Origin: Hemileia vastatrix
Taxonomy: Eukaryota > Basidiomycota > Pucciniomycetes > Pucciniales > Zaghouaniaceae
Length of the DNA stretch: 64,000 nucleotides
Direction: 5' to 3'
Assembly (NCBI GenBank): GCA_030280995.1
Contig: JASXTE010000005.1
Coordinates: 3,410,501-3,474,500 of the forward strand
The position numbers and the translations under genes are program-made. The notes beneath the pieces were generated by a model. The model saw only the letters and a list, made by a program, of their open reading frames with translations. It was not told where the DNA came from and ran no database searches. Below are positions 1-64,000 of the stretch, one piece after another. Numbering within the stretch: the first letter of the stretch is position 1; each line of letters starts with the position of its first letter.

Positions 1-3000
1 ATTGGCATGAATGGTAAAAGGAAATTTAAAATAAATTCTTTTAACACAGTCTTACACATTGAGTCAGTAACAAATATTCCGTGCAAAGGAAGATAATCCA
101 ATGAGATGGAATTTCTGGAAAATGAAATTTCAAAAGCATCATTTGGCACTCAGATAAGTAAATCAGACAAAAATAATATTTTAGACTTAATTAAAGCATT
201 TCCAATGGCTTTTGCACATGGTACAAATGAACTTGGCCTTGTAAAAGATCATGAAATGAAGAATAGTTTAACCTGTGATATCGATAATATTCCTTCTAGT
301 CTTAAAAAGAAACCATATCCTGCTTCACCAATGAAGAGGAAAGACATAGAGGATAATATTAAGATGTTATTAAAAATGAGCATTCTTGAAAAGGTTGAAA
401 CTACAGAAAAATATTTTGTAATATCTCCAGTGCTAATTTCTTATGAACAAGATAAAGCAAGACTGTGCGGTGATTATAGAGCATTAAGTACATTTACAGT
501 AGATGATATTTATCCTTTGCCAAGGATTGCCTCTATACATTCTACCCTCAAAGGTTCTAAGTATATAAGTTGCTTAGATGGAAATAAAGGGTACCATCTA
601 ATTCCTGTTGAAAAGAATTCACAGAACCTTTTTTTGATAACAACACACATGGGAATTTATAAACATGTCAGGATGCCATTTGGACTAAAGAATGCTCCAT
701 CAGTATTTCAGAATTCAATGGATATAACATTCCATAATGAAATGATTGAGGGATGGTTAATGGTATACATTGATGAAATCATAGTGTTCTCTAAGACATA
801 TGATGAACACTTAATCCATTTAAAGAAAATATTTCAGAAAATTGATGAAATAAAAATGACCCTTGCATTGAAAAAATGTAAATTTGGGTTTGAATCTTTA
901 AAAGTGCTTGGTCATATTGTATCTGGCTTACAAATATGTGTAGTCCAAAATAAGGTGGCTGAAATAAAGAATATTGGCATTCCTCAAAATGTAAATGATG
1001 TACAATCTTTTATTAGTATTTGTGGTTATTATAGACAATATATAAAAAACTACCAGCTAATTGCTTCACCATTGACCACACTGATAAAAATTTCAGAAGT
1101 TTTCATTTGGAAGAATGAAAGACAACAGGCTTTTGATAAGTTGAAAGAATGTTTAATGACAGCTCCTATCTTGGTATTACCAGATTTCCAATTGCCTTTT
1201 GTATTATATACAGATGCAAGTTTTATTGGTCTGGGTGCTGCTTCGCATCAAAAACAACTTATTGAAGGAAAAATTTCAGAAGTAGTAATTTGCTATATTT
1301 CACATACTCTAAGAAGTAGTGAATTGAAATATGGTGCTACTCAACTTGAATGTTTGGCAGTAGTATGGGCTCTTGATAAGCTACATTATTACCTTGAAGA
1401 CCAAAAATTTGTGTTAATAACTGACTGTAGTGAAGTTAAGTCACTCTTAAACATGAAAACTCCTAATAGAAACATGTTTAGATGGCAATTAGCTGTACAA
1501 GAATACAGGGGACGGATAACTATTACACATTAAGCAGGAACCTTACACTCTAATGTCAATTTTTTATCTAGAGTACCTCTGCCTAATAATGATGATAATC
1601 CTGCTTATGTTCCTAAATCAGAGATTATTAACATTTATGGCATTTATATTGTAGATCTTGAGGATGAATTTATGCAATCAATTTTTGATATGTATGCTTC
1701 AGATCCTGACTTGAGTAAACTCACTACAATATTAAATGATCCATCTAATGCTTCAATGAATTTTTTAATAAAAACATTACAAAATAAGTATAAAGAGGCA
1801 TTAGAAAAAGGAAAATTTTCCATTGAGGATGGTTTTATATATTACAGGAAAAAATTAAGTAATGTAATTGTAATTTTCCCTTCAATGAAGGAGTTAATGC
1901 TAAGTATATGTCATGATTATATATTAGTAGGTCATTTTGACTACCATAAAACATTAGCCAGAGTAAAAAACACAGCTTGGTGGATTAAAATGTCTGAGGA
2001 TATTCAAAAATATGTTGAGACATGTGATTCTTGTCAAAAATCTAAAAGATGTACAGGCAAAAGAGCTGGTTTATTACAACAAATTGAGCAACCAAAAGCT
2101 CCATGTGAAATAATTAACATGGACTTTGTAACAGGTTTTCCAATAGCAGGGCATAAGAGTTATAACTCCTGCTTACTAATTGTAGATAGATTTACAAAGA
2201 TGTGTAAATTTATTCCTACCCATAAAGAGGTTTCTGAAAAGGACTTAGCTTTTTTATGGTGTACACAAATGTTAAATATAGCAGGTTTCCCTAAAGCAAT
2301 AGTTTCTGACAGAGATCCTAAATTTACTTCTGAGTTCTGGACATCACTTATGGATGTTTCAGGGTGTCAATTAAAACTTTCTACAGCACACCATCCACAA
2401 ACTGATGGGCTAGCAGAAAGAATGATACAAACTTTAGAAGATATGATAAGAAGATATTGTGCTTTTGGTCTTAACTTTAAAGACAATGACAAATTCACGC
2501 ATTATTGGGTAACCCTTATCCCAGGTTTAGATTTTGCATACAATAGTACAGTACATTCTGTCACTGGAAAAAAGCCATTTGAGTTATGGTTGGGTTATGT
2601 CCCTAATACCCCTGCTAAAACTCTTAATAAATTACCTAGATTGGATATCCATCCAGGTACTAAATCTTTTCTTCAGATGCAAGAATTATGCAGAAAACAT
2701 GCTCAAGAATTTATAAATAAGGTGTTTGAGTATGAGAAGAAAAGATGGGATAAAGCCCATAAAGAACAAATTTTCAAAGAGGGGGATGAAGTCCTTATTT
2801 CTACACTACATTTAAATTTATATGGTAATGTTAAATTGAAGGATCCATTCATTGGACCATTTGTAGCTAAAAAGATGGTTGGTAACAATGCCGTTGAGGT
2901 TATTCTATATGCACCATATGATAGAAAACATCCAGTATTTCCTATTTCTCTTATAAAACAATATCATTCTAATGATACTTCTCTATTTCCAAGAAGATCA

Positions 3001-3201
3001 GGGAGGAATAAACAGCAACCTGAGGAAATAGTTGAAAAGGCAGAAATTGAAAAGATACTTAAAAAGAGACACCTTACTAAAGAAAAGGGAGTTGAGTATC
3101 TATTAAGATTTAAAAATAAATCAAGTGAATATGACCAATGGATTCCAGAAAATGAAATCTCTGATCTTAAAAATCTCTTGAAAAAATTTAAATCAAAATA
3201 A
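1..3201 (+). pseudogene. Pol polyprotein (end of PR, RT, RNase H, integrase, chromodomain) of A1
   Basis: One reading frame runs from position 1 to the stop at 3199-3201, broken by TAA at 94-96 and TAA at 1531-1533. The sister copy has Glu and Arg at these places. The RT core lies at about 460-1000, with the RMPFGLKNAP motif. The catalytic box at 765-776 reads YIDE instead of YIDD, so the second metal-binding Asp is lost. RNase H follows, with the TDAS motif near 1210. Integrase has an H..H..CxxC zinc region (about 1909-2040) and a complete D,D,E core (NMDFV, SDRDPKF, HPQTDGLAE). The last ~50 residues look like a chromodomain (KKRHLTKEKG...YDQWIPE). It copies RNA and integrates DNA in functional relatives; this copy is almost certainly inactive. 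Confidence 0.92.
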
Positions 3202-3304
3202 TACTGTTTATTCAGTATATGTATTATAGAAACTTTAAAAAAATTTCTATTCACTCCTTACTTTTAAATTAAAATGTCTTAACATTTTTTTATTGTTTTT
3301 TTTT

Positions 3305-3315
3305 GGGTGAGGGAG
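3305..3315 (+). other. Polypurine tract of A1
   Basis: A purine run GGGTGAGGGAG lies directly before the LTR start TGTCA, preceded by a T-rich stretch. The same motif precedes the 3' LTR of A2 (reverse strand, 25219-25230) and of fragment G (48680-48690). It is the expected primer site for plus-strand DNA synthesis. Confidence 0.8.
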
Positions 3316-4490
3316 TGTCATACTAGATATCCCTTTTACTGAGTATTTCTTATACTTAAAATAAGATAATCTTAAGTAAATTAAGCTTATATCTTAAAAA
3401 TAAGGTTAAAACAATAATATATATGATTATATTACATATATATATAATTATTACTCTATTATATAAATTATAGTAGTTTAAATAGCTTATACATTGCCTA
3501 ATAATACTTATTAAGGTGCTAATGGAGTCATAATATACTTATCTTAAGTGATATTAAGTAATTATTGAAATACATAAGTTTATATGTATACATAAATCTC
3601 ATATTCAGTGAAATATGCAGTATATTATGTATATTTAGGTATATAAGTGGGTTTTAGCCTCTTAATAGCCTATAACCTTTACTTTTCTGCTTATTTTAGG
3701 TCATATGGACGTATCCAGTGGACTCACAACGCCTACAGAAGCATAAATATTTATTTCAGGCGCATACACTCAGTTTGGACAACTTAATCTGCTTCCTTGG
3801 ATGGATATTCACAGATTTATGGGCTGGGAGGTCATTTCTGGGTTAATATGGATGCTTGGGGATGTTATTGGGGGCTTGGAAATTTAATTTGTTTCTTTAT
3901 ATGCTTTGGGCTTCATTATATTCTCTTTGGATGAGTTATTTTACATGTTTCTTTATGGTATCCACTTTTATCTGGATTTTCTATTTATGGTATGGGTATG
4001 TGTTATCATTAATTGTGATGAAGGGTCCTTACTGGAGGTCTGGGTGTTTAATCTGCTTGAAGTGGAAGCCATAAGGAGGTGATGGTCCCTCACAGTGTCG
4101 TAATTGCCTAGGATAGCAGTGACATCATCTGGATTGAAGGTCTGTGCACTCCAGTGGATTTTGGTATAAGTAAGGGAGGACTTTGGCAGTTATTAGACAT
4201 CACTTACTTACTACAATTCAAATAAACATTATAACACTATTATTATCATTTAGAAATATATTATAAAGCTTTTATAAATTGATATTATCTTTATATAAGC
4301 TATAACTATATTATATTCATCTATTTTCCACCACTAGCACGCATTTAAATCCAAGTATTGTGAGTTTTATTTGATTATAACTATTTTATTAGTCTTCTCC
4401 TGAGGTTTAATCACTAAATCATTTATCAATAATTAGTAGGACCATTAATAAATACTATTAAATCATACTTATATACTGGATACACTGACA
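3316..4490 (+). repeat. 3' LTR of A1 (1175 bp)
   Basis: Starts TGTCATAC and ends ACACTGACA. It aligns along its length with the 1177-bp LTRs at 31721-32897 (minus) and 49943-51119 (plus). Inside it, in the sense direction, is an open frame (about 3856-4074) encoding a Trp/Phe/Leu-rich hydrophobic peptide, which recurs in the other LTR copies. Confidence 0.9.
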
Positions 4491-6244
4491 ATTCTTATCC
4501 AAGAGAACAGATTCATACCACATTAGTGCTACATTGGTAAACAAAGAAATTAACTTAGACACAATTTCCTTATCTGGGAGTTTGTAAGAATTTTTCAAGT
4601 TATCAATTCTGAAAATGAATTTCTGCCAATCATAAGAAGAATCACCATCAAATGTTGGATACTGGTCAAGTTTTGGCCAATTCTTTTGATTTTTAGTCAC
4701 CTTATTACAAGCTTTTTTCTGAGTGAGAAGGTGCTGTAACTTCTCCAATTGGGCATTAATTTCATTGTTTAATCCTTCTTTGGATGATCCAGGTACATCA
4801 TCAATTTTTGATGGAAACTCAGTGATATCAACAGGTATTTCTGGAACTAATTTTTCTTTGGATAAACTAGGAACAGGTAAAATTGAGGTATCCTGCTCAA
4901 CAGGTTCTTTCAAAGAAGTGGCAGAGAACTTTTGATTATATAACAATGAATTTAATTTTTCCTCAATGGTTGTTAACCTAGTTTTTACTCTTTGAATACT
5001 AGATAAATTCTCATTGATGGTTGCAAAAGATAATTGATTCTTATTTTGTAAAGATGAATAATGGTTACTCAATCTTTCTAAGTTCATCTTGTGTCACTCT
5101 AGCTCCTGGCAACAGATGGACACAGTATCTTTTAATTTAAACAAATCATTCTTGATATTTTTCCATAAAGCAACTTTCTTTTCATGAGTTACTTTGTAAT
5201 GAAAAAAATCATCAGAAACTCTCTGTAACTCACTCCTCAATTCTTGATAACCCTTTTAAGTTAACAAACTATTATATTTCTGAGTCAATTGCATGTTGTT
5301 CATGATATGATTTTGTTTAGCAATAATATCTCTCAAATATTCATCATTAATTTTTGCTACATCTGGAGTGTTTCACAATAAGGAAACAGAGTAACTTTCC
5401 AGATTCTCATAAAACTCAGGATCAAGTGTTTCATCAATAATAGCCATATCAGGATTTATCATTGAAGTAGCAATTAAAACTAAAGGATTAGATACATTAG
5501 AATATTGAGTGATTTGTCTACTCTTATCAGCCTCTACTGGTCTCACAGTTTCATCTCCTTTTCCAGAATTACCTGAAGGAACTGAATCAGCAACAAGAAA
5601 TGGTACTTGAGATTCAATAGAGGGACTTACCAAGGCTTGGGCAAGATCTGAAGATTGTTTTTTCTTTTTCTGCCTCCTTGATAAAGGTGAGGATGTGTGG
5701 GGTTGAATTGACTTGGTCTTGATGGACCTGCCTGAGGTATTTGAGGCTGCTGATGTTGAGACAGATAATCCCACTGGGTGTTTAACAAATCCCACTGCCA
5801 CTTTGATACTTCCACCTTTTCTGGTTTCTGGGGAGCCAATTGTGGAAGATCCCTGGGGGGAGGAGGTCTCCTCTTCTCTTGAAGAAAGGCATCTATTTTT
5901 CTTATCTTTTCTTCTAGTGAGTCTGTTCTTGCTCTCAGTCTTAAGTTCACTGTCCTCAGTTCCTTTATGTGGGTGGTGATATTCTTTACTTGCTGAGGTA
6001 AAGGCATCTTTTTTATTTTTAAGTCTTTTGAAAGTCCTTCTAGGAGGTTGATGGAAGGCTTTTGTTCCTGAGCATTTGTCTCCACTAGTATTTCCACTTC
6101 CTCCATCTCCACATCTTGATTGGTCCAATGATTGATTAATTTGAGCCAATTTGTAGTCAAGGGAGAACTTACAGAAGTAGCTTCATCATAATCAATCAGA
6201 TTCAATGCCTCTTCATGGGTAGCAGAAACACCTTGATCAGTCAC
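4491..6244 (-). pseudogene. Gag of element F, family-A relative, cut by A1
   Basis: Minus-strand coding homologous to the gag of A2. From 6244 downwards there are two overlapping frames: 6244-5627, with a coiled-coil-like segment, a P/Q-rich part, a KWQWD motif and an end at PW then stop, and 6149-5373, rich in Ser, Lys and Arg. Then, after disrupted sequence, 5087-4458 holds a coiled coil and the capsid motif WPKLDQYPTFDG, which matches A2. Capsid coding stops abruptly at 4491, where A1 begins. The stop of the first frame lies in GGTAAGT, a good splice donor at the same place as in A2. A structural Gag is expected to form the particle. Stops near 5250-5375 show decay. Confidence 0.75.
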
Positions 6245-6349
6245 TTTTTAAATTCAACCTGAACTGAGGGAAGGAAATATTAAGATGTATTAGTTTTATT
6301 TTTGCTTTTATTAAAAAAAAAATAAATATAAAATTTTTTTTTAAAAAAA

Positions 6350-6665
6350 CTTCAGGATAAAAATCAACTGAAATAATAATCACAATTTTTATTAATTCAA
6401 AATAATTTTATAATCAGGATTAAAGAAATCAACTGAAGAAAATTAATTTTTAATCAATAAATTAAAATTTGATAATTATCAGGATTAAAATCAACTGAAG
6501 GATATTTAATTACCAGGACTTGATGTCAACTGAAATAATTTTAATATAATTTATTTTTATTAATTTTTAATATTTTATTGTCAGGACAATTTGTCAATGG
6601 GAACAATAATATTATTTTAAATTATCAGGACAAAGTCAACTGAAAAAAAATATATAATATAATAC
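6350..6665. repeat. Degenerate tandem repeat in the F leader
   Basis: Six imperfect units of about 50-65 bp share the words CAGGA, then 5-10 bases, then TCAACTGAA, separated by A/T-rich sequence. Units fall near 6352, 6414, 6478, 6510, 6580 and 6625. The block sits just upstream of the F gag start, in the leader or 5' LTR side of the element. Confidence 0.6.
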
Positions 6666-7600
6666 TAAAAAAAATTTATATTACTTCTAGGACTAAGAAC
6701 AGTATAGTTCTAACTTTTTCAACTAGGAAAATAAAAATTCTAATTTACCAGACACCTCCCCCTTTAAAATGAGCAAATTAATGCCACTTACAGAGTGCTG
6801 AGTAAAAAGAAATATGTAATCTATGAAAAGTGCAAAGTGACCCATGAATAGTAATCAATATAATTACCACAAATATTTATGACTATTGTCAATATATAAG
6901 CTTAATTTTTGGAGCGCGGTTTGATTCTCGGTTGCAGCAAAAAGTAAGTCACATGGCTGATGATGTTTGTTGTCTTTGTCATATACTCATCCTTATTGGC
7001 ACCTCATTGTTGATGGTCCCTCGGTTGCCAGCTTCAAGATATCAATGTGCCGTTGACTATTCAGAAAGGGCCTCAGTTGTCAAGGGGTCTTTTAAGTCTA
7101 GAAGGTTTTTAACGGTGGTCCAACGGCGGTAACAAGGGGATTTTTTGGATTCTCAAAGTTTAGGGTACGTACTTCTATCTTTTTATTGGTTTTACTCAAA
7201 TATAAGAGGTAGAAAATTTATAAATATTATTATAATTAATGAGTTAGAATTATGTATTTGTAAATACTAAAACAATAAGAAATAGTAATAAATATTTTAA
7301 GTGTAGTAAATGTTTTAATAAGTAAGTAATGGAATGACTCAAAAAGTACAAAAATGGAGGGCCTTTTATAGGCAAAATGTGAGAGATAAAAACACAGAGT
7401 TAACACCACCTAATAAAAGGGTGTGAGAGGAAAAAACTAAATATAAAGAGAGTATGTGAAATATAAAAAGATATACTAAATGGTGCGTCAATAAAATGTA
7501 TCATTTTTATTTGAAATAAAACTTGAGTTCCCTTAGTTTGTCACACTTAGTATAAAAAATTTGTTTTAAAATGTTGTTTTAACGGAAATTTAAATTTCTT
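6666..7600. other. AT-rich sequence without a supported gene
   Basis: Probably leader or LTR of element F followed by older sequence up to the Harb1 insertion. There are small open frames (for example 6932-7132 plus) but no recognisable motif. I could not fix LTR ends here. Confidence 0.4.
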
Positions 7601-7889
7601 AATAGGGGGTGTCAGTTCTGGCAAATCCGCACTTACAAATCCGCACTTAAATAAGTGCGGATTTCCAAAACACACTAGCCCCAATACTGGTGGATTTCAA
7701 AATGAAATAAGTCACTTATTTTACTCAAATCCGCACTTTCTCAACCAAAAGTGCTGATTTCACCATCAAGTCCCATTTCACTGATTTGTCAGCATCATCC
7801 CATTCATACGCAGCACTCCGCAGAATAACACTTCATAACTCAAAACATCGTACATCACTTACATCTTCATATCATATCATATAAGAGTC

Positions 7890-9132
7890 ATGCCTTCCTC
7901 ACTTTCAAATTGTGATAAATTACATAAAGCAATGACTTTCATGGCGCTTGAACTGCTCTTGGACTCTGATTCCGATTCTGATCTAGAAGAAGATTTTGTC
8001 GTTTTATCAAAAATGGCCAGGAAACATTACCTTCTTCCCAGAAAGCCTCCAGTACACCATCCAAACACTTCTTAACCTATCTACACCCAGTTTTAGACAG
8101 CTGTTCAGGACTTCTCAGGAATGTTTCCTTAAATTGCTTGAGCTTATTCAGGATCATCCCATATTTCACAATAATTCTCAAAAAGAACAACGACATCCTT
8201 CAATTCAATTGGCCATCACACTATGTCTTTTGGGTTCAAATGGTAATGGAGCCGCTTTGAAACGTTTAGAAAATGTCTTTGATTTAGGGTATGGTTCAGT
8301 TAACACTTATACCAAACGATGTATCACTGCCATCAACTCCTTGGAATCTCAACTTCTCACCTGGCCAACAAAAGAAGAGCGACTTGAATCATCTCAGGTT
8401 ATGCAAGCAGAGGGCTTTCCAGGATGTATTGGTTTTGTTGATGGTACTACTATTCCTTTGAGCCAGAAACCTGGTCAAGGTGGAAACAATTACTTTGACC
8501 GTAAAAAGAGGTAGATTATTTTTAACTCCTTTCATCCTCCTTGAAACTAACACAAACAAATATATCTTCTTTATAGATATTCAATTAACATTCAGCTTAT
8601 ATGTGACGTAAACAAAAAATTTATATCATTCTTCGCTGGCTATCCTGGCTCATGTCATGACTCCTACGTCTTCCAAAGAATGCATATTTCAAATGAACCT
8701 GAAAAATTCTTTGATGAAAATCAGTATATTCTTGCAGATTCTGCTTATGTGAATGGAAAGTATGTACTTCCTGCTTTTCGGGGAGCAGCTTCAGAAGACA
8801 GTCAAAATGCCAAATTCAACAATCATTTGGCAAAGTCAAGAGTCCGTATTGAACATTCTATTGGAATCTTGAAAGGCCGTTTTTCTAGTTTAAGGGAATT
8901 AAGAAGTCCTCTTAGAAATAAATCTGAAATGGAGGCGGTGATCAACTGGATTCTGTGTTGCACTATACTTCATAACCTACTTGCTGACCTCAAAGATCAA
9001 TGGTTAGAGCTGTATGAAGATGAACAAGTTGATTCACCTCCGACTATATCCAACACTTCTATTTCTCAATCAACTAGTATAAGGGCGAAAATCCTTCCAA
9101 TAACACTCCAACATTTTTCAACGCAATTTTAA
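7890..9132 (+). pseudogene. Harbinger DDE transposase (DDE_Tnp_4 type), Harb1
   Basis: Starts MPSSLSNCDKLHK at 7890, the start also used in Harb2 and Harb3. Exon 1 ends at 8510; an intron (8511-8576, GTAGAT...TTATAG) joins in phase to exon 2 (8577-9132). Motifs follow the family: helix-rich N-terminus, GFVDGTTIPL (first Asp, about 8437), GYPGSCHDS, ILADSAY (second Asp, about 8715), RVRIEHSIGILKGRF (Glu, about 8860). The enzyme would cut and rejoin the element ends in the nucleus. Compared with Harb2, 17 bp are missing near 8051, between two AGTAC words, which shifts the frame between residues ~54 and ~55. Otherwise it is nearly intact. Confidence 0.88.
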
Positions 9133-9621
9133 TTTTTTTCTCTTTCTCTTCAAATTATCAATTTGCATGTATTATTCACTGAGAATGGTAAATTTTTTTG
9201 CAGATTTTTTTGGTTTTTGAATTTGCTGTTAAAGTCTTATTTTTTTTTCTCTCTGTGTTTTCTTTCATCAACTCAACATGAAATCGTATATTTTCAGCAA
9301 ACACCATGCAATATAGGGGGAGGACTTGCTAGCAAGTCCGCAACTTGAAGTCAGATGGAAATCAGATGGAACTCAGACTGAAGTAATACTGAACTTTCAC
9401 TTGAAGTATCACACAAATAACAATGGATCTATATTGAAAACATAGTGAAAGTGTGAGGATAACTGAATGGAAGCCAGAAAAAATCATTCCATGAGTCTAC
9501 TCAATGCAAAGTATTTTTTGAAACAGCTTATTAAAATAATACTTTATTAAATTAATTTGATCAATAAAAATTGATTGACAATATTGCAATTCTTAAATAC
9601 AATAATTTTATTAAAAAATTT

Positions 9622-10385
9622 CAGATTACATATAAAAAAAATCAGTGACTTTTTCTATTACTTACAACTGTTTTTACAGAATTGAAAACTATGTTTCAGC
9701 TAATATTTTATGGAAGTGAACTCTGTTCTTCGCCCGAAGAACAGAGTTCATCCTCCTATTTTCACACTCTGTTTAAAAAGAATAAAATGACTTACCTGGA
9801 GAGATGAGTTGAGAAAAAAGAAATATAAGTGAATGGAAGTGAACTCTGTTCTTCGCCCGAAGAACAGAGTTCATCCTCCTATTTTCACACTCTGTTTAAA
9901 AAGAATAAAATGACTTACCTGGAGAGATGAGTTGAGAAAAAAGAAATATAAGTGAATGGAAGTGAACTCTGTTTGGTTTGGGACTAAGGCTGGAGAGAGG
10001 GGTGAGGAAGGGTGTATGGGGTAGCGAAAAGGTTGGGAAAGAGTTGGAAGGGAAGATTAAGGGTTCCGAGGCATTTTAAATGAAGAAAAGGGTCTGGGAG
10101 AGGTTGAGAGGGGTGAAATGGGGATCAAAAGAGGATGGCATACAATGGGGCTGGGAGGATAGCGAAAGGCATGGGGAGGGAAGACAAGCATGTGTTGATA
10201 GAATTGAAAGGGATGGAGATTGGTGCAAACAGAATGTGAAAATAGGAGGATGAACTCTGTTCTTCGGGCGAAGAACAGAGTTCACTTCCATAAAATATTA
10301 GCTGAAACATAGTTTTCAATTCTGTAAAAACAGTTGTAAGTAATAGAAAAAGTCACTGATTTTTTTTCTATGTAATCCTTGCTTT
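9622..10385. repeat. Foldback-like inverted repeat inside Harb1
   Basis: The arm 9622-9773 is repeated in inverted orientation at about 10231-10385, including the GAACTCTGTTCTTCG hairpin (10254-10285, spacer GG) and the words ATCAGTGACTTTTTC and AGCTAATATTTTATGG. The interior 9974-10228 is purine-rich on the plus strand and has no supported gene. Confidence 0.8.
9718..9973. repeat. 123-bp tandem repeat with 15-bp palindromic arms
   Basis: Units begin at 9718 and 9841, and a third, truncated one at 9964. Each full unit opens with GAACTCTGTTCTTCG, a 2-nt spacer (CC) and its exact complement, a 32-bp near-perfect hairpin. The rest of the unit contains CTTACCTGGAGAGATGAG, which reads on the minus strand as a splice-donor context (CCAG/GTAAGT). 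Confidence 0.85.
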
Positions 10386-10453
10386 ACGAGGAGACTTTTG
10401 TGATGAAGCAGATTTTTGAGTTACCTTTTGAGATTTGGAATGTCTGGGAGGCA
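10367..10453 (-). pseudogene. Start of a second Harbinger gene, interrupted
   Basis: On the minus strand an ATG at 10453 opens a short basic frame, MPPRHSKSQKVTQKSASSQK..., that stops at the edge of the foldback rearrangement. PIF/Harbinger elements usually carry a second gene for a Myb/SANT-like DNA-binding protein, and the basic N-terminus and position fit that role. No Myb domain is visible here, so this is inference. Confidence 0.35.
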
Positions 10454-10828
10454 TTATGAAACTGGCACATAACAAGAAAAAAGATTAAAAAGTAGAAGAA
10501 ATAAGTAAAAAAGAATGTAAACATGCCTGGTCAAAATATTGAAAATGTCAGGAAGGGGTGTGTGCCGAGGATTGATGGGTAGGTAGCGAGGAAGGTCAGT
10601 GTGTCACATGTGACAGGGATGGGGTAAGAAAGGAAGGGATGTTTTGTGGCCAAAATGTGGTTGTGAAAAAAAACGGGAAAAAAGTGCTGATTTGAGGTCA
10701 TAACTGACACCCTTTTTTGAAATAAGTGACTTTTTTGCAAAATTTAAGTGCTGATTTGTAAATGCTGATTTTGTTTGAAATCCGCACTTAATTTAAGTGC
10801 GGATTTGCCAGAACTGACACCCCCTAAT

Positions 10829-11327
10829 AAAGGAATTTGAATTTTTTTAGATTTTATTATATTTTTAATACTATTTTTATTCCTTTCTCAACTGTATTAT
10901 TGAGCATGGTGTTAGGGAGTAAAAATGTATGGGACATTTATTTTTATTAATTATTAAAATTACTTAATGTACTTAGCTAGTTAATTGTAAGTAATACATA
11001 AGTAAGCAATAATTAATTAATTATTAATAAGGATTTAAAAGGTGTGGCTTCATCTCAGTAAGATAATTAATTATTTTACTGGATAAGTATAGTAGCCTGG
11101 CTGACAATTTCTCTCTCTACCAAACCTAGTGTCATATGTGTATATAGATACACTAGATATATATATTTCATAACTATCTATAAGTACATACATACATACA
11201 TACATCCAAAATTTAAAACACATCAAATGAACCAATCCCATCTCTCATCCGTCTCATGCCTCCCCCCCCCCCCCCCCCCCCTCCTCCTCCATCAGTCTTG
11301 GCAAACAAAAAAATACGAAGTTTTCTT
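10829..11327. other. Intergenic, AT-rich, with microsatellites
   Basis: Contains a CATA repeat at about 11185-11205 and a run of 20 C at 11262-11281, followed by the 3' end of the FAN1 gene. No gene is seen. Confidence 0.7.
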
Positions 11328-14300
11328 TTACTTGCTTTTCCTCATTCTTTTTTTTCTCGGCTTGTTTTCCTCCTCTTCTATTTCTTCTACCTCTTCCTTA
11401 CCTTGGATATCTTCTCCTTCTTTTCTGATTCCACACATCTTTCCTCGACTCTTTTTATCCATCTTGCCTTTTTTCAATTCATTCTTTCCTCGACGACTAG
11501 AACTTGAAGCCACTTTCTTCTTATCGTCCCAATTCATCAACTTGTCTTCATCTACCAACTCAACCCGACACACCTCCACTTCAATCCCACTTGATAACAA
11601 CAAATCAATCCAAATCTTTTCATGGAACATGAAGACATATAATTACATAAACGTATTTGGTTTTTAAGAAAATGATGGAATTAATTGTATCGTGGATTCA
11701 TGTATACCCGTTCAGTGATAGGCAAAAACAATAAAAATCAGTTCCAAATTCAGGAAAAACCAGGAAGAAGAAAAATGGGGTCAAAAAAATACATCCAGAG
11801 GCAGAGAGGAATGGAAAAGAAATAATGAAAAGCATCTACAAACTTACATTCTGAGCTTCGGACAATCTATCACCAGGTCCCTTTACTTCAACAAACATGC
11901 AATGCGTGTCCACACCTTCATGCTCATCTTCATTGTTATGATATTCAATTTCCTTTTCTTCTAGTTCTTTCACACTTTTTCCACCGTTATCTTCTGCTTC
12001 CTCTTCTCCCCCTGCTACCTTTTCTTCCGGCTTATTTACCTTCCACAGACTGAATAAACCGAAATCAAAATCAAATCACATTCACAGAGAAAGATCAATA
12101 CATAATGATGTGTGAGTTTTTCGCTTAAGCAAAATATATCTCATAATCATAATCACAATCACACTTACCAAAGGTCAGGCACTCCAGCCCACCCACTAAA
12201 CCCACCTTCCACCATCACAATTCTTCCTACTTTTACCACAACATCTGCTCCCCAGCACGTGACGATATCCTCCAATACTTGTCTGTCCGGATACTTTTCC
12301 CAATTAACGCCAACTGCCCATGTCTTTCTTGGTCGCTCTCTTTGATCAGTTTCTCTCAAGCGGGCCAAGACTTCTGGTAAACCTTTCTGCCTAATTAAAT
12401 CCAGTCTTGATTCAATTATTGACTTACGAACTGGATATATATACCAGAACAGTGGTAGCCCGTACATTGCATTAGGATTGATCATCACCATTGAGTGGTA
12501 AAATAATCATTTTTTCATTTATTAGAAAGAACTAAGTCTTACTTTGTAAAAAATTCTATAGAGACAGAAAACTAACTAACCGATAGCAAAAGCATCAGTT
12601 CCAATATCCAGCGGTGCATTTTGAAATTCATTTTGAAAAGCCCCATTATCGACAGACACAAAGAGAACATCCCAAAAAATCAAGGTGAACTACATTGTAT
12701 TGATATTTTAAACCATAGGTGATGTATATCATCATGAATACAACAAAAAAAAAAAAAAGGAAACCCGTAATGTGTAGAGATACTTACAATCATATGAACT
12801 ACCCCACTTTCAGAATGAAACCCATTCCAACCTCCACCTGATTTTGAGCGGTAGAACTCCAAAGCCACATCTTCTACCACTATTTCAGAGCCATCTTTGG
12901 CTCGCCAGATGCTCTTCTTACCCACAACGGTTCCACTATCAAATCTTTCACCAGATATGGTACGGTGCCTGAGCGAAAGATGTCCTTGTTGTTTGTCATC
13001 CGAGCTCTTGTTGGATCCATCTTCATCGGTTTGACAATCAATAGAGTTGATGTCAATATTAACAGAAAGTGGAGCGGTAACCTCAACTCCAAGCATATTT
13101 TCGATTCTCATTTTTCGCTTCTCAATTCTATTCCGATGAGCTAGATGAGAATCTTTATCATTCAAGCCTTGGTCACAAACTTCTAGTGCCTTTTTTCTCC
13201 ATTTCATTTTTGATTCTTGAGCGTTTGTCTGGTCATCATCTTTCATGTAGCTCATCATCACCAATGCCAGACGATCGTACCACTCCCCACGTTTGCTACG
13301 TCGAAAATGACGCTGGTCCAGTAAAGCCTGGAGAATTTCCATTTCTCGAGAGTAAGATTGCTGAGTAGGCAAAATGCGAGAAAGTAACGAAGAAGCTTTG
13401 TAAACTATCCTAGTAAGAGGCCAACCTGTTTAAGTTTTGAAGAACATAAATATAAGGAACCAGCTCAATCATGCTCTATGAATTTATTGAAATGTAACCA
13501 CATGAAAAACATAACCAATTTTCAGTTGATAAATAGAGAAAAAAAGTACAACAGGTTTTAGGAGGGGGAATATTTGTATTTTCTTGTAAATAATCTTTAA
13601 CTTTACCTGGATGGAATCGCTTTTTATAGTAATCAACCCCAGTATCGATTGGAAAATGGAGATTCTCCTCATACTTTTCGTTTTCTTCAATCACACAGAC
13701 TTGCCACTCCAGCCAAGCCTCCTCAAACATCTTGAACCAACGATCTTTTAGCTGTGTCCAATAAAGGTTTGGTTGAGAACTCGCATCCTGTTCCTTCCCT
13801 TCTTCGTCTTCGTGGTGGGGGACATATTTTTTTCTTTTGATAGGCTTTGATTTCTTGTTGGAAGAATCATGCCTCAGAAACTGTTTGATCCTTGTCGAAC
13901 ACTCATCAAATTCGACCTCTAGCTGAAGGGCCCGCTCAAACCTAACCAACACTTCTCGTGAATCAAATATTGTAAAGGAGCGAGATATCTGATAATAAGG
14001 ATAATTTCTGATTTTGAATCGAGATAAAATCAAAGAAGTCATTGATTTATTTGCAGTAGTATTTAAGAGTGAAGTGAATCGGTTGTAAATAAGATGGACC
14101 CGAGTGTAGAGTTTGGAAACAGCAGGAGAGAGCTTGAAGGTGGTTCCAATCAATTTAGTCACTACTCATTGTTGTGAAATACAAACAAATGAGAATTTGT
14201 GCTACAATCAGTATACAACATTATTCAAATGATGTCGATGGTCGTTGAGGTTTTTTCAAAAAAAAAAAAAAAAAATTTAAATAAGGAGGAAAGTAACTGA

Positions 14301-15328
14301 CATGCAAGATATAGCTGAGAGGATTGTGTCTGCTTGAGACCTTGTGGGTTGAACTGCAAGGAGCCATGGAAGGAGAGAATGCTTTGTTTTTCAGTTGCCT
14401 TTTTGAGTCGCTCAATGATCGCTTCCCGTCCATTGCTACCGACAGAAAAATGAGGATCAAGTTCTTTTGGGCAGTTGATAACTTGGCCTGCATCTTCTAG
14501 CCGGCGATTAGTTTTCACAGCAGAAGGCACCTTGAAATCTTTGGCTAGTTTCTTGAGTTCATCTAGAGTTGCTATCCTTAATAGTTCATCGAGAGACGGA
14601 GGAGTATGGAGAGACAAGTAAGCAAATGAGGCCAATCCATCTTCTTCGTCCTCGACTGCTCTATTATCCAAATCTGCTTGTGCTTGTCTTTTGCTTGCAT
14701 CAGTGGTTCTTTTTTGCGAAAGCTCCAAACAATATGCCATCAAATCTTCCTCTTCATCATCTTGATACTTTTCCTCCAGCTCATTAAGTCTAAACCATTC
14801 CACATGGTTTCTCATAAACAGCCGGACAAACAAGCACTTTGATCCGTCTGTGTTGAATGAGAACATCATCGCAATGCGGCCAACAACAAAAAACCGCGCC
14901 CAAAAATAAGTATCAGTATCTTCTGCAGGCGTAACTTTCTCCTCAATATTTATACTAAGAAAATGTTTTGATACTTCATTTTATTCAAACGAGAGAATAA
15001 ATAATGATATCATATGAATATATATAATAATAGAAACTGGGGACCGACAAGACAACGCATTCCAACCGTCTTGTAAAACCAACAATTCTCGATCGTCAAA
15101 CAAGAATTTTTCGTGGTTAAGCACTGTTTGCGACAATGTTTCAAAACATTCCAAGTAGAGGGATTTAGTTTTTTGAGTTATTACATCTAATGAGGGCGAA
15201 TGAGGAGAGGAGGTGATGGTGCCTGAACAGGGAGAAGAAGGCGGTGAGATATTGAGGGCTGGTTCGAAAGAATCGATGGGATTGTTGGAAACGGTGGAAT
15301 CGGGTGACTGTGCAAGAGTTTGAGGCAT
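11328..15328 (-). CDS. FAN1: FAN1-type structure-specific nuclease, eight exons
   Basis: Proposed exons (minus strand): 15328-15045, 14954-14302, 14161-13607, 13425-12788, 12689-12581, 12430-12169, 12049-11848, 11615-11328; all phases agree and give about 996 residues, a usual FAN1 length. Visible in order: the N-terminal helical part with CLFVRLFMR (about 136-144), a SAP-like segment (about 215-285), a TPR-like region (about 500-600, RRSKRGEWYDRLALV), GFHSESG with Glu 703, then the VRR-NUC domain with GVPDLCLW (Asp 832) and VEVKGPGDRL (Glu 888, Lys 890). FAN1 acts in the nucleus on branched DNA during interstrand-crosslink repair. About 40 acidic, Glu-rich residues separate PDL and EVK, and the C-terminus has a long Lys/Glu tail. 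Weakest point: the exon 1 donor is GTCCCC, not consensus. An in-frame upstream ATG exists at 15535; 15328 was chosen because coding-like sequence begins there. Confidence 0.92.
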
Positions 15329-15671
15329 ACTATTTTCCAGTAAAAGGAAATCAAAACATCTTAAAATCGTCAGCAATTGTGAAGGTAATAAATTTACCAA
15401 TATGATGAGTGTCCTCACTACGCACAATGTATAATATTCCCTCAAGCTATACTTGAGGATGGATTTTGGATGTATTATATCAAAGTTAGAAATCTTCCAT
15501 TTCAAAATACCTCTTTTTTCCTCCAAATCCACCATGATTATTTTTTGAAATATGCCATGTTGTGCCCCAAAAACACCTATTTACTAAGAATTAATGTCAA
15601 GTTTGTGGCTTGTTCTTTGTGTTGTGAACTACCTTTTAGATTATTACAAATTTCCAACTTTGATACCCCTC
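15329..15671. other. FAN1 upstream region
   Basis: AT-rich sequence between the FAN1 start and Harb3. It should contain the FAN1 promoter and 5' untranslated part. I see no clear core promoter element and no other gene. Confidence 0.45.
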
Positions 15672-15674
15672 AAT

Positions 15675-16200
15675 AGGGGGTGTCAGTTACGGCAAATCCA
15701 CCCTTATCTAAGTGCAGATTTTGGAAACACACTAGCCCCAACACTGGTGTATTTTAAAAGTGAAATAAGTCACTTATTTCACACAAATCTGCACTTTCTC
15801 AACCAAAAGTGCTGATTTCACCATAATGTCCCATTTCACTGATTTGTCGGCATCATCCCAATCATACAGAGCACTCCGCAGCATAACACTTTATAACTCA
15901 AAACATTGTACATCATTTACATTTTTATACCATATAAAAGTCATGCCTTCCTTGCTCTCAAATTTGCAAATATGATTCTGACCTTGAAGAAGATTTTCTT
16001 TTCTTATCTAAAATGACCACAAAATGTTACCTTCTTCCTAGAAAGCCTCAAGTACTTCACACCCCCAAGTACACCATTCAAACACTTTTTAACCTATCTA
16101 CACCCAGTTTTGGACAGTTGTTCAGGACTTCTCAGGAATGTTTCCTTAAATTGCTTGAGCTTATTCAGGACCACCCTATCTTTCACAATAATTCTCAAAA
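15675..16200 (+). mobile_element. Truncated Harbinger copy Harb3
   Basis: The left end has AGGGGGTGTCAGTTAC preceded by AAT (15672-15674), and the same subterminal order as Harb1. A decayed transposase N-terminus follows, with the ATG near 15943, an internal deletion after CTCTCAAATTTG, then ATKCYLLPRKPQVLH-like coding as in Harb2. Homology stops near 16200 (after TTCTCAAAAA) and no right end is present, so the rest was deleted or replaced. Confidence 0.8.
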
Positions 16201-17099
16201 ACCACAATGTTATTGTCAGGCTGAGGTCAAGTACAAAGACATGAACTAGCTTGAATGGTCAGTTGTCTAGAAGATTTTTAATGGTCCTATATGAATACTG
16301 TAGTACAAATCCAATAAGTATTAAAACAACTCAAAATAAGGGTCTCAGTAATTCTAATCTCACTAATTATATATGGCTTACAATCTTTATAGTTGCTAGA
16401 AAAATAGATTTAATAAATTCAGATACTATTCAAAGACTTTATAAGTACTATTGATATGTATTGTAATTGTATTGGTTATATGTTTAAATTGTAATGATAA
16501 AGAATGTAGAAAACAAGACCCAAAACCTCCTCCTTTTATACACAATAAGTTCACAAATGAATCCCTTGATTTACCAGTCCTATACACAGTTAATGACACC
16601 TCCATCCAACCAATAGACATGCCCATCAACATCCCAAGTGACCCATAACATAATTAGAAGAATATCACCCGCCAAAATCCTGTAATAATAGGGAAAATCT
16701 ATCAAAATTAAAGAATAAGTAAAAAAGAGAGTATATGCGTATTATACATCAATATAAAAGACTAAAGAGGGAAAATTAAGGTTAATAAGAGCTTAATAAA
16801 AAGGGGGATTCACAGTAGAAATGATGGGGCTAACCCTGACATTATACTATGTGAAATTCCCATTCAAAAATGACCAAAATTGACTGAGAAACCACCTAGA
16901 AACCCAAAAAAGGGTGTGAAATGTGGGGTAACTACATGCAGTCCTTGGCAGGCACTTGCACAGGTAAATCATTGACTAATTTTAGGCAAATTTAAGCGTG
17001 GTAGTGAAATAAGGGGCCAAAAGTGAGGTTATTAATGAAATTAGTGCATATAAAGAGGGTCAATGCATTATTAATTAAGCTAGGACACTAAATAAGCAT
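16201..17099. other. Unassigned AT-rich sequence
   Basis: Sits between truncated Harb3 and the 5' LTR of element B. Short open frames (16251-16454, 16451-16648) have no recognisable motif. It may be an old LTR or leader fragment. I cannot support a gene. Confidence 0.4.
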
Positions 17100-18216
17100 T
17101 GTGGTACACACCTTGCAGGTAGTTTGATTTTGGACCAATCAGCTCGCATAGTCCAGGAAGAACAAAGGGAATTCATAGCGCAGTAGGAAGTGCTAAACTA
17201 TAATGTGTGTTTGTGTGTCTCAAGGACAAAGGGAAATAGAAGTGCGGAAGAGGATTCAGGGTCTGTGCACTCAGATTTTGCAGCAGGATGTGCCGCATAA
17301 TGGGGAATTGTGTGTTATTGATTTAGGACTGAAAGCGCTGAACAATATGGACTTGTATTTTCCAATAATTGTGTATTACGCACTAAGGAAGGCATTATGG
17401 CTTAAGGAAAGGCTCAAGTGCAAAGTATACTGCACCATGGCTAGTGTGGTAACTTACTGAAACAGGTGATATAGGAGGTTAACTAGTTGAAAATCAAAGT
17501 GACTAGGATCAGCGTTAGAAGGAGTCAAACTTGGAAGTAGTGCTGAAACAAACAAAGGTACATTCAGGGGCGCTCATGTCAAGGTGTCAAGCATAAGTGA
17601 GACAAGTTAATACTAGTGTTAGTAAGGATAGGGTATGGTTTAGGCACTGTAGTTGTTACAAGTGGTGTACGTGGTCTACTAATAGATTAGTTACTGTTTT
17701 ACTAATGTAGCGCTAGAGTCAGCGCTGGAGATCCACTAGTGAACTATGTTTAGAGCGCTGGAAAAATATAAAGAGGGTATCACATCTAGTAATAGCAAGA
17801 GGACGATTGGACAAATAGTTAGTTAACATAAAAGTAGTTAATAATTGTGAAGTCAAAGATATTAGAATTTTCAGCGACCAATTGTTTGAGAGTATATAGA
17901 TTCAAAGGATTAACTATTATTAGAGTTATTTTATTGCTATAATAGGGCATATTTGAAGAGAGTGCTTCAAGAGGGAGTAGCTCTGGATATTAGCGCTTGT
18001 TAAGAATAGAAATATCTGGATAGCAATACTTGTTTTTTTGGATCTTTTAAAAAACTCAGTTCTCAACTTATAAACTTTCTAATCACATATTGGTGTTACA
18101 CATTATTGCGCTGTCTTTAAAAATAAGAGTGGCAGGCACTTCTTTTTAGAAATCAAAAGAAAGAACCAACCCATCTCGCATTGTGTCTACTTCTTAGTAC
18201 TTTAGAACTCTCTACA
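17100..18216 (+). repeat. 5' LTR of element B
   Basis: Nearly identical in length and sequence to 46951-48067. A TATA-like TATAAAG at 17767-17773 may be the core promoter. A short open frame at 17203-17460, repeated at 47054-47311, lies in the LTR; its role is unknown. Confidence 0.92.
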
Positions 18217-18217
18217 A

Positions 18218-18235
18218 TTGGTGTCCCAACAGTGG
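18218..18235 (+). promoter_or_regulatory. Candidate primer-binding site of B
   Basis: TTGGTGTCCCAACAGTGG begins one base after the LTR and contains TGG near its start, as expected for pairing with the CCA end of a tRNA. The tRNA was not identified. Confidence 0.5.
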
Positions 18236-18461
18236 CCTGATTGTAACTAGTATTTTGATTAGATCATTTATTTTTCAGGGTTTTGTCAAGAGGACGAGAT
18301 CAAGCCAGCGCTTCAGCGGAAGAGTTGTAGGGTCTACAACAAGTGGATCAATAGCTGTTATCAGAGGATAGCATAGGGCTGTATTGTGAATATAGTTGGG
18401 TTTAATTACCAAGTGTGTGTTTATTATTTTGTGATCTCTGCTTTGATTTCATATTTCAGAA

Positions 18462-19493
18462 ATGGATCCTACTGCAACTACATCTAAGGGATTTCAGGAG
18501 AAGTTTAAAACACCTAATTTGATGGTGTTGTTGCCACAAACGGTAACTACAATAATTAGATGTAAAGATGAAAGTTTGCGTTTTACAGGTATTAATACCA
18601 AGAAGTTCTTACAAAAGTTTGAACAAGCGGCGGAAGTGCATGGAGCAACCGAGTATGATATGGTGCGTAAAGTGCTCTTATTTGTCTCTAATGAGTGCAA
18701 AGACAATTTAGAGGATTTAAAGGGGCATGAAGAGTGCAATTGGTCAGTGCTAAAAGAACAAATGCTTAAGAGATGGCCAAAAGTTACCGAGGAAACTAAG
18801 TATACAATAAAGGATCTGGATGTCTTGGTAAAAAGGGTTAATGCTAAAAGGGGTGTTCGAGACCCTAGGGAATTTAAAAGTTTTAGAGAGGATTTTGATC
18901 AAACGGTGGAATATTTAGTCAGTAATGAAGATTTTAGTGATGCTAATGCGTCTTTACCTTGGTTTTGTGAAGCGCTAGCGCCAGAAGTGGAAGACTGGGC
19001 AAAGAGGCACTTGGATAATGAAGGAAAGCTAGTCATGAAGAGGGACGGTAATTATAAGTACTTTGGATTAGAAGAAGTAGAAATGGCAGCGGAAGCGGAA
19101 ATGAAGCTGGGCCGAGTTGAGCGTCGCGCAGCTAGAGTTGCTTTGGATAACGAGGAAATGGATGAAGATGCATCTGGCGTGCAATCATCTCCTCAGATGT
19201 TGTCTCCTAAAGTAAAAGTTTTCACTAAGGAGCCGGATTCAGTTATGGAAAGGATTGACAAGCTGGAGAAGAAAATAAATGAAGCGGCAAAAGCAAAAGA
19301 ATTGTTTAAGCCAAAGAGTTCTCCTCAACCATTGCGCTTTGCTACTATGGTATGTTACTATTGTAATAAAGAGGGACATACTAGGATGAGGTGTAATGCG
19401 CTTCAAAAAGATAAAGAAGAGAGGGTAGTTTACAAGGATGGAACTACGCTAATCTTGGAAGATGGGACTAAGCTTGTCAAAGACAAGGATTGA
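18462..19493 (+). CDS. Gag of element B
   Basis: 343 residues. The N-terminal two thirds look like a capsid (FTGINTKKFLQKFEQAAEVHG, LLFVSNECKDNLEDL). A linker with Glu-rich coiled-coil potential follows (about 255-285), then a CCHC zinc knuckle CYYCNKEGHTRMRC near the C-terminus. Gag would form the cytoplasmic particle and bind RNA. The frame ends with TGA at 19491-19493, and the same frame continues open into the protease region, so the stop may be suppressed or may be a mutation. Confidence 0.88.
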   Translation: MDPTATTSKGFQEKFKTPNLMVLLPQTVTTIIRCKDESLRFTGINTKKFLQKFEQAAEVHGATEYDMVRKVLLFVSNECKDNLEDLKGHEECNWSVLKEQMLKRWPKVTEETKYTIKDLDVLVKRVNAKRGVRDPREFKSFREDFDQTVEYLVSNEDFSDANASLPWFCEALAPEVEDWAKRHLDNEGKLVMKRDGNYKYFGLEEVEMAAEAEMKLGRVERRAARVALDNEEMDEDASGVQSSPQMLSPKVKVFTKEPDSVMERIDKLEKKINEAAKAKELFKPKSSPQPLRFATMVCYYCNKEGHTRMRCNALQKDKEERVVYKDGTTLILEDGTKLVKDKD

Positions 19494-20274
19494 GGGGTGC
19501 AAGCCATGGTCATTGATCATATTAATAAAAAGTCTATGGAGGGCAGGTCAAGTAAGGGTAAGGAGCCTGAAGCGAAAGAGAAAGGCAAGGATGCGAAGTC
19601 AGTCAATTTTGCAGTTACATGCACAGTATTGGATTTTAAAGTAAAAAAAGGAGTGGTTGCAGTGCCACTTACTGCAGCACGTTTGGAGATGTTTGCAGAA
19701 AAGCACAAGAAAATGGCCCCACCTACAATTAGTAGGCCAAGAAGAGCTGGTGCTAGGTATGCAAATCCAGAGGATATGGAGGAAGTAGGGTATACTACTA
19801 GAGAGAATACACCTGCGCCTATGGAGGATGTTGAAATGGATGGTATGGAAACAGTTGGTTATGGTGTGGATCATCAGGTAGAAGATCAAACAATGATGAT
19901 AGAGGAGTCAGAGGTAGTGCAGAAAAGAGTGGTACCTGTTGAAGGAATGCCAGAGACGAGTCGCAATACTCCAAAGATTCCACCTGGAAGAGGAAAGGCT
20001 GGTGCGAAGACAACTCAACCTAAATGGAGGATGCAGAGCCCAGTTCACTCTAATTTTCCTAAGGCAGCTGAGGATTTAGTCGGGCAATGTTTGAAGACTA
20101 CAGTTTCTGTTCCATTGGGGGTGCTGACAGCAGTAGCGCCGGGTGTAGAAAAGAGAATTGTGGATAAGTGCAGGAAGAAAAGGGTTGCTAATTGCGCTGA
20201 GTTTGATGTTGGAGAGCAGTCATTTCACCCAGTTGTTGGATTACCTAGGGCACCACATTATGAAGGACCCTTAG
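19494..20274 (+). pseudogene. Gag-protease linker of B, cut by A2
   Basis: Open frame in phase with gag after the TGA, about 260 codons, rich in charged residues and Pro, without a recognised domain. It is interrupted at 20274/20275 by the LTR of A2. The same frame resumes after the duplicated CTTAG at 32898-32902, directly ahead of the protease motif ALVDTGS. Confidence 0.8.
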
Positions 20275-20409
20275 TGTCAGTATAGTCTAGTATATAAGTA
20301 TGATATAACAGTGTTTATTTATTGTCCTACTACTTATTGATAAATGATTTAGTGATTAAACCTCAGGGGAAGACTAATAAAATAGTTATACTCAAATAAA
20401 ACTCACAAT
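20275..20409 (-). repeat. 3' LTR of A2, outer piece
   Basis: Matches 31721-31855, the corresponding end of the 5' LTR. It is interrupted after the AAT at 20407-20409 by Harb2 and resumes at 24174. Confidence 0.92.
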
Positions 20410-21685
20410 AGGGGGTGTCAGTTCTGGCAAATCTGCACTTAACTTAAGTGCGGATTTCAAACCAAATCAGCACTTACAAATCAGCACTTAAATTTTTCAA
20501 AAAAGTCACTTATTTCAAAAAAGGGTGTCAGTTATGACCTCAAATCAGCACTTTTTTCCCATTTTTTTCACAACCACATTTTGGCCACAAAACATCCCTT
20601 CCTTTCTTACCCCATCCCTGTCACATGTGACACACTGACCTTCCTCGCTACCTACCCATCAATCCTTGGCACACACCCCTTCCTGAAATTTTCAATATTT
20701 TGACCAGGCATGTTTACATTCTTTTTTACTTATTTCTTCTACTTCTTAATCTTTTTTCTATGGGTGTCAGTTCTGACCTCAAATCAGCACTTTTTTCATG
20801 ATTTTTTTTTTCAAAACCACATGTTGGCCACATCATCCCTTTCTTTCCCATACCATTTTGTACTCTCCAAATGTCCTCTTTGTGTACTTCATTCACTTGG
20901 GTTGGTATTTTGGTTTGTTGCATATTCATTTTTTTTGGAATTTACGGTGAATTTTTTTTTTTTTGGATGGCTCATTGGTTTTCTTTCACCAGCTCAACAT
21001 GAAATCACATATTTTCTGAAATCGCATATTTTGTCAGTGATTTTTTTTTTCATTCATCCATCATATCCTTTTCCTATTCTTCTCCAACATCCCTCAAACA
21101 ATTTGGTTTCATTCATTTTGTCATCTCATCTCTCCAGGTAAGTCACTTTATTCTTTTTTTTGATTTTTTGATTACTAATTATAATTTTTTTGTTTTTTTC
21201 TGTTTATTTTATTTTATTTATCTAAATTTTTTTTGTAAGTGGTTATTTTGGATTTCAATAGTATAATTAACCTTTTTTTTCTCTCCCTCTTTACTTTCTT
21301 TTTTAGCTCCATCACCCTACTTTTCATCCCTCCTTGGTATGGTCATTATCCCCCCTTTCCCTTATTTCACTTTTTTTGGCTCCATTTCATTGAAACACAT
21401 ACATTGCACATTCTTTATGCATTTCACTTACTCCATATTCAATTTCCCCACAATTCCAACATCAATCTTTCTCACTCTATTTTTCCTACTTTTCAATCAA
21501 GGTAAGTTTCATCTCCTTTTTTTCATGCCTATATGATATCTCATTCCTTTTATGAAAAGTTCATACTTAAATATATTTATGACTCTTATCTGGATAACAG
21601 TGAACTTATAAAACTCCTTTTGATCTCATCTTCATTACCACTTTTCAAGTTTTTGTAAAATTTTGAAAATCAGACTCGGAATTAA

Positions 21686-21995
21686 GGTTAGGTTTATTCA
21701 AATCTAATATTCTTTTTACTGAAGATTCTCCTGAAGGCTACCTTTCATTTCCCACAAACAGATTTGAATTTGATTCAGTGGTTGCTGAGATATTGACCAT
21801 TAAAGTTGAGCCTTTTTTTTCCCAATTTAAATTTTTATTTCATTTTTTTATGTAACAAATTAGGGTTAGGTTTATTTAAATCACATGTCCTTTAACTGAA
21901 GATTCTACTAAAGCATATCTTTCATTTCCCACAAACAGGTTTGAATTAGGTTCAGTGGTTGCTGAGATTTTGACCTTTGAAGTTGAGCCTTTTTT
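21686..21995. repeat. Diverged direct repeat upstream of the Tet-like gene
   Basis: About 132 bp (21686-21818) is repeated at 21864-21995. Shared words include CTTTCATTTCCCACAAACAG, TTCAGTGGTTGCTGAGAT and GTTGAGCCTTTTTT. It lies in a plus-strand stretch rich in potential splice sites. Confidence 0.75.
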
Positions 21996-22094
21996 CCAAA
22001 TTTCACTTGTCTTATTTCACATTTTTATATTGCATATTTAGAGGATAAGGATTCTGAAACTCTTATATGATTATTATCTAGGAATTTCAATTAT

Positions 22095-22727
22095 ATAGGC
22101 ATATATTCGTTGCTCAAGAATATCACTAAAGCTCAAAAAGATGAAGATTTTCGCTTATGGGACACTCTACCTTCCTTTAACTCTTTTCTTGCTCTTCGAC
22201 TCAAAAAGCACTGTAATAAAGCATTTGAAAAAAATCATGAACTTGCAACCAAATTTGGAATACTGAATTGGTGTGACTCCGAATGGGAAGATATCGGCCA
22301 CGAATATCTTTTATTTTCTAATGTTATTATCACTCATTCTGGATTTCACAATAAAATTCACACCAATACCAAGGACACCAATTTTCTTACTTTTGGTATA
22401 TTCTCATATATCAAACCGATTACTGGCCAACCAATACAATCTCCAGCTAAAATCAAATGACATGGTTTATATTTTCCAGACCACTGGTGCATCATTGATT
22501 TTGGTTTGGGAAATGGTATCATTGAAACTATTTGGAATTCTTCTAAGGATAATCATCAAATGACCAAAGCTCCTCCTGGTTTGGAATCCTGTCAAGATTT
22601 AACACATTTTGGTTGCTCATTTCAAATCAGTCATAAGTTGATTCAAAGAATCAATAAGGTAATGAAAGAAGGTAAAGTTAATCGATTTAAAAAAACATTA
22701 TTTAGATCCAAAAAGTATGGGGATTAG
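22095..22727 (+). pseudogene. Tet-like 2OG-Fe(II) oxygenase relic in Harb2
   Basis: One frame from about 22095 to 22727 with a single internal TGA at 22458-22460. The order of segments fits the Tet/JBP-like dioxygenase family expanded in rusts: helical N-part (AFEKNHELATKFGI), strand with HSGFHNKIHTN, FGIFSYI, TGQP, FPDHWCIIDFG, IIETIWNS, NHQ, LTHFGCSFQIS. The iron site would be H-x-D, but here it reads H-T-N (22359-22367); the distal His is kept at 22554. Active relatives oxidise methylated bases. Loss of the Asp and the stop suggest this copy is dead. The assignment is by motif order only, without a search. Confidence 0.65.
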
Positions 22728-23025
22728 AGTTGTCATCGAAAATTTTATATTTTTTTGTAAATTTTTAATAAATATTTTTTATGTATCAATTTCCTCAACT
22801 AAAGTAATGGGCCCACGACCTTGTGTTGTATAAATGGTAATCATGATTACATTTATTTGTTTCATGGGGCTCCTCTAGCCTATACCTGTGGAAAGTCCCA
22901 AACTTTTGTTTCTAGATTTGATCTGCATTTTGGCTTAAGGGATTGTCATTACTTTAAACTAGGGAAATTGATATATATTAGATATTTATTTAATAATTTA
23001 CGTAATTATATTATATTTAGATGAC

Positions 23026-23180
23026 TTCCACCACTTACTTCAATAAAATGCAGGGGGGGGGGTATTGCCAAATTTTCAAATCTGACATGTGAAATTGATG
23101 ACTTAGAAAAATTTTGGTGATATCCACCTCTTGCTTCAATAAAATGCAGGGGAGAGTATTGCCAATTTTTTAAAACAGAT
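23026..23180. repeat. Short tandem duplication near the Harb2 transposase
   Basis: Two copies of TTCAATAAAATGCAGGGG with flanking ...CCACC...TATTGCCAA... lie about 88 bp apart (near 23038 and 23126). They are in the part of Harb2 that replaces transposase exon 2. Confidence 0.65.
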
Positions 23181-23234
23181 ATAGAATTTTTTTTGAATTG
23201 TAAATATTTTGGTGAAAATTTTTGACGAGAATGT

Positions 23235-23865
23235 GAAAGTAATTGTTTCCACCTTGAGCAGGTTTCTGGCTCAAAGGAATAGCAGTACCATCAACAAAAC
23301 CAATACATCCTGGGAAGCCCTCTGCTTGCATAACCTGAAATGATTCAAGTCGCTCTTCTTTTGTTGGCCAGGTGAGAAGTTGAGATTACAAGGAGTTGAT
23401 GGCAGTGATACATTGTTTGGTAGAAGTGTTAACTGAACCATACCCTAAATCAAAGACATTTTCTAAACGTTTCAAAGCGGCTCCATTACCATTTGAACCC
23501 AAATGACATAGTGTGATGGCCAATTGAATTGAAGGATGTTGTTGTTCTTTTTGAGAATTATTGTGAAATATGGGATGATCCTGAATAAGCTCAAGCAATT
23601 TAAGGAAACATTCCTGAGAAGTCCTGAACAGCTCTCTAAAACTGGGTGTAGATAGTTTAAGAAGTGTTTGGATGGTGTACTTGGGGGTATGAAGTACTTG
23701 AGGCTTTCTGGGAAGAAGGTAACATTTCGTGGCCATTTTTGATAAAAAGACAAAATCTTCTTCTAGATCAGAATCAGAATCGCAATCAGAGTCCAAGAGC
23801 AGTTCAAGAGCCATGAAAGTCATTGCTTTATGTAATTTATCACGATTTGAAAGTGAGGAAGGCAT
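23235..23865 (-). pseudogene. Harbinger transposase, truncated (Harb2)
   Basis: Starts MPSSLSNRDKLHK at 23865 and is collinear with Harb1, including the 17 bp missing there. A TAA at 23386-23388 replaces a Glu codon. Homology continues as SQLLTWPTKEERLES...GFVDGTAIPLSQ up to GGNNYF near 23245, then ends; the exon with the second Asp and the Glu is absent. It cannot encode an active enzyme. Confidence 0.85.
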
Positions 23866-24176
23866 AACTCTTATATGATATGATATGAAGATGTAAGTGA
23901 TGTACGATGTTTTGAGTTATGAAGTGTTATGCTGCGGAGTGCTGCGTATGAATGGGATGATGCTGACAAATCAGTGAAATGGGACTTGATGGTGAAATCA
24001 GCACTTTTGGTTGAGAAAGTGCGGATTTGAGTGAAATAAGTGACTTATTTCATTTTGAAATCCACCAGTATTGGGGCTAGTGTGTTTTGGAAATACGCAC
24101 TTATTTAAGTGCGGATTTGGTCAAATTAAAGTGCGGATTTGTAAGTGCTGATTTGCCAGAACTGACACCCCCTAAT

Positions 24177-25218
24177 ACTTGGATTTAAATGCGTGCTAGT
24201 GGTGGAAAATAGATGAATAAAATATAGTTATAGCTTATATAAAGATAATATCAATTTATAATGGCTGTATAATATATTTCTAAATGTTAATAATTGTATA
24301 GTATTAATTATTGGAGTTGTAGTAATTGAATGGTGATAAATAACCGTCAAAATCCCTCCTTACTTATACCCAAATCCACTGGAGTGCACAGACCTTCAAT
24401 CCAGATGATGTCACTGCTATCCCCGGCAATTACAGAACTGTGAGAGCCCATCACCTCCCCATGGCGTCCACTTCAAGCAGTTTCAACACCCAGACCTCTA
24501 GTAAGGACCCTCCATCACTATTAATAATAACACAGATCCATACCATAAATAGAAAATCCAGATAAAAGCGGATACCATAAAGAAACAGGTAAAATAAACA
24601 ATCAAAAAGAGATTTAATGAAACCAAAAGCATATAAAGGAAACAAATAAAATGTCCAAGGCCCCAATAACATCCCCAAGCATCCACATTAACCCAGAAAT
24701 ATCCTTCCAACCCATAAATCCGTGAATAACCATTCAAGGAAGTAATTTTAGTTGTCCAAACTGGGTGTATGCGCCTGATATAGGTGTCAATGCTTCTGTA
24801 GGCGTTGTGAGTCCACTGATTTCATCCATATGACCTAAAATAAGTAGAAAAACAAAGGTTATAGGCTATTAAGGGGCTAAAACCCACTTATATACCTAAA
24901 TATACATAATATACTGCATATTTCACTGAATATGAGATTTATGTATACATATAAGCTTATGTATGTCAATAATTACTTCATATCACTTAAGATAAGTATA
25001 TTATGACTCCATTAACACCTTAATAAATATTATTAGGCCATGGATAAGCTATTTAAACTATTATGAGTTATATAATAGAATAATAATTATATATATATAT
25101 AATAAAATAATATATATTATTATTTTTACCTTATTTTTAAGATATAAGCTTAATTTACTTAAGGTTATCTTATTTTAAGCATACGAAATACTCAGTCCTA
25201 AGGATACTTAGGCTGACA
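24177..25218 (-). repeat. 3' LTR of A2, inner piece
   Basis: Continues the LTR interrupted by Harb2 and ends at GGCTGACA (25218). It is followed on the element strand side by the polypurine tract (25219-25230). The LTR-internal hydrophobic frame is at 24451-24737. Confidence 0.92.
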
Positions 25219-25375
25219 CTCCCTCACCCCAAAAAAACAATAAAAAAATGTAAAGACATTTTAATTAAAACTAAGGAGTGAAATAATAAAAATAAAAATA
25301 AAAATAAAAAATAATTTTTATAATACATATACTGAATGAACAGTATTATTTAGATTTAAATTTTTTCAACAGATT

Positions 25376-28300
25376 TTAAAGATCAGATATTTCATTTTCT
25401 GGAATCCACTGGTCATATTCACTTGATTTATTTTTAAATCTTAATGGATACTCAACTTTCTTTTTTTTAGTAAGGTGTCTCTTTTCAAGTATCTTTTCAA
25501 TTTCTGCCTTTTCAACTATTTCTTCAGGTTGCTGTTTATGCCTTCCTGATCTTCTTGGAAATAGAGCAGTATCATTAGAATGGTATGGTTTTATAAGAGA
25601 AATAGGAAATACTGGATGTTTTCTATCATATGGCGCATATAGAATAACCTCAACAGCATTATTACCAACCATCTTTTTAACTACAAATGGTCCAATGAAT
25701 GGATCCTTCAATTTAACATTACCATTTAAATTGAAATGTAGTGTTGAAATAAGGACTTCATCACCCTCTTTGAACATTTGTTCTTAATGGGCTTTATCCC
25801 ATCTTTTCTTTTCATACTGAAACTCCATATTTATACATTCTTGAGCATGTTTTCTGCATAATTCCTGCATCTGAAGAAAAGATTTAGTACCTGAATAAAT
25901 ATCCAATCTAGGTAATTTATTAAGAGTTTTAGCAGGGGTATTAGGTACATAACCCAACCATAACTCAAATGGCTTTTTTCCAGTGACAGAATGTACTGTA
26001 CTGTTGTATGAAAATTCTAAACCTGGGATAAGGGTTACCCAATCATGCGTGAATTTGTCATTGTCTTTAAAATTAAGACCAAAAGCACAGTATCTTCTTA
26101 CCATATCCTCTAAGGTTTGTATCATTCTTTCTGCTAGCCCATCAGTCTGTGGATGGTGTGCTGTAGAAAGTTTTAATTGACACCCTGAAACATCCATAAG
26201 TGACAACCAGAACTCAGAAGTAAATATAGGATCTCTGTCAGAAACTATTGCTTTGGGGAAAACTGCTGTATTTAACATTTGTGTCCACCATAAAAAAGCT
26301 AAGTCCTTTGCAGAAACCTCTTTGTGGGTAGGAATAAATTTACACATCTTTGTAAATCTATCTACAACTACCCAGCAGGAGTTATAACTCTTATGCCCTG
26401 CTATTGGCAAACCTGTTACAAAGTCCATGTTAATGATTTCCCATGGAGCTTTTGGTTGCTCAATTTGTTGTAATAAATCAGCTCTTTTGCCTGTTAATCT
26501 TTTAGATTTTTGACAAGAATCACATGTTTCAACATATTTCTGAACATCCTCAGACATGTTAATCCACCAAGCTGTGTTTTTTACTCTGGTTAATGTCTTA
26601 TGGTAGTCAAAACGACCTGCTAATATATCATCATGACATATACTTAACATTAACTCCTTCATTGAAGGGGGAATTACAATTACATTACTTAATTTTTTCC
26701 TGTAATATATAAAACCATCCTCAATGGAAAATTTTCCTTTTTCTAATGCCTCTTTATCTTTAATTGGTAATGTTTTTATCAAAACATTCATTGAAGCATT
26801 AGATGGATCATTTAATATTGTAGTTAATTTACTCAAGTCAGGATCTGAATTATAATTATCAAGAATTGATTGCATAAATTCATCCTCAAGATCTACAATA
26901 TAAATGCCATAAATGTTAATAATCTCTGACTCAGGAACATAAGCAGGATTATCATCATTATTAGGCAGAGGTACTCTAGATAACAGATCTACATTAGAGT
27001 GCAAGGTTCCTGCTCTATGTGTAATAGTCATCCGGCCTCTGTATTCTTGTACAGCTAATTGCCATCTAAACATGTGTCTATTAGGAGTTTTCATGTTTAA
27101 GAGTGACTTAACTGCACTACAGTCAGTTATTAACTCAAATTTTTGGTCTTCAAGGTAATAATGTAGCTTCTCAAGAGCCCATATTACTTCCAAACATTCA
27201 AGTTGAGTAGCACCATATTTCAATTCACCACTTCTCAGAGTACGTGAAATATAGCAGATTACTACTTCTGACATTTTTCCTTCAATAAGTTGTTTTTGAT
27301 GCAAAGCAGCACCCAGTCCAATAAAAACTGCATCTGTATATAATACAAAAGGTAATTGGAAATCTGGTAAACCCAAGATAGGAGCTGTCATTAAACATTC
27401 TTTCAACTTATCAAAAGCCTGTTGTCTTTCATTATTCCAAATAAAAACTTCTGATTTCTTTATCAGTGTGGTCAGTGGTGCAGCAATTGATTGGTAGTTT
27501 TTTATATATTGTCTATAATAACCACACATTCCAAGAAAAGATTGTACATCCTTTAAATTTTGAGGAATGCCAATATTCTTTATTTCAGCCACTTTTTTTT
27601 GGTCTACACATATTTGTAAGCCAGATACAATATGACCAAGCACTTTTAAAGATTCAAACCCAAATTTACATTTTTTCAATGCAAGGGTCATTTTTATTTC
27701 ATCCATTTTTTGAAATACTTTCCTTAAATGGATTAAGTGTTCATCATAAGTTTTTGAGAACACTATGATGTCATCAATGTATACCATTAACCATCCCTCA
27801 ATCATTTCATTATGAAATGTTATATCCATTGAATTCTGAAATACTGATGGAGCATTTTTTGGTCCAAATGGCATTCTGACATACTTATAAATTCCCATGT
27901 GTGTTGTTATCAACAAAAAGTTCTGTGAATTCTTTTCAACAGGAATTTGATGGTACCCTTTATTTCCATCTAGGCAACTTATATATTTAGCACCTTTAAG
28001 GGTAGCATGTATAGAGACAATCCTTGGCAAGGGATAAATATCATCTACTATAAATGTATAATGCTCTATAATCACTTTACAGTCTTGCTTTATCTTGTTC
28101 ATAAGAAATTAGAACTGGTGATATTACACAATATTTTTCTGTAGTTTCAACCTTCTCAAGAATGTTCATTTTTAATAACATCTTAATATTATCCTCTATG
28201 TCTTTCCTCTTCATTGGTGAAGCAGGATATGGTTTCTTTTTAAGACTAGAAGGAATATTATCCATATCACAGGTTAAACTAATCTTCATTTCATGATCTT

Positions 28301-28768
28301 TTACAAGGCCAAGTTAATTTTTACCATGTGCAAAAGCCATTGGAAATGCTTTAATTAATTCCAAAATATTATCTTTCTCAGCTTTACTTATCTGAGTGCC
28401 AAATGATGCTTTTGAAATTTCAGTTTCCAGAAGTTCCATTTCATTGGATTCTCTTCCTTTACACGGGGAATTCGTTACTGACTCAATGTGTAAGACTGTG
28501 TTAAAAGAATTTATTTTAAATTTCTTTTACCATTCATGCCAATTGTAAAATTGATATTAGCAGGGTCTAATTTCACACCAAACTTAGTCAGAATATCATT
28601 TCCAATGATAAAACAGTTACTACAGTTAGTATTATCCATTACCACAAAGTCACAAATTACCCTTACATAACCATGTTGGTGTTTAAAGAAAACAGCAGCT
28701 TTGTATTTACCAATGGGGTGTAGCACTGATCCAAAACCTCTCCAATTTTTACTTTGAAGTGGCTGAAG
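25376..28768 (-). pseudogene. Pol of A2 (PR end, RT, RNase H, integrase, chromodomain)
   Basis: The longest frame is 28102-25784 (772 residues): RT with YIDD near 27770-27782, RNase H with TDAVF, integrase zinc region (H..H..CDSCQKSK) and D,D,E core with SDRDPIF and HPQTDGLAE. After a TAA at 25784-25786 the same frame continues (25777-25376) with the chromodomain-like end. A frameshift near 28075 separates it from the RT N-terminus (28289-28077). Stops also lie at 28511-28513 and 28769-28771. It is better preserved than A1; the YIDD box is intact. Confidence 0.92.
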
Positions 28769-31210
28769 CTAAGACTTATATTCACTATCAATTTTGTGTA
28801 ATGTATTAGTGGAAACAACAGAGCCAGCAGCTCCTGTGTCCAATACTATATTAACATTTTCACCAGAAATGATAGCTGGAACCGTGATAGGTGTCATTCT
28901 AAAGTTATCAGCTTGTATATCCTTAATGATTTCAGCATCCTCAAAATTCATTAAAGATTCATTTGAGTCCATATTTAATATTGGATTTTCAAAGATGGAC
29001 AAATCATTTTCCAACATACAGAATTCATTTTCATCACTATATGAGATATTGCTCTCATAATCACTTGATTCTTTACTTTTTTCAGTTTCAGTTTCAGATT
29101 CACGTTGATTTTCAACAATATTTATGTTTTTCTCACATTTGTGACCTTTGACCCAAGGTTTGTTACACTTATAACAAGTATTTGTTTCATACTTTTTAGG
29201 TACTACAGGTGCAGTAGGTTTTTTCTGCTTCTCCTGAAGTGTTTTTGAATTCTGAGTTTTTACAGGTTCAACATTTTGTTTATAAGTGGAATACCTTGAT
29301 TCATACTTATGGTTTAATAATATTTCATTGCAAATATTAATAAAGTCAGAATATTCAGTAACATTTAATGTTCTAGCTACAACAATGTCTCTGACAGATA
29401 TAGGTAATTTATATATTATCTTATCTTTCCATAAGTTAAAATCCATATGAGGCTCAATGGCTTTTAATATTTTGTTTAAATTCATTAAAAATACCATAGG
29501 TTTGTCACCATTCAACGGATTATACCTAGTCTTCTCATAAAGTCTCTGCTGAGTAAGCCTGAATTTAGAACCTCCAAATTGTTTTTCAATAAGTTGTTTC
29601 CATTCAGCCCAAGAGTAGTCTCTACCCTCACTTAAGACAGCTTCAAACCATAATAAAGCAACATCCTTAAATAAAGAAATTAATTTTGATGTTATCTCTT
29701 CATCTGGTAACTTATATGAGAATTTCAAGTTGTCAATTCTTTGAATAAAATGTTGCCAATCAGAGCTGGCTTCCCCATCATAAGTTGGGTACTGATCTAT
29801 CTTAGGCCAGCTCTTCTGATTGGATTTTATTTCACTAATCTTAGGTAAATTCAACAACTCATTCACTTTTGATAAATGGTCTTGTATTTCTTCCTGCATG
29901 GATTTGTGACTTACATTTTCAGATTTGACACTACCACCAGATGATTTTAATTGTGGTGGTATAGGGAAGGAATGAGATTCACTTTTGCCAATGAAAGGAT
30001 TATTATTATATTGATTTTACTTATGATTATCCTGGTTCATTAGTAGATTGGCAGTTTCAATCTCAACTTTAGTTAATCTTTGTAGCAAGTCAGAGACACT
30101 TTGATTTGTCTGGGCAAAAGATAACTTTGTTCTTGATTCAGTTTTTAATAAATGTGTTTCATATAATTTTTCTAACTCACAGAATTTGTTTGAAAGATCA
30201 TTATATTTATTACTCAATGAATCATATTTAAGAGTTAGAGACAAATGTTCTTTCTCTAATTCTTTGTTACGTGTTTCTAATTGAGAAATGTTTAATGTCA
30301 AGGATGAAATTGTATCACTAGTGAGCTTAACTGTCTGTTCCTCACAATCAGTCATTCTATTCCACAATGCTGAAACGATTCTATGGACAGTTGGATTATT
30401 GTTAAAATATTCCATGTCCTCCTTTTCAATTCTCTCACTCTCCTGTGAACTTCTCATCTCACTAGTAGGTGGTTGTAACTGAGGGTTAACTGTGTTATCA
30501 TTATAAATAGTACTGTTATTGTGGACAAAAGACAAGTCAGGTGTATCTACTCTAAAACCTAAATTTCTTAAATCCTCCTCTATTTTTTGCACAGATTTAC
30601 CATCAACAGAATTAACTATATTGTAATTATCAGTATTATGTTCAATCTGAGAGGGTAATCTACTTACCACGGGATGGTTGCCAGTCCTGATTTTTGGCGC
30701 TTTTTTTCTTTGTAAGGGTGAGCTGAGGAAGTCAGATGAGGTGGTGGATCCCTGTTGCAACTGTGGCTTGTCCACTGTTGATGAAACCAGTCCCATTTCC
30801 ATTTGTCTAACAGGATTTTCTCCTGGGAGTGAGTTGACCCGCCTTGGATAGGGGGTTGCTGATTTGACTGACTGGGCTGGCCTCCCTTTAATTCTGCCAA
30901 TGCCTGATTCATCTGCTGAAACCCTACCTTGCAATTGTTTTGCAACTGCTCTACCTCTTTGAACATGAGTGATTTTGATTCCTCCAACTTCAGAACCTGT
31001 TTGGCCAGGTGGGACAGTTGATCCTGAAGAGGAGGAGACTTCTTTTTTATAGTTATCTTTTTTAAGAGGGCGTCCTTTTCCTCTATACTCATGCTTTCTG
31101 CCTGGGGGTATTGTTGACCCTCCATGGTGATGTCCTGGAAAGTTTTTGTTAGCTTTAGACCTGGTATTATAAGCAGGCTTTTCACTTACACTGTCCTTGG
31201 GAGCACTCAT
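28769..31210 (-). pseudogene. Gag and protease of A2
   Basis: Frame 31210-30017 then, after one TAA (30017-30019), the same frame 29899-28769. Contents: basic Ser/Lys-rich start, coiled coil (about 30400-30050), capsid with WPKIDQYPTYDG, zinc knuckle CYKCNKPWVKGHKC near 29160, and aspartic protease VLDTGAAGSVV near 28850. A second overlapping frame, 31185-30664, in the same relative phase as in F, has coiled-coil character and a KWKWDW motif, and ends PW-stop inside GTGGTAAGT. It may be a first exon spliced into the main frame; see findings. Confidence 0.85.
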
Positions 31211-31720
31211 ATTGTTAAGAATGACAATATTTTACGTCTACAAAAGGAAAAAACTCTATGGAATTAGTAGACAAAAGATATTAGCAATGTTATTACTAAT
31301 AAAAAAGCAATGGAGCTTACCCTGAATTTATATCTTTATTTATTTAAATAAATTATAAGAAAAATTCGAAAAAATCTGTTAAAAATATAATAATAAGTTT
31401 AACTATACCTCTATAAGGGTGAATAAGTAGCTGACCAAGCTTTAACCAAATACCAATTTAATTGGGTGTTATATTGGTGTCCAAATACCAAGTGAAATTG
31501 GGTTTATATTGGGTATGGTTACTACTGTAAATACCTAATTTTTATGATAAAAAATTAGTACAATTATTTTAAGGGTTCTTTTCCGCAATCACTGAGTTAT
31601 TATGACCAACTAATATGCAGCAGACCCAAATATTTGGTTATTTTGAGCTGTACTAAGGTAAAAATCACGCCCCAAGGCTTATACTAAATAATAAGTAAAA
31701 TATAAGGAAAGACCCCCAAT

Positions 31721-32897
31721 TGTCAGTATAGTCTAGTATATAAGTATGATATAACAGTGTTTATTTATGGTCCTACTACTTATTGATAAATTATTTAGTG
31801 ATTAAACCTCAGGGGAAGACTAATAAAATAGTTATACTCAAATAAAACTCACAATACTTGGATTTAAATGCGTGCTAGTGGTGGAAAATAGATGAATAAA
31901 ATATAGTTATAGCTTATATAAAGATAATATCAATTTATAATGGCTGTATAATACATTTCTAAATGTTAATAATTGTATAGTAGTGTTTATTGGAGTTTTA
32001 GTAATTGAATGATGATAAATAACTGTCAAAATCCCTCCTTACTTATACCCAAATCCACTGGAGTGCACAGACCTTCAATCCAGATGATGTCACTGCTATC
32101 CCCGGCAATTACATCACTTTGAGGGCCCATCACCTCCCCATGGCGTCCACTTCAAGCAGTTTCAACACCCAGACCTCCAGTAAGGACCCTCCATCACTAT
32201 TAATAATAACACAGATCCATACCATAAATAGAAAATCCAGATAAAAGTGGATACCATAAAGAAACAGGTAAAATAAACAATCAAAAAGAGATTTAATGAA
32301 ACCAAAAGCATATAAAGGAAACAAATAAAATGTCCAAGGCCCCAATAACATCCCCAAGCATCCACATTAACCCAGAAATATCCTTCCAACCCATAAATCC
32401 GTGAATAACCATTCAAGGAAGTAATTTTAGTTGTCCAAACTGGGTGTATGCGCCTTATATAGGTGTCTATGCTTCTGTAGGCGTTGTGAGTCCACTAATT
32501 TCGTCCATATGACCTAAAATAAGCAGAAAAACAAAGGTTATAGGCTATTAAGGGGCTTAAACCCACTTATATACCTAAATATACATAATATACTGTATAT
32601 TTCACTGAATATGAGATTTATGTATACATATAGGCTTATGTATGTCAATAATTACTTCATATCACTTAAGATAATTATATTATGACTCCATTAACACCTT
32701 AATAAATTTTTTTAGGCCATGGATAAGCTATTTAAACTATTATAAGTTATATAATAGAATAATAATTATATATATATATAATAAAATAATATATATTATT
32801 ATTTTAACCTTATTTTTAAGATATAAGCTTAATTTACTTAAGGTTATCTTATTTTAAGCATAAGAAATACTCAGTCCTAAGGATATTTGGGCTGAAA
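31721..32897 (-). repeat. 5' LTR of A2 (1177 bp)
   Basis: On the element strand it runs from 32897 (start mutated from TGTCAGCC to TTTCAGCC) to TATACTGACA at 31721. It is intact and serves as the empty-site reference for the Harb2 insertion. Directly inside it, on the element strand, comes ATTGGGGGTC, a possible primer-binding site that I could not match to a tRNA. Confidence 0.92.
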
Positions 32898-34387
32898 CTT
32901 AGGGTATTTAACAATCACTGTAAATGGTAAGAAAATTAGAGCATTAGTGGATACAGGTTCACAAATCAACATGGTGCCAGTAGATGATGCAGTGGAGTTA
33001 GGTCTTCCTGCCAAATATAGTGAGGGTACTGTTTCAGGAATTGGTGGAGGTAGTTTACCTGTTATAGGTGTAGCGGAGTACGTACGCACTAGGGTTGCGG
33101 GAGCGACAAGGGATATACATTTTTATGTTCCAATGGGTGTAGTTAACCCAGTTTTAGGCATGCCATTTTTAATGTATTATTCTGCAACTATCAATTATGG
33201 TTTAAATAAGACTATTGGAATAAGGATTATGGGTGATGATGGTATTCCAGTAACAGCAGTCTTAGTAGCGCCTAAGGATGATGGCTGGGAAACTAAGTAC
33301 TCTGGAGCTGCGCGATTAGAGAAAGAAAGAGAGTTTTATGAGGAAGTCTCAGATGATGAGATAGTGCGACCGCCAGAAAGGCGCCAACATTTTCATTAGG
33401 GACTGGCATTTTAGGTGTTACTATCTCCCAGGATGAGAAGAACCCGGATAGTGACCAGTCAGTCCAACAAGAAGGGATATGTAAAGTGGTACTTCATAGG
33501 TGTCAAGGGAATACTACAGTTGAATGTATTATACCTAAGCTTTTTAATTTCTTTGATTATGGATTTTTTTATACTTATATTAAAAAGAAAAGACAAAAAC
33601 AGGATTTAGGTGTAACCCATAGTTATATTAGAAAGGGGTTGATTTTAAGTAATGAAGGAAGCAGAAAGCACTGTTTAGCATGCAAGTATAAACCAGTGGC
33701 TGTCAAGGTTAAACCAGTAAATGTACCAATGACGAATTCGAATCCTCCTTTGCAGAGGCTGGCCCTGTCTAGGAATCCTTATGATACTCCTTTAACGAAG
33801 TTTCCACCTGAACTTGTGCCTACTAGTAAAATCACAATGGAGAGGCTTCAGATGGTTTTTTTTGGACCAGAGGATTGGTTGTTGCAGGAAGAAAAGAAGT
33901 TATTGCTATAAGTTATGGTTCTCAGAGAAAAGGCTATTGCGTTTTCTGAAGAGGAAAGAGGTTTGTTGAAACACTCTTATGGTAAACCTTATATTGTTCC
34001 AGTTATACCTCATGCGCCATGGCAAAAGAAGGCTTTTCCAATACCAGCGGCTATAAGAGAAGAATATACGGAATTAATTAGGGGAAAGTTAAGGTCTGGC
34101 TTGTATGAGCAGTCTATGTCTAGTTATTCAAGTCCAGTGTTTTGTGTCATTATACATCATGGTAAATTAAGGGTTGTTCATGATCTTAGGGAGATGAACA
34201 AGGTTACATTAAAGAACGCAGGAATGCCGCCAACGCCGGAGGAGTTTGTGGATTCTTTTGCGGGACCTGCATATTACGGATTAGGTGATATTATGGGAGG
34301 ATACAATGAGCACAAATTGTACAAATCATCCAGACCCATGACGACATTTGAAACCCCACTGGGGCGCTTCAGGTTGACAAGGTTAAG
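32898..34387 (+). pseudogene. Protease and RT N-terminus of B, cut by C1
   Basis: Resumes the B frame after A2. The protease motif ALVDTGSQINMVP is at about 32938-32977. The frame ends at 33397-33399, shifts near 33390 to the frame of 33486-33911, and has a TAA at 33909-33911. The RT N-terminus follows (33915-34387): SSPVFCVI, LRVVHDLREMN, YYGLGDIMGGYNEHKL, FETPLGRFRLTRL. C1 inserted at 34387/34388 with duplication TTAAG. RT coding resumes at 41236 in phase. Confidence 0.88.
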
Positions 34388-35190
34388 TGTCACGCGCCAC
34401 GTGACACTCGAGGCAAAAGTAGCTCATTAAATCAATACTAAAGGGTTAAAATCCATGCTCAAAGCGCAGAAAGCAACTCTCCATAGCAACTGCGACTTTC
34501 CTTTGTGTACTCGCTATTCAATCGCGCTAGCCTAAAACTCTAAATCTAAATTAGTCAATCTCTCAATAGTGTGTCTTAGTCTTTTTCCCAATAAGCGATG
34601 CACAGCGCAATAGTTAATATAATAGTACATTAAAATGTTTATGAAATGTCTGTGGGTTATTAAGGGGTAATGAGCATGGACGGAATGGTTAGTGAAGGAT
34701 TAAGGGGTTAACAGATGTTAGTGAGGATGGTCCAGGTGTAACGGATATATTTTAAATGGTTTGTGGAGTGCGGAATAGTGGATGAGTATGAGGTCAATGC
34801 GAGGAGGAGTAAAGGATATAAAAGGGGCTGGGTTTTTGGTTCGACATTCCTTAGAATTAAATTATAAAACGTATTTATAGTTAATAGTGATAAAACTCTA
34901 CGTGAAAATCATTATTATTGTATCTTTCTTTATTTTCTCAATAATCATATCTAAATCCTAAATCTTTGATTGTTGAGTTTCCAACCCTTCGTGAGATCTT
35001 AAGAATTTTAATATTACCGTTCAATTATATCAGAATCCTTCTCGAACATAACTCGAAGCAGTAGTTCTTCCTTCGAGTCATCTTCAAATCACTTCCTCAA
35101 ACTATCCCTCTGTGCTTAGAAGAAGTATCTGAACCTTTTATCTCACTTGCAGAAACATCCTCGACCTTGTGCGTAGGTCGTCCGGTGACA
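34388..35190 (+). repeat. 5' LTR of C1 (803 bp)
   Basis: Opens TGTCACGCGCCACGTGACA, in which TGTCACG and CGTGACA form a small hairpin around an E-box-like CACGTG. TATAAAAG at 34817-34824 is the likely core promoter. It ends CCGGTGACA. Confidence 0.94.
34817..34824 (+). promoter_or_regulatory. LTR TATA box of C1
   Basis: TATAAAAG, conserved at the same place in the 3' LTR (40857-40864) and in C2 (52116-52123). About 40 bases downstream is CATTCCTTAGAA, a possible transcription start region. Confidence 0.6.
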
Positions 35191-35267
35191 GTATAATTTA
35201 TTTCTCCGTAGTTATCATTCTTTGCACTACTACGTCCCTTTTCAGGTGTTTTCTCTAAATTCTTAAA

Positions 35268-36455
35268 ATGGCACCTGTTCAACGCACTCCTCCTACAGGC
35301 ACTACTACTAGAGCTCGCGCCAGAGGCAGGCCAACAGCCACTAGGCCTGTTTCCCGCACTCACTCCTTGGAGCCACTCGACCTTAGGGAACGGCAACATT
35401 CAGTCCAATCGGTAGAAGACATCCCACAAGATTTCGATGATTCTAGTGATGATGAAGAAGGAGAGGATACAATGCACGAGGCACCATCCGCCCCTGCTAA
35501 CCACCCTTCTGGTCAACCTTCAGAACCTGGACCATCCAATTCTCTGGAAGATTTCATGAGACTTTTCATGAAGACCCTTTCAAATTCAACGTCTTCAGAG
35601 GGATCTAAAATCAAAACTCCTTCTATGAAATCTCCTGATAAATTCGATGGAGAACATCCAGACAGATTGCGACCCTTCTTGCAAACCTGCAAGCTCCTGT
35701 TCCATAATGACCCTCGAACCTTCAATAACGACCGATCGAAAGTTGTTTATGCTTCTTCATTCCTGGCCGGAAAAGCAGCAAGATGGTTCGAACCTTATCT
35801 TCTCATGCTCTCTTCAACCAAAACCCACTTACTTATTAATAACTGGGAAAAGTTTGAAGACAAACTCTTCACGTTGTTTGGTGACCCGAATGAAACTGAC
35901 AACGCAGAAATTGAACTTGATTTCCTTTGCATGAGTGATAATGGGAAAGCCTCTGAATATATCTCAAACTTCAGAGCGCTTCAAACTCAAGTAGGTTGGA
36001 ATGATGCTGCCCTTAAGTATCATTTCAAAAAAGGAATTTCTTCGAGGATTCTGGATTTGTTAAATCTTCACGGTCAGAAGATGACTACTTTAACAGATTT
36101 AATGGATCGAACCCTTGAACTTGACGGCGTTTACCAAGGACGACTTCAACATCGTCGATACGCCAAAAAATCTCAAGGCTTAAATTTCAAATCAGGACCT
36201 TCTTCCCACCCACAAACAACTCAATCCTCCTGGACTCAATCCAAACCTATTAAGGGAAAGGACAAACCTTGACCAAAAAGATCGACCCCAGGCGATATCA
36301 GTAAAGTACTGGATCCTAAAGGGGAACTTAAAGAAGCTGAGAGGAAGAGGCAAACAGATAATGGGTTATGTATGTATTGTGGGGGTAAGCACAAGCTGGA
36401 AGATTGTGTAAAGTTGAAGGAAAGAGAAGGTACTTGTTCGAAGCCAAAAAACTAG
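35268..36455 (+). pseudogene. Gag of C1
   Basis: Starts MAPVQRTPPTG. Pro/Arg- and acid-rich N-terminus, then a capsid (SPDKFDGEHPDRLRPFLQ, AARWFEPYL, LFTLFGDPNE), basic linker, and zinc knuckle CMYCGGKHKLEDC near 36375. A TGA at 36270-36272 interrupts the frame; CGA to TGA is the simplest change. The natural end is the double TAG at 36453-36458, directly after a slippery heptamer. Confidence 0.88.
36446..36452 (+). promoter_or_regulatory. -1 ribosomal frameshift heptamer, gag/pol
   Basis: A AAA AAC in the gag frame, immediately followed by TAG TAG. In the -1 frame the sequence reads on as KKLVDSLLVC into the protease. The same heptamer, stops and pol frame are kept in C2 (53738-53744). Confidence 0.7.
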
Positions 36456-39400
36456 TAGATAGTTTACTTGTGTGCAAAGCAAACTATCTTATATCTCCCA
36501 GTGCACAGAACCTCCATGTCTTAAGGACTGGAGTTGCTTTAAACCGCTTGAGATTCATTCTTTTTAAGGAGGATATCCCCTTCAGTTGTCTTATAGACTC
36601 TGGAGCTTCAATTTCTTTTGTCAGTTTATCTTTTGCCGAGAAGTTACAGCTGACATTTACAGATATCGATTGAACTCCAATTTTTTTGGTCAAATCAGAG
36701 GAACCCAAATACTGGGTCAGTAAGAAAGTTTTATGGGTTTTCAGCTTTCTGCATTTTCCCCCCTTCGAGTGGGAACTAACAGTCTTGGACTCCCCAAGGA
36801 TGGACGATACTATTCTTGGCCATGACTTTTTAACGCATTGGAATCCTGAAATTGACTGGACACTGGGATTGATCACCCCACGGACTAAGTATATTTCTAA
36901 TTCTTCAATGCATGTCAATAGGGAGTTAAACAACCCGCCTGACAATGTCCTGCTAGAGGGCAAACCTCTTCCAGATGACTTTCAAGCATCTGATCTTTCT
37001 TTAAATGAGTAATTGGCTAACCCTTCTAGCTCAATGACTTCACTCAAAGAGGATTTAAATTGCCTCAAAGTAATTGATTTATGCTCTCTCAATTCTGGTC
37101 TTCCCTCAACAGATTCTCTCAAAGATGATGAAGACGACCAAATCGACGTTGAAGCAATTAAATCGACTCTACCAGAAATCAATCATGATTTCCTCGATGT
37201 TTTTTCAATCTGCAAGGCCGATAAGTTATCACCTCATCGATTCTACAATCATCAGATAGAGTTAATAGGTCCAGTACCTCCGGCAGGTCCTGTCTATTCT
37301 TTGTTGAAGGACGAATCTCAAGTTCTTCGAGACCAAATTTCAGAGAATGTAGCCAAAGGTTTCATCAATGCCAGTAAATCTCTAACCGGCTCCCCTGTCC
37401 TCTTTGTAAAAAAGAAGGATGGTAGTCTTAGGTTGTGTGTTGACTATAGAAAGTTCAACACAGTCACTAAGAAGAATGCATATCCTGTTCCTCCTATGTC
37501 ATTGCTTCTTACCCTTTTTAATGGTGCTTATTTCTTTTCTAAAATTGATCTTAGAGGCACTTACAATCTTATTTGTATTGCTGAAGGTCATGAACCACTG
37601 ACTGCAATGCGCACTAGATTTGGTAGTTTTGAATATTTAGTTATGCCTTTTGGATTGTGTAACGCACCATCTACTTTTCAAACTTTTGTCAATGACATCT
37701 TTCAAGATGTTGTCGAACAATTTGTTGTCGTCTATTTAGATGATATTTTAATTTTCTCAAAGACACTAAATGAACATATTCATCATGTTCGACAGGTTTT
37801 AAATCTGCTTCGAGATCATGGACTCTACGCCAAGCATAATAAATGCGAATTCCATCTTAAATCTATTGATTTTTTGGGTTTTACATTATCCACTGATGGT
37901 TTAGTCGTGGAGAACAAAAAAGTTCAAAAGGTCCTGGAATGGGCTGAGCCCAAATCTGTTAAATCCCTCCAAGGAATTTTGGGTTTTGCAAATTTCTATA
38001 GAAGATTTATTAAAGATTACTCTAAAACTATTTCCAATCTTACTTCTCTTCTTAGAAAAGATATTCCTTTTTTTTTACTTCTACAGCGCGAAAGGAATTC
38101 AAAGCATTGAAGATGGTGTTCACCACAGCTCCAATTCTTTGACACTTTGATCCTACTGCTTTGACAATAGTCGACACAGATGCGAGCGATTATGCTATCG
38201 CAGGGGTCATTTCTCAATTGAATCGGGAAACAAAACTGTTTCATTCTGTTGCTTTTGAGTCACGCAAACTCATTTCAGCAGAATTAAATTATGAAATTCA
38301 TGACAAAGAGCTTTTAGCTATTATTCACTGTCTTAAAAAATGGCGCTCTTTCTTCTCAGCCTAGATAGTCCTTCTCAAATTTTAACAGACCATAATGCTT
38401 TGAAATACTTTATGTCTTCCAAAGTGTTAACCAGGCGTCAAGCCAGGTGGGCTGAATTTCTGTCTGAATTTCCCTTTTCTATTTCCTATCGCCCAGGTAA
38501 GAAATGCATTGTCCCAGATATCTTGTCACGTCGGGACGACATTTACCCACAGTGGGGGGACGCATTTGCTGACAAAAATCCAGCAAATGTGAAATCAATC
38601 TTCAACGAATCAATGTTAACGAATCATCAACTTAATTTGATGACAATTCAATCGTTTCAAAATCCACTATCCAACATCCTTGAAGCTCAGCTGAAGGACA
38701 ATTATTGTTTAGGGTTGAAAAACAAAATACTCTCGAAGCAAGGGGCCAAAAGATTTAGTATTGAATCAGGTCTATTAGTTTTTGAGGGTAGGGTAGTCAT
38801 ACCTGACAACAATGAAATAAAATTATTGATTTTCAAAAGTCGACATGATTCTCCATTAGTTGAACATTTTGGTGTTGATAAAACCTACCAGTTAATAGCG
38901 AGGGATTTTTTCTGGCCAGGTATGACCAGGGAAATCAAGGCCTATATAAAAGCTTGTTAAGAATGTAATAGGAATAAGGCTCCCTGTCACCGGAATTATG
39001 GGTTGCTTCAACCACTTCCTATTCCCTCTAAACCTTGGGAATCTTTATCGATGGATTTTATTTCTCAACTTCCCCTTTCTAATAATTTTGATGCTATATT
39101 AGTAATAGTAGATAGATTCTCAAAAATGTCTATTTTCATTAAAACCACTACTACTGCTACTGCAGAAGATCTGTCAAAATTGTTTCTAGAATATGTATTT
39201 TCCAAACACGGCTTACCTAATGATATTATTTCAGATAGAGGCTCATTTTTTGTATCCACATTCTGGACTCAACTGTGTTGACAACTCAATATCACGAGGA
39301 ACCTCTCCACAGCCTATCATCCCAAAACCAATGGGCAAACAGAAAGGGTCAACCAAATCCTCAAACAATACCTTTGAATGCATGTCAGTTACCAACAAGA

Positions 39401-39467
39401 CAATTGGACCACATGGCTACCATTGGCCAAATTAGCTTATAATAACTCAACTCATTCTTCGACACAA
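36446..39467 (+). pseudogene. Pol of C1 (PR, RT, RNase H, partial integrase)
   Basis: In the -1 frame of gag: protease LIDSGASISFV (about 36591), then RT (37013-38110) with CVDYRKFN, VMPFGLCNAPS and an intact YLDD at 37733-37744. RNase H follows after a 1-nt loss near 38072 (TDASDYAIAG, about 38173). The integrase core has MDFISQL and SDRGSFF. Stops: TGA 36671-36673 and TAA 37010-37012 (C2 keeps Arg and Gln codons), TGA near 39281, and TAA/TGA after. Coding ends at the deletion junction near 39468, before the integrase end and chromodomain. Confidence 0.9.
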
Positions 39468-39468
39468 C

Positions 39469-40326
39469 AATCTATTCCCCAAGTTCAAGTAACTTCTCGG
39501 CTACGTCAAAGGAAGCAGCATTGACAATGTTATCAATCTCGCCGCTCAATTCTTCAATATATCTTGCTCATCAAACCTAACGAGGTTTCTTCGACCATAC
39601 TTGATCGAGGGTTTCTTCGTTTTCCTCCCTCGAGGTAACAATTGGTAATCTATCCTCCACTGCCACTTCCACCGCAATGGGTCCCACAAGTGTCGCTTCC
39701 ACATTTGAAGCTTCTGTTGTAGGGGCCTTGATGATGACGTCTGAATTCTAAAAACCAAATCATTAGTAATTAAATTTATAAATTATAAAAGGGTGAACTT
39801 ACTTCGAAGATTGTGTCAGGCTCCAAAAATAATCTAGGAGTGACCTTCTCTGCCACCTCCCTTTCCTCTTTGTCATCTTCGATGACCACCCGTTGTTTTT
39901 TCGGGGTTTCCTTGAGATGGGAATTTCTTCCTCCTCCTCAAACAATTCGTCAACTTCCTCCTCGACAACCCCCCTCTTGTTCGCAGCCCTAGCCACCCAG
40001 ATGTTCACATCATCTTCAACTTCTTCCTCATTTTCCCCCACCGATTGATCGTCCCCAATTGACAAATTCCAGATGTCCTTGACTACTTCCTTCGTCTTAG
40101 TAAACCGACTCTCAATGTTGGCATTCTTTGCTAAGGCGTCACACGCCACTCTTCTCCATTGGCAAAACTCGCACTTCTGGCGAGGCCCTTGTGTCGCTGT
40201 GCTCTCCACGCAGAAATACTCCATTGACTTGCAAGCCGTGCAAGTCTTCGAAAATTGCCGTGTGACAACACCCCTATCCGCTTTAGGGTGTGGAGGCGTG
40301 GGAGTCGGTGTAGGGAAATACGTCAT
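39469..40326 (-). pseudogene. Antisense zinc-cluster-like gene of C1, spliced
   Basis: On the strand opposite to gag-pol. ATG at 40326; exon 1 to about 39803; intron 39802-39748 (GTAAGT...TTTTAG); exon 2 from 39747 to the deletion junction. It encodes CTACKSMEYFC, 12 residues, CEFCQWRRVAC: the C-X2-C-X6-C-X12-C-X2-C-X6-C spacing of fungal Zn2Cys6 clusters, though without the usual Lys/Arg richness in the first half. An acidic region (VEEEVDELFEEEEE) follows. A 1-nt frameshift lies near 39905. A TATA-like box (TATAAGA on the minus strand, 40411-40417) precedes the ATG by about 85 nt. C3 has the same gene and intron (59221-60243). A DNA-binding regulator is possible but unproven. Confidence 0.75.
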
Positions 40327-40427
40327 AGTGATTTAAAGTAATAAAATTAAAGTAAAAGAGGAAGGGAAATTAGTGTGGAAAATATGTTTTACGCTCAACG
40401 GAGTTCACGTTCTTATACCTGGGCATC

Positions 40428-41230
40428 TGTCACGCGCCACGTGACACTCGAGGCAAAAGTAGCTCATTAAATCAATACTAAAGGGTTCAAATCCATACTC
40501 AAAGCGCAGAAAGCAACTCTCCATAGCAACTGCGACTTTCCTTTGTGTACTTGCTATTCAATCGGGCTAGCCTAAAACTCTAAATCTAAATTAGTCAATC
40601 TCTCAATAGTGTGTCTTAGTCTTTTTCCCAATAAGCGACGCACAGTGCAATAGTTAATATAATAGTACATTAAAAGGTTTATGAAATGTCTGTGGGTTAT
40701 TAAGGGGTAATGAGCATGGACGGAATGGTTAGTGAAGGATTAAGGGGTTAACGGATGTTAGTGAGGATGGTCCAGGTGTAACGGATATATTTTAAATGGT
40801 TTGTGGAGTACGGAATAGTGGATGAGTATGAGGTCAATGCGAGGAGGAGTAAAGGATATAAAAGGGGCTGGGTTTTTGGTTCGACATTCCTTAGAATTAA
40901 ATTATAAAACGTATTTATAGTTAATAGTGATAAAACTCTACGTGAAAATCATTATTATTGTATCTTTCTTTATTTTCTCAATAATCATATCTAAATCCTA
41001 AATCTTTGATTGTTGAGTTTCCAACCCTTCGTGAGATCTTAAGAATTTTAATATTATCGTTCAATTATATCAGAATCCTTCTCAAACATAACTCGAAGCA
41101 GTAGTTCTTCCTTCGAGTCATCTTCGAATCACTTCCTCGAACTATCCCTCTGTGCTTAGAAGAAGTATCTGAACCTTTTATCTCACTTGCAGGAACATCC
41201 TTGACCTTGTGCGTAGGTCGTCCGGTGACA
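40428..41230 (+). repeat. 3' LTR of C1 (803 bp)
   Basis: Same length as the 5' LTR and about 98% identical by eye. Roughly half of the differences are C/T or G/A at CpG positions. The antisense gene promoter lies just outside it, at 40411-40417. Confidence 0.94.
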
Positions 41231-41235
41231 TTAAG

Positions 41236-43828
41236 GCAGGGCGCAACAAATTCTGTGGGGGTATACCAAGCACAGATAATGTGGGTATTGAAGGATGCAA
41301 TTCCAGATCATGTGGGAATTTTCATGGATGATGGAGGTATAAAAGGACCAGACAGTGATTAAAATGGGGAAGTGTTAGAGGAGAATCCTTATATTAGAAG
41401 GTTTGTTTGGGAATATGCAATTACTCTGGAAAGAGGGCTATTCAGGATAGAAGTGGCAGGATTAACAATATCTGGATCCTAATTTTCTTGTTGTGTTCCA
41501 GCGCTAGATATAGTGGGACATGTGGTATGCAAGGAAGGGAGGATCATGACGGAAAAACAGAAGAATAAGGTGCTTACATGGCCAAGGCCAAGAAATACTA
41601 CGGAAGTTAGAGGATTTTTAGGCATTTGTACATATTTAAGAGTGTTTATTTGATATTTTTCTATGTTATCTTCACCCTTAAGACGCTTAACAAGATAAGA
41701 TGTTGTATGGGATTGGACGGAGGAATGTGATGAGTCATTCAAGTTGTTGAAAAGGATTGTAGGAAAAGATATTATTTTGAAGAAATTGGAGTATGGACAA
41801 GGCTATGGGAAAAATAATCTAGCAGTGGATTCTAGTGTGTCTGTAGTGGGCGCAGTTTTGATGCAGGAGGATGAGGAAGGTAATGATAGAACTGTCTTTA
41901 TGAATCTAAGACTTTTACTAGAGTAGAGTCTAGGTACTCCCAGTCTAAGATGGAGTTATGCAGAGTAGCAAAGATTCTTAAGAAGCTACAATGGATGCTT
42001 TGGGGGCAACATTTTGAGTTGCAGGTTGATGCGCTATCATTGGTACAAATGATTAGTAGCCCAAGTTTACCAGATGAGCCCAAGACAAGGTGGGTAGCGC
42101 AGATTGATTTACTTTCTTTTGATTTGGTCCACAATCCGGGAAAAACTTTCACTATGCCAGATTCATTATCTAGAAGACCGCCATGTGAAGAAGACTTGGA
42201 CACCAAAGAATTTGAAGAAGATAAGAGATGGGTAAATGGCATAGATTATTGTTATGAAAAATTTGGGAAGGTTTTCCGTGATGACAATAAACTAGCAGGC
42301 AAGGTTGTCTGTGATGACAATAAAATAGTTGCGTGGAATGTCCATAAAGACATAAGGCTAGATGTTGATGATGTGCAGGATGTTTGCAAAGGTAGTCTGC
42401 AACTGGATTTAGGGAACATTGAAGCTAACGTAGCGACAGGGAGTGTGCTAGGCAAGGCAACAGAAGAGTCAGATGACAAAGATGATTCAAGGGGAAGTCA
42501 AGATAGTAGCACTCATCCCAAAGAAGGGGAGTATTCTGAAGATGATGCATCTACTGATGAGGGAGTAGAGTTGTTAAGACTATATCTGGAAGGCAGTAGT
42601 AGACCAGATTTTTGTGATAAAAAGGTTTGGCACAATATTGAAAAAGAACGCTAAAGGCTATTTTATAAAAGATGGGAAGTTATGGAAGGATCAAGCCTTG
42701 TTTCCCCAGTTAGTTGTTCCAACTAGGAAAAGGAAGGAAACAATACTCAGGGAGTGACATGAGAATTTAGGACATAGAGGTCAAGACAAGACGTATTGCA
42801 GAGTTAGGGAGAGATTCTGGAGGCCCAATATGAAGAATGAAGTAAGAGATTGGGTCAAATCTTGTCCTGAATGTCAGCAAGGGAGTTTCAGAAAGCCAAA
42901 GAGAAAGGTAGAGTGACGGGCAAAGATACTGTTTTTGGCAGGGTCAGTTTAGACGCAGTCCATATAAAAGAAAGATGCTTTAAATACTTGGTAGTAGCCA
43001 TGGATGATCTATCAGGATGGGTTGAAGCAGCGCCATTGGTAAATCTTAAGGCAAGTAATGTAGCTGAGTTCTTGAAAAAAAAATGGGTTTATAGGTATGG
43101 GGTAATGAAGATGGTGACTGTAGATGGTGGCACTGAATTTTCTGGAGAATTCCAAGAGGTAGTTAAAGGTATTGGTGCAAGGCTATGAGTTGAAACACCA
43201 TATTATCGTGAAGCAGAGGGGATGGTAGAAAGAGGGCATCAAGTTATAAAGGATGCGCTAGTTAAATTATGTGGGAATAATGGTGAAAAGTGGAAGAACT
43301 ACTGGCCATTAGTTTTGTTTGCAGACAGGATTTCAGTTAAAAGGACAACAGGGTTTTCACCATATGAACTTATGTTTGGTCAAAGGGCGGTATTACCTAT
43401 TGATCTAGAGGCTAGATCTTTTCTAGGATGTGACTGGGATCAAGTGCGCTTGACTGAAGATTTAATTCTAGCAAGGGTAGCGCAGCTTGAAAGAAAGGAC
43501 AAGTTTGTGGAGAAGGCATATGATAGAATGATGCAGATCCGTGACAAGTCAGTTAAATATTGGAATGAGCCTTTAGCGCATAGGTTAAAGAAGCCATTGA
43601 ACCCAGGAAATTTGGTTTTGGTTTATAATAGAAGTTTAGAAAGCCAATGGGGGAAGATGTTTGCTGACAGATGGAACGGTACTTATAGGGTCAGAAAGCA
43701 GATACTGGGGGGTTTTACTTACTGGAGGAACTAGATGGTACTGAATGGAAGTGGAATGTGGCAGCAGATCAGATCAAAAGGTTCTACCCAAGGGGTGTTC
43801 CAGTGATACAAGATGACCTCCTGAATTA
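41236..43828 (+). pseudogene. RT end, RNase H and integrase of B
   Basis: RT resumes with QGATNS and the catalytic box FMDD at 41321-41332, then DGGIKG. Stops interrupt it near 41360, 41479, 41650 and 41697. RNase H-like sequence (AVDSSVSVVGAVLMQ) leads into 41950-42654. The integrase zinc region (HENLGHRG...CPECQ) is near 42758-42880. The catalytic core has SLDAV, TVDGGTEF and EAEGMVERGH (D,D,E), with a TGA at 43186-43188. The C-terminal part runs to about 43828 and no chromodomain is visible. The copy is decayed. Confidence 0.88.
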
Positions 43829-44460
43829 AGAAAAACTACCAGAATGACCTCCTGGAAGAGGTTAAACTAAAAATTTATGTTAAGCTTTGTTTTTCTTAGA
43901 GAACTCACAGGAGGCTTGACACAGTTGTGACAGATAGAGGGCTCTAACTGTAAGTTAGGTGCACTAAGGCTGAACAGGAAACTGGCATAAGCGCTCAGAT
44001 GAGGACACAGAGGAAAATGAAATCTTATATTTTAATCATTCAAGGGGACATGATGAGATAGGCAATTGGATTAAAGAAGGCACATACCATGTAAATGCAA
44101 AAGATGCTGGGAATTTATCTAATGGGCTAACTAACCAGGATTGGAATAATGACTTATAGATGGGGCCCTCTACAGTTCGATTCTTATTTACATCATGTAT
44201 TTTTGTATTGCAGTAAAGGTGGTAAAGTTTTATGATTTAAAAGGTTTATTTATGATTTTTTAGGGTTTACAGTCTTTTAAAGAAAGTAGAGGGAGAAATG
44301 TTAGGTGCTCTAAATTTAGAAGACAGGTAGTATGGAAGACAGGTGTAGTAAAAAAGCGTCATGTCTAAAATGATTATTTAAAGGCATAGTGTGAAAAATA
44401 TATGAAGACTATGTACAGGAATAATGGACAGAGAAGGCTCATATGGAGGGCGCTAGTGGA

Positions 44461-45122
44461 CTATTCAGTATCGGGGTGAAAGCTATTAGGATATCCCTTC
44501 CAGTCTTCAGGCATGAAAAAACGACAAGGATTGGCGGGGAATCCAAGAATAGTTGATGAACTGATTTTTTTCATTAGCTGACCTATCATTTCTATATGGT
44601 TGTAGCGGGCTTCAAGTTCAGCGTCAGAAAAAGCTGGTACATTATAATAGGATAGAGACATAGCATCATATATAAGACGAAGTCTAGAAAACATTCGCAT
44701 GGAATGGACGAAATGTAAAGGAATAGGAACCCATCCCTGAGAGATGGATTCATTGAAGCCTGAAAAAGAGTCAGCGGGTAAATGAAGCGTAAGTATAATA
44801 AATGGTAATTACTTGCTAATAAATTTTGTGGGCACTCTGATGGCAAAGAAATGGTAATTGCGTCAGGAGCAGCTGTAGTGGAGCCTGAGTGCATGGAAGC
44901 ATTGGAGCTCGGAGTGGAAAAAAGCACAGTGCTAAGCTGGATAGATATTTTGCGCCTGGGAAAAGTAGGAAGTGATGGCGACTCATAAGGAATGTTGTTA
45001 TTGGCGGAAGAATTGGATCTAGCGGGACTATTAGTTTTAATTATGGGGGCGCTACTGGTGGAACTAGGAGGAAAGCAAATATAGCCAGTAGGCTGAGGAG
45101 TATTACGGTTCAGAGAGATATT
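44461..45122 (-). CDS. Antisense spliced gene 2 of element B, unknown function
   Basis: Exon at about 45122-44813, intron 44812-44760 (GTAATT...TTTTTCAG with a GCTGAC branch-like site), exon 44759-44461; phases agree. The product has a Ser/Thr/Pro-rich first part (NTPQPTGYICFPPSSTS) and a folded-looking second part (MRMFSRLRLIYDAMSL, FFMPEDWKGYP). Open coding through a spliced intron on the strand opposite pol argues for a real gene. It may be the downstream end of the antisense gene starting at 46818 or a separate gene. An in-frame TGA at 45123-45125 means the true start or acceptor is unresolved. I do not recognise the family. Confidence 0.5.
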
Positions 45123-45733
45123 TCAAGTTTTGTGGTATCTAAAGCAGCTGTCACAGGCAGGTATAAAGGAGGAATACCCCTGAGGTATAGAAAATGTACA
45201 ATGAAAGTTGCAGCGTTTACAAAATTAGCACACTTGATCTTTGGGAAATGTGCGATATTGAATCATGATGTTTGGATGAAAGTAATCCGGCTTATTAGAT
45301 GGGCTATTTTTAGGTTAATAATGGCATTATGGTAGAGATGTCAGTTGCGCAATAACTGACATGAGTGCTGAATGGTTACTAAGATGGATGTGAAGAATCT
45401 TCATCAAAGAAGAAAAAAAATGAGGGACCTAAGGAAAGGAGAATCAATTTCAGTCAAGAGAAAGTCATACGCTGCAAAGATCTGAAGATTTCAAGGGAAC
45501 GCATGCATATATGACGCAGGGGATGTATTTGCTGCTATAGGGAGTAGCACTGATCTCAGATTTATTTTGTGTTTATCATTTTACTTTTCATTGGCACTTA
45601 GTAGTAAGGTGCGCTTTTTGGAAAAAGGATGATATTTTTTTCTGGGGGCAACTCATCTTGCAGATTTTGGGCTCTCACAAGGGACTTAAGGTCAAGCAGA
45701 ATTAAGGAGAAAGAAAAATTATTATTAAATTTT

Positions 45734-46818
45734 TTACAAAACTATATACAATTTTTTAAGGAATATATAAAAAAGATTTTTAGTATTCTGCGTCATTGTA
45801 GATAGGGACGCAGAAGGCCAGTCGTAAAAAGCCTCTTGCATGTTTTGCTGCAAAGTGGTGACTAGCTGTTTTCTTTTGTCATACTCGGTGCGAGTATAGA
45901 CCGGGACCGCCTCAAGAAATTTTTCGACGGTGACTATCATATTGTTCATACAATGCATGGTTGCATCATATGGTGCGCAGGCAACGTGCTCTGAAAATTC
46001 CCAGTTTTGAGCCATGGCGGGTTCTTCTTCTTCTTTGTCCTTGTCAGGGGGGACGTTGGCTGGCCAATCATCCGGGATGATAGCGTTGAAGACTGGTTGA
46101 AGGGTAGTCCAGTAAGGAGTTGGTGAGTGTGGAGTGCACTCAGGAATTGGATCGGTATCCCAGATGGGATCTTCTTCCAAGGCAGGAAGGAAAAGGGGAG
46201 CATTAGGCGGCAGAGGAGATGCAGTGTAAGGAGTTGCTGGCGCATTATAAGAGAGAAAAGAGCTTATGTTACCATTTTAAGAAAAAAAAAGAGAGCTTAC
46301 TGTACTATCCTCTGAAAAGAGAGAATTTGGAATGGAGGCAACACTACTAGGTGTAGGTGCACGGTGATTAACCTTGGCTTGTTTGTTGCTAGGTGGAGTT
46401 GAAGATATAGGCGCAGGGCGCTTGATGGCCAACTGACTCATCATATTTGAGGTTGAAGCGTTGGGATCCAGGCGTGCAAAAGTGGGCGGCCCATTGTAAC
46501 TACATTTCTTCTTGCGTTGTTTACAGTAATCGCATGACTAAGAAAGAAAAAAATAGAAGATTAGTAATTAGGAGAAAGGAAGGAAAAGAAAAGAAGAAAA
46601 AAGACTTACAGTAAAGAAAACGTTGCCACGTCAGGCTTTGAGAAATGAAAGGGAGTTATGCCATTCTCAATGCAGCAGGTGCATCTTGTCCCACCCATCA
46701 GCGTAGTAACTGGTGTCACAGGTGGAGCAGCAGCAGGCTGGGTATGCACAAACTGCCAGATAGCGTCCACAACGTTGGCTATATTTTCAGTATTAACGGT
46801 ATTATGTCTAGTATTCAT
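45734..46818 (-). pseudogene. Antisense zinc-cluster-like gene 1 of element B
   Basis: Starts MNTRHNTVNTENIANVV at 46818. Exon 1 46818-46610 includes CTCC; intron 46609-46538 (GTAAGT...TTTCTTAG); exon 2 46537-46301 opens SCDYCKQRKKKCSYNG, a basic C-X2-C-X6-C half-cluster as in Zn2Cys6 proteins; donor GTAAGC at 46300. A further acidic exon-like frame, MEEDPIWDTDPIPE and upstream, lies at about 46250-45734. Joining exons 1 and 2 in the cysteine frame needs a 1-nt shift, so this copy has probably decayed. A TATAAATA box (minus strand, 46910-46917) lies about 92 nt upstream of the ATG, just inside the 3' LTR boundary. Confidence 0.6.
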
Positions 46819-46909
46819 TGAAAAGGCAGAAAAAATGAAGAAAAGAGGATTGTAATAAATAAGAGAAGATGGAAGAAGATGGAGGAAGAAGACTCTGCAA
46901 GACACAGGA

Positions 46910-46917
46910 TATTTATA
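46910..46917 (-). promoter_or_regulatory. TATA box for the antisense gene of B
   Basis: TATAAATA on the minus strand, between the 3' LTR (46951) and the antisense ATG (46818). Its placement matches the TATA-like boxes of family C. Confidence 0.5.
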
Positions 46918-46940
46918 GGCTCCTGGGGACAGTCGCAAGT

Positions 46941-46950
46941 AGAGGGAGGA
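46941..46950 (+). other. Polypurine tract of B
   Basis: AGAGGGAGGA directly before the 3' LTR start TGTGGTAC. This shows that the antisense genes are inside the element rather than next to it. Confidence 0.75.
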
Positions 46951-48067
46951 TGTGGTACACACCTCGCAGGTGGTTTGATTTTGGACCAATCAGCTCGCAT
47001 AGTCCAGGAAGAACAAAGAGGATTCATAGAACAGTAGGAAGTGCTAAACTATAATGTGTGTTTGTGTGTTTCAAGGACAAAGAGAAATAGAAGTGCGGAA
47101 GAGGATTCAGGGTCTGTGTGCTTGGATTTTGCAGCAGGATGCGCCGCATAATGGGGAATTGTGTGTTATTGATTTAGGACTGCAAGCGCTGAACAATATG
47201 GACTTGTATTTTCCAATAATCGTGTATTATGCACTAAGGAAGGCATTATGGCTTAAGGAAAGGCTCAAGTGCAAAGTATACTGCACCACGGCTAGTGTGG
47301 TAACTTACTGAAACAGGTGATATAGGAGGTTAACTAGTTGAAAATCAAAGCAACTAGGATCAGCCTTAGAAGGAGTCAAACTTGGAAGTAGCGCTGAAAC
47401 AAACAAAGGTACATTCAAGGGCGCTCATGTCAAGGTGTCAAGAATGAGTGAGACAAGTTAATACTAGTGTTAGTAAGGATAGGGTATGTTTTAGGCGCTT
47501 TAGTTGTTACAAGTGGTGTACATTGTCTACTAATAGATTAGTTAATGTTTTACTAATGTAACACTAGAGTCAGCGCTGGAGATCCACTAGGGAACTGTGT
47601 TTAAAGCGCTGGAAAAATATAAAGAGGGTATCACATCTAGTAATAGCGAGAGGACAATTGGACAAATAGTTTTTTAACATAAAAGTAGTTAATAATTGTG
47701 AAGTCAAAGATATTAGAATTTTCAGCAATCAATTGTTTGAGAGTATTTAGATTCAAAGGATTAACTATTATTAGAGTTATTTTATTGCTATAATAAGGCA
47801 TATTTGAAGAGAGCGCTTCAAGAGGGAGTAGGTGTGGATATTAGCACTTGTTAAGAATAGAAATATCTGGATAGTAATACTTGTTTTTTTGGATCTTTTA
47901 AAAAACTCAGTTCTCAACTTATAAACTTTCTAATCACATATTAGTGTTACACATTATTGCGCTGTCTTTGAAAATAAGAGTGGCGGGTGCTTCTTTTTAG
48001 AAATTGAAATGAAGAACCAACCCATCTTGCATTGTGTCTACTGCTTAGTACTTTAGAACTCTCTACA
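46951..48067 (+). repeat. 3' LTR of element B (1117 bp)
   Basis: Same length and ends as 17100-18216, with scattered substitutions. It ends CTCTCTACA. Confidence 0.92.
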
Positions 48068-49885
48068 GTGTCTGTTGCCTATTTTAGTGTTTTTCCACAC
48101 AGTGGGCGTAGAATGTGGGGTAATTATAGTGTGAAAAAGCTAAATTTGCTAAAAATGAAGCTATTCACATGGGAAAAATGCAGGTAGTATGTGGCCAGTA
48201 CACAGAAGCCATTTCTGGCATAAAAAACACCAAATTTGAACGTGTTATTTTTATGCATTTGAGTAGCCAAATAAATAGTCATAATTGAGACTAATTGATC
48301 TATCAAAGTGAAATTTTAATATTATTAAATTCATAGCACATATAATCAACTTTTAAGTGATTTAAAGCGCATTTCTTGTTTTTTACATAAAACAATGAAA
48401 ATAACAGCTTTAAGTGTACTTAAAAATTATTTAGCCTTATATTTAAGGTTCTTAAGATTACCTTAACATATTCTTACTTAATATTAAGTACATAAGACTT
48501 ATAAAAGGTGGATATATGCATGTATATAAGGTGTTATAATGGCATTTTTTGTGTATTCTCATAATTTTACTTATGTATACTGTTTGTGTACTCAAATTTA
48601 TTGTTCCAATTTATGGTTCATGTATTTAAAATAACTTATAAGTACTCTTTACTCAGTCCTGGGGCTATACAGGCTTACACTCACCCACCCAAAAAAACAA
48701 TAAAAAAATGATAAGTTATACATTTTCTTTATTTATTTGTTATTTTTCAAGTATTCAGATTAATTCTGTAGCATTAAAGATTATTCTTTAAAGAAATAAA
48801 ACATAATAAAATATTATGACTACTGGTTTTTAACCCCTCAGCTGGTTGAACAGAAATTTATTTCTGTTTAAATTTTTTAAGAAGGGAGGATAGATTTGAA
48901 ATTTCTTTTTCAGGTATCCATTTATCAAATTCATTTAATTTCCCCTTAAGTCTTAATAAATACTCAGTTCCTTTTTCCTTAGTAAGGATTCTTTTCTTGA
49001 GTATTTCTCAATCTCTGTTTTTCCCACAATTTATTCAGGTTGCTTTTTAGGCCTTCCCCTTCTTTTTGGAAATAAGTCAGGATCATTTGCATGGTAAAGT
49101 TTCAATAATGATATAGGGAAAACTGGATGTTTCCTATCATATGGGGCATATAATATGACTTACATTGCATTATTACCAGCCATTTTGCTTACTACAAAAG
49201 GTCCTACAAAGGGATCCTTTAATTTAATATTACCTTGTAAGTTAAAATGTAGTGTTGAAATTAGGACTTCATCTCCTTTTTTGAATTCAAATTCTTTATG
49301 AGACTTATCCCACCTTTTATTTTCATATTCAAATGCTTTTTGAATGCATTCTTCTGCATGTTTTCTACACATTTGTTGCATATGAATAAAGGATTTAGTA
49401 CCAGTGTGTATATATAACCTTGGTAATTTATTTAAATGATTTACTGGGGTATTTGGTACGTATCCCAGCCAGAATTCAAATGGTTTTTTCTCTGTTACAG
49501 AATGAGTTGTGCTGTTATAAGCAAATTTAAGTCCAGGAATTAATGTTACCTAGTCATGTGTGAATTTCTAATTATCTTTGTATTCTAATACAATGGCACA
49601 ATATCTTCTGATCATGTCTTCAAGAGTTTGTATCATTCTTTCAGCTAAGCCATCAGTTTGTGGATGGTGTGCTGTAGACAATTTCAATTGACAACCTGAT
49701 ACTTCCATCAAAGATGTCCAGAACTCTGAAGTAAATTTAGGGTCTATGTCAATGAGTATGGCTTTGGGGAACCCAGCAGTATTCATAATTTGAGTCCACC
49801 ATAGTAATGCCAAGTCTTTTGCAGATACCTCTTTATGGGTAGGGATAAATTTAGACATTTTTGTTAATCTATCCACAATCACCAT
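48068..49885 (-). mobile_element. Fragment G of a family-A-like element
   Basis: Minus-strand remnant. A 3' LTR-like part (about 48068-48679, starting TGTAAGCC on the minus strand) is followed by a polypurine tract (GGGTGGGTGAG, 48680-48690), a chromodomain-like end (about 48880-49020), an integrase C-terminus (49381-49160) and an integrase core (49885-49568, D and E motifs SEFWTS, HPQTDGLAE). Several stops and a mutated SDRD (IDIDPKF) mark decay. Homology ends near 49880. It is more diverged from A1/A2 than they are from each other. Confidence 0.8.
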
Positions 49886-49942
49886 GGAAAATCTGAGGGT
49901 GAACTGCTAGTGATCCCCTCTCTTTGAACTCCAGAGTGTCTC

Positions 49943-51119
49943 TGTCAGCCTAAATATCCTTAGGACTGAGTATTTCTTATGCTTAAAATAAGATAAACTT
50001 AAATAGATTAAGCTTATATCTTAAAAATAAGGTTAAAATAATAATATATATTATTTTATTATATATATATATAATTATTATTCTATTATATAATTTATAA
50101 TAGTTTAAATAGCTTATCCATGGCCTAATAATACTTATTAAGGTGTTAATGGAGTCATAATATACTTATCTTAAGTGATATGAAGTAATTATTGACATAC
50201 ATAAGCTTATATGTATACATAAATCTCATATTCAGTGAAATATGCAGTATATTATGTATATTTAGGTATATAAGTGGGTTTTAGCCCCTTAATAGCCTAT
50301 AACCTTTGTTTTTCTGCTTATTTTAGGTCATATGGACGAAATCAGTGGACTCACAACGCCTACAGAAGCATAGACACCTATATCAGGCGCATACACCCAG
50401 CTTGGACAACTAAAATTACTTCCTTGGATGGTTATTCACGGATTTATGGGTTGGAAAGATGTTTTTGGGTTAATGTGGATGCTTGGGGATGTTATTGGGG
50501 GCTTGGACATTTTATTTGTTTCCTTTATATGCTTTTAGTTTCATTAAATCTCTTTTTGATCATTTATTTTACCTGTTTCTTTATGGTATCCGCTTTTATC
50601 TGGGTTTTCTATTTATGGTATGACTCTGTGTTATTATTAATAGTGATGGAGGGTCCTTAATGGAGGTCTGGGTGTTGAAACTGCTTGAAGTGGACGCCAT
50701 GGGGAGGTGATGAGCCCTCACAGTGCTGTAATTGCCGGGGATAGCAGTGACATCATCTGGATTGAAGGTCTGTGCACTCCAGTGGATTTGGGTATAAGTA
50801 AGGAGGGATTTTGACGGTTTATTATCATCATTCAATTACTACACTTCAAACAAACACTACAATACAATTATTAGCATTCAGAAATATATTATAAAGCCCT
50901 TATAAATTGATATTATCTTTATAATAGCTATAACTATATTTTATTCTTCTATTTTCCACCACTAGTACGCATTTAAATCCAAGTATTGTGAGTTTTATTT
51001 GAGTATAACTATTCTATTAGTCTTCCCCTGAGGTTTAATCACTAAATCATTTATTAATAATTAGTAGGACCATAAAATAACACTATTATATCATACTTAT
51101 ATACTAGACTATACTGACA
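49943..51119 (+). mobile_element. Solo LTR of family A
   Basis: 1177 bp from TGTCAGCC to TATACTGACA, with the perfect duplication GTCTC at 49938-49942 and 51120-51124 and no internal sequence. This is the usual product of LTR-LTR recombination. It holds the longest version of the LTR-internal frame (50274-50660, 128 residues). Confidence 0.93.
50274..50660 (+). CDS. LTR-internal hydrophobic ORF (family A)
   Basis: 128 codons, sense to the LTR. The first half is polar (RSYGRNQWTHNAYRSIDTY); the second has several hydrophobic stretches rich in Trp, Phe, Tyr and Leu (FICFLYMLLVSLNLFL) that could span membranes. Related frames occur at 3856-4074, 24498-24737 (minus) and 32162-32416 (minus). An AG preceded by a T-rich stretch just before the GTCATATGGACG segment could be a splice acceptor. 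Whether it is translated is unknown. Confidence 0.25.
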   Translation: MGFSPLIAYNLCFSAYFRSYGRNQWTHNAYRSIDTYIRRIHPAWTTKITSLDGYSRIYGLERCFWVNVDAWGCYWGLGHFICFLYMLLVSLNLFLIIYFTCFFMVSAFIWVFYLWYDSVLLLIVMEGP

Positions 51120-51124
51120 GTCTC

Positions 51125-51693
51125 TTATTATTCCAGGGATATTCTCACTTTATAACAATATACAAAATTGTATTGGAAGTACATTTATGCTTAGATTGAT
51201 TATAGACAGAATATCAACTGATTCCAAATTATGCACAAGTTTATCCTCCAGAACTTGATTTTGGTCCTCTGTTGAGCACAAATTGAGCACAAATTGATCT
51301 AACCTAATCTTATGCATATATAATAATTTAGGATACTTTCTCTATTAAATTTGATAATAAAATAAAATATTGATGAATTTATATACAAAATAATTATTAT
51401 GTAAGATATTAAATTATAAATTTAGGCATCATAGGAGGGCACTTAATAGAACTTAATTATACTATGTGACACCTTAATACTGTATCACACAGTTTGACAC
51501 ATTAAAAACAAAATGTGTCATGATGGGCAATGAAATTGCTTGGACAGACACTTTCAAATTAATACTGACCATAATACACAAATTTGAAACCTTGGCATCT
51601 ATCCAATAAAAGACTTTATCTTCTGATAAATGGATTTTTCTCAGTTACTCCCTGTTAAATAGTGTTCTTGTGAAGTTTGTCAGACCTTCAGGG
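51125..51693. other. Unassigned AT-rich sequence
   Basis: Lies between the solo LTR and C2. It includes a short imperfect palindromic area (TGTGACA...TGTGTCA, about 51465-51520). No gene is seen. Confidence 0.5.
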
Positions 51694-52496
51694 TGTCACG
51701 CACTACGTGACACTTGAGGCAAAAGCAGCTCATTAAATCAATAATACAGAGTTCTAAATCCATACTTGAAGCGCAGAAAGCAATTCTTCATAGCAACTGC
51801 GACTTTCTTTGTGTACTCGCTATTCAACCGTGCTAGTCTAAACTCTAAATCCAAATTAGTCAATCTCTCAATAGTGTGTCTCAGTCTTTTCTTCAATAAG
51901 CAACGCACAGCCCAATAGTCAATGTAATGGTGCACTAAAAGGCTGATTAAATGTCTGTGAATTATTAAAAGGGGTAGTGAGCATGGACGGAATGGGTAGC
52001 GGAGGATTAGAGGGTTAACGGATGCTAGTGAGGAGGGTCCAGGTGTAACAGGTGTATTTTAATGGTGTGCGGAATAGTGGATGGGTATGAGGTCAATGCA
52101 AGGAGGAGTAAAGGATATAAAAGGGGTTGGGTTTTTGGTTCGAAATTCTTTAGAATTAAATTATAGAAAATCTAGATAGTTAATAGTGGTAAAGCTTTAG
52201 GTTAAATCATTATTATTGTATCTTTCCTTATTTCCTCAAATAATCATTTCTAAATCCTAAATCTTTTGATTATTGAGTTTCCGACCCTTCATGAGATTTT
52301 AAGAATTTTAATATTACCTTTAAATTATATTAGAATCCTTCTCAAACATATCTCAAAGCAGTAGCTCTTCCTTTGAGTCATCTTTGAATAACTTCCTCAA
52401 ACATTTCTTCTGTGCATCAAAGAAGTTTCTAAACTCCTCCCTCCATCTCACTTCCAGGAACACCCTCGACCTTTGTGCGTAGGTCGTCTGGTGACA
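51694..52496 (+). repeat. 5' LTR of C2 (803 bp)
   Basis: Opens TGTCACGCACTACGTGACA; TATAAAAG at 52116-52123; ends TCTGGTGACA. Many positions where C1 has CG read TG or CA here. Confidence 0.92.
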
Positions 52497-52575
52497 GTAT
52501 AATTTAATTCTCCGTAGTTCTCATTCTTTGCACTGCTACGTCCCTTTTTCAGGTGTTTTTTTCTAAACTCTTGAA

Positions 52576-53741
52576 ATGGCACCTGTTCAATGCACTCCTC
52601 CCATGGGCACTACTACTAGAGCTTGCACCAGAGGCAGGCCAACAGCCACCAGGCCTGTTTCCCGCACTCACTCCTTGGAGCCACTCGACCTAATGGAACG
52701 GAAAAATTCAGTCTAATCTGTAGAAGACATCCCACAAGATTTTGATGGCTCTAGTGATTATGAAGAAGGAGAGGATACAATGCACGAGGCACCATCCGCC
52801 CCTGTAAATCCCCCTTCTGGTCAACCTTCAGAACCTGGACCATCTAAATCTCTGGAAGATTTCATGAGACTTTTCATGAAGACCTTTTCAAATTCAACAT
52901 CTTCTGAGGGGTCTAAATTCAAAACTCCTTCTATGAAATCTCCTGATAAATTTGATGGAGAACATCCAGACAGATTGTGGCCCTTCTTGCAAACCTGCAA
53001 GCTCCTGTTCCATAATGACCCTCGAACCTTCAATAATGACCGATCAAAGGTTCTTTACGCTTCTTCATTCCTAGCCGGAAAAGCAGCAAGATGGTTTGAA
53101 CCTTATCTTCTCATGCTCTCTTTGACCAAAACCCACTTACTTATAGATAACTGGGAAAAGTTTCGAAGACCAACTCTTCACGTTGTTTGGTGACCCTAAC
53201 AAAACTGACAACGCAGAAATTGAACTTGACTTCCTTCCCATGAGTGACAATGGTAAAGCCTCTGAATATATCTCGAACTTCAGAGCACTTCAAACTTGAG
53301 TAGGTTGGAATGATGCTGCCCTCAAGGAACATTTCAAAAATGGTCTCCCTTTGAGGATTCTGGATCAGTTAAATCTTTACAGTCAGAAGATGACTACTTT
53401 TACGGATTTAATGGATCGAAACCTTGAAGTCAATGGCTTTTACCAAGGACGACTTCACCATCTTTGATACGCCAACAAATCTCAAAGCCTAAATTTTAAA
53501 TCGGGACCTTCTTCACACCAACAGACAACTCAATCCAAACCCAATAAGGGAAAGAAAAACCTCAATCTAAAAGCTCGACCCCAGGCGATATCAGCAAAAT
53601 ACTGGATGCTAAAGGGGAACTTAAAGAAGCTGAGAGGAAGAGAAGAGCGGATAATGGGTTATTATGTATTGTGGGGGTAAGCACAAGCTAGAAGATTGTG
53701 CAAAATTGAAGGAGAGAGAATGTACTAGTTCAAGGTCAAAA
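52576..53741 (+). pseudogene. Gag of C2
   Basis: Collinear with C1 gag. In-frame TAA near 52714 (CAA in C1); 1-nt insertion near 53157 (WEKF then shift); TGA near 53298; further shifts before the zinc knuckle region (about 53675). The slippery heptamer and double stop at 53738-53750 are kept. Confidence 0.85.
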
Positions 53742-56700
53742 AACTAGTAGATAGTTTACTTGTGTGCAAAGAAAACTATCTTATCTCTCCCAATGCACAG
53801 AACCTCCATGTTTTAAGGACTGGAGTTGCCTTAAATCGCTTGAGATTCATTCTTTTTAAGGAGGATATCCCCTTCAGTTGTCTTATAGACTCAGGGGGCT
53901 TCAATTTCTTTTTTCAGTTTATCTTTTGCCAAAAAGTTACAACTGACATTTACAGATATTTATCGAACTCCAATTTACTTGGTCAAATCAGAGGAACCCA
54001 AATATTGGGTAAGTAAGAAAGTTTTATGGGTTTTCAAGTTTCTGAATTTCCCCCCCTTCGAGTGGGAATTATCAGTCTTGGATGCCCCAAGGATGGATGA
54101 TACCATTCTTGGCCATGACTTCTTAACGCATTGGAATCCTGAAATTGATTGGACACGGGAATTGATCACCCCACGCACTAAGTATATTTCTAATTCTTCA
54201 ATGCAGGTCAATAGGGAGTTAAACAACCCGCCTGACAATGTCCTGCTAGAGGACAAATATCTGCCAGATGACTTGCAAGCATCTGATCTATCTTTAAATG
54301 AGCAATTGGCTAATGCTTCTAGCTTGATGAATTCACTCAAAGAGGATTTAAATTGTCTTGAAGTAATTGAATTATGCTCTCTCAATTCAGGTCTTCCCTC
54401 GACAGATTATCTTGAAGATGATGAGGACAACCAAATTGATGTTGAAGCCATTAAATCAACTCTACCGGAAATCTATCATGATTTCCTCAATGTTTTAGCA
54501 ATCTTCAAGGCCAATAAGTTACCACCTCATCGACCCTACGACCATCAGATAGAGTTAAAAGGTCCAGTACCTCCGGCAGGTCCTGTCTATTCTTTATCAA
54601 AGGACAAATCTCAAGTTCTTCAAGACTAAATTGCAGAGAATGTAGCCAAAGGTTTCATCAGAGCCAGTAAATCTCCAACCAGCTCCCCTGTCTTTTTTGT
54701 AAAGAAAAAGGACGGTAGTCTTAGGTTGTGTGTTGACTATAGAATACTCAACACAGTCACTAAGAAGAATGCATATCCTGTTCCTCCTATGTCATTGCTT
54801 CTTACCCTTTTTAATGGTGCTAATTTCTTTTCTAAAATTGATCTTAGAGGCGCTTACAATCTTATTTGTATTGCTGAAGGTCATGAACCACTGACTGCAA
54901 TGCGCACTAGATTTGGTAGTTTTGAATATTTAGTTATGCCTTTTGGATAGTGTAACACACCATCAACTTTTCAAACTTTTGTTGATGACATCTTCCAAAA
55001 TGTTGTCGAACAATTTGTTGTCGTCTATTCAATGATATTTTAATTTTCTCAAAGACACTAGATGAACATATTCATCATGTTCGACGGGTTCTAAATTGAC
55101 TTCGAGATCACGGTCTCTACGCCAAGCACAATAAATGCGAATTCCATCTTAAATCAATCGATTTTTTGGGTTTCACGTTATCCACTGATGGTTTAGTCAT
55201 AGACGACAAAAAGGTCCAAAAAATCCTGGAATGGCCTAAGCCCAAAACCATTAAATCCCTCCAAGGATTTTTGGGCTTTGCAAATTTATATAGAAGATTT
55301 ATTAAAGATTACTCTAAAACTATTTACAATCTTACTTCTCTTCTTAGAAAAGATATTCCTTTTGTTTTTACTTCTACCGCACGAAAGGAATTCAAAGCAT
55401 TGAAGACTGCATTTACCACAGCTCCAATTCTTCGACACTTTGATCCTTCTGCTTCGACAATTGTCAAGACAGATGTGAGCGATTATGCTATCGCAGGGGT
55501 CATTTCTCAATTAAATCCTGAAAAAAAATTGTTTCATCCTGTTGCTTTTGAGTCACCCAAACTCATTGCAGCAGAATTATATTATAAAATTCATGACAAA
55601 GAACCTTTAGCTATTATTCATTGTCTTAAAAAATGGTGCTCTTTTCTTCTCAGCTTAGATAGTCATTTTCAAATTTTAACTGACCATAATGCTTTGAAAT
55701 ACTTCATGTCTTCCAAAGTGTTAACCAGGCGTCAAGCCAGGTGGGCTGAATTTCTGTCAGAATTTCCTTTTTCTATTTCCTATTGCCCAGGTAAGAACTG
55801 CATTGTCCCAGATATCTTGTCACGTCGGGACAATTTTTACCCACAGAGGGGGGACACATTTCCTGACAAGAACCCAGCAAATGTGAAATCAATCTTCAAC
55901 AAATCAATGTTAACGACTCATCAACTTAATTTGATGACAATTCAATTGTTTCAAAATCCACTATCCAACATCCTTGAAGCTCAGTCGAAGGACAACTATT
56001 GTTTAGGGTTAAAAGACAAAAGACTCTTGAAGAAAGGGGCCAAAAGATTTATTATTGAATCATGTCTATTAGTTTTCAAAGGTAGAGTAGTCATACCCGA
56101 CAACAATGAAATAAAATTATTGATTTTCAAAATTCAACATGATTCTCCATTAGCTGGTGATTTTGGGGTTGATAATACCTACCAGTTAATAGCAAGGGAT
56201 TTCTTCTGGCCAGGAATGACTAGAGAAATCAAGGCCTATATAAAAGCTTGTTACGAATGTAATAGGAATAAGACCCATCGTCACTGGAGCATGGGTTGCT
56301 TCAACCACTTCCTATTCCCTCTAAACCTTGGGAATCTTTATCAATGGATTTTATTTCTCAACTTCCTCTTTCTAATAATTTTGATGCTATATTATTAATA
56401 GTAGATAGATTTTCAAAGATGTCTATTTTTATTAAAACCACTACTACTGCTACAGCAGAAGATTTGTCAAAATTGTTTCTAGAATATGTATTTTACGAAC
56501 ATGGCTTACCTAATGATATTATTTCAGATAGAGGCTCATTGTTTGTATCCACATTTTGGACCCAACTGTGTCAACAACTCAATATTACGAGGAACCTCTC
56601 CACGGCCTATCACCCTGAAACGGATGGGCAAACGGAAAGGGTCAACCAAATCCTTGAACAATACCTTCAAATGTATGTCAGTTACCAACAAGACGATTGG

Positions 56701-57393
56701 ACCACATAGTTACCATTGGCCAAATTTGCTTAAAATAACTCCACTCATTCTTCCACAGGACAATCTCCTTTTGAAACTGATTATGGAAGACATCCTCGAT
56801 TCAACTCAATCCACGTAGGAACTAGTCATCCTGCTGAACATTATCTTTGAACTATATCACAACTCCAAGAGGAACTTAAATCAAATTTGGAATTAGCAAT
56901 TCAAAGGTACAAGGAACAGGCCGACAAACATCAACAATCTGCTCCTTCTTTTAAACCAGGCGACAAAGTATGGCTTGACGCATGAAAAATTTGAACAACT
57001 CAACCATCAAAGAAACTCGCTGAAAAACGCTTGGGACCATTCGAAATTGACTCTGAAGTCTCTAAAACTTCATTTCAACTCAAGCTACCTCCTAAATGGC
57101 AGGCTATTTGCCCTGTTTTTCATGTATCTCTCCTGAAACTGGCTCGAGGAACATACCCGGGCAAGAACCAACCTCCTCTGGAACCAGTCGAAGTAGAAGA
57201 CCATCTAGAGTGGGAAGTAAGCTGTATCCTTGATTGAAGAATGCGCAAGGGGGAACTTCAACACCTCCTGGAATGGGAAGGCTTCCTCGATGATTCAGAC
57301 AAAACACCCTGGGAACCAACCATCAATGTTTCTAACGCCCCCGAACTTCTAAAATCTTTTCATCTTAAATATCCTTTAAAAACAAAACCTTAA
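53738..57393 (+). pseudogene. Pol of C2 (PR, RT, RNase H, integrase, chromodomain)
   Basis: Protease shifted by one G after LIDSG (about 53897). RT has a TAA at 54627-54629 and a TAG near 54948. The catalytic box is damaged: YLDD has lost one base at 55026-55036. RNase H and integrase N-terminus are in 55166-56398 and the integrase core in 56296-56709 (MDFISQL, SDRGSLF, HPETDGQTERVN). The C-terminus (about 57160-57390) is a recognisable chromodomain: LEWEVSCILD, LLEWEGFLDDSDKTPWEP. It gives the fullest view of the family C pol end. Confidence 0.88.
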
Positions 57394-58312
57394 AACTCTC
57401 TTTTTTTCTTTTCTTTTCTTTTTCTATTTTTTTTCCTTCTTCTCTTTAAAATCTAAAACATCTTTACCTTTAAAATTTCCTTATTCTTTCTTCTTTTCCT
57501 TTTAATAAGTTTTTCAACCTTCTTTGTAAAATAAATAAAAAATTAAGTTGAAATAAAATAAAAATTAAAATAAAATAAAATTAAATTAAAATTATATTAA
57601 AAAAAAATAATATAAAATAAAATAAAATAAAAATAGAACAAAACAAATAAAATAAAACCTTCTAAAAAATTTCTTTAAATTTTCTTTTTTCAATTTTCTA
57701 CATACATTCTTTCTTAAAAAAATTCTTTTCCACGAACTATCAAAAAAAATTTCACAAATGCAACCCGACAATCTTTCTCGAATTTCACTTCAACCTTTTA
57801 ATATCTTTTTTTTTAAAAAAAAAAATTTCTTTGAACAATTACTTCTTTCTTTTAAATTCTTTTAAAATTTATTTCTTCTCTTCTTTTCAAATAACCAAAA
57901 TCCCTCAAAACTTCAATAAACAAACTTTCACAAATAACAATTTTTTCTTTCGTTAAATTTTTATTTCAAACAACTATTTCTTTTCTTCTTACTTAAATTT
58001 TTCTTTTCAAAATTTAAACTAAAATTCCTTCAATTAAATATTCTTTCTTTTCTTCTTTCAAAATTTAAAACAAAATTTTATTTAAATCTTTTTCTTTCTT
58101 TTTCTTTTTTCTCTCAAAATCTTCTAAAATAAATATTTAAATTTTAAATTAAAACAACAAAATAAAATAAATAAATACAAATTGTTTCTACTTTTCTTTT
58201 CCTTTCTCCTTTCATTTTAAATTTTCTCTCAAACCAATCCCTTCATCTTCTCCAAAATCACCCTTATCTCCTTCCTAAATTTTTAAAAAACTTCCTCCTC
58301 TCCTACCAGTAC
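57394..58312. repeat. Pyrimidine-rich spacer of C2
   Basis: About 900 bp made mostly of T, C and A tracts (TTTTCTTTTC..., AAATAAAATAAAA) with almost no G on the plus strand. The equivalent segment in C3 (60244-60991) is the complement. It separates pol from the antisense gene. No coding sequence. Confidence 0.8.
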
Positions 58313-59114
58313 TGTCACCGGACAGCCTACACACAAGGTCAAGGATGTTCCTGTAAGTGAGATGAGGAGTTTAGATACTTCTTCAAAGCACAGAGGGATG
58401 GTTCGAGGAAGTGATTCGAAGATGACTCAAAGGAAGAACTACTGCTTTGAGATATGTATGAGAAGAATTCCAATATAGTTTAAAGGTAATGTTAAAATTC
58501 TTATAATCTCACAAAGGGTTGGAAACTCAACATTCAAGTTTTTAAGATTTAGGAATGATTATTGAGAAAAGTAAGAAAGATACAATAATAATGATTTCAC
58601 TTAAAGTTTTACCACTATTAATTATAAATACGTTTTATAATTTAATTCTAAGGAATATTGAACCAAAAACCCAACCCTTTTTATATCCTTTACTCCTCCT
58701 TGCATTGACCTCATACCCATTCACTATTCCGCACACCACAGACCATTAAAATATATCTATTACACCTGGACCCTCCTCACTAACATCCGTTAACCCCTTA
58801 ATCCTCCACTATTAATTCCTTCCATGCTCACTACCCCTTTTAATAATTCACAGACATTTAATAACCCTCTTAATGCACTATTACATTGACTATTGCGCTG
58901 TGCATTGCTTATTGAAGAGAAGACTGAGACATACTATTGAGATATTGACTAATTTAGATTTAGAGTTTAGACTAGCGCGATTGGATAGCGAGTACACAAA
59001 GGAAATTTTCAGTTGCTATGAAGAATTGCTTTCTGCACTTCAAGTATGGATTTGAGCCTTTTATTACTGATTTAATGAGCTACTTTTGCCTCGAGTGTCA
59101 CGTGGCGCGTGACA
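58313..59114 (-). repeat. 3' LTR of C3 (802 bp)
   Basis: On the minus strand begins TGTCACGCGCCACGTGACA (59114 side) and ends TCCGGTGACA (58313). It matches the C1 LTRs. Confidence 0.92.
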
Positions 59115-59124
59115 GATGCCCAGG

Positions 59125-59131
59125 TATAAGA
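59125..59131 (+). promoter_or_regulatory. TATA-like box of the C3 antisense gene
   Basis: TATAAGA on the plus strand, 11 nt outside the LTR and about 90 nt upstream of the ATG at 59221. The same sequence and spacing occur in C1. Confidence 0.45.
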
Positions 59132-59220
59132 ACACGAGCTCCATTGAGCGTAAGACATACTTCCCACACTAATTTCCCTTCCTCTTTATTTAATTATTAT
59201 TTTTATTTTTTTAACCCACT

Positions 59221-60243
59221 ATGACGGATTTCCACACACAAACTCCCACGCCTCCACACCCTAAAGCAGTTGGGGGTATGGTTACCCGACAGTTTTCCAA
59301 GACTTGCATGGCCTGCGAGTTGATGGAATATTTTTGCGTGGAAAGCACGACTACACCAGGGCCTTGCCAGTAGTGCAAACTTTGCCGATGGAGAAGGGTG
59401 GCGTGCAACGCCTTGTCAAAGAATGCCAATATTGAGAGTTGGTTTACTAAAACAAAATACTGGGTAATCCCTAAGACAAAGGAAGTAGTCAAAGACAATT
59501 GGGACGTCTCAATTGGGGACAATCAATCGGTGGGGGAGAGTGAGGAGGAGGTTGAGGATGATGTGACCACATGGGTGACTCGGCCTGCGAGTAAAAAGCG
59601 AGTAGTAGAAGAGGAAGTCGACGAGTTGTTCGAGGAGGAAGAGGAGATTCCCATCTCGAGGAGGACCCCGAAAAAACTGCGGGTGGTCATTGAAGATGAG
59701 GAAGAGGAGAGGGATGTGGCGGTGGAGGTCACTCCAAAATTATTTTTGGAGGCTGACCCTATTTTTGAAGTAAGTCTATTCCCTGATATTTTAGAAATTT
59801 AGGTACTGATGGTCTTGTTATAGAATTCAGACGTCATCATTGAAGTCCCTACGGAGGAAGCTTCAAATGTGGAAGCAACCCTTGTAGAACCCACTGCTGT
59901 GGAAGTGGCAGTGTTGGTTGAAGATAGATTACCGGTGGTTACCTCGAGGGAGGAACACGAAGAAACACTCAATCAGGTATGGTCGAAAAAGCCTTGTCAG
60001 GTTCGATGGGCAAAGTTTATTGAAGACTTAAGCGGTGAAATTGATAAGATTGTCAATGCTGCTTCCTTCAATGTAGCTGAGGAGCTACTGGAACTTGGGG
60101 AATTGATTCCAGTAGGAGAGGTGGAGAATTTTGAAAAATGTAGAAAGGAGATAAGGGAAATTTTGGAGAAGATGAAGGGATTGGTTCGGGAGAAGATAAA
60201 AGAGAAAAGAAGAAAAAGGAATGTAGAAACATTTTGTATTTAG
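59221..60243 (+). pseudogene. Antisense zinc-cluster-like gene of C3, spliced
   Basis: Opposite to C3 gag-pol. Exon 1 59221-59769, intron 59770-59823 (GTAAGT...TTATAG, 54 nt), exon 2 59824-60243; phases agree, 322 codons. Residues 29-39 are CMACELMEYFC and 52-62 CKLCRWRRVAC, 12 positions apart, as in a Zn2Cys6 cluster. A TAG at 59371-59373 lies between them, where C1 has Lys. An acidic stretch follows (VEEEVDELFEEEEE), then a C-terminal domain not available in C1 (WAKFIEDLSGEIDKIVN, helical, ending in KEKRRKRN, basic). The intron is at the same codon as in C1. Nuclear DNA binding is a possibility from the motif only. Confidence 0.75.
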
Positions 60244-60991
60244 TTAGTTTATTTTGTTATTTTATTTAGAATTTTAATATTTATTTTTATAAGATTTTGA
60301 GAGAAATAAGAACAAAGAAAAGACAGAGAGAAAAAAAGTTAAACAGAAATTTTGTTTTAAATTTTGAAAGAAGATGTTTGAATGAGAGAAGAAAGAAGAA
60401 GAGAAATAAAAAGAAAATAGTTGATTGAAAAATTTGTTGTAAAGAAAATTTAATGAAAAGAAAAAAAAAGAAAAAAAATTGTTATTTTAAGTTTGTTAAT
60501 TGAAGATTTGAGGGATTTTATTTTTTGAAAAAAGAAAAGAAATAAAAGAAATAAAAATTTTAAGAGGATTTTGAAAAGAAAGAAGTAATTTGTTTCAAAG
60601 AATTTAAAGGAGTGATTTAGAAGTTAAAGTGAAGTTCAATAAAGATGGTCGTGTAATGTTCGTGAAGAATTTTGATAGTTTGAGGAAAAGAAAGTTTTAA
60701 AGAAAGAATGTATATAGAAAATTGAGAAAAAAAAATTTATTTTTATTTGTTTTGTTTTATTATATTTTAATTTAGTTTTATTTTATTATTTTTATTTTAT
60801 TTTATTTTAATTTAATTTTATTTATTTTTAAAGAAGGTTGAAAAATTTTGAAAAGAAAAAGAATAAAGAAGAAAACAAATCAATTTTTTTTTCTTTTTAG
60901 AAGTAAAGATGTTTTAGATTTTAAAAGAAAAAAAAGAACAGAGAAAAGAAAAAAGAAAAAAAAGAGAAAGAAAAAAAAGTAAAAAAGAGTT
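60244..60991. repeat. Purine-rich spacer (plus strand) of C3
   Basis: Dense A/G tracts (GAAAAGAAAG..., AAAGAGAAAAAA) mixed with T/A stretches. It is pyrimidine-rich on the element strand, like the C2 spacer. No coding sequence. Confidence 0.8.
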
Positions 60992-63900
60992 TTAAGGTTT
61001 TGCTTTTAAAGGATATTTAAGATGAAAAGATTTTAGGAGTTCAGGGGCATTAGAAACATTGATGGCTGGTTCCCAGGATGTTTTTTCTGAGTCATCAAGG
61101 AAGCCTTCTCATTCCACGAGGTATTGAAGTTTCCCCTTGCGCATTCTTGAATCATGATATGGCTTACTTTCCACTCTAGATGGTCTTCTACTTCAACCGG
61201 TTAAGGAGGAGATTGGTTCTTGCCCAGGTAGCTTTCTTGAGCCAGTTCCAGGAGAGATATGTGAAAAACAGGGTGAATAGACTGCCATTTAGGAGGTAGC
61301 TTGAGTCAAAATGCAGTTTTAGAGACTTCAGAGTCGATTTCAAATGGCCCCAAGCGTTTTTCAGCCAGTTTCTTTGATGGTCAAGTTGTTCGAATGTTTT
61401 GTGCTTCGAGCCATACCTTGTCGCCTGGTTTAAAAGAAGGAGCAGTTTTTTAATGTTTGTCGGCCTGTTCCTTGTACCTTCGAATTGCTAATTCCAAATT
61501 TGATTTAAGTTCCTCTTGGAGTTGTGATATGGTTTGAAGATAATGATCTGCAGGATGACTAGTTCCTACATGGATTGAGTTGAATCGAGGATGTCTTCCA
61601 TAAACAGTTTCGAAAGGAGATTGTTGTGTCAAAGAATGAGTCGAGTTATTATAAGCAAATTTGGCCAATGGTAACCATGTGGTCCAATCATCTTGTTGGT
61701 AACTGACATACATTCGAAGATATTTTTCGAGGATTTGGTTGACCCTTTCCATTTGCCCATTGGTTTCAGGGCGATAAGCTGTGGAGAGGTTCCTTGTGAT
61801 ATTGAGTTGTCAACAAAGTTAAGTCCAGAATGTGGATACAAACAATGAGCCTCTATCTGAAATAATATCATTAGGTAAGCCATGTTCGTAAAATACATAT
61901 TCTAGAAACAATTTTGACAAATCTTCTGCTGTAGCAGTAGTAGTGGTTTTAATAAAAATAGACATCTTTTAAAGTCTATCTACTATTACTAATATAGCAT
62001 CAAAATTATTAGAAAGAGGAAGTTGAGAAATAAAATCCATCGATAAAGATTCCCAAGGTTTAGAGGGAATAGGAAGTGGTTGAAGCAACCCATGCTTCCA
62101 GTGACGGGGGTCTTATTCCTATTACATTCGTAACAAGCTTTTCTATAGGCCTTGATTTTTCTTGTCATTCCTGGCCAGAAGAAAATCCTTGCTATTAACT
62201 AGTAAGTTTTATCAACCCCAAAATGACCAGCTAATGGAGAATCATGTCGACTTTTGAAAATCAATAATTTTATTTCATTGTTGTCAGGTATGACTACTCT
62301 ACCCTCAAAAACTAATAGACCTAATTCAATACTAAATCTTTTGGCCCCTTGCTTCGAGATTATTTTGTTTTTCAACCCTAAACAATAATTGTCCTTCAGC
62401 TGAGCTTCGAGGATGTTGGATAGTGGATTTTGAAACGATTGAATTGTCATCAAATTTAGTTGATGAGTCATTAACATTGATTTGTTGAAGATTGATTTCA
62501 CATTTGCTGGGATCTTGTCAGCAAATGCGTCCCCCGCTGTGGGTAAATGTCATCCCAAGGTGACAAGATATCTGGGACAATGCAGTTCTTACCTGGGCAA
62601 TAGGAAATAGAAAAAGGAAATTTAGACAGAAATTCAGACCACCTGGCTTGACGCCTGGTTTACACTTTGGAAGACATAAAGTATTTCAAAGCATTATGGT
62701 CAGTTAAAATTTGAAAAGGTCTATCTAAGCTGAGAAGAAAAGAGCGCCATTTTTTAAGACAATGAATAATAGCTAAAAGTTCTTTGTCATGAATTTCATA
62801 ATTTAATTCTGCTGCAATGAGTTTGCGTGACTCAAAAGAAACAGGATAAAACAATTTTGTTTCAGGATTTAATTGAGAAATGACCCATGCGATAGCATAA
62901 TTGTTCACATCTGTCTTGACTATTGTCGAAGCAGAAGGATCAAAGTGTTGAAGAATTGGAGCTGTGGTAAAAGCCGTCTTCAATGCTTTGAATTCCTTTT
63001 GTGCTGTTGAAGTAAAAACAAAAGGAATATCTTTTTAAGAAGAGAAGTAAAATTGGAAATAGTTTTAGAGTAATCTTTAATAAATCTTCTATAGAAATTT
63101 GAAAAACCCAAAAATCCCTGGAGGTATTTGTCAGATTTGGGCTCAGGCCCTTCCAGGACCTTTTGGACTTTTTTGTCGGTTATGACTAAACTATCAGTGG
63201 ATAATTTAAAACCCAAAAAATCAATACATTTTAGGTGGAATTTGCATTTATTATGCTTGGCATAGAGACCGTGATCTCGAAGTCGATTTAGAACCTGTCA
63301 AACATGATGAATATGTTCATCTAGTGTCTTCGAGTAAATTAAAATATCATCTAAATAGATGACAACAAATTGTTCGACAACATCTTGAAAGATGTCATTA
63401 ACAAAAGTTTGAAAAGTTGATGGTGCGTTACACAATCCAAAAGGCATAACTAAATATTCAAAACTACCAAATCTAGTGTGCATTGCAGTCAGTGGTTCAT
63501 GACCTTCTGCAATGCAAATAAGATTATAAGTGCCTCTAAGATCAATTTTAGAAAAGAAATTAGCACCATTAAAAAGGGTAAGAAGTAATGACATAGGAGG
63601 AACAGGATATGCATTCTTCTTAGTGACTGTGTTGAGCTTTCTATAGTCAACACACAACCTAAGACTACCATCCTTCTTTTTTACAAAGAGAACAGGTGAG
63701 CTGGTTGGAGATTTACTGGCTCTGATGAAACCTTTGGCTACATTCTCTATAATGTAGTCTTGAAGATTTTGAGATTCATCCTTCGATAAAGAATAGACAG
63801 GACCTGCCGGAGGTACTGGTCCTATTAACTCTATCTGATGGTCGTAGGGTCGTTGAGGTGGTAACTTATTGGCCTTGCAGATTGAGAAAACATCGAGGAA

Positions 63901-64000
63901 ATCATGATAGATTTCTGGTAGAGTTGATTTAATGGCTTTAACATCAATTTGGTTGTCCTCATCATCTTCGAGGGAAGACCGGAATTGAGATAGCATAATT
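60992..64000 (-). pseudogene. Pol of C3 (RT, RNase H, integrase, chromodomain)
   Basis: RT in 63996-63298 with an intact YLDD (63346-63357) and VMPFGLCNAPS; TGA near 63298. RNase H parts are at 63216-62980 and 62983-62660. Integrase parts follow at 62501-62199, 61898-61629 and 61752-61450 ([16 protein letters not shown]). The chromodomain remnant is near 61210-61030. Several 1-nt shifts and stops occur. The 5' part lies outside the window. Confidence 0.87.

What the first reader, a model, noticed from the sequence alone, without database searches (positions are those of the whole stretch)
59125..60243. Family C retrotransposons carry a spliced antisense gene with a Zn2Cys6-like cysteine pattern
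Seen directly: in C3 (59221-60243) and C1 (40326-39469) the strand opposite gag-pol, between pol and the 3' LTR, encodes the same protein. Both copies share the start region, cysteine spacing C-X2-C-X6-C-X12-C-X2-C-X6-C, acidic tract and a GT-AG intron at the same codon. The intron bodies differ while the splice sites are kept. Established: C6 zinc clusters are fungal DNA-binding domains, and antisense extra ORFs near the 3' LTR are known in some plant gypsy lineages. Inference: the element encodes its own nuclear regulator from an antisense transcript.
Basis: partly seen in the sequence, partly recalled or inferred. Interest (0 to 1): 0.86.

Follow-up and report, generated by a model that had tools for sequence, protein, structure and literature searches.

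The report
Antisense zinc-cluster-like gene in fungal retrotransposons
A jumping-gene family in a large, probably fungal genome carries, on the strand opposite its own replication genes, an extra intron-containing gene for a cysteine-rich protein that selection has kept, which suggests that the element makes its own accessory protein.

Summary
I examined 70 copies from the 748-Mb genome, found by searching with this gene. LTR lies next to the gene in 70 of 70 (edge 98-109 nt from the ATG in 69), and the pol end is on the opposite strand in 63. Each of the six cysteines is kept in 65 to 70 of 70. The intron donor GTAAGT is kept in 67 of 71 rows. Pairwise dN/dS falls from 0.51 (close pairs) to 0.19 (distant pairs), as expected if the protein is selected while elements are active and decays after insertion. 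A second LTR element in the window (B) carries two more antisense, intron-containing genes with nearly the same cysteine spacing. Zn2Cys6 membership is not established: Pfam Zn_clus matches recur but stay below cut-off, and structure prediction was uninformative. Best reading: an antisense accessory gene, comparable to plant Retand/Grande antisense ORFs, with a zinc-cluster-like domain and an intron. Regulation of the LTR is inference. Transcription is untested.

The parts
58313..59114 (-). 3' LTR of element C3 (element runs on the - strand); its inner edge faces the antisense gene
   Evidence: blastn to the C1 5' LTR, 87.6% identity over 808 columns; LTR ends TGTCAC...GTGACA
59115..59220 (+). 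leader of the antisense gene between LTR edge and ATG, with TATA-like GGTATAAGAAC at about 59123-59133 and a pyrimidine-rich stretch
   Evidence: TATAAGAA somewhere in the 200 nt before the ATG in 62 of 70 copies; LTR edge to ATG 98-109 nt in 69 of 70. Promoter function not tested
59221..59769 (+). C3 antisense gene, exon 1: Cys domain (codons 29-62) and acidic tract; broken by an in-frame TAG at 59371-59373
59770..59823 (+). C3 intron, 54 nt, GTAAGT...TAG, with a branch-like CTGAT
   Evidence: 71 rows: donor GTAAGT in 67, acceptor TAG in 65 and AAG in 2, length 54 or 55 in 56 (range 49-71), CTRAY in 66 (no chance control for CTRAY)
59824..60243 (+). C3 antisense gene, exon 2, with a Lys/Arg-rich end (by eye)
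   Evidence: pN/pS 0.50 across 71 rows, 0.78 in the last 32 codons
60244..61040 (+). AT-rich, C-poor spacer (1.5% C on +) between the antisense gene's end and the end of pol
61156..64000 (-). C3 pol, antisense to the gene (runs off the window)
   Evidence: inverted-repeat and blastn matches to C1 and C2 pol
34388..41233 (+). element C1, LTRs 34388-35193 and 40428-41233 (98.0% identical), 5-bp target duplication TTAAG, lying between the two LTRs of element B
39803..40326 (-). C1 antisense gene, exon 1 (1-nt frameshift after the acidic tract)
39748..39802 (-). C1 intron, 55 nt
39469..39747 (-). C1 antisense gene, exon 2, with stops, cut by a deletion into pol
58163..58306 (-). C-terminal remnant of the C2 antisense gene; C3 appears to be inserted into it (C3's other end is outside the window)
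17100..48067 (+). element B (second LTR element; LTRs 17100-18216 and 46951-48067, 94.7% identical), interrupted by other elements
45734..46818 (-). antisense gene B1 of element B: exon 1 46818-46610, intron about 46609-46538, exon 2 from 46537, further coding stretch to 45734 (second intron not resolved); the window copy lacks Cys3 and does not keep the frame at the first junction
   Evidence: Zn_clus E 0.0036 on the exon 2 piece, below cut-off
44461..45266 (-). antisense gene B2 of element B: exon 1 45266-44813, intron about 44812-44760 (53 nt), exon 2 to 44461; the window copy has stops in the Cys region

Best explanation
Family C is a Ty3/Gypsy-type LTR retrotransposon whose genome includes a third gene on the opposite strand, between pol and the 3' LTR. 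Shown: the layout recurs in the copies examined, the frame evolves as a protein-coding gene, and it contains a conserved short intron-like stretch with kept splice signals. Because the gene is antisense, the genomic RNA carries only the complement of the splice signals, so the intron survives reverse transcription (follows from established retrotransposition). Inferred: an antisense promoter at the junction of the 3' LTR and the internal region (TATA-like box about 95 nt before the ATG) makes a spliced mRNA for a protein of about 320 residues. That protein would have a two-zinc cysteine cluster, a long acidic middle and a basic tail, and would work in the nucleus as an accessory factor of the element, most likely by binding nucleic acid, for example the LTR or chromatin at it.
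For: Layout: LTR in the same relation in 70 of 70 copies, pol end on the opposite strand in 63 of 70. Coding: C1-C3 dN/dS 0.151, with 0 of 2000 randomisations as low (null mean 0.68). Across 71 rows pooled pN/pS is 0.35, with 0.29 in the Cys region and 0.23 in the rest of exon 1. dN/dS falls from 0.51 to 0.19 with divergence. Of six frames, this one has the lowest pN/pS (0.25 in exon 1) and the fewest stops. Cys codons kept in 65-70 of 70; splice signals kept. Intact copies exist: exon 1 open in 25 of 71 rows, whole gene open in 2 of 71. Element B has the same arrangement with two genes and similar cysteine spacing. Zn_clus is the most frequent weak Pfam match in family C and the best match for the B1 exon 2 piece and four B2 frames, always below cut-off.
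Against: No RNA evidence for transcription or splicing. No significant Pfam, PDB or protein-collection match. In family C, five other Pfam families, one member each, have better weak E-values than Zn_clus (best 0.057), and the C1 frame matches no family at E 10. AlphaFold models have no confidence. The Cys region is not more constrained than the rest of exon 1 (0.29 against 0.23-0.25). The loop between Cys2 and Cys3, basic in canonical Zn2Cys6 (recalled), is not basic here. In B2 the Cys region shows no constraint in 11 close copies (pN/pS 1.0; six cysteines complete in 6 of 11), though exon 2 does (0.44). The palindrome at the LTR edge is perfect in only 34 of 70 copies. Copies were found through this gene, so copies lacking it were not counted.
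Confidence: 0.55

Rival explanations
1. The antisense protein is a real element gene, but acts outside transcription: for example as a nucleic-acid chaperone, RNA-export or assembly factor, or at integration, with the Cys cluster binding RNA or protein.
For: Selection shows a protein function but not which one. The Cys region lacks the canonical basic first loop and scores below the Zn_clus cut-off. The C-terminus is Lys/Arg-rich by eye.
Against: The cysteine spacing matches a class known mainly as DNA-binding (recalled), and in element B the second half CDYCKQRKKKC looks canonical (E 0.0036, below cut-off).
Confidence: 0.25
2. It counters host silencing of the element, as VANC proteins do for some plant DNA transposons (recalled).
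For: Copies are numerous (150 scored matches, the scoring limit, of 7283 first-look candidates), and the gene is kept by selection.
Against: No methylation or expression data; no sequence relation tested to anti-silencing proteins.
Confidence: 0.12
3. The strand matters as antisense RNA: it silences or tunes the element, and the open frame is secondary.
For: Antisense transcripts are discussed as regulators of other retrotransposons (PMC7264820, passages).
Against: Codon-position pattern and dN/dS show selection on the protein.
Confidence: 0.05
4. A host gene captured once and carried passively.
For: An intron and a separate promoter would fit capture in antisense orientation.
Against: LTR beside the gene in 70 of 70 examined copies, deep divergence with low dN/dS, and no relative in the protein collection. 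A host parent gene in this genome was not searched for apart from the element copies.
Confidence: 0.03

Closest known systems
Antisense additional ORFs (aORF-3R) of plant Gypsy elements: Retand lineage with TRP28 (PF04195), maize Grande gene23, rice RIRE2 (PMC11963269 and PMC7264820, passages seen)
   Different: Host probably fungal; cysteine cluster instead of TRP28 (no PF04195 match); a conserved intron (the word 'intron' does not occur in the main text of either paper; PMC7264820 only urges looking for spliced antisense transcripts); two elements in one genome with similar cysteine spacing.
HTLV-1 HBZ, antisense gene of the 3' LTR side (named in PMC11963269 passage)
   Same: Antisense gene near the 3' LTR, spliced (recalled), nuclear.
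   Different: HBZ is a bZIP factor (recalled) of an animal retrovirus; no sequence relation claimed or tested.
Fungal Zn2Cys6 cluster domain, PF00172
   Same: Cysteine spacing CX2CX6CX12CX2CX6C in family C; recurrent weak Pfam match.
   Different: Below the curated cut-off in every case scanned; first loop not basic; encoded antisense by a retrotransposon.
Retroelements of Austropuccinia psidii MF-1 (RT hits)
   Same: Closest named fungal RT relatives among the 120 listed hits, up to 60% identity over 83% of the query.
   Different: No homologue of the antisense protein was found in the same protein collection; whether those elements carry an antisense gene was not tested.

Membership tests
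Fungal Zn2Cys6 cluster (PF00172) | Six cysteines spaced CX2CX6CX5-12CX2CX6-8C (spacing recalled) | tested here: met
   Family C: X12, each Cys kept in 65-70 of 70 copies. Element B deviates: B2 X14, B1 CX2CX7CX14CX2CX6C
Fungal Zn2Cys6 cluster (PF00172) | Profile score above Pfam's curated cut-off (21 bits) | tested here: not met
   Best: B1 exon 2 piece 17.8 bits, E 0.0036; B2 16.4 bits; family C best E 0.72 in 11 of 25 members
Fungal Zn2Cys6 cluster (PF00172) | Basic residues between Cys2 and Cys3 that contact DNA (recalled) | tested here: not met
   Family C loop is mostly ESMEYF; the basic residues are in the second half
Fungal Zn2Cys6 cluster (PF00172) | Two-zinc fold | tested here: inconclusive
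   AlphaFold2 pLDDT 33.5 (183 aa) and 49.5 (55 aa); no PDB sequence match
Fungal Zn2Cys6 cluster (PF00172) | Binds zinc and DNA | not testable with these tools
   needs protein
Antisense aORF-3R of Gypsy elements | Antisense to gag-pol, between pol and 3' LTR | tested here: met
   LTR 70 of 70, pol end on the opposite strand 63 of 70
Antisense aORF-3R of Gypsy elements | Present in most copies of the family | tested here: inconclusive
   At least 150 matches in the genome and gene or remnant in all 3 window copies, but copies were sought by this gene, so those lacking it were not counted
Retand TRP28 (PF04195) | TRP28 domain | tested here: not met
   no PF04195 among Pfam matches up to E 10
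Ty3/Gypsy LTR retrotransposon | gag, RT, RNase H, integrase in Gypsy order, LTRs, 5-bp target duplication | tested here: met
   PF03732 E 2.5e-9, PF00078 E 2.8e-33, RT_RNaseH E 4.8e-7, rve E 3.7e-12; Chromo E 2.7e-4 but below cut-off; TTAAG
Antisense aORF-3R of Gypsy elements | Antisense transcript | not testable with these tools
   no RNA data

The most novel reading that the evidence does not exclude
LTR-retrotransposon families of this probably fungal genome carry, in the same antisense slot, one or two spliced zinc-cluster regulators that bind their own LTR edge. This would be a self-encoded transcription-factor system, exchanged between element lineages as a module (C3 carries main-family LTR and pol but the antisense gene of a sister subfamily).
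Probability: 0.3. Interest if true: 0.82.

Novelty: new variant of a known kind. Interest (0 to 1): 0.62.

Why it matters
Antisense genes next to the 3' LTR are known in plant Gypsy elements and in some retroviruses, but their origin and function are open. Here one occurs in a probably fungal genome, with an intron, measurable protein selection and a recognisable cysteine pattern, and a second element has two genes of similar design. That makes the question 'do LTR retrotransposons encode their own nuclear regulators?' testable with RNA-seq. It also warns annotators that many such copies, intact exons included, could be taken for host genes.

Tried and rejected
Protein collection: the C1 exon-1 frame (none at E 0.01 of 162 candidates) and the spliced protein of one naturally open copy (none at E 1 of 4926 candidates). 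As a control, the family's RT found 7659 proteins among 7986 scored candidates, and Austropuccinia psidii MF-1 is prominent in the 120 listed, so the collection does hold rust-fungus proteins. The search needs shared 5-residue words, so distant homologues can be missed. Viral contigs: none. PDB by sequence: none. Rfam at gathering score: none. AlphaFold: two uninformative models, so no fold search was made. Profile comparison of the C and B2 proteins: probability 2.5%, E 0.018, not evidence of homology. A count of host Zn_clus genes in the genome could not be made. The idea that the LTR-edge palindrome is the binding site was weakened: perfect in 34 of 70 copies, although the edge is the best conserved 60-nt window of LTR plus leader (0.966 against median 0.944). 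The script stopped with an error after its main table; the regional values come. A first B2 estimate included a row that does not align and is replaced. One B1 intron length (L083) is a mis-hit of my search pattern and is not used. The host was not identified.

Papers: search listings; passages of PMC7264820 and PMC11963269. No paper holding Zn2Cys6, 'LTR retrotransposon' and antisense together was found (0 papers). No claim beyond these searches, which cover an open-licence library.

Full report
What is there. Three copies of a Gypsy-type element (family C) lie in the window: C1 (34388-41233, +), C2 (from 51694, +) and C3 (- strand, 3' LTR at 58313-59114). C1 has LTRs that are 98.0% identical and a 5-bp target duplication TTAAG, and lies between the two LTRs of another element, B. 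Gag, RT, RNase H and integrase are recognised by Pfam above cut-off; the chromodomain-like pol end is below cut-off. C2 has only its C-terminal remnant, apparently because C3 is inserted there.

Correction. Both window copies of the antisense gene are broken. C3 has an in-frame TAG between the third and fourth cysteine. C1 has a one-base frameshift after the acidic tract, stops in exon 2, and a deletion joining exon 2 to pol.

Is it a gene? Between C1 and C3, 136 differences in 264 aligned codons fall 34, 22 and 80 on codon positions 1, 2 and 3. dN is 0.099 and dS 0.658, ratio 0.151; 0 of 2000 randomisations of the same differences reach that (null mean 0.68, lowest 0.30). For comparison, gag and pol pairs give 0.27-0.41 at lower dS. 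The intron is 70% identical against 82% and 84% for the exons. The genome search (747.6 Mb, 791 contigs) scored 150 matches, its limit, out of 7283 first-look candidates. I examined 70 of those 150: the best 30, delivered with the search (the first is C1 itself), and 40 chosen down the list; C3 makes a 71st row. The sample is biased towards copies like C1 that have the gene. LTR sequence lies upstream in the same relation in 70 of 70 (more than 600 nt of it in 66), with the LTR edge 98-109 nt from the ATG in 69 of 70. The pol end lies on the opposite strand in 63 of 70; of the other seven, one is C1 itself and the rest were not followed up. The six cysteines are kept in 67, 69, 67, 68, 65 and 70 of 70, against 20 of 70 for another Cys codon of C3. 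The donor is GTAAGT in 67 of 71 rows, the acceptor TAG in 65 and AAG in 2, the length 54 or 55 nt in 56, and a CTRAY branch-like motif is present in 66. The rows that fail were not examined one by one.

Selection. Over 71 rows, pooled pN/pS is 0.35: N-terminus 0.25, Cys region 0.29, rest of exon 1 0.23, exon 2 0.50, last 32 codons 0.78. The Cys region is thus not more constrained than its neighbours. By divergence, dN/dS runs 0.51 (dS 0.05-0.11), 0.40, 0.34, 0.31, 0.28, 0.33 and 0.19 (dS 0.64-1.0). I read this as selection during activity and neutral decay after insertion. In exon 1 the true frame has pN/pS 0.25 and a mean of 0.62 stops per copy (35 of 71 without a stop in aligned codons). The mirror frame on the gag-pol strand has 0.34 and 1.3 stops, with 1 of 71 copies free of stops. 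The other four frames lie between 1.03 and 1.43. Exon 1 is open from ATG to donor in 25 of 71 rows and the whole gene in 2 of 71, so intact copies exist.

A second element. Element B (LTRs 17100-18216 and 46951-48067) carries two antisense genes in the same place; its 3' region shows no nucleotide match to family C. B2 (45266-44461) reads C-X2-C-X6-C-X14-C-X2-C-X6-C, complete in 6 of 11 aligned copies (in a twelfth the exon 1 region did not align), with a 53-nt intron (GTAAGT in 8 of 12). B1 (46818-45734) reads C-X2-C-X7-C-X14-C-X2-C-X6-C with an intron between Cys3 and Cys4; all six are present in 4 of 6 fetched copies, and the second half in 6 of 6. Each query reached the limit of 150 scored genome matches (of 1638 and 1617 candidates). 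Constraint on B2 is mixed: exon 2 pN/pS 0.44, exon 1 0.73, Cys region 1.0 in 11 close copies; for B1 it was not measured. C and B2 proteins are not shown to be homologous.

What the protein is. The spacing in family C is that of the fungal Zn2Cys6 cluster (recalled). Zn_clus is the most frequent weak Pfam match there (11 of 25 members, best E 0.72; six other families match one member each, five of them with better E, best 0.057). It is the best match of the B1 exon 2 piece (E 0.0036) and the only match of four B2 frames (E 0.01-2.2), matching half-domains. Every score is below cut-off. PDB gives nothing, and structure prediction has no confidence. In family C and in B1 the basic residues sit in the second half, the reverse of the canonical arrangement (recalled). 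I therefore call it zinc-cluster-like, not a Zn2Cys6 member. From memory only, and untested, predicted proteins with a similar two-half cysteine pattern exist in Austropuccinia psidii.

How it may work. Shown: position, orientation, intron-like stretch, selection. Inferred: an antisense promoter at the LTR edge (TATAAGAA in 62 of 70 copies; the LTR edge is the best conserved 60 nt of LTR plus leader), a spliced mRNA, and a nuclear accessory protein acting on the element's own DNA or RNA. An intron in an antisense gene can persist through retrotransposition because the genomic RNA carries its complement.

Mosaic. In C1 against C3 the antisense gene has dS 0.66, but pol has 0.14-0.15 and the LTRs are 88.5% identical. 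C3 and L016 share the antisense-gene type of L017 and L021. The sequence in the LTR place of L017 and L021 aligns poorly (0.48 and 0.38 distance to C3), so their LTRs are different or damaged, while C3 differs from the main family by 0.13 on average and from L016 by 0.07. The simplest reading is that the antisense gene moved between element lineages by recombination.

Known and new. [quoted passage not shown] in Retand 97% of clusters encode TRP28, thought able to bind DNA (PMC11963269, passages; PMC7264820, passages). Listings from searches for a fungal or zinc-cluster example showed none, within an open-licence library only. Its RT is closest, among named fungi in the 120 listed hits, to Austropuccinia psidii (up to 60% identity), a rust; the top hit is annotated from a frog genome, so 'fungal' is an inference.

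Noticed in passing
window 44461-46818 (-): Element B carries two antisense, intron-containing genes with six-cysteine patterns between pol and its 3' LTR; no nucleotide similarity to family C there.
   Followed up: partly
window 58313-60243, L016, L017, L021: C3 and L016 look mosaic: main-family LTR (and pol in C3) with the antisense gene of a sister subfamily seen in L017 and L021.
   Followed up: partly
window 34388-34406 and 40428-40446: The C LTR begins with an interrupted palindrome TGTCACG-CGCCA-CGTGACA next to the antisense start; perfect in 34 of 70 copies.
   Followed up: partly
window 60244-61040 and 57391-58202: About 800 nt of extremely C-poor (1.5% C on + in C3) spacer between pol and the antisense gene's end; role unknown.
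   Followed up: no
window 35194-35220: No obvious tRNA-type primer binding site directly after the C 5' LTR, unlike element B (by eye); the priming mode is not clear.
   Followed up: no
first row: The top database hit of the family C RT is a protein annotated from a frog genome (Eleutherodactylus coqui, 48% identity over 68% of the query), above the rust hits; contamination or transfer was not examined.
   Followed up: no
window 12680-15535 (-): Host-like ORFs; one resembles FAN1 by eye, but the Pfam match was weak (FAN1_HTH E 0.14).
   Followed up: no
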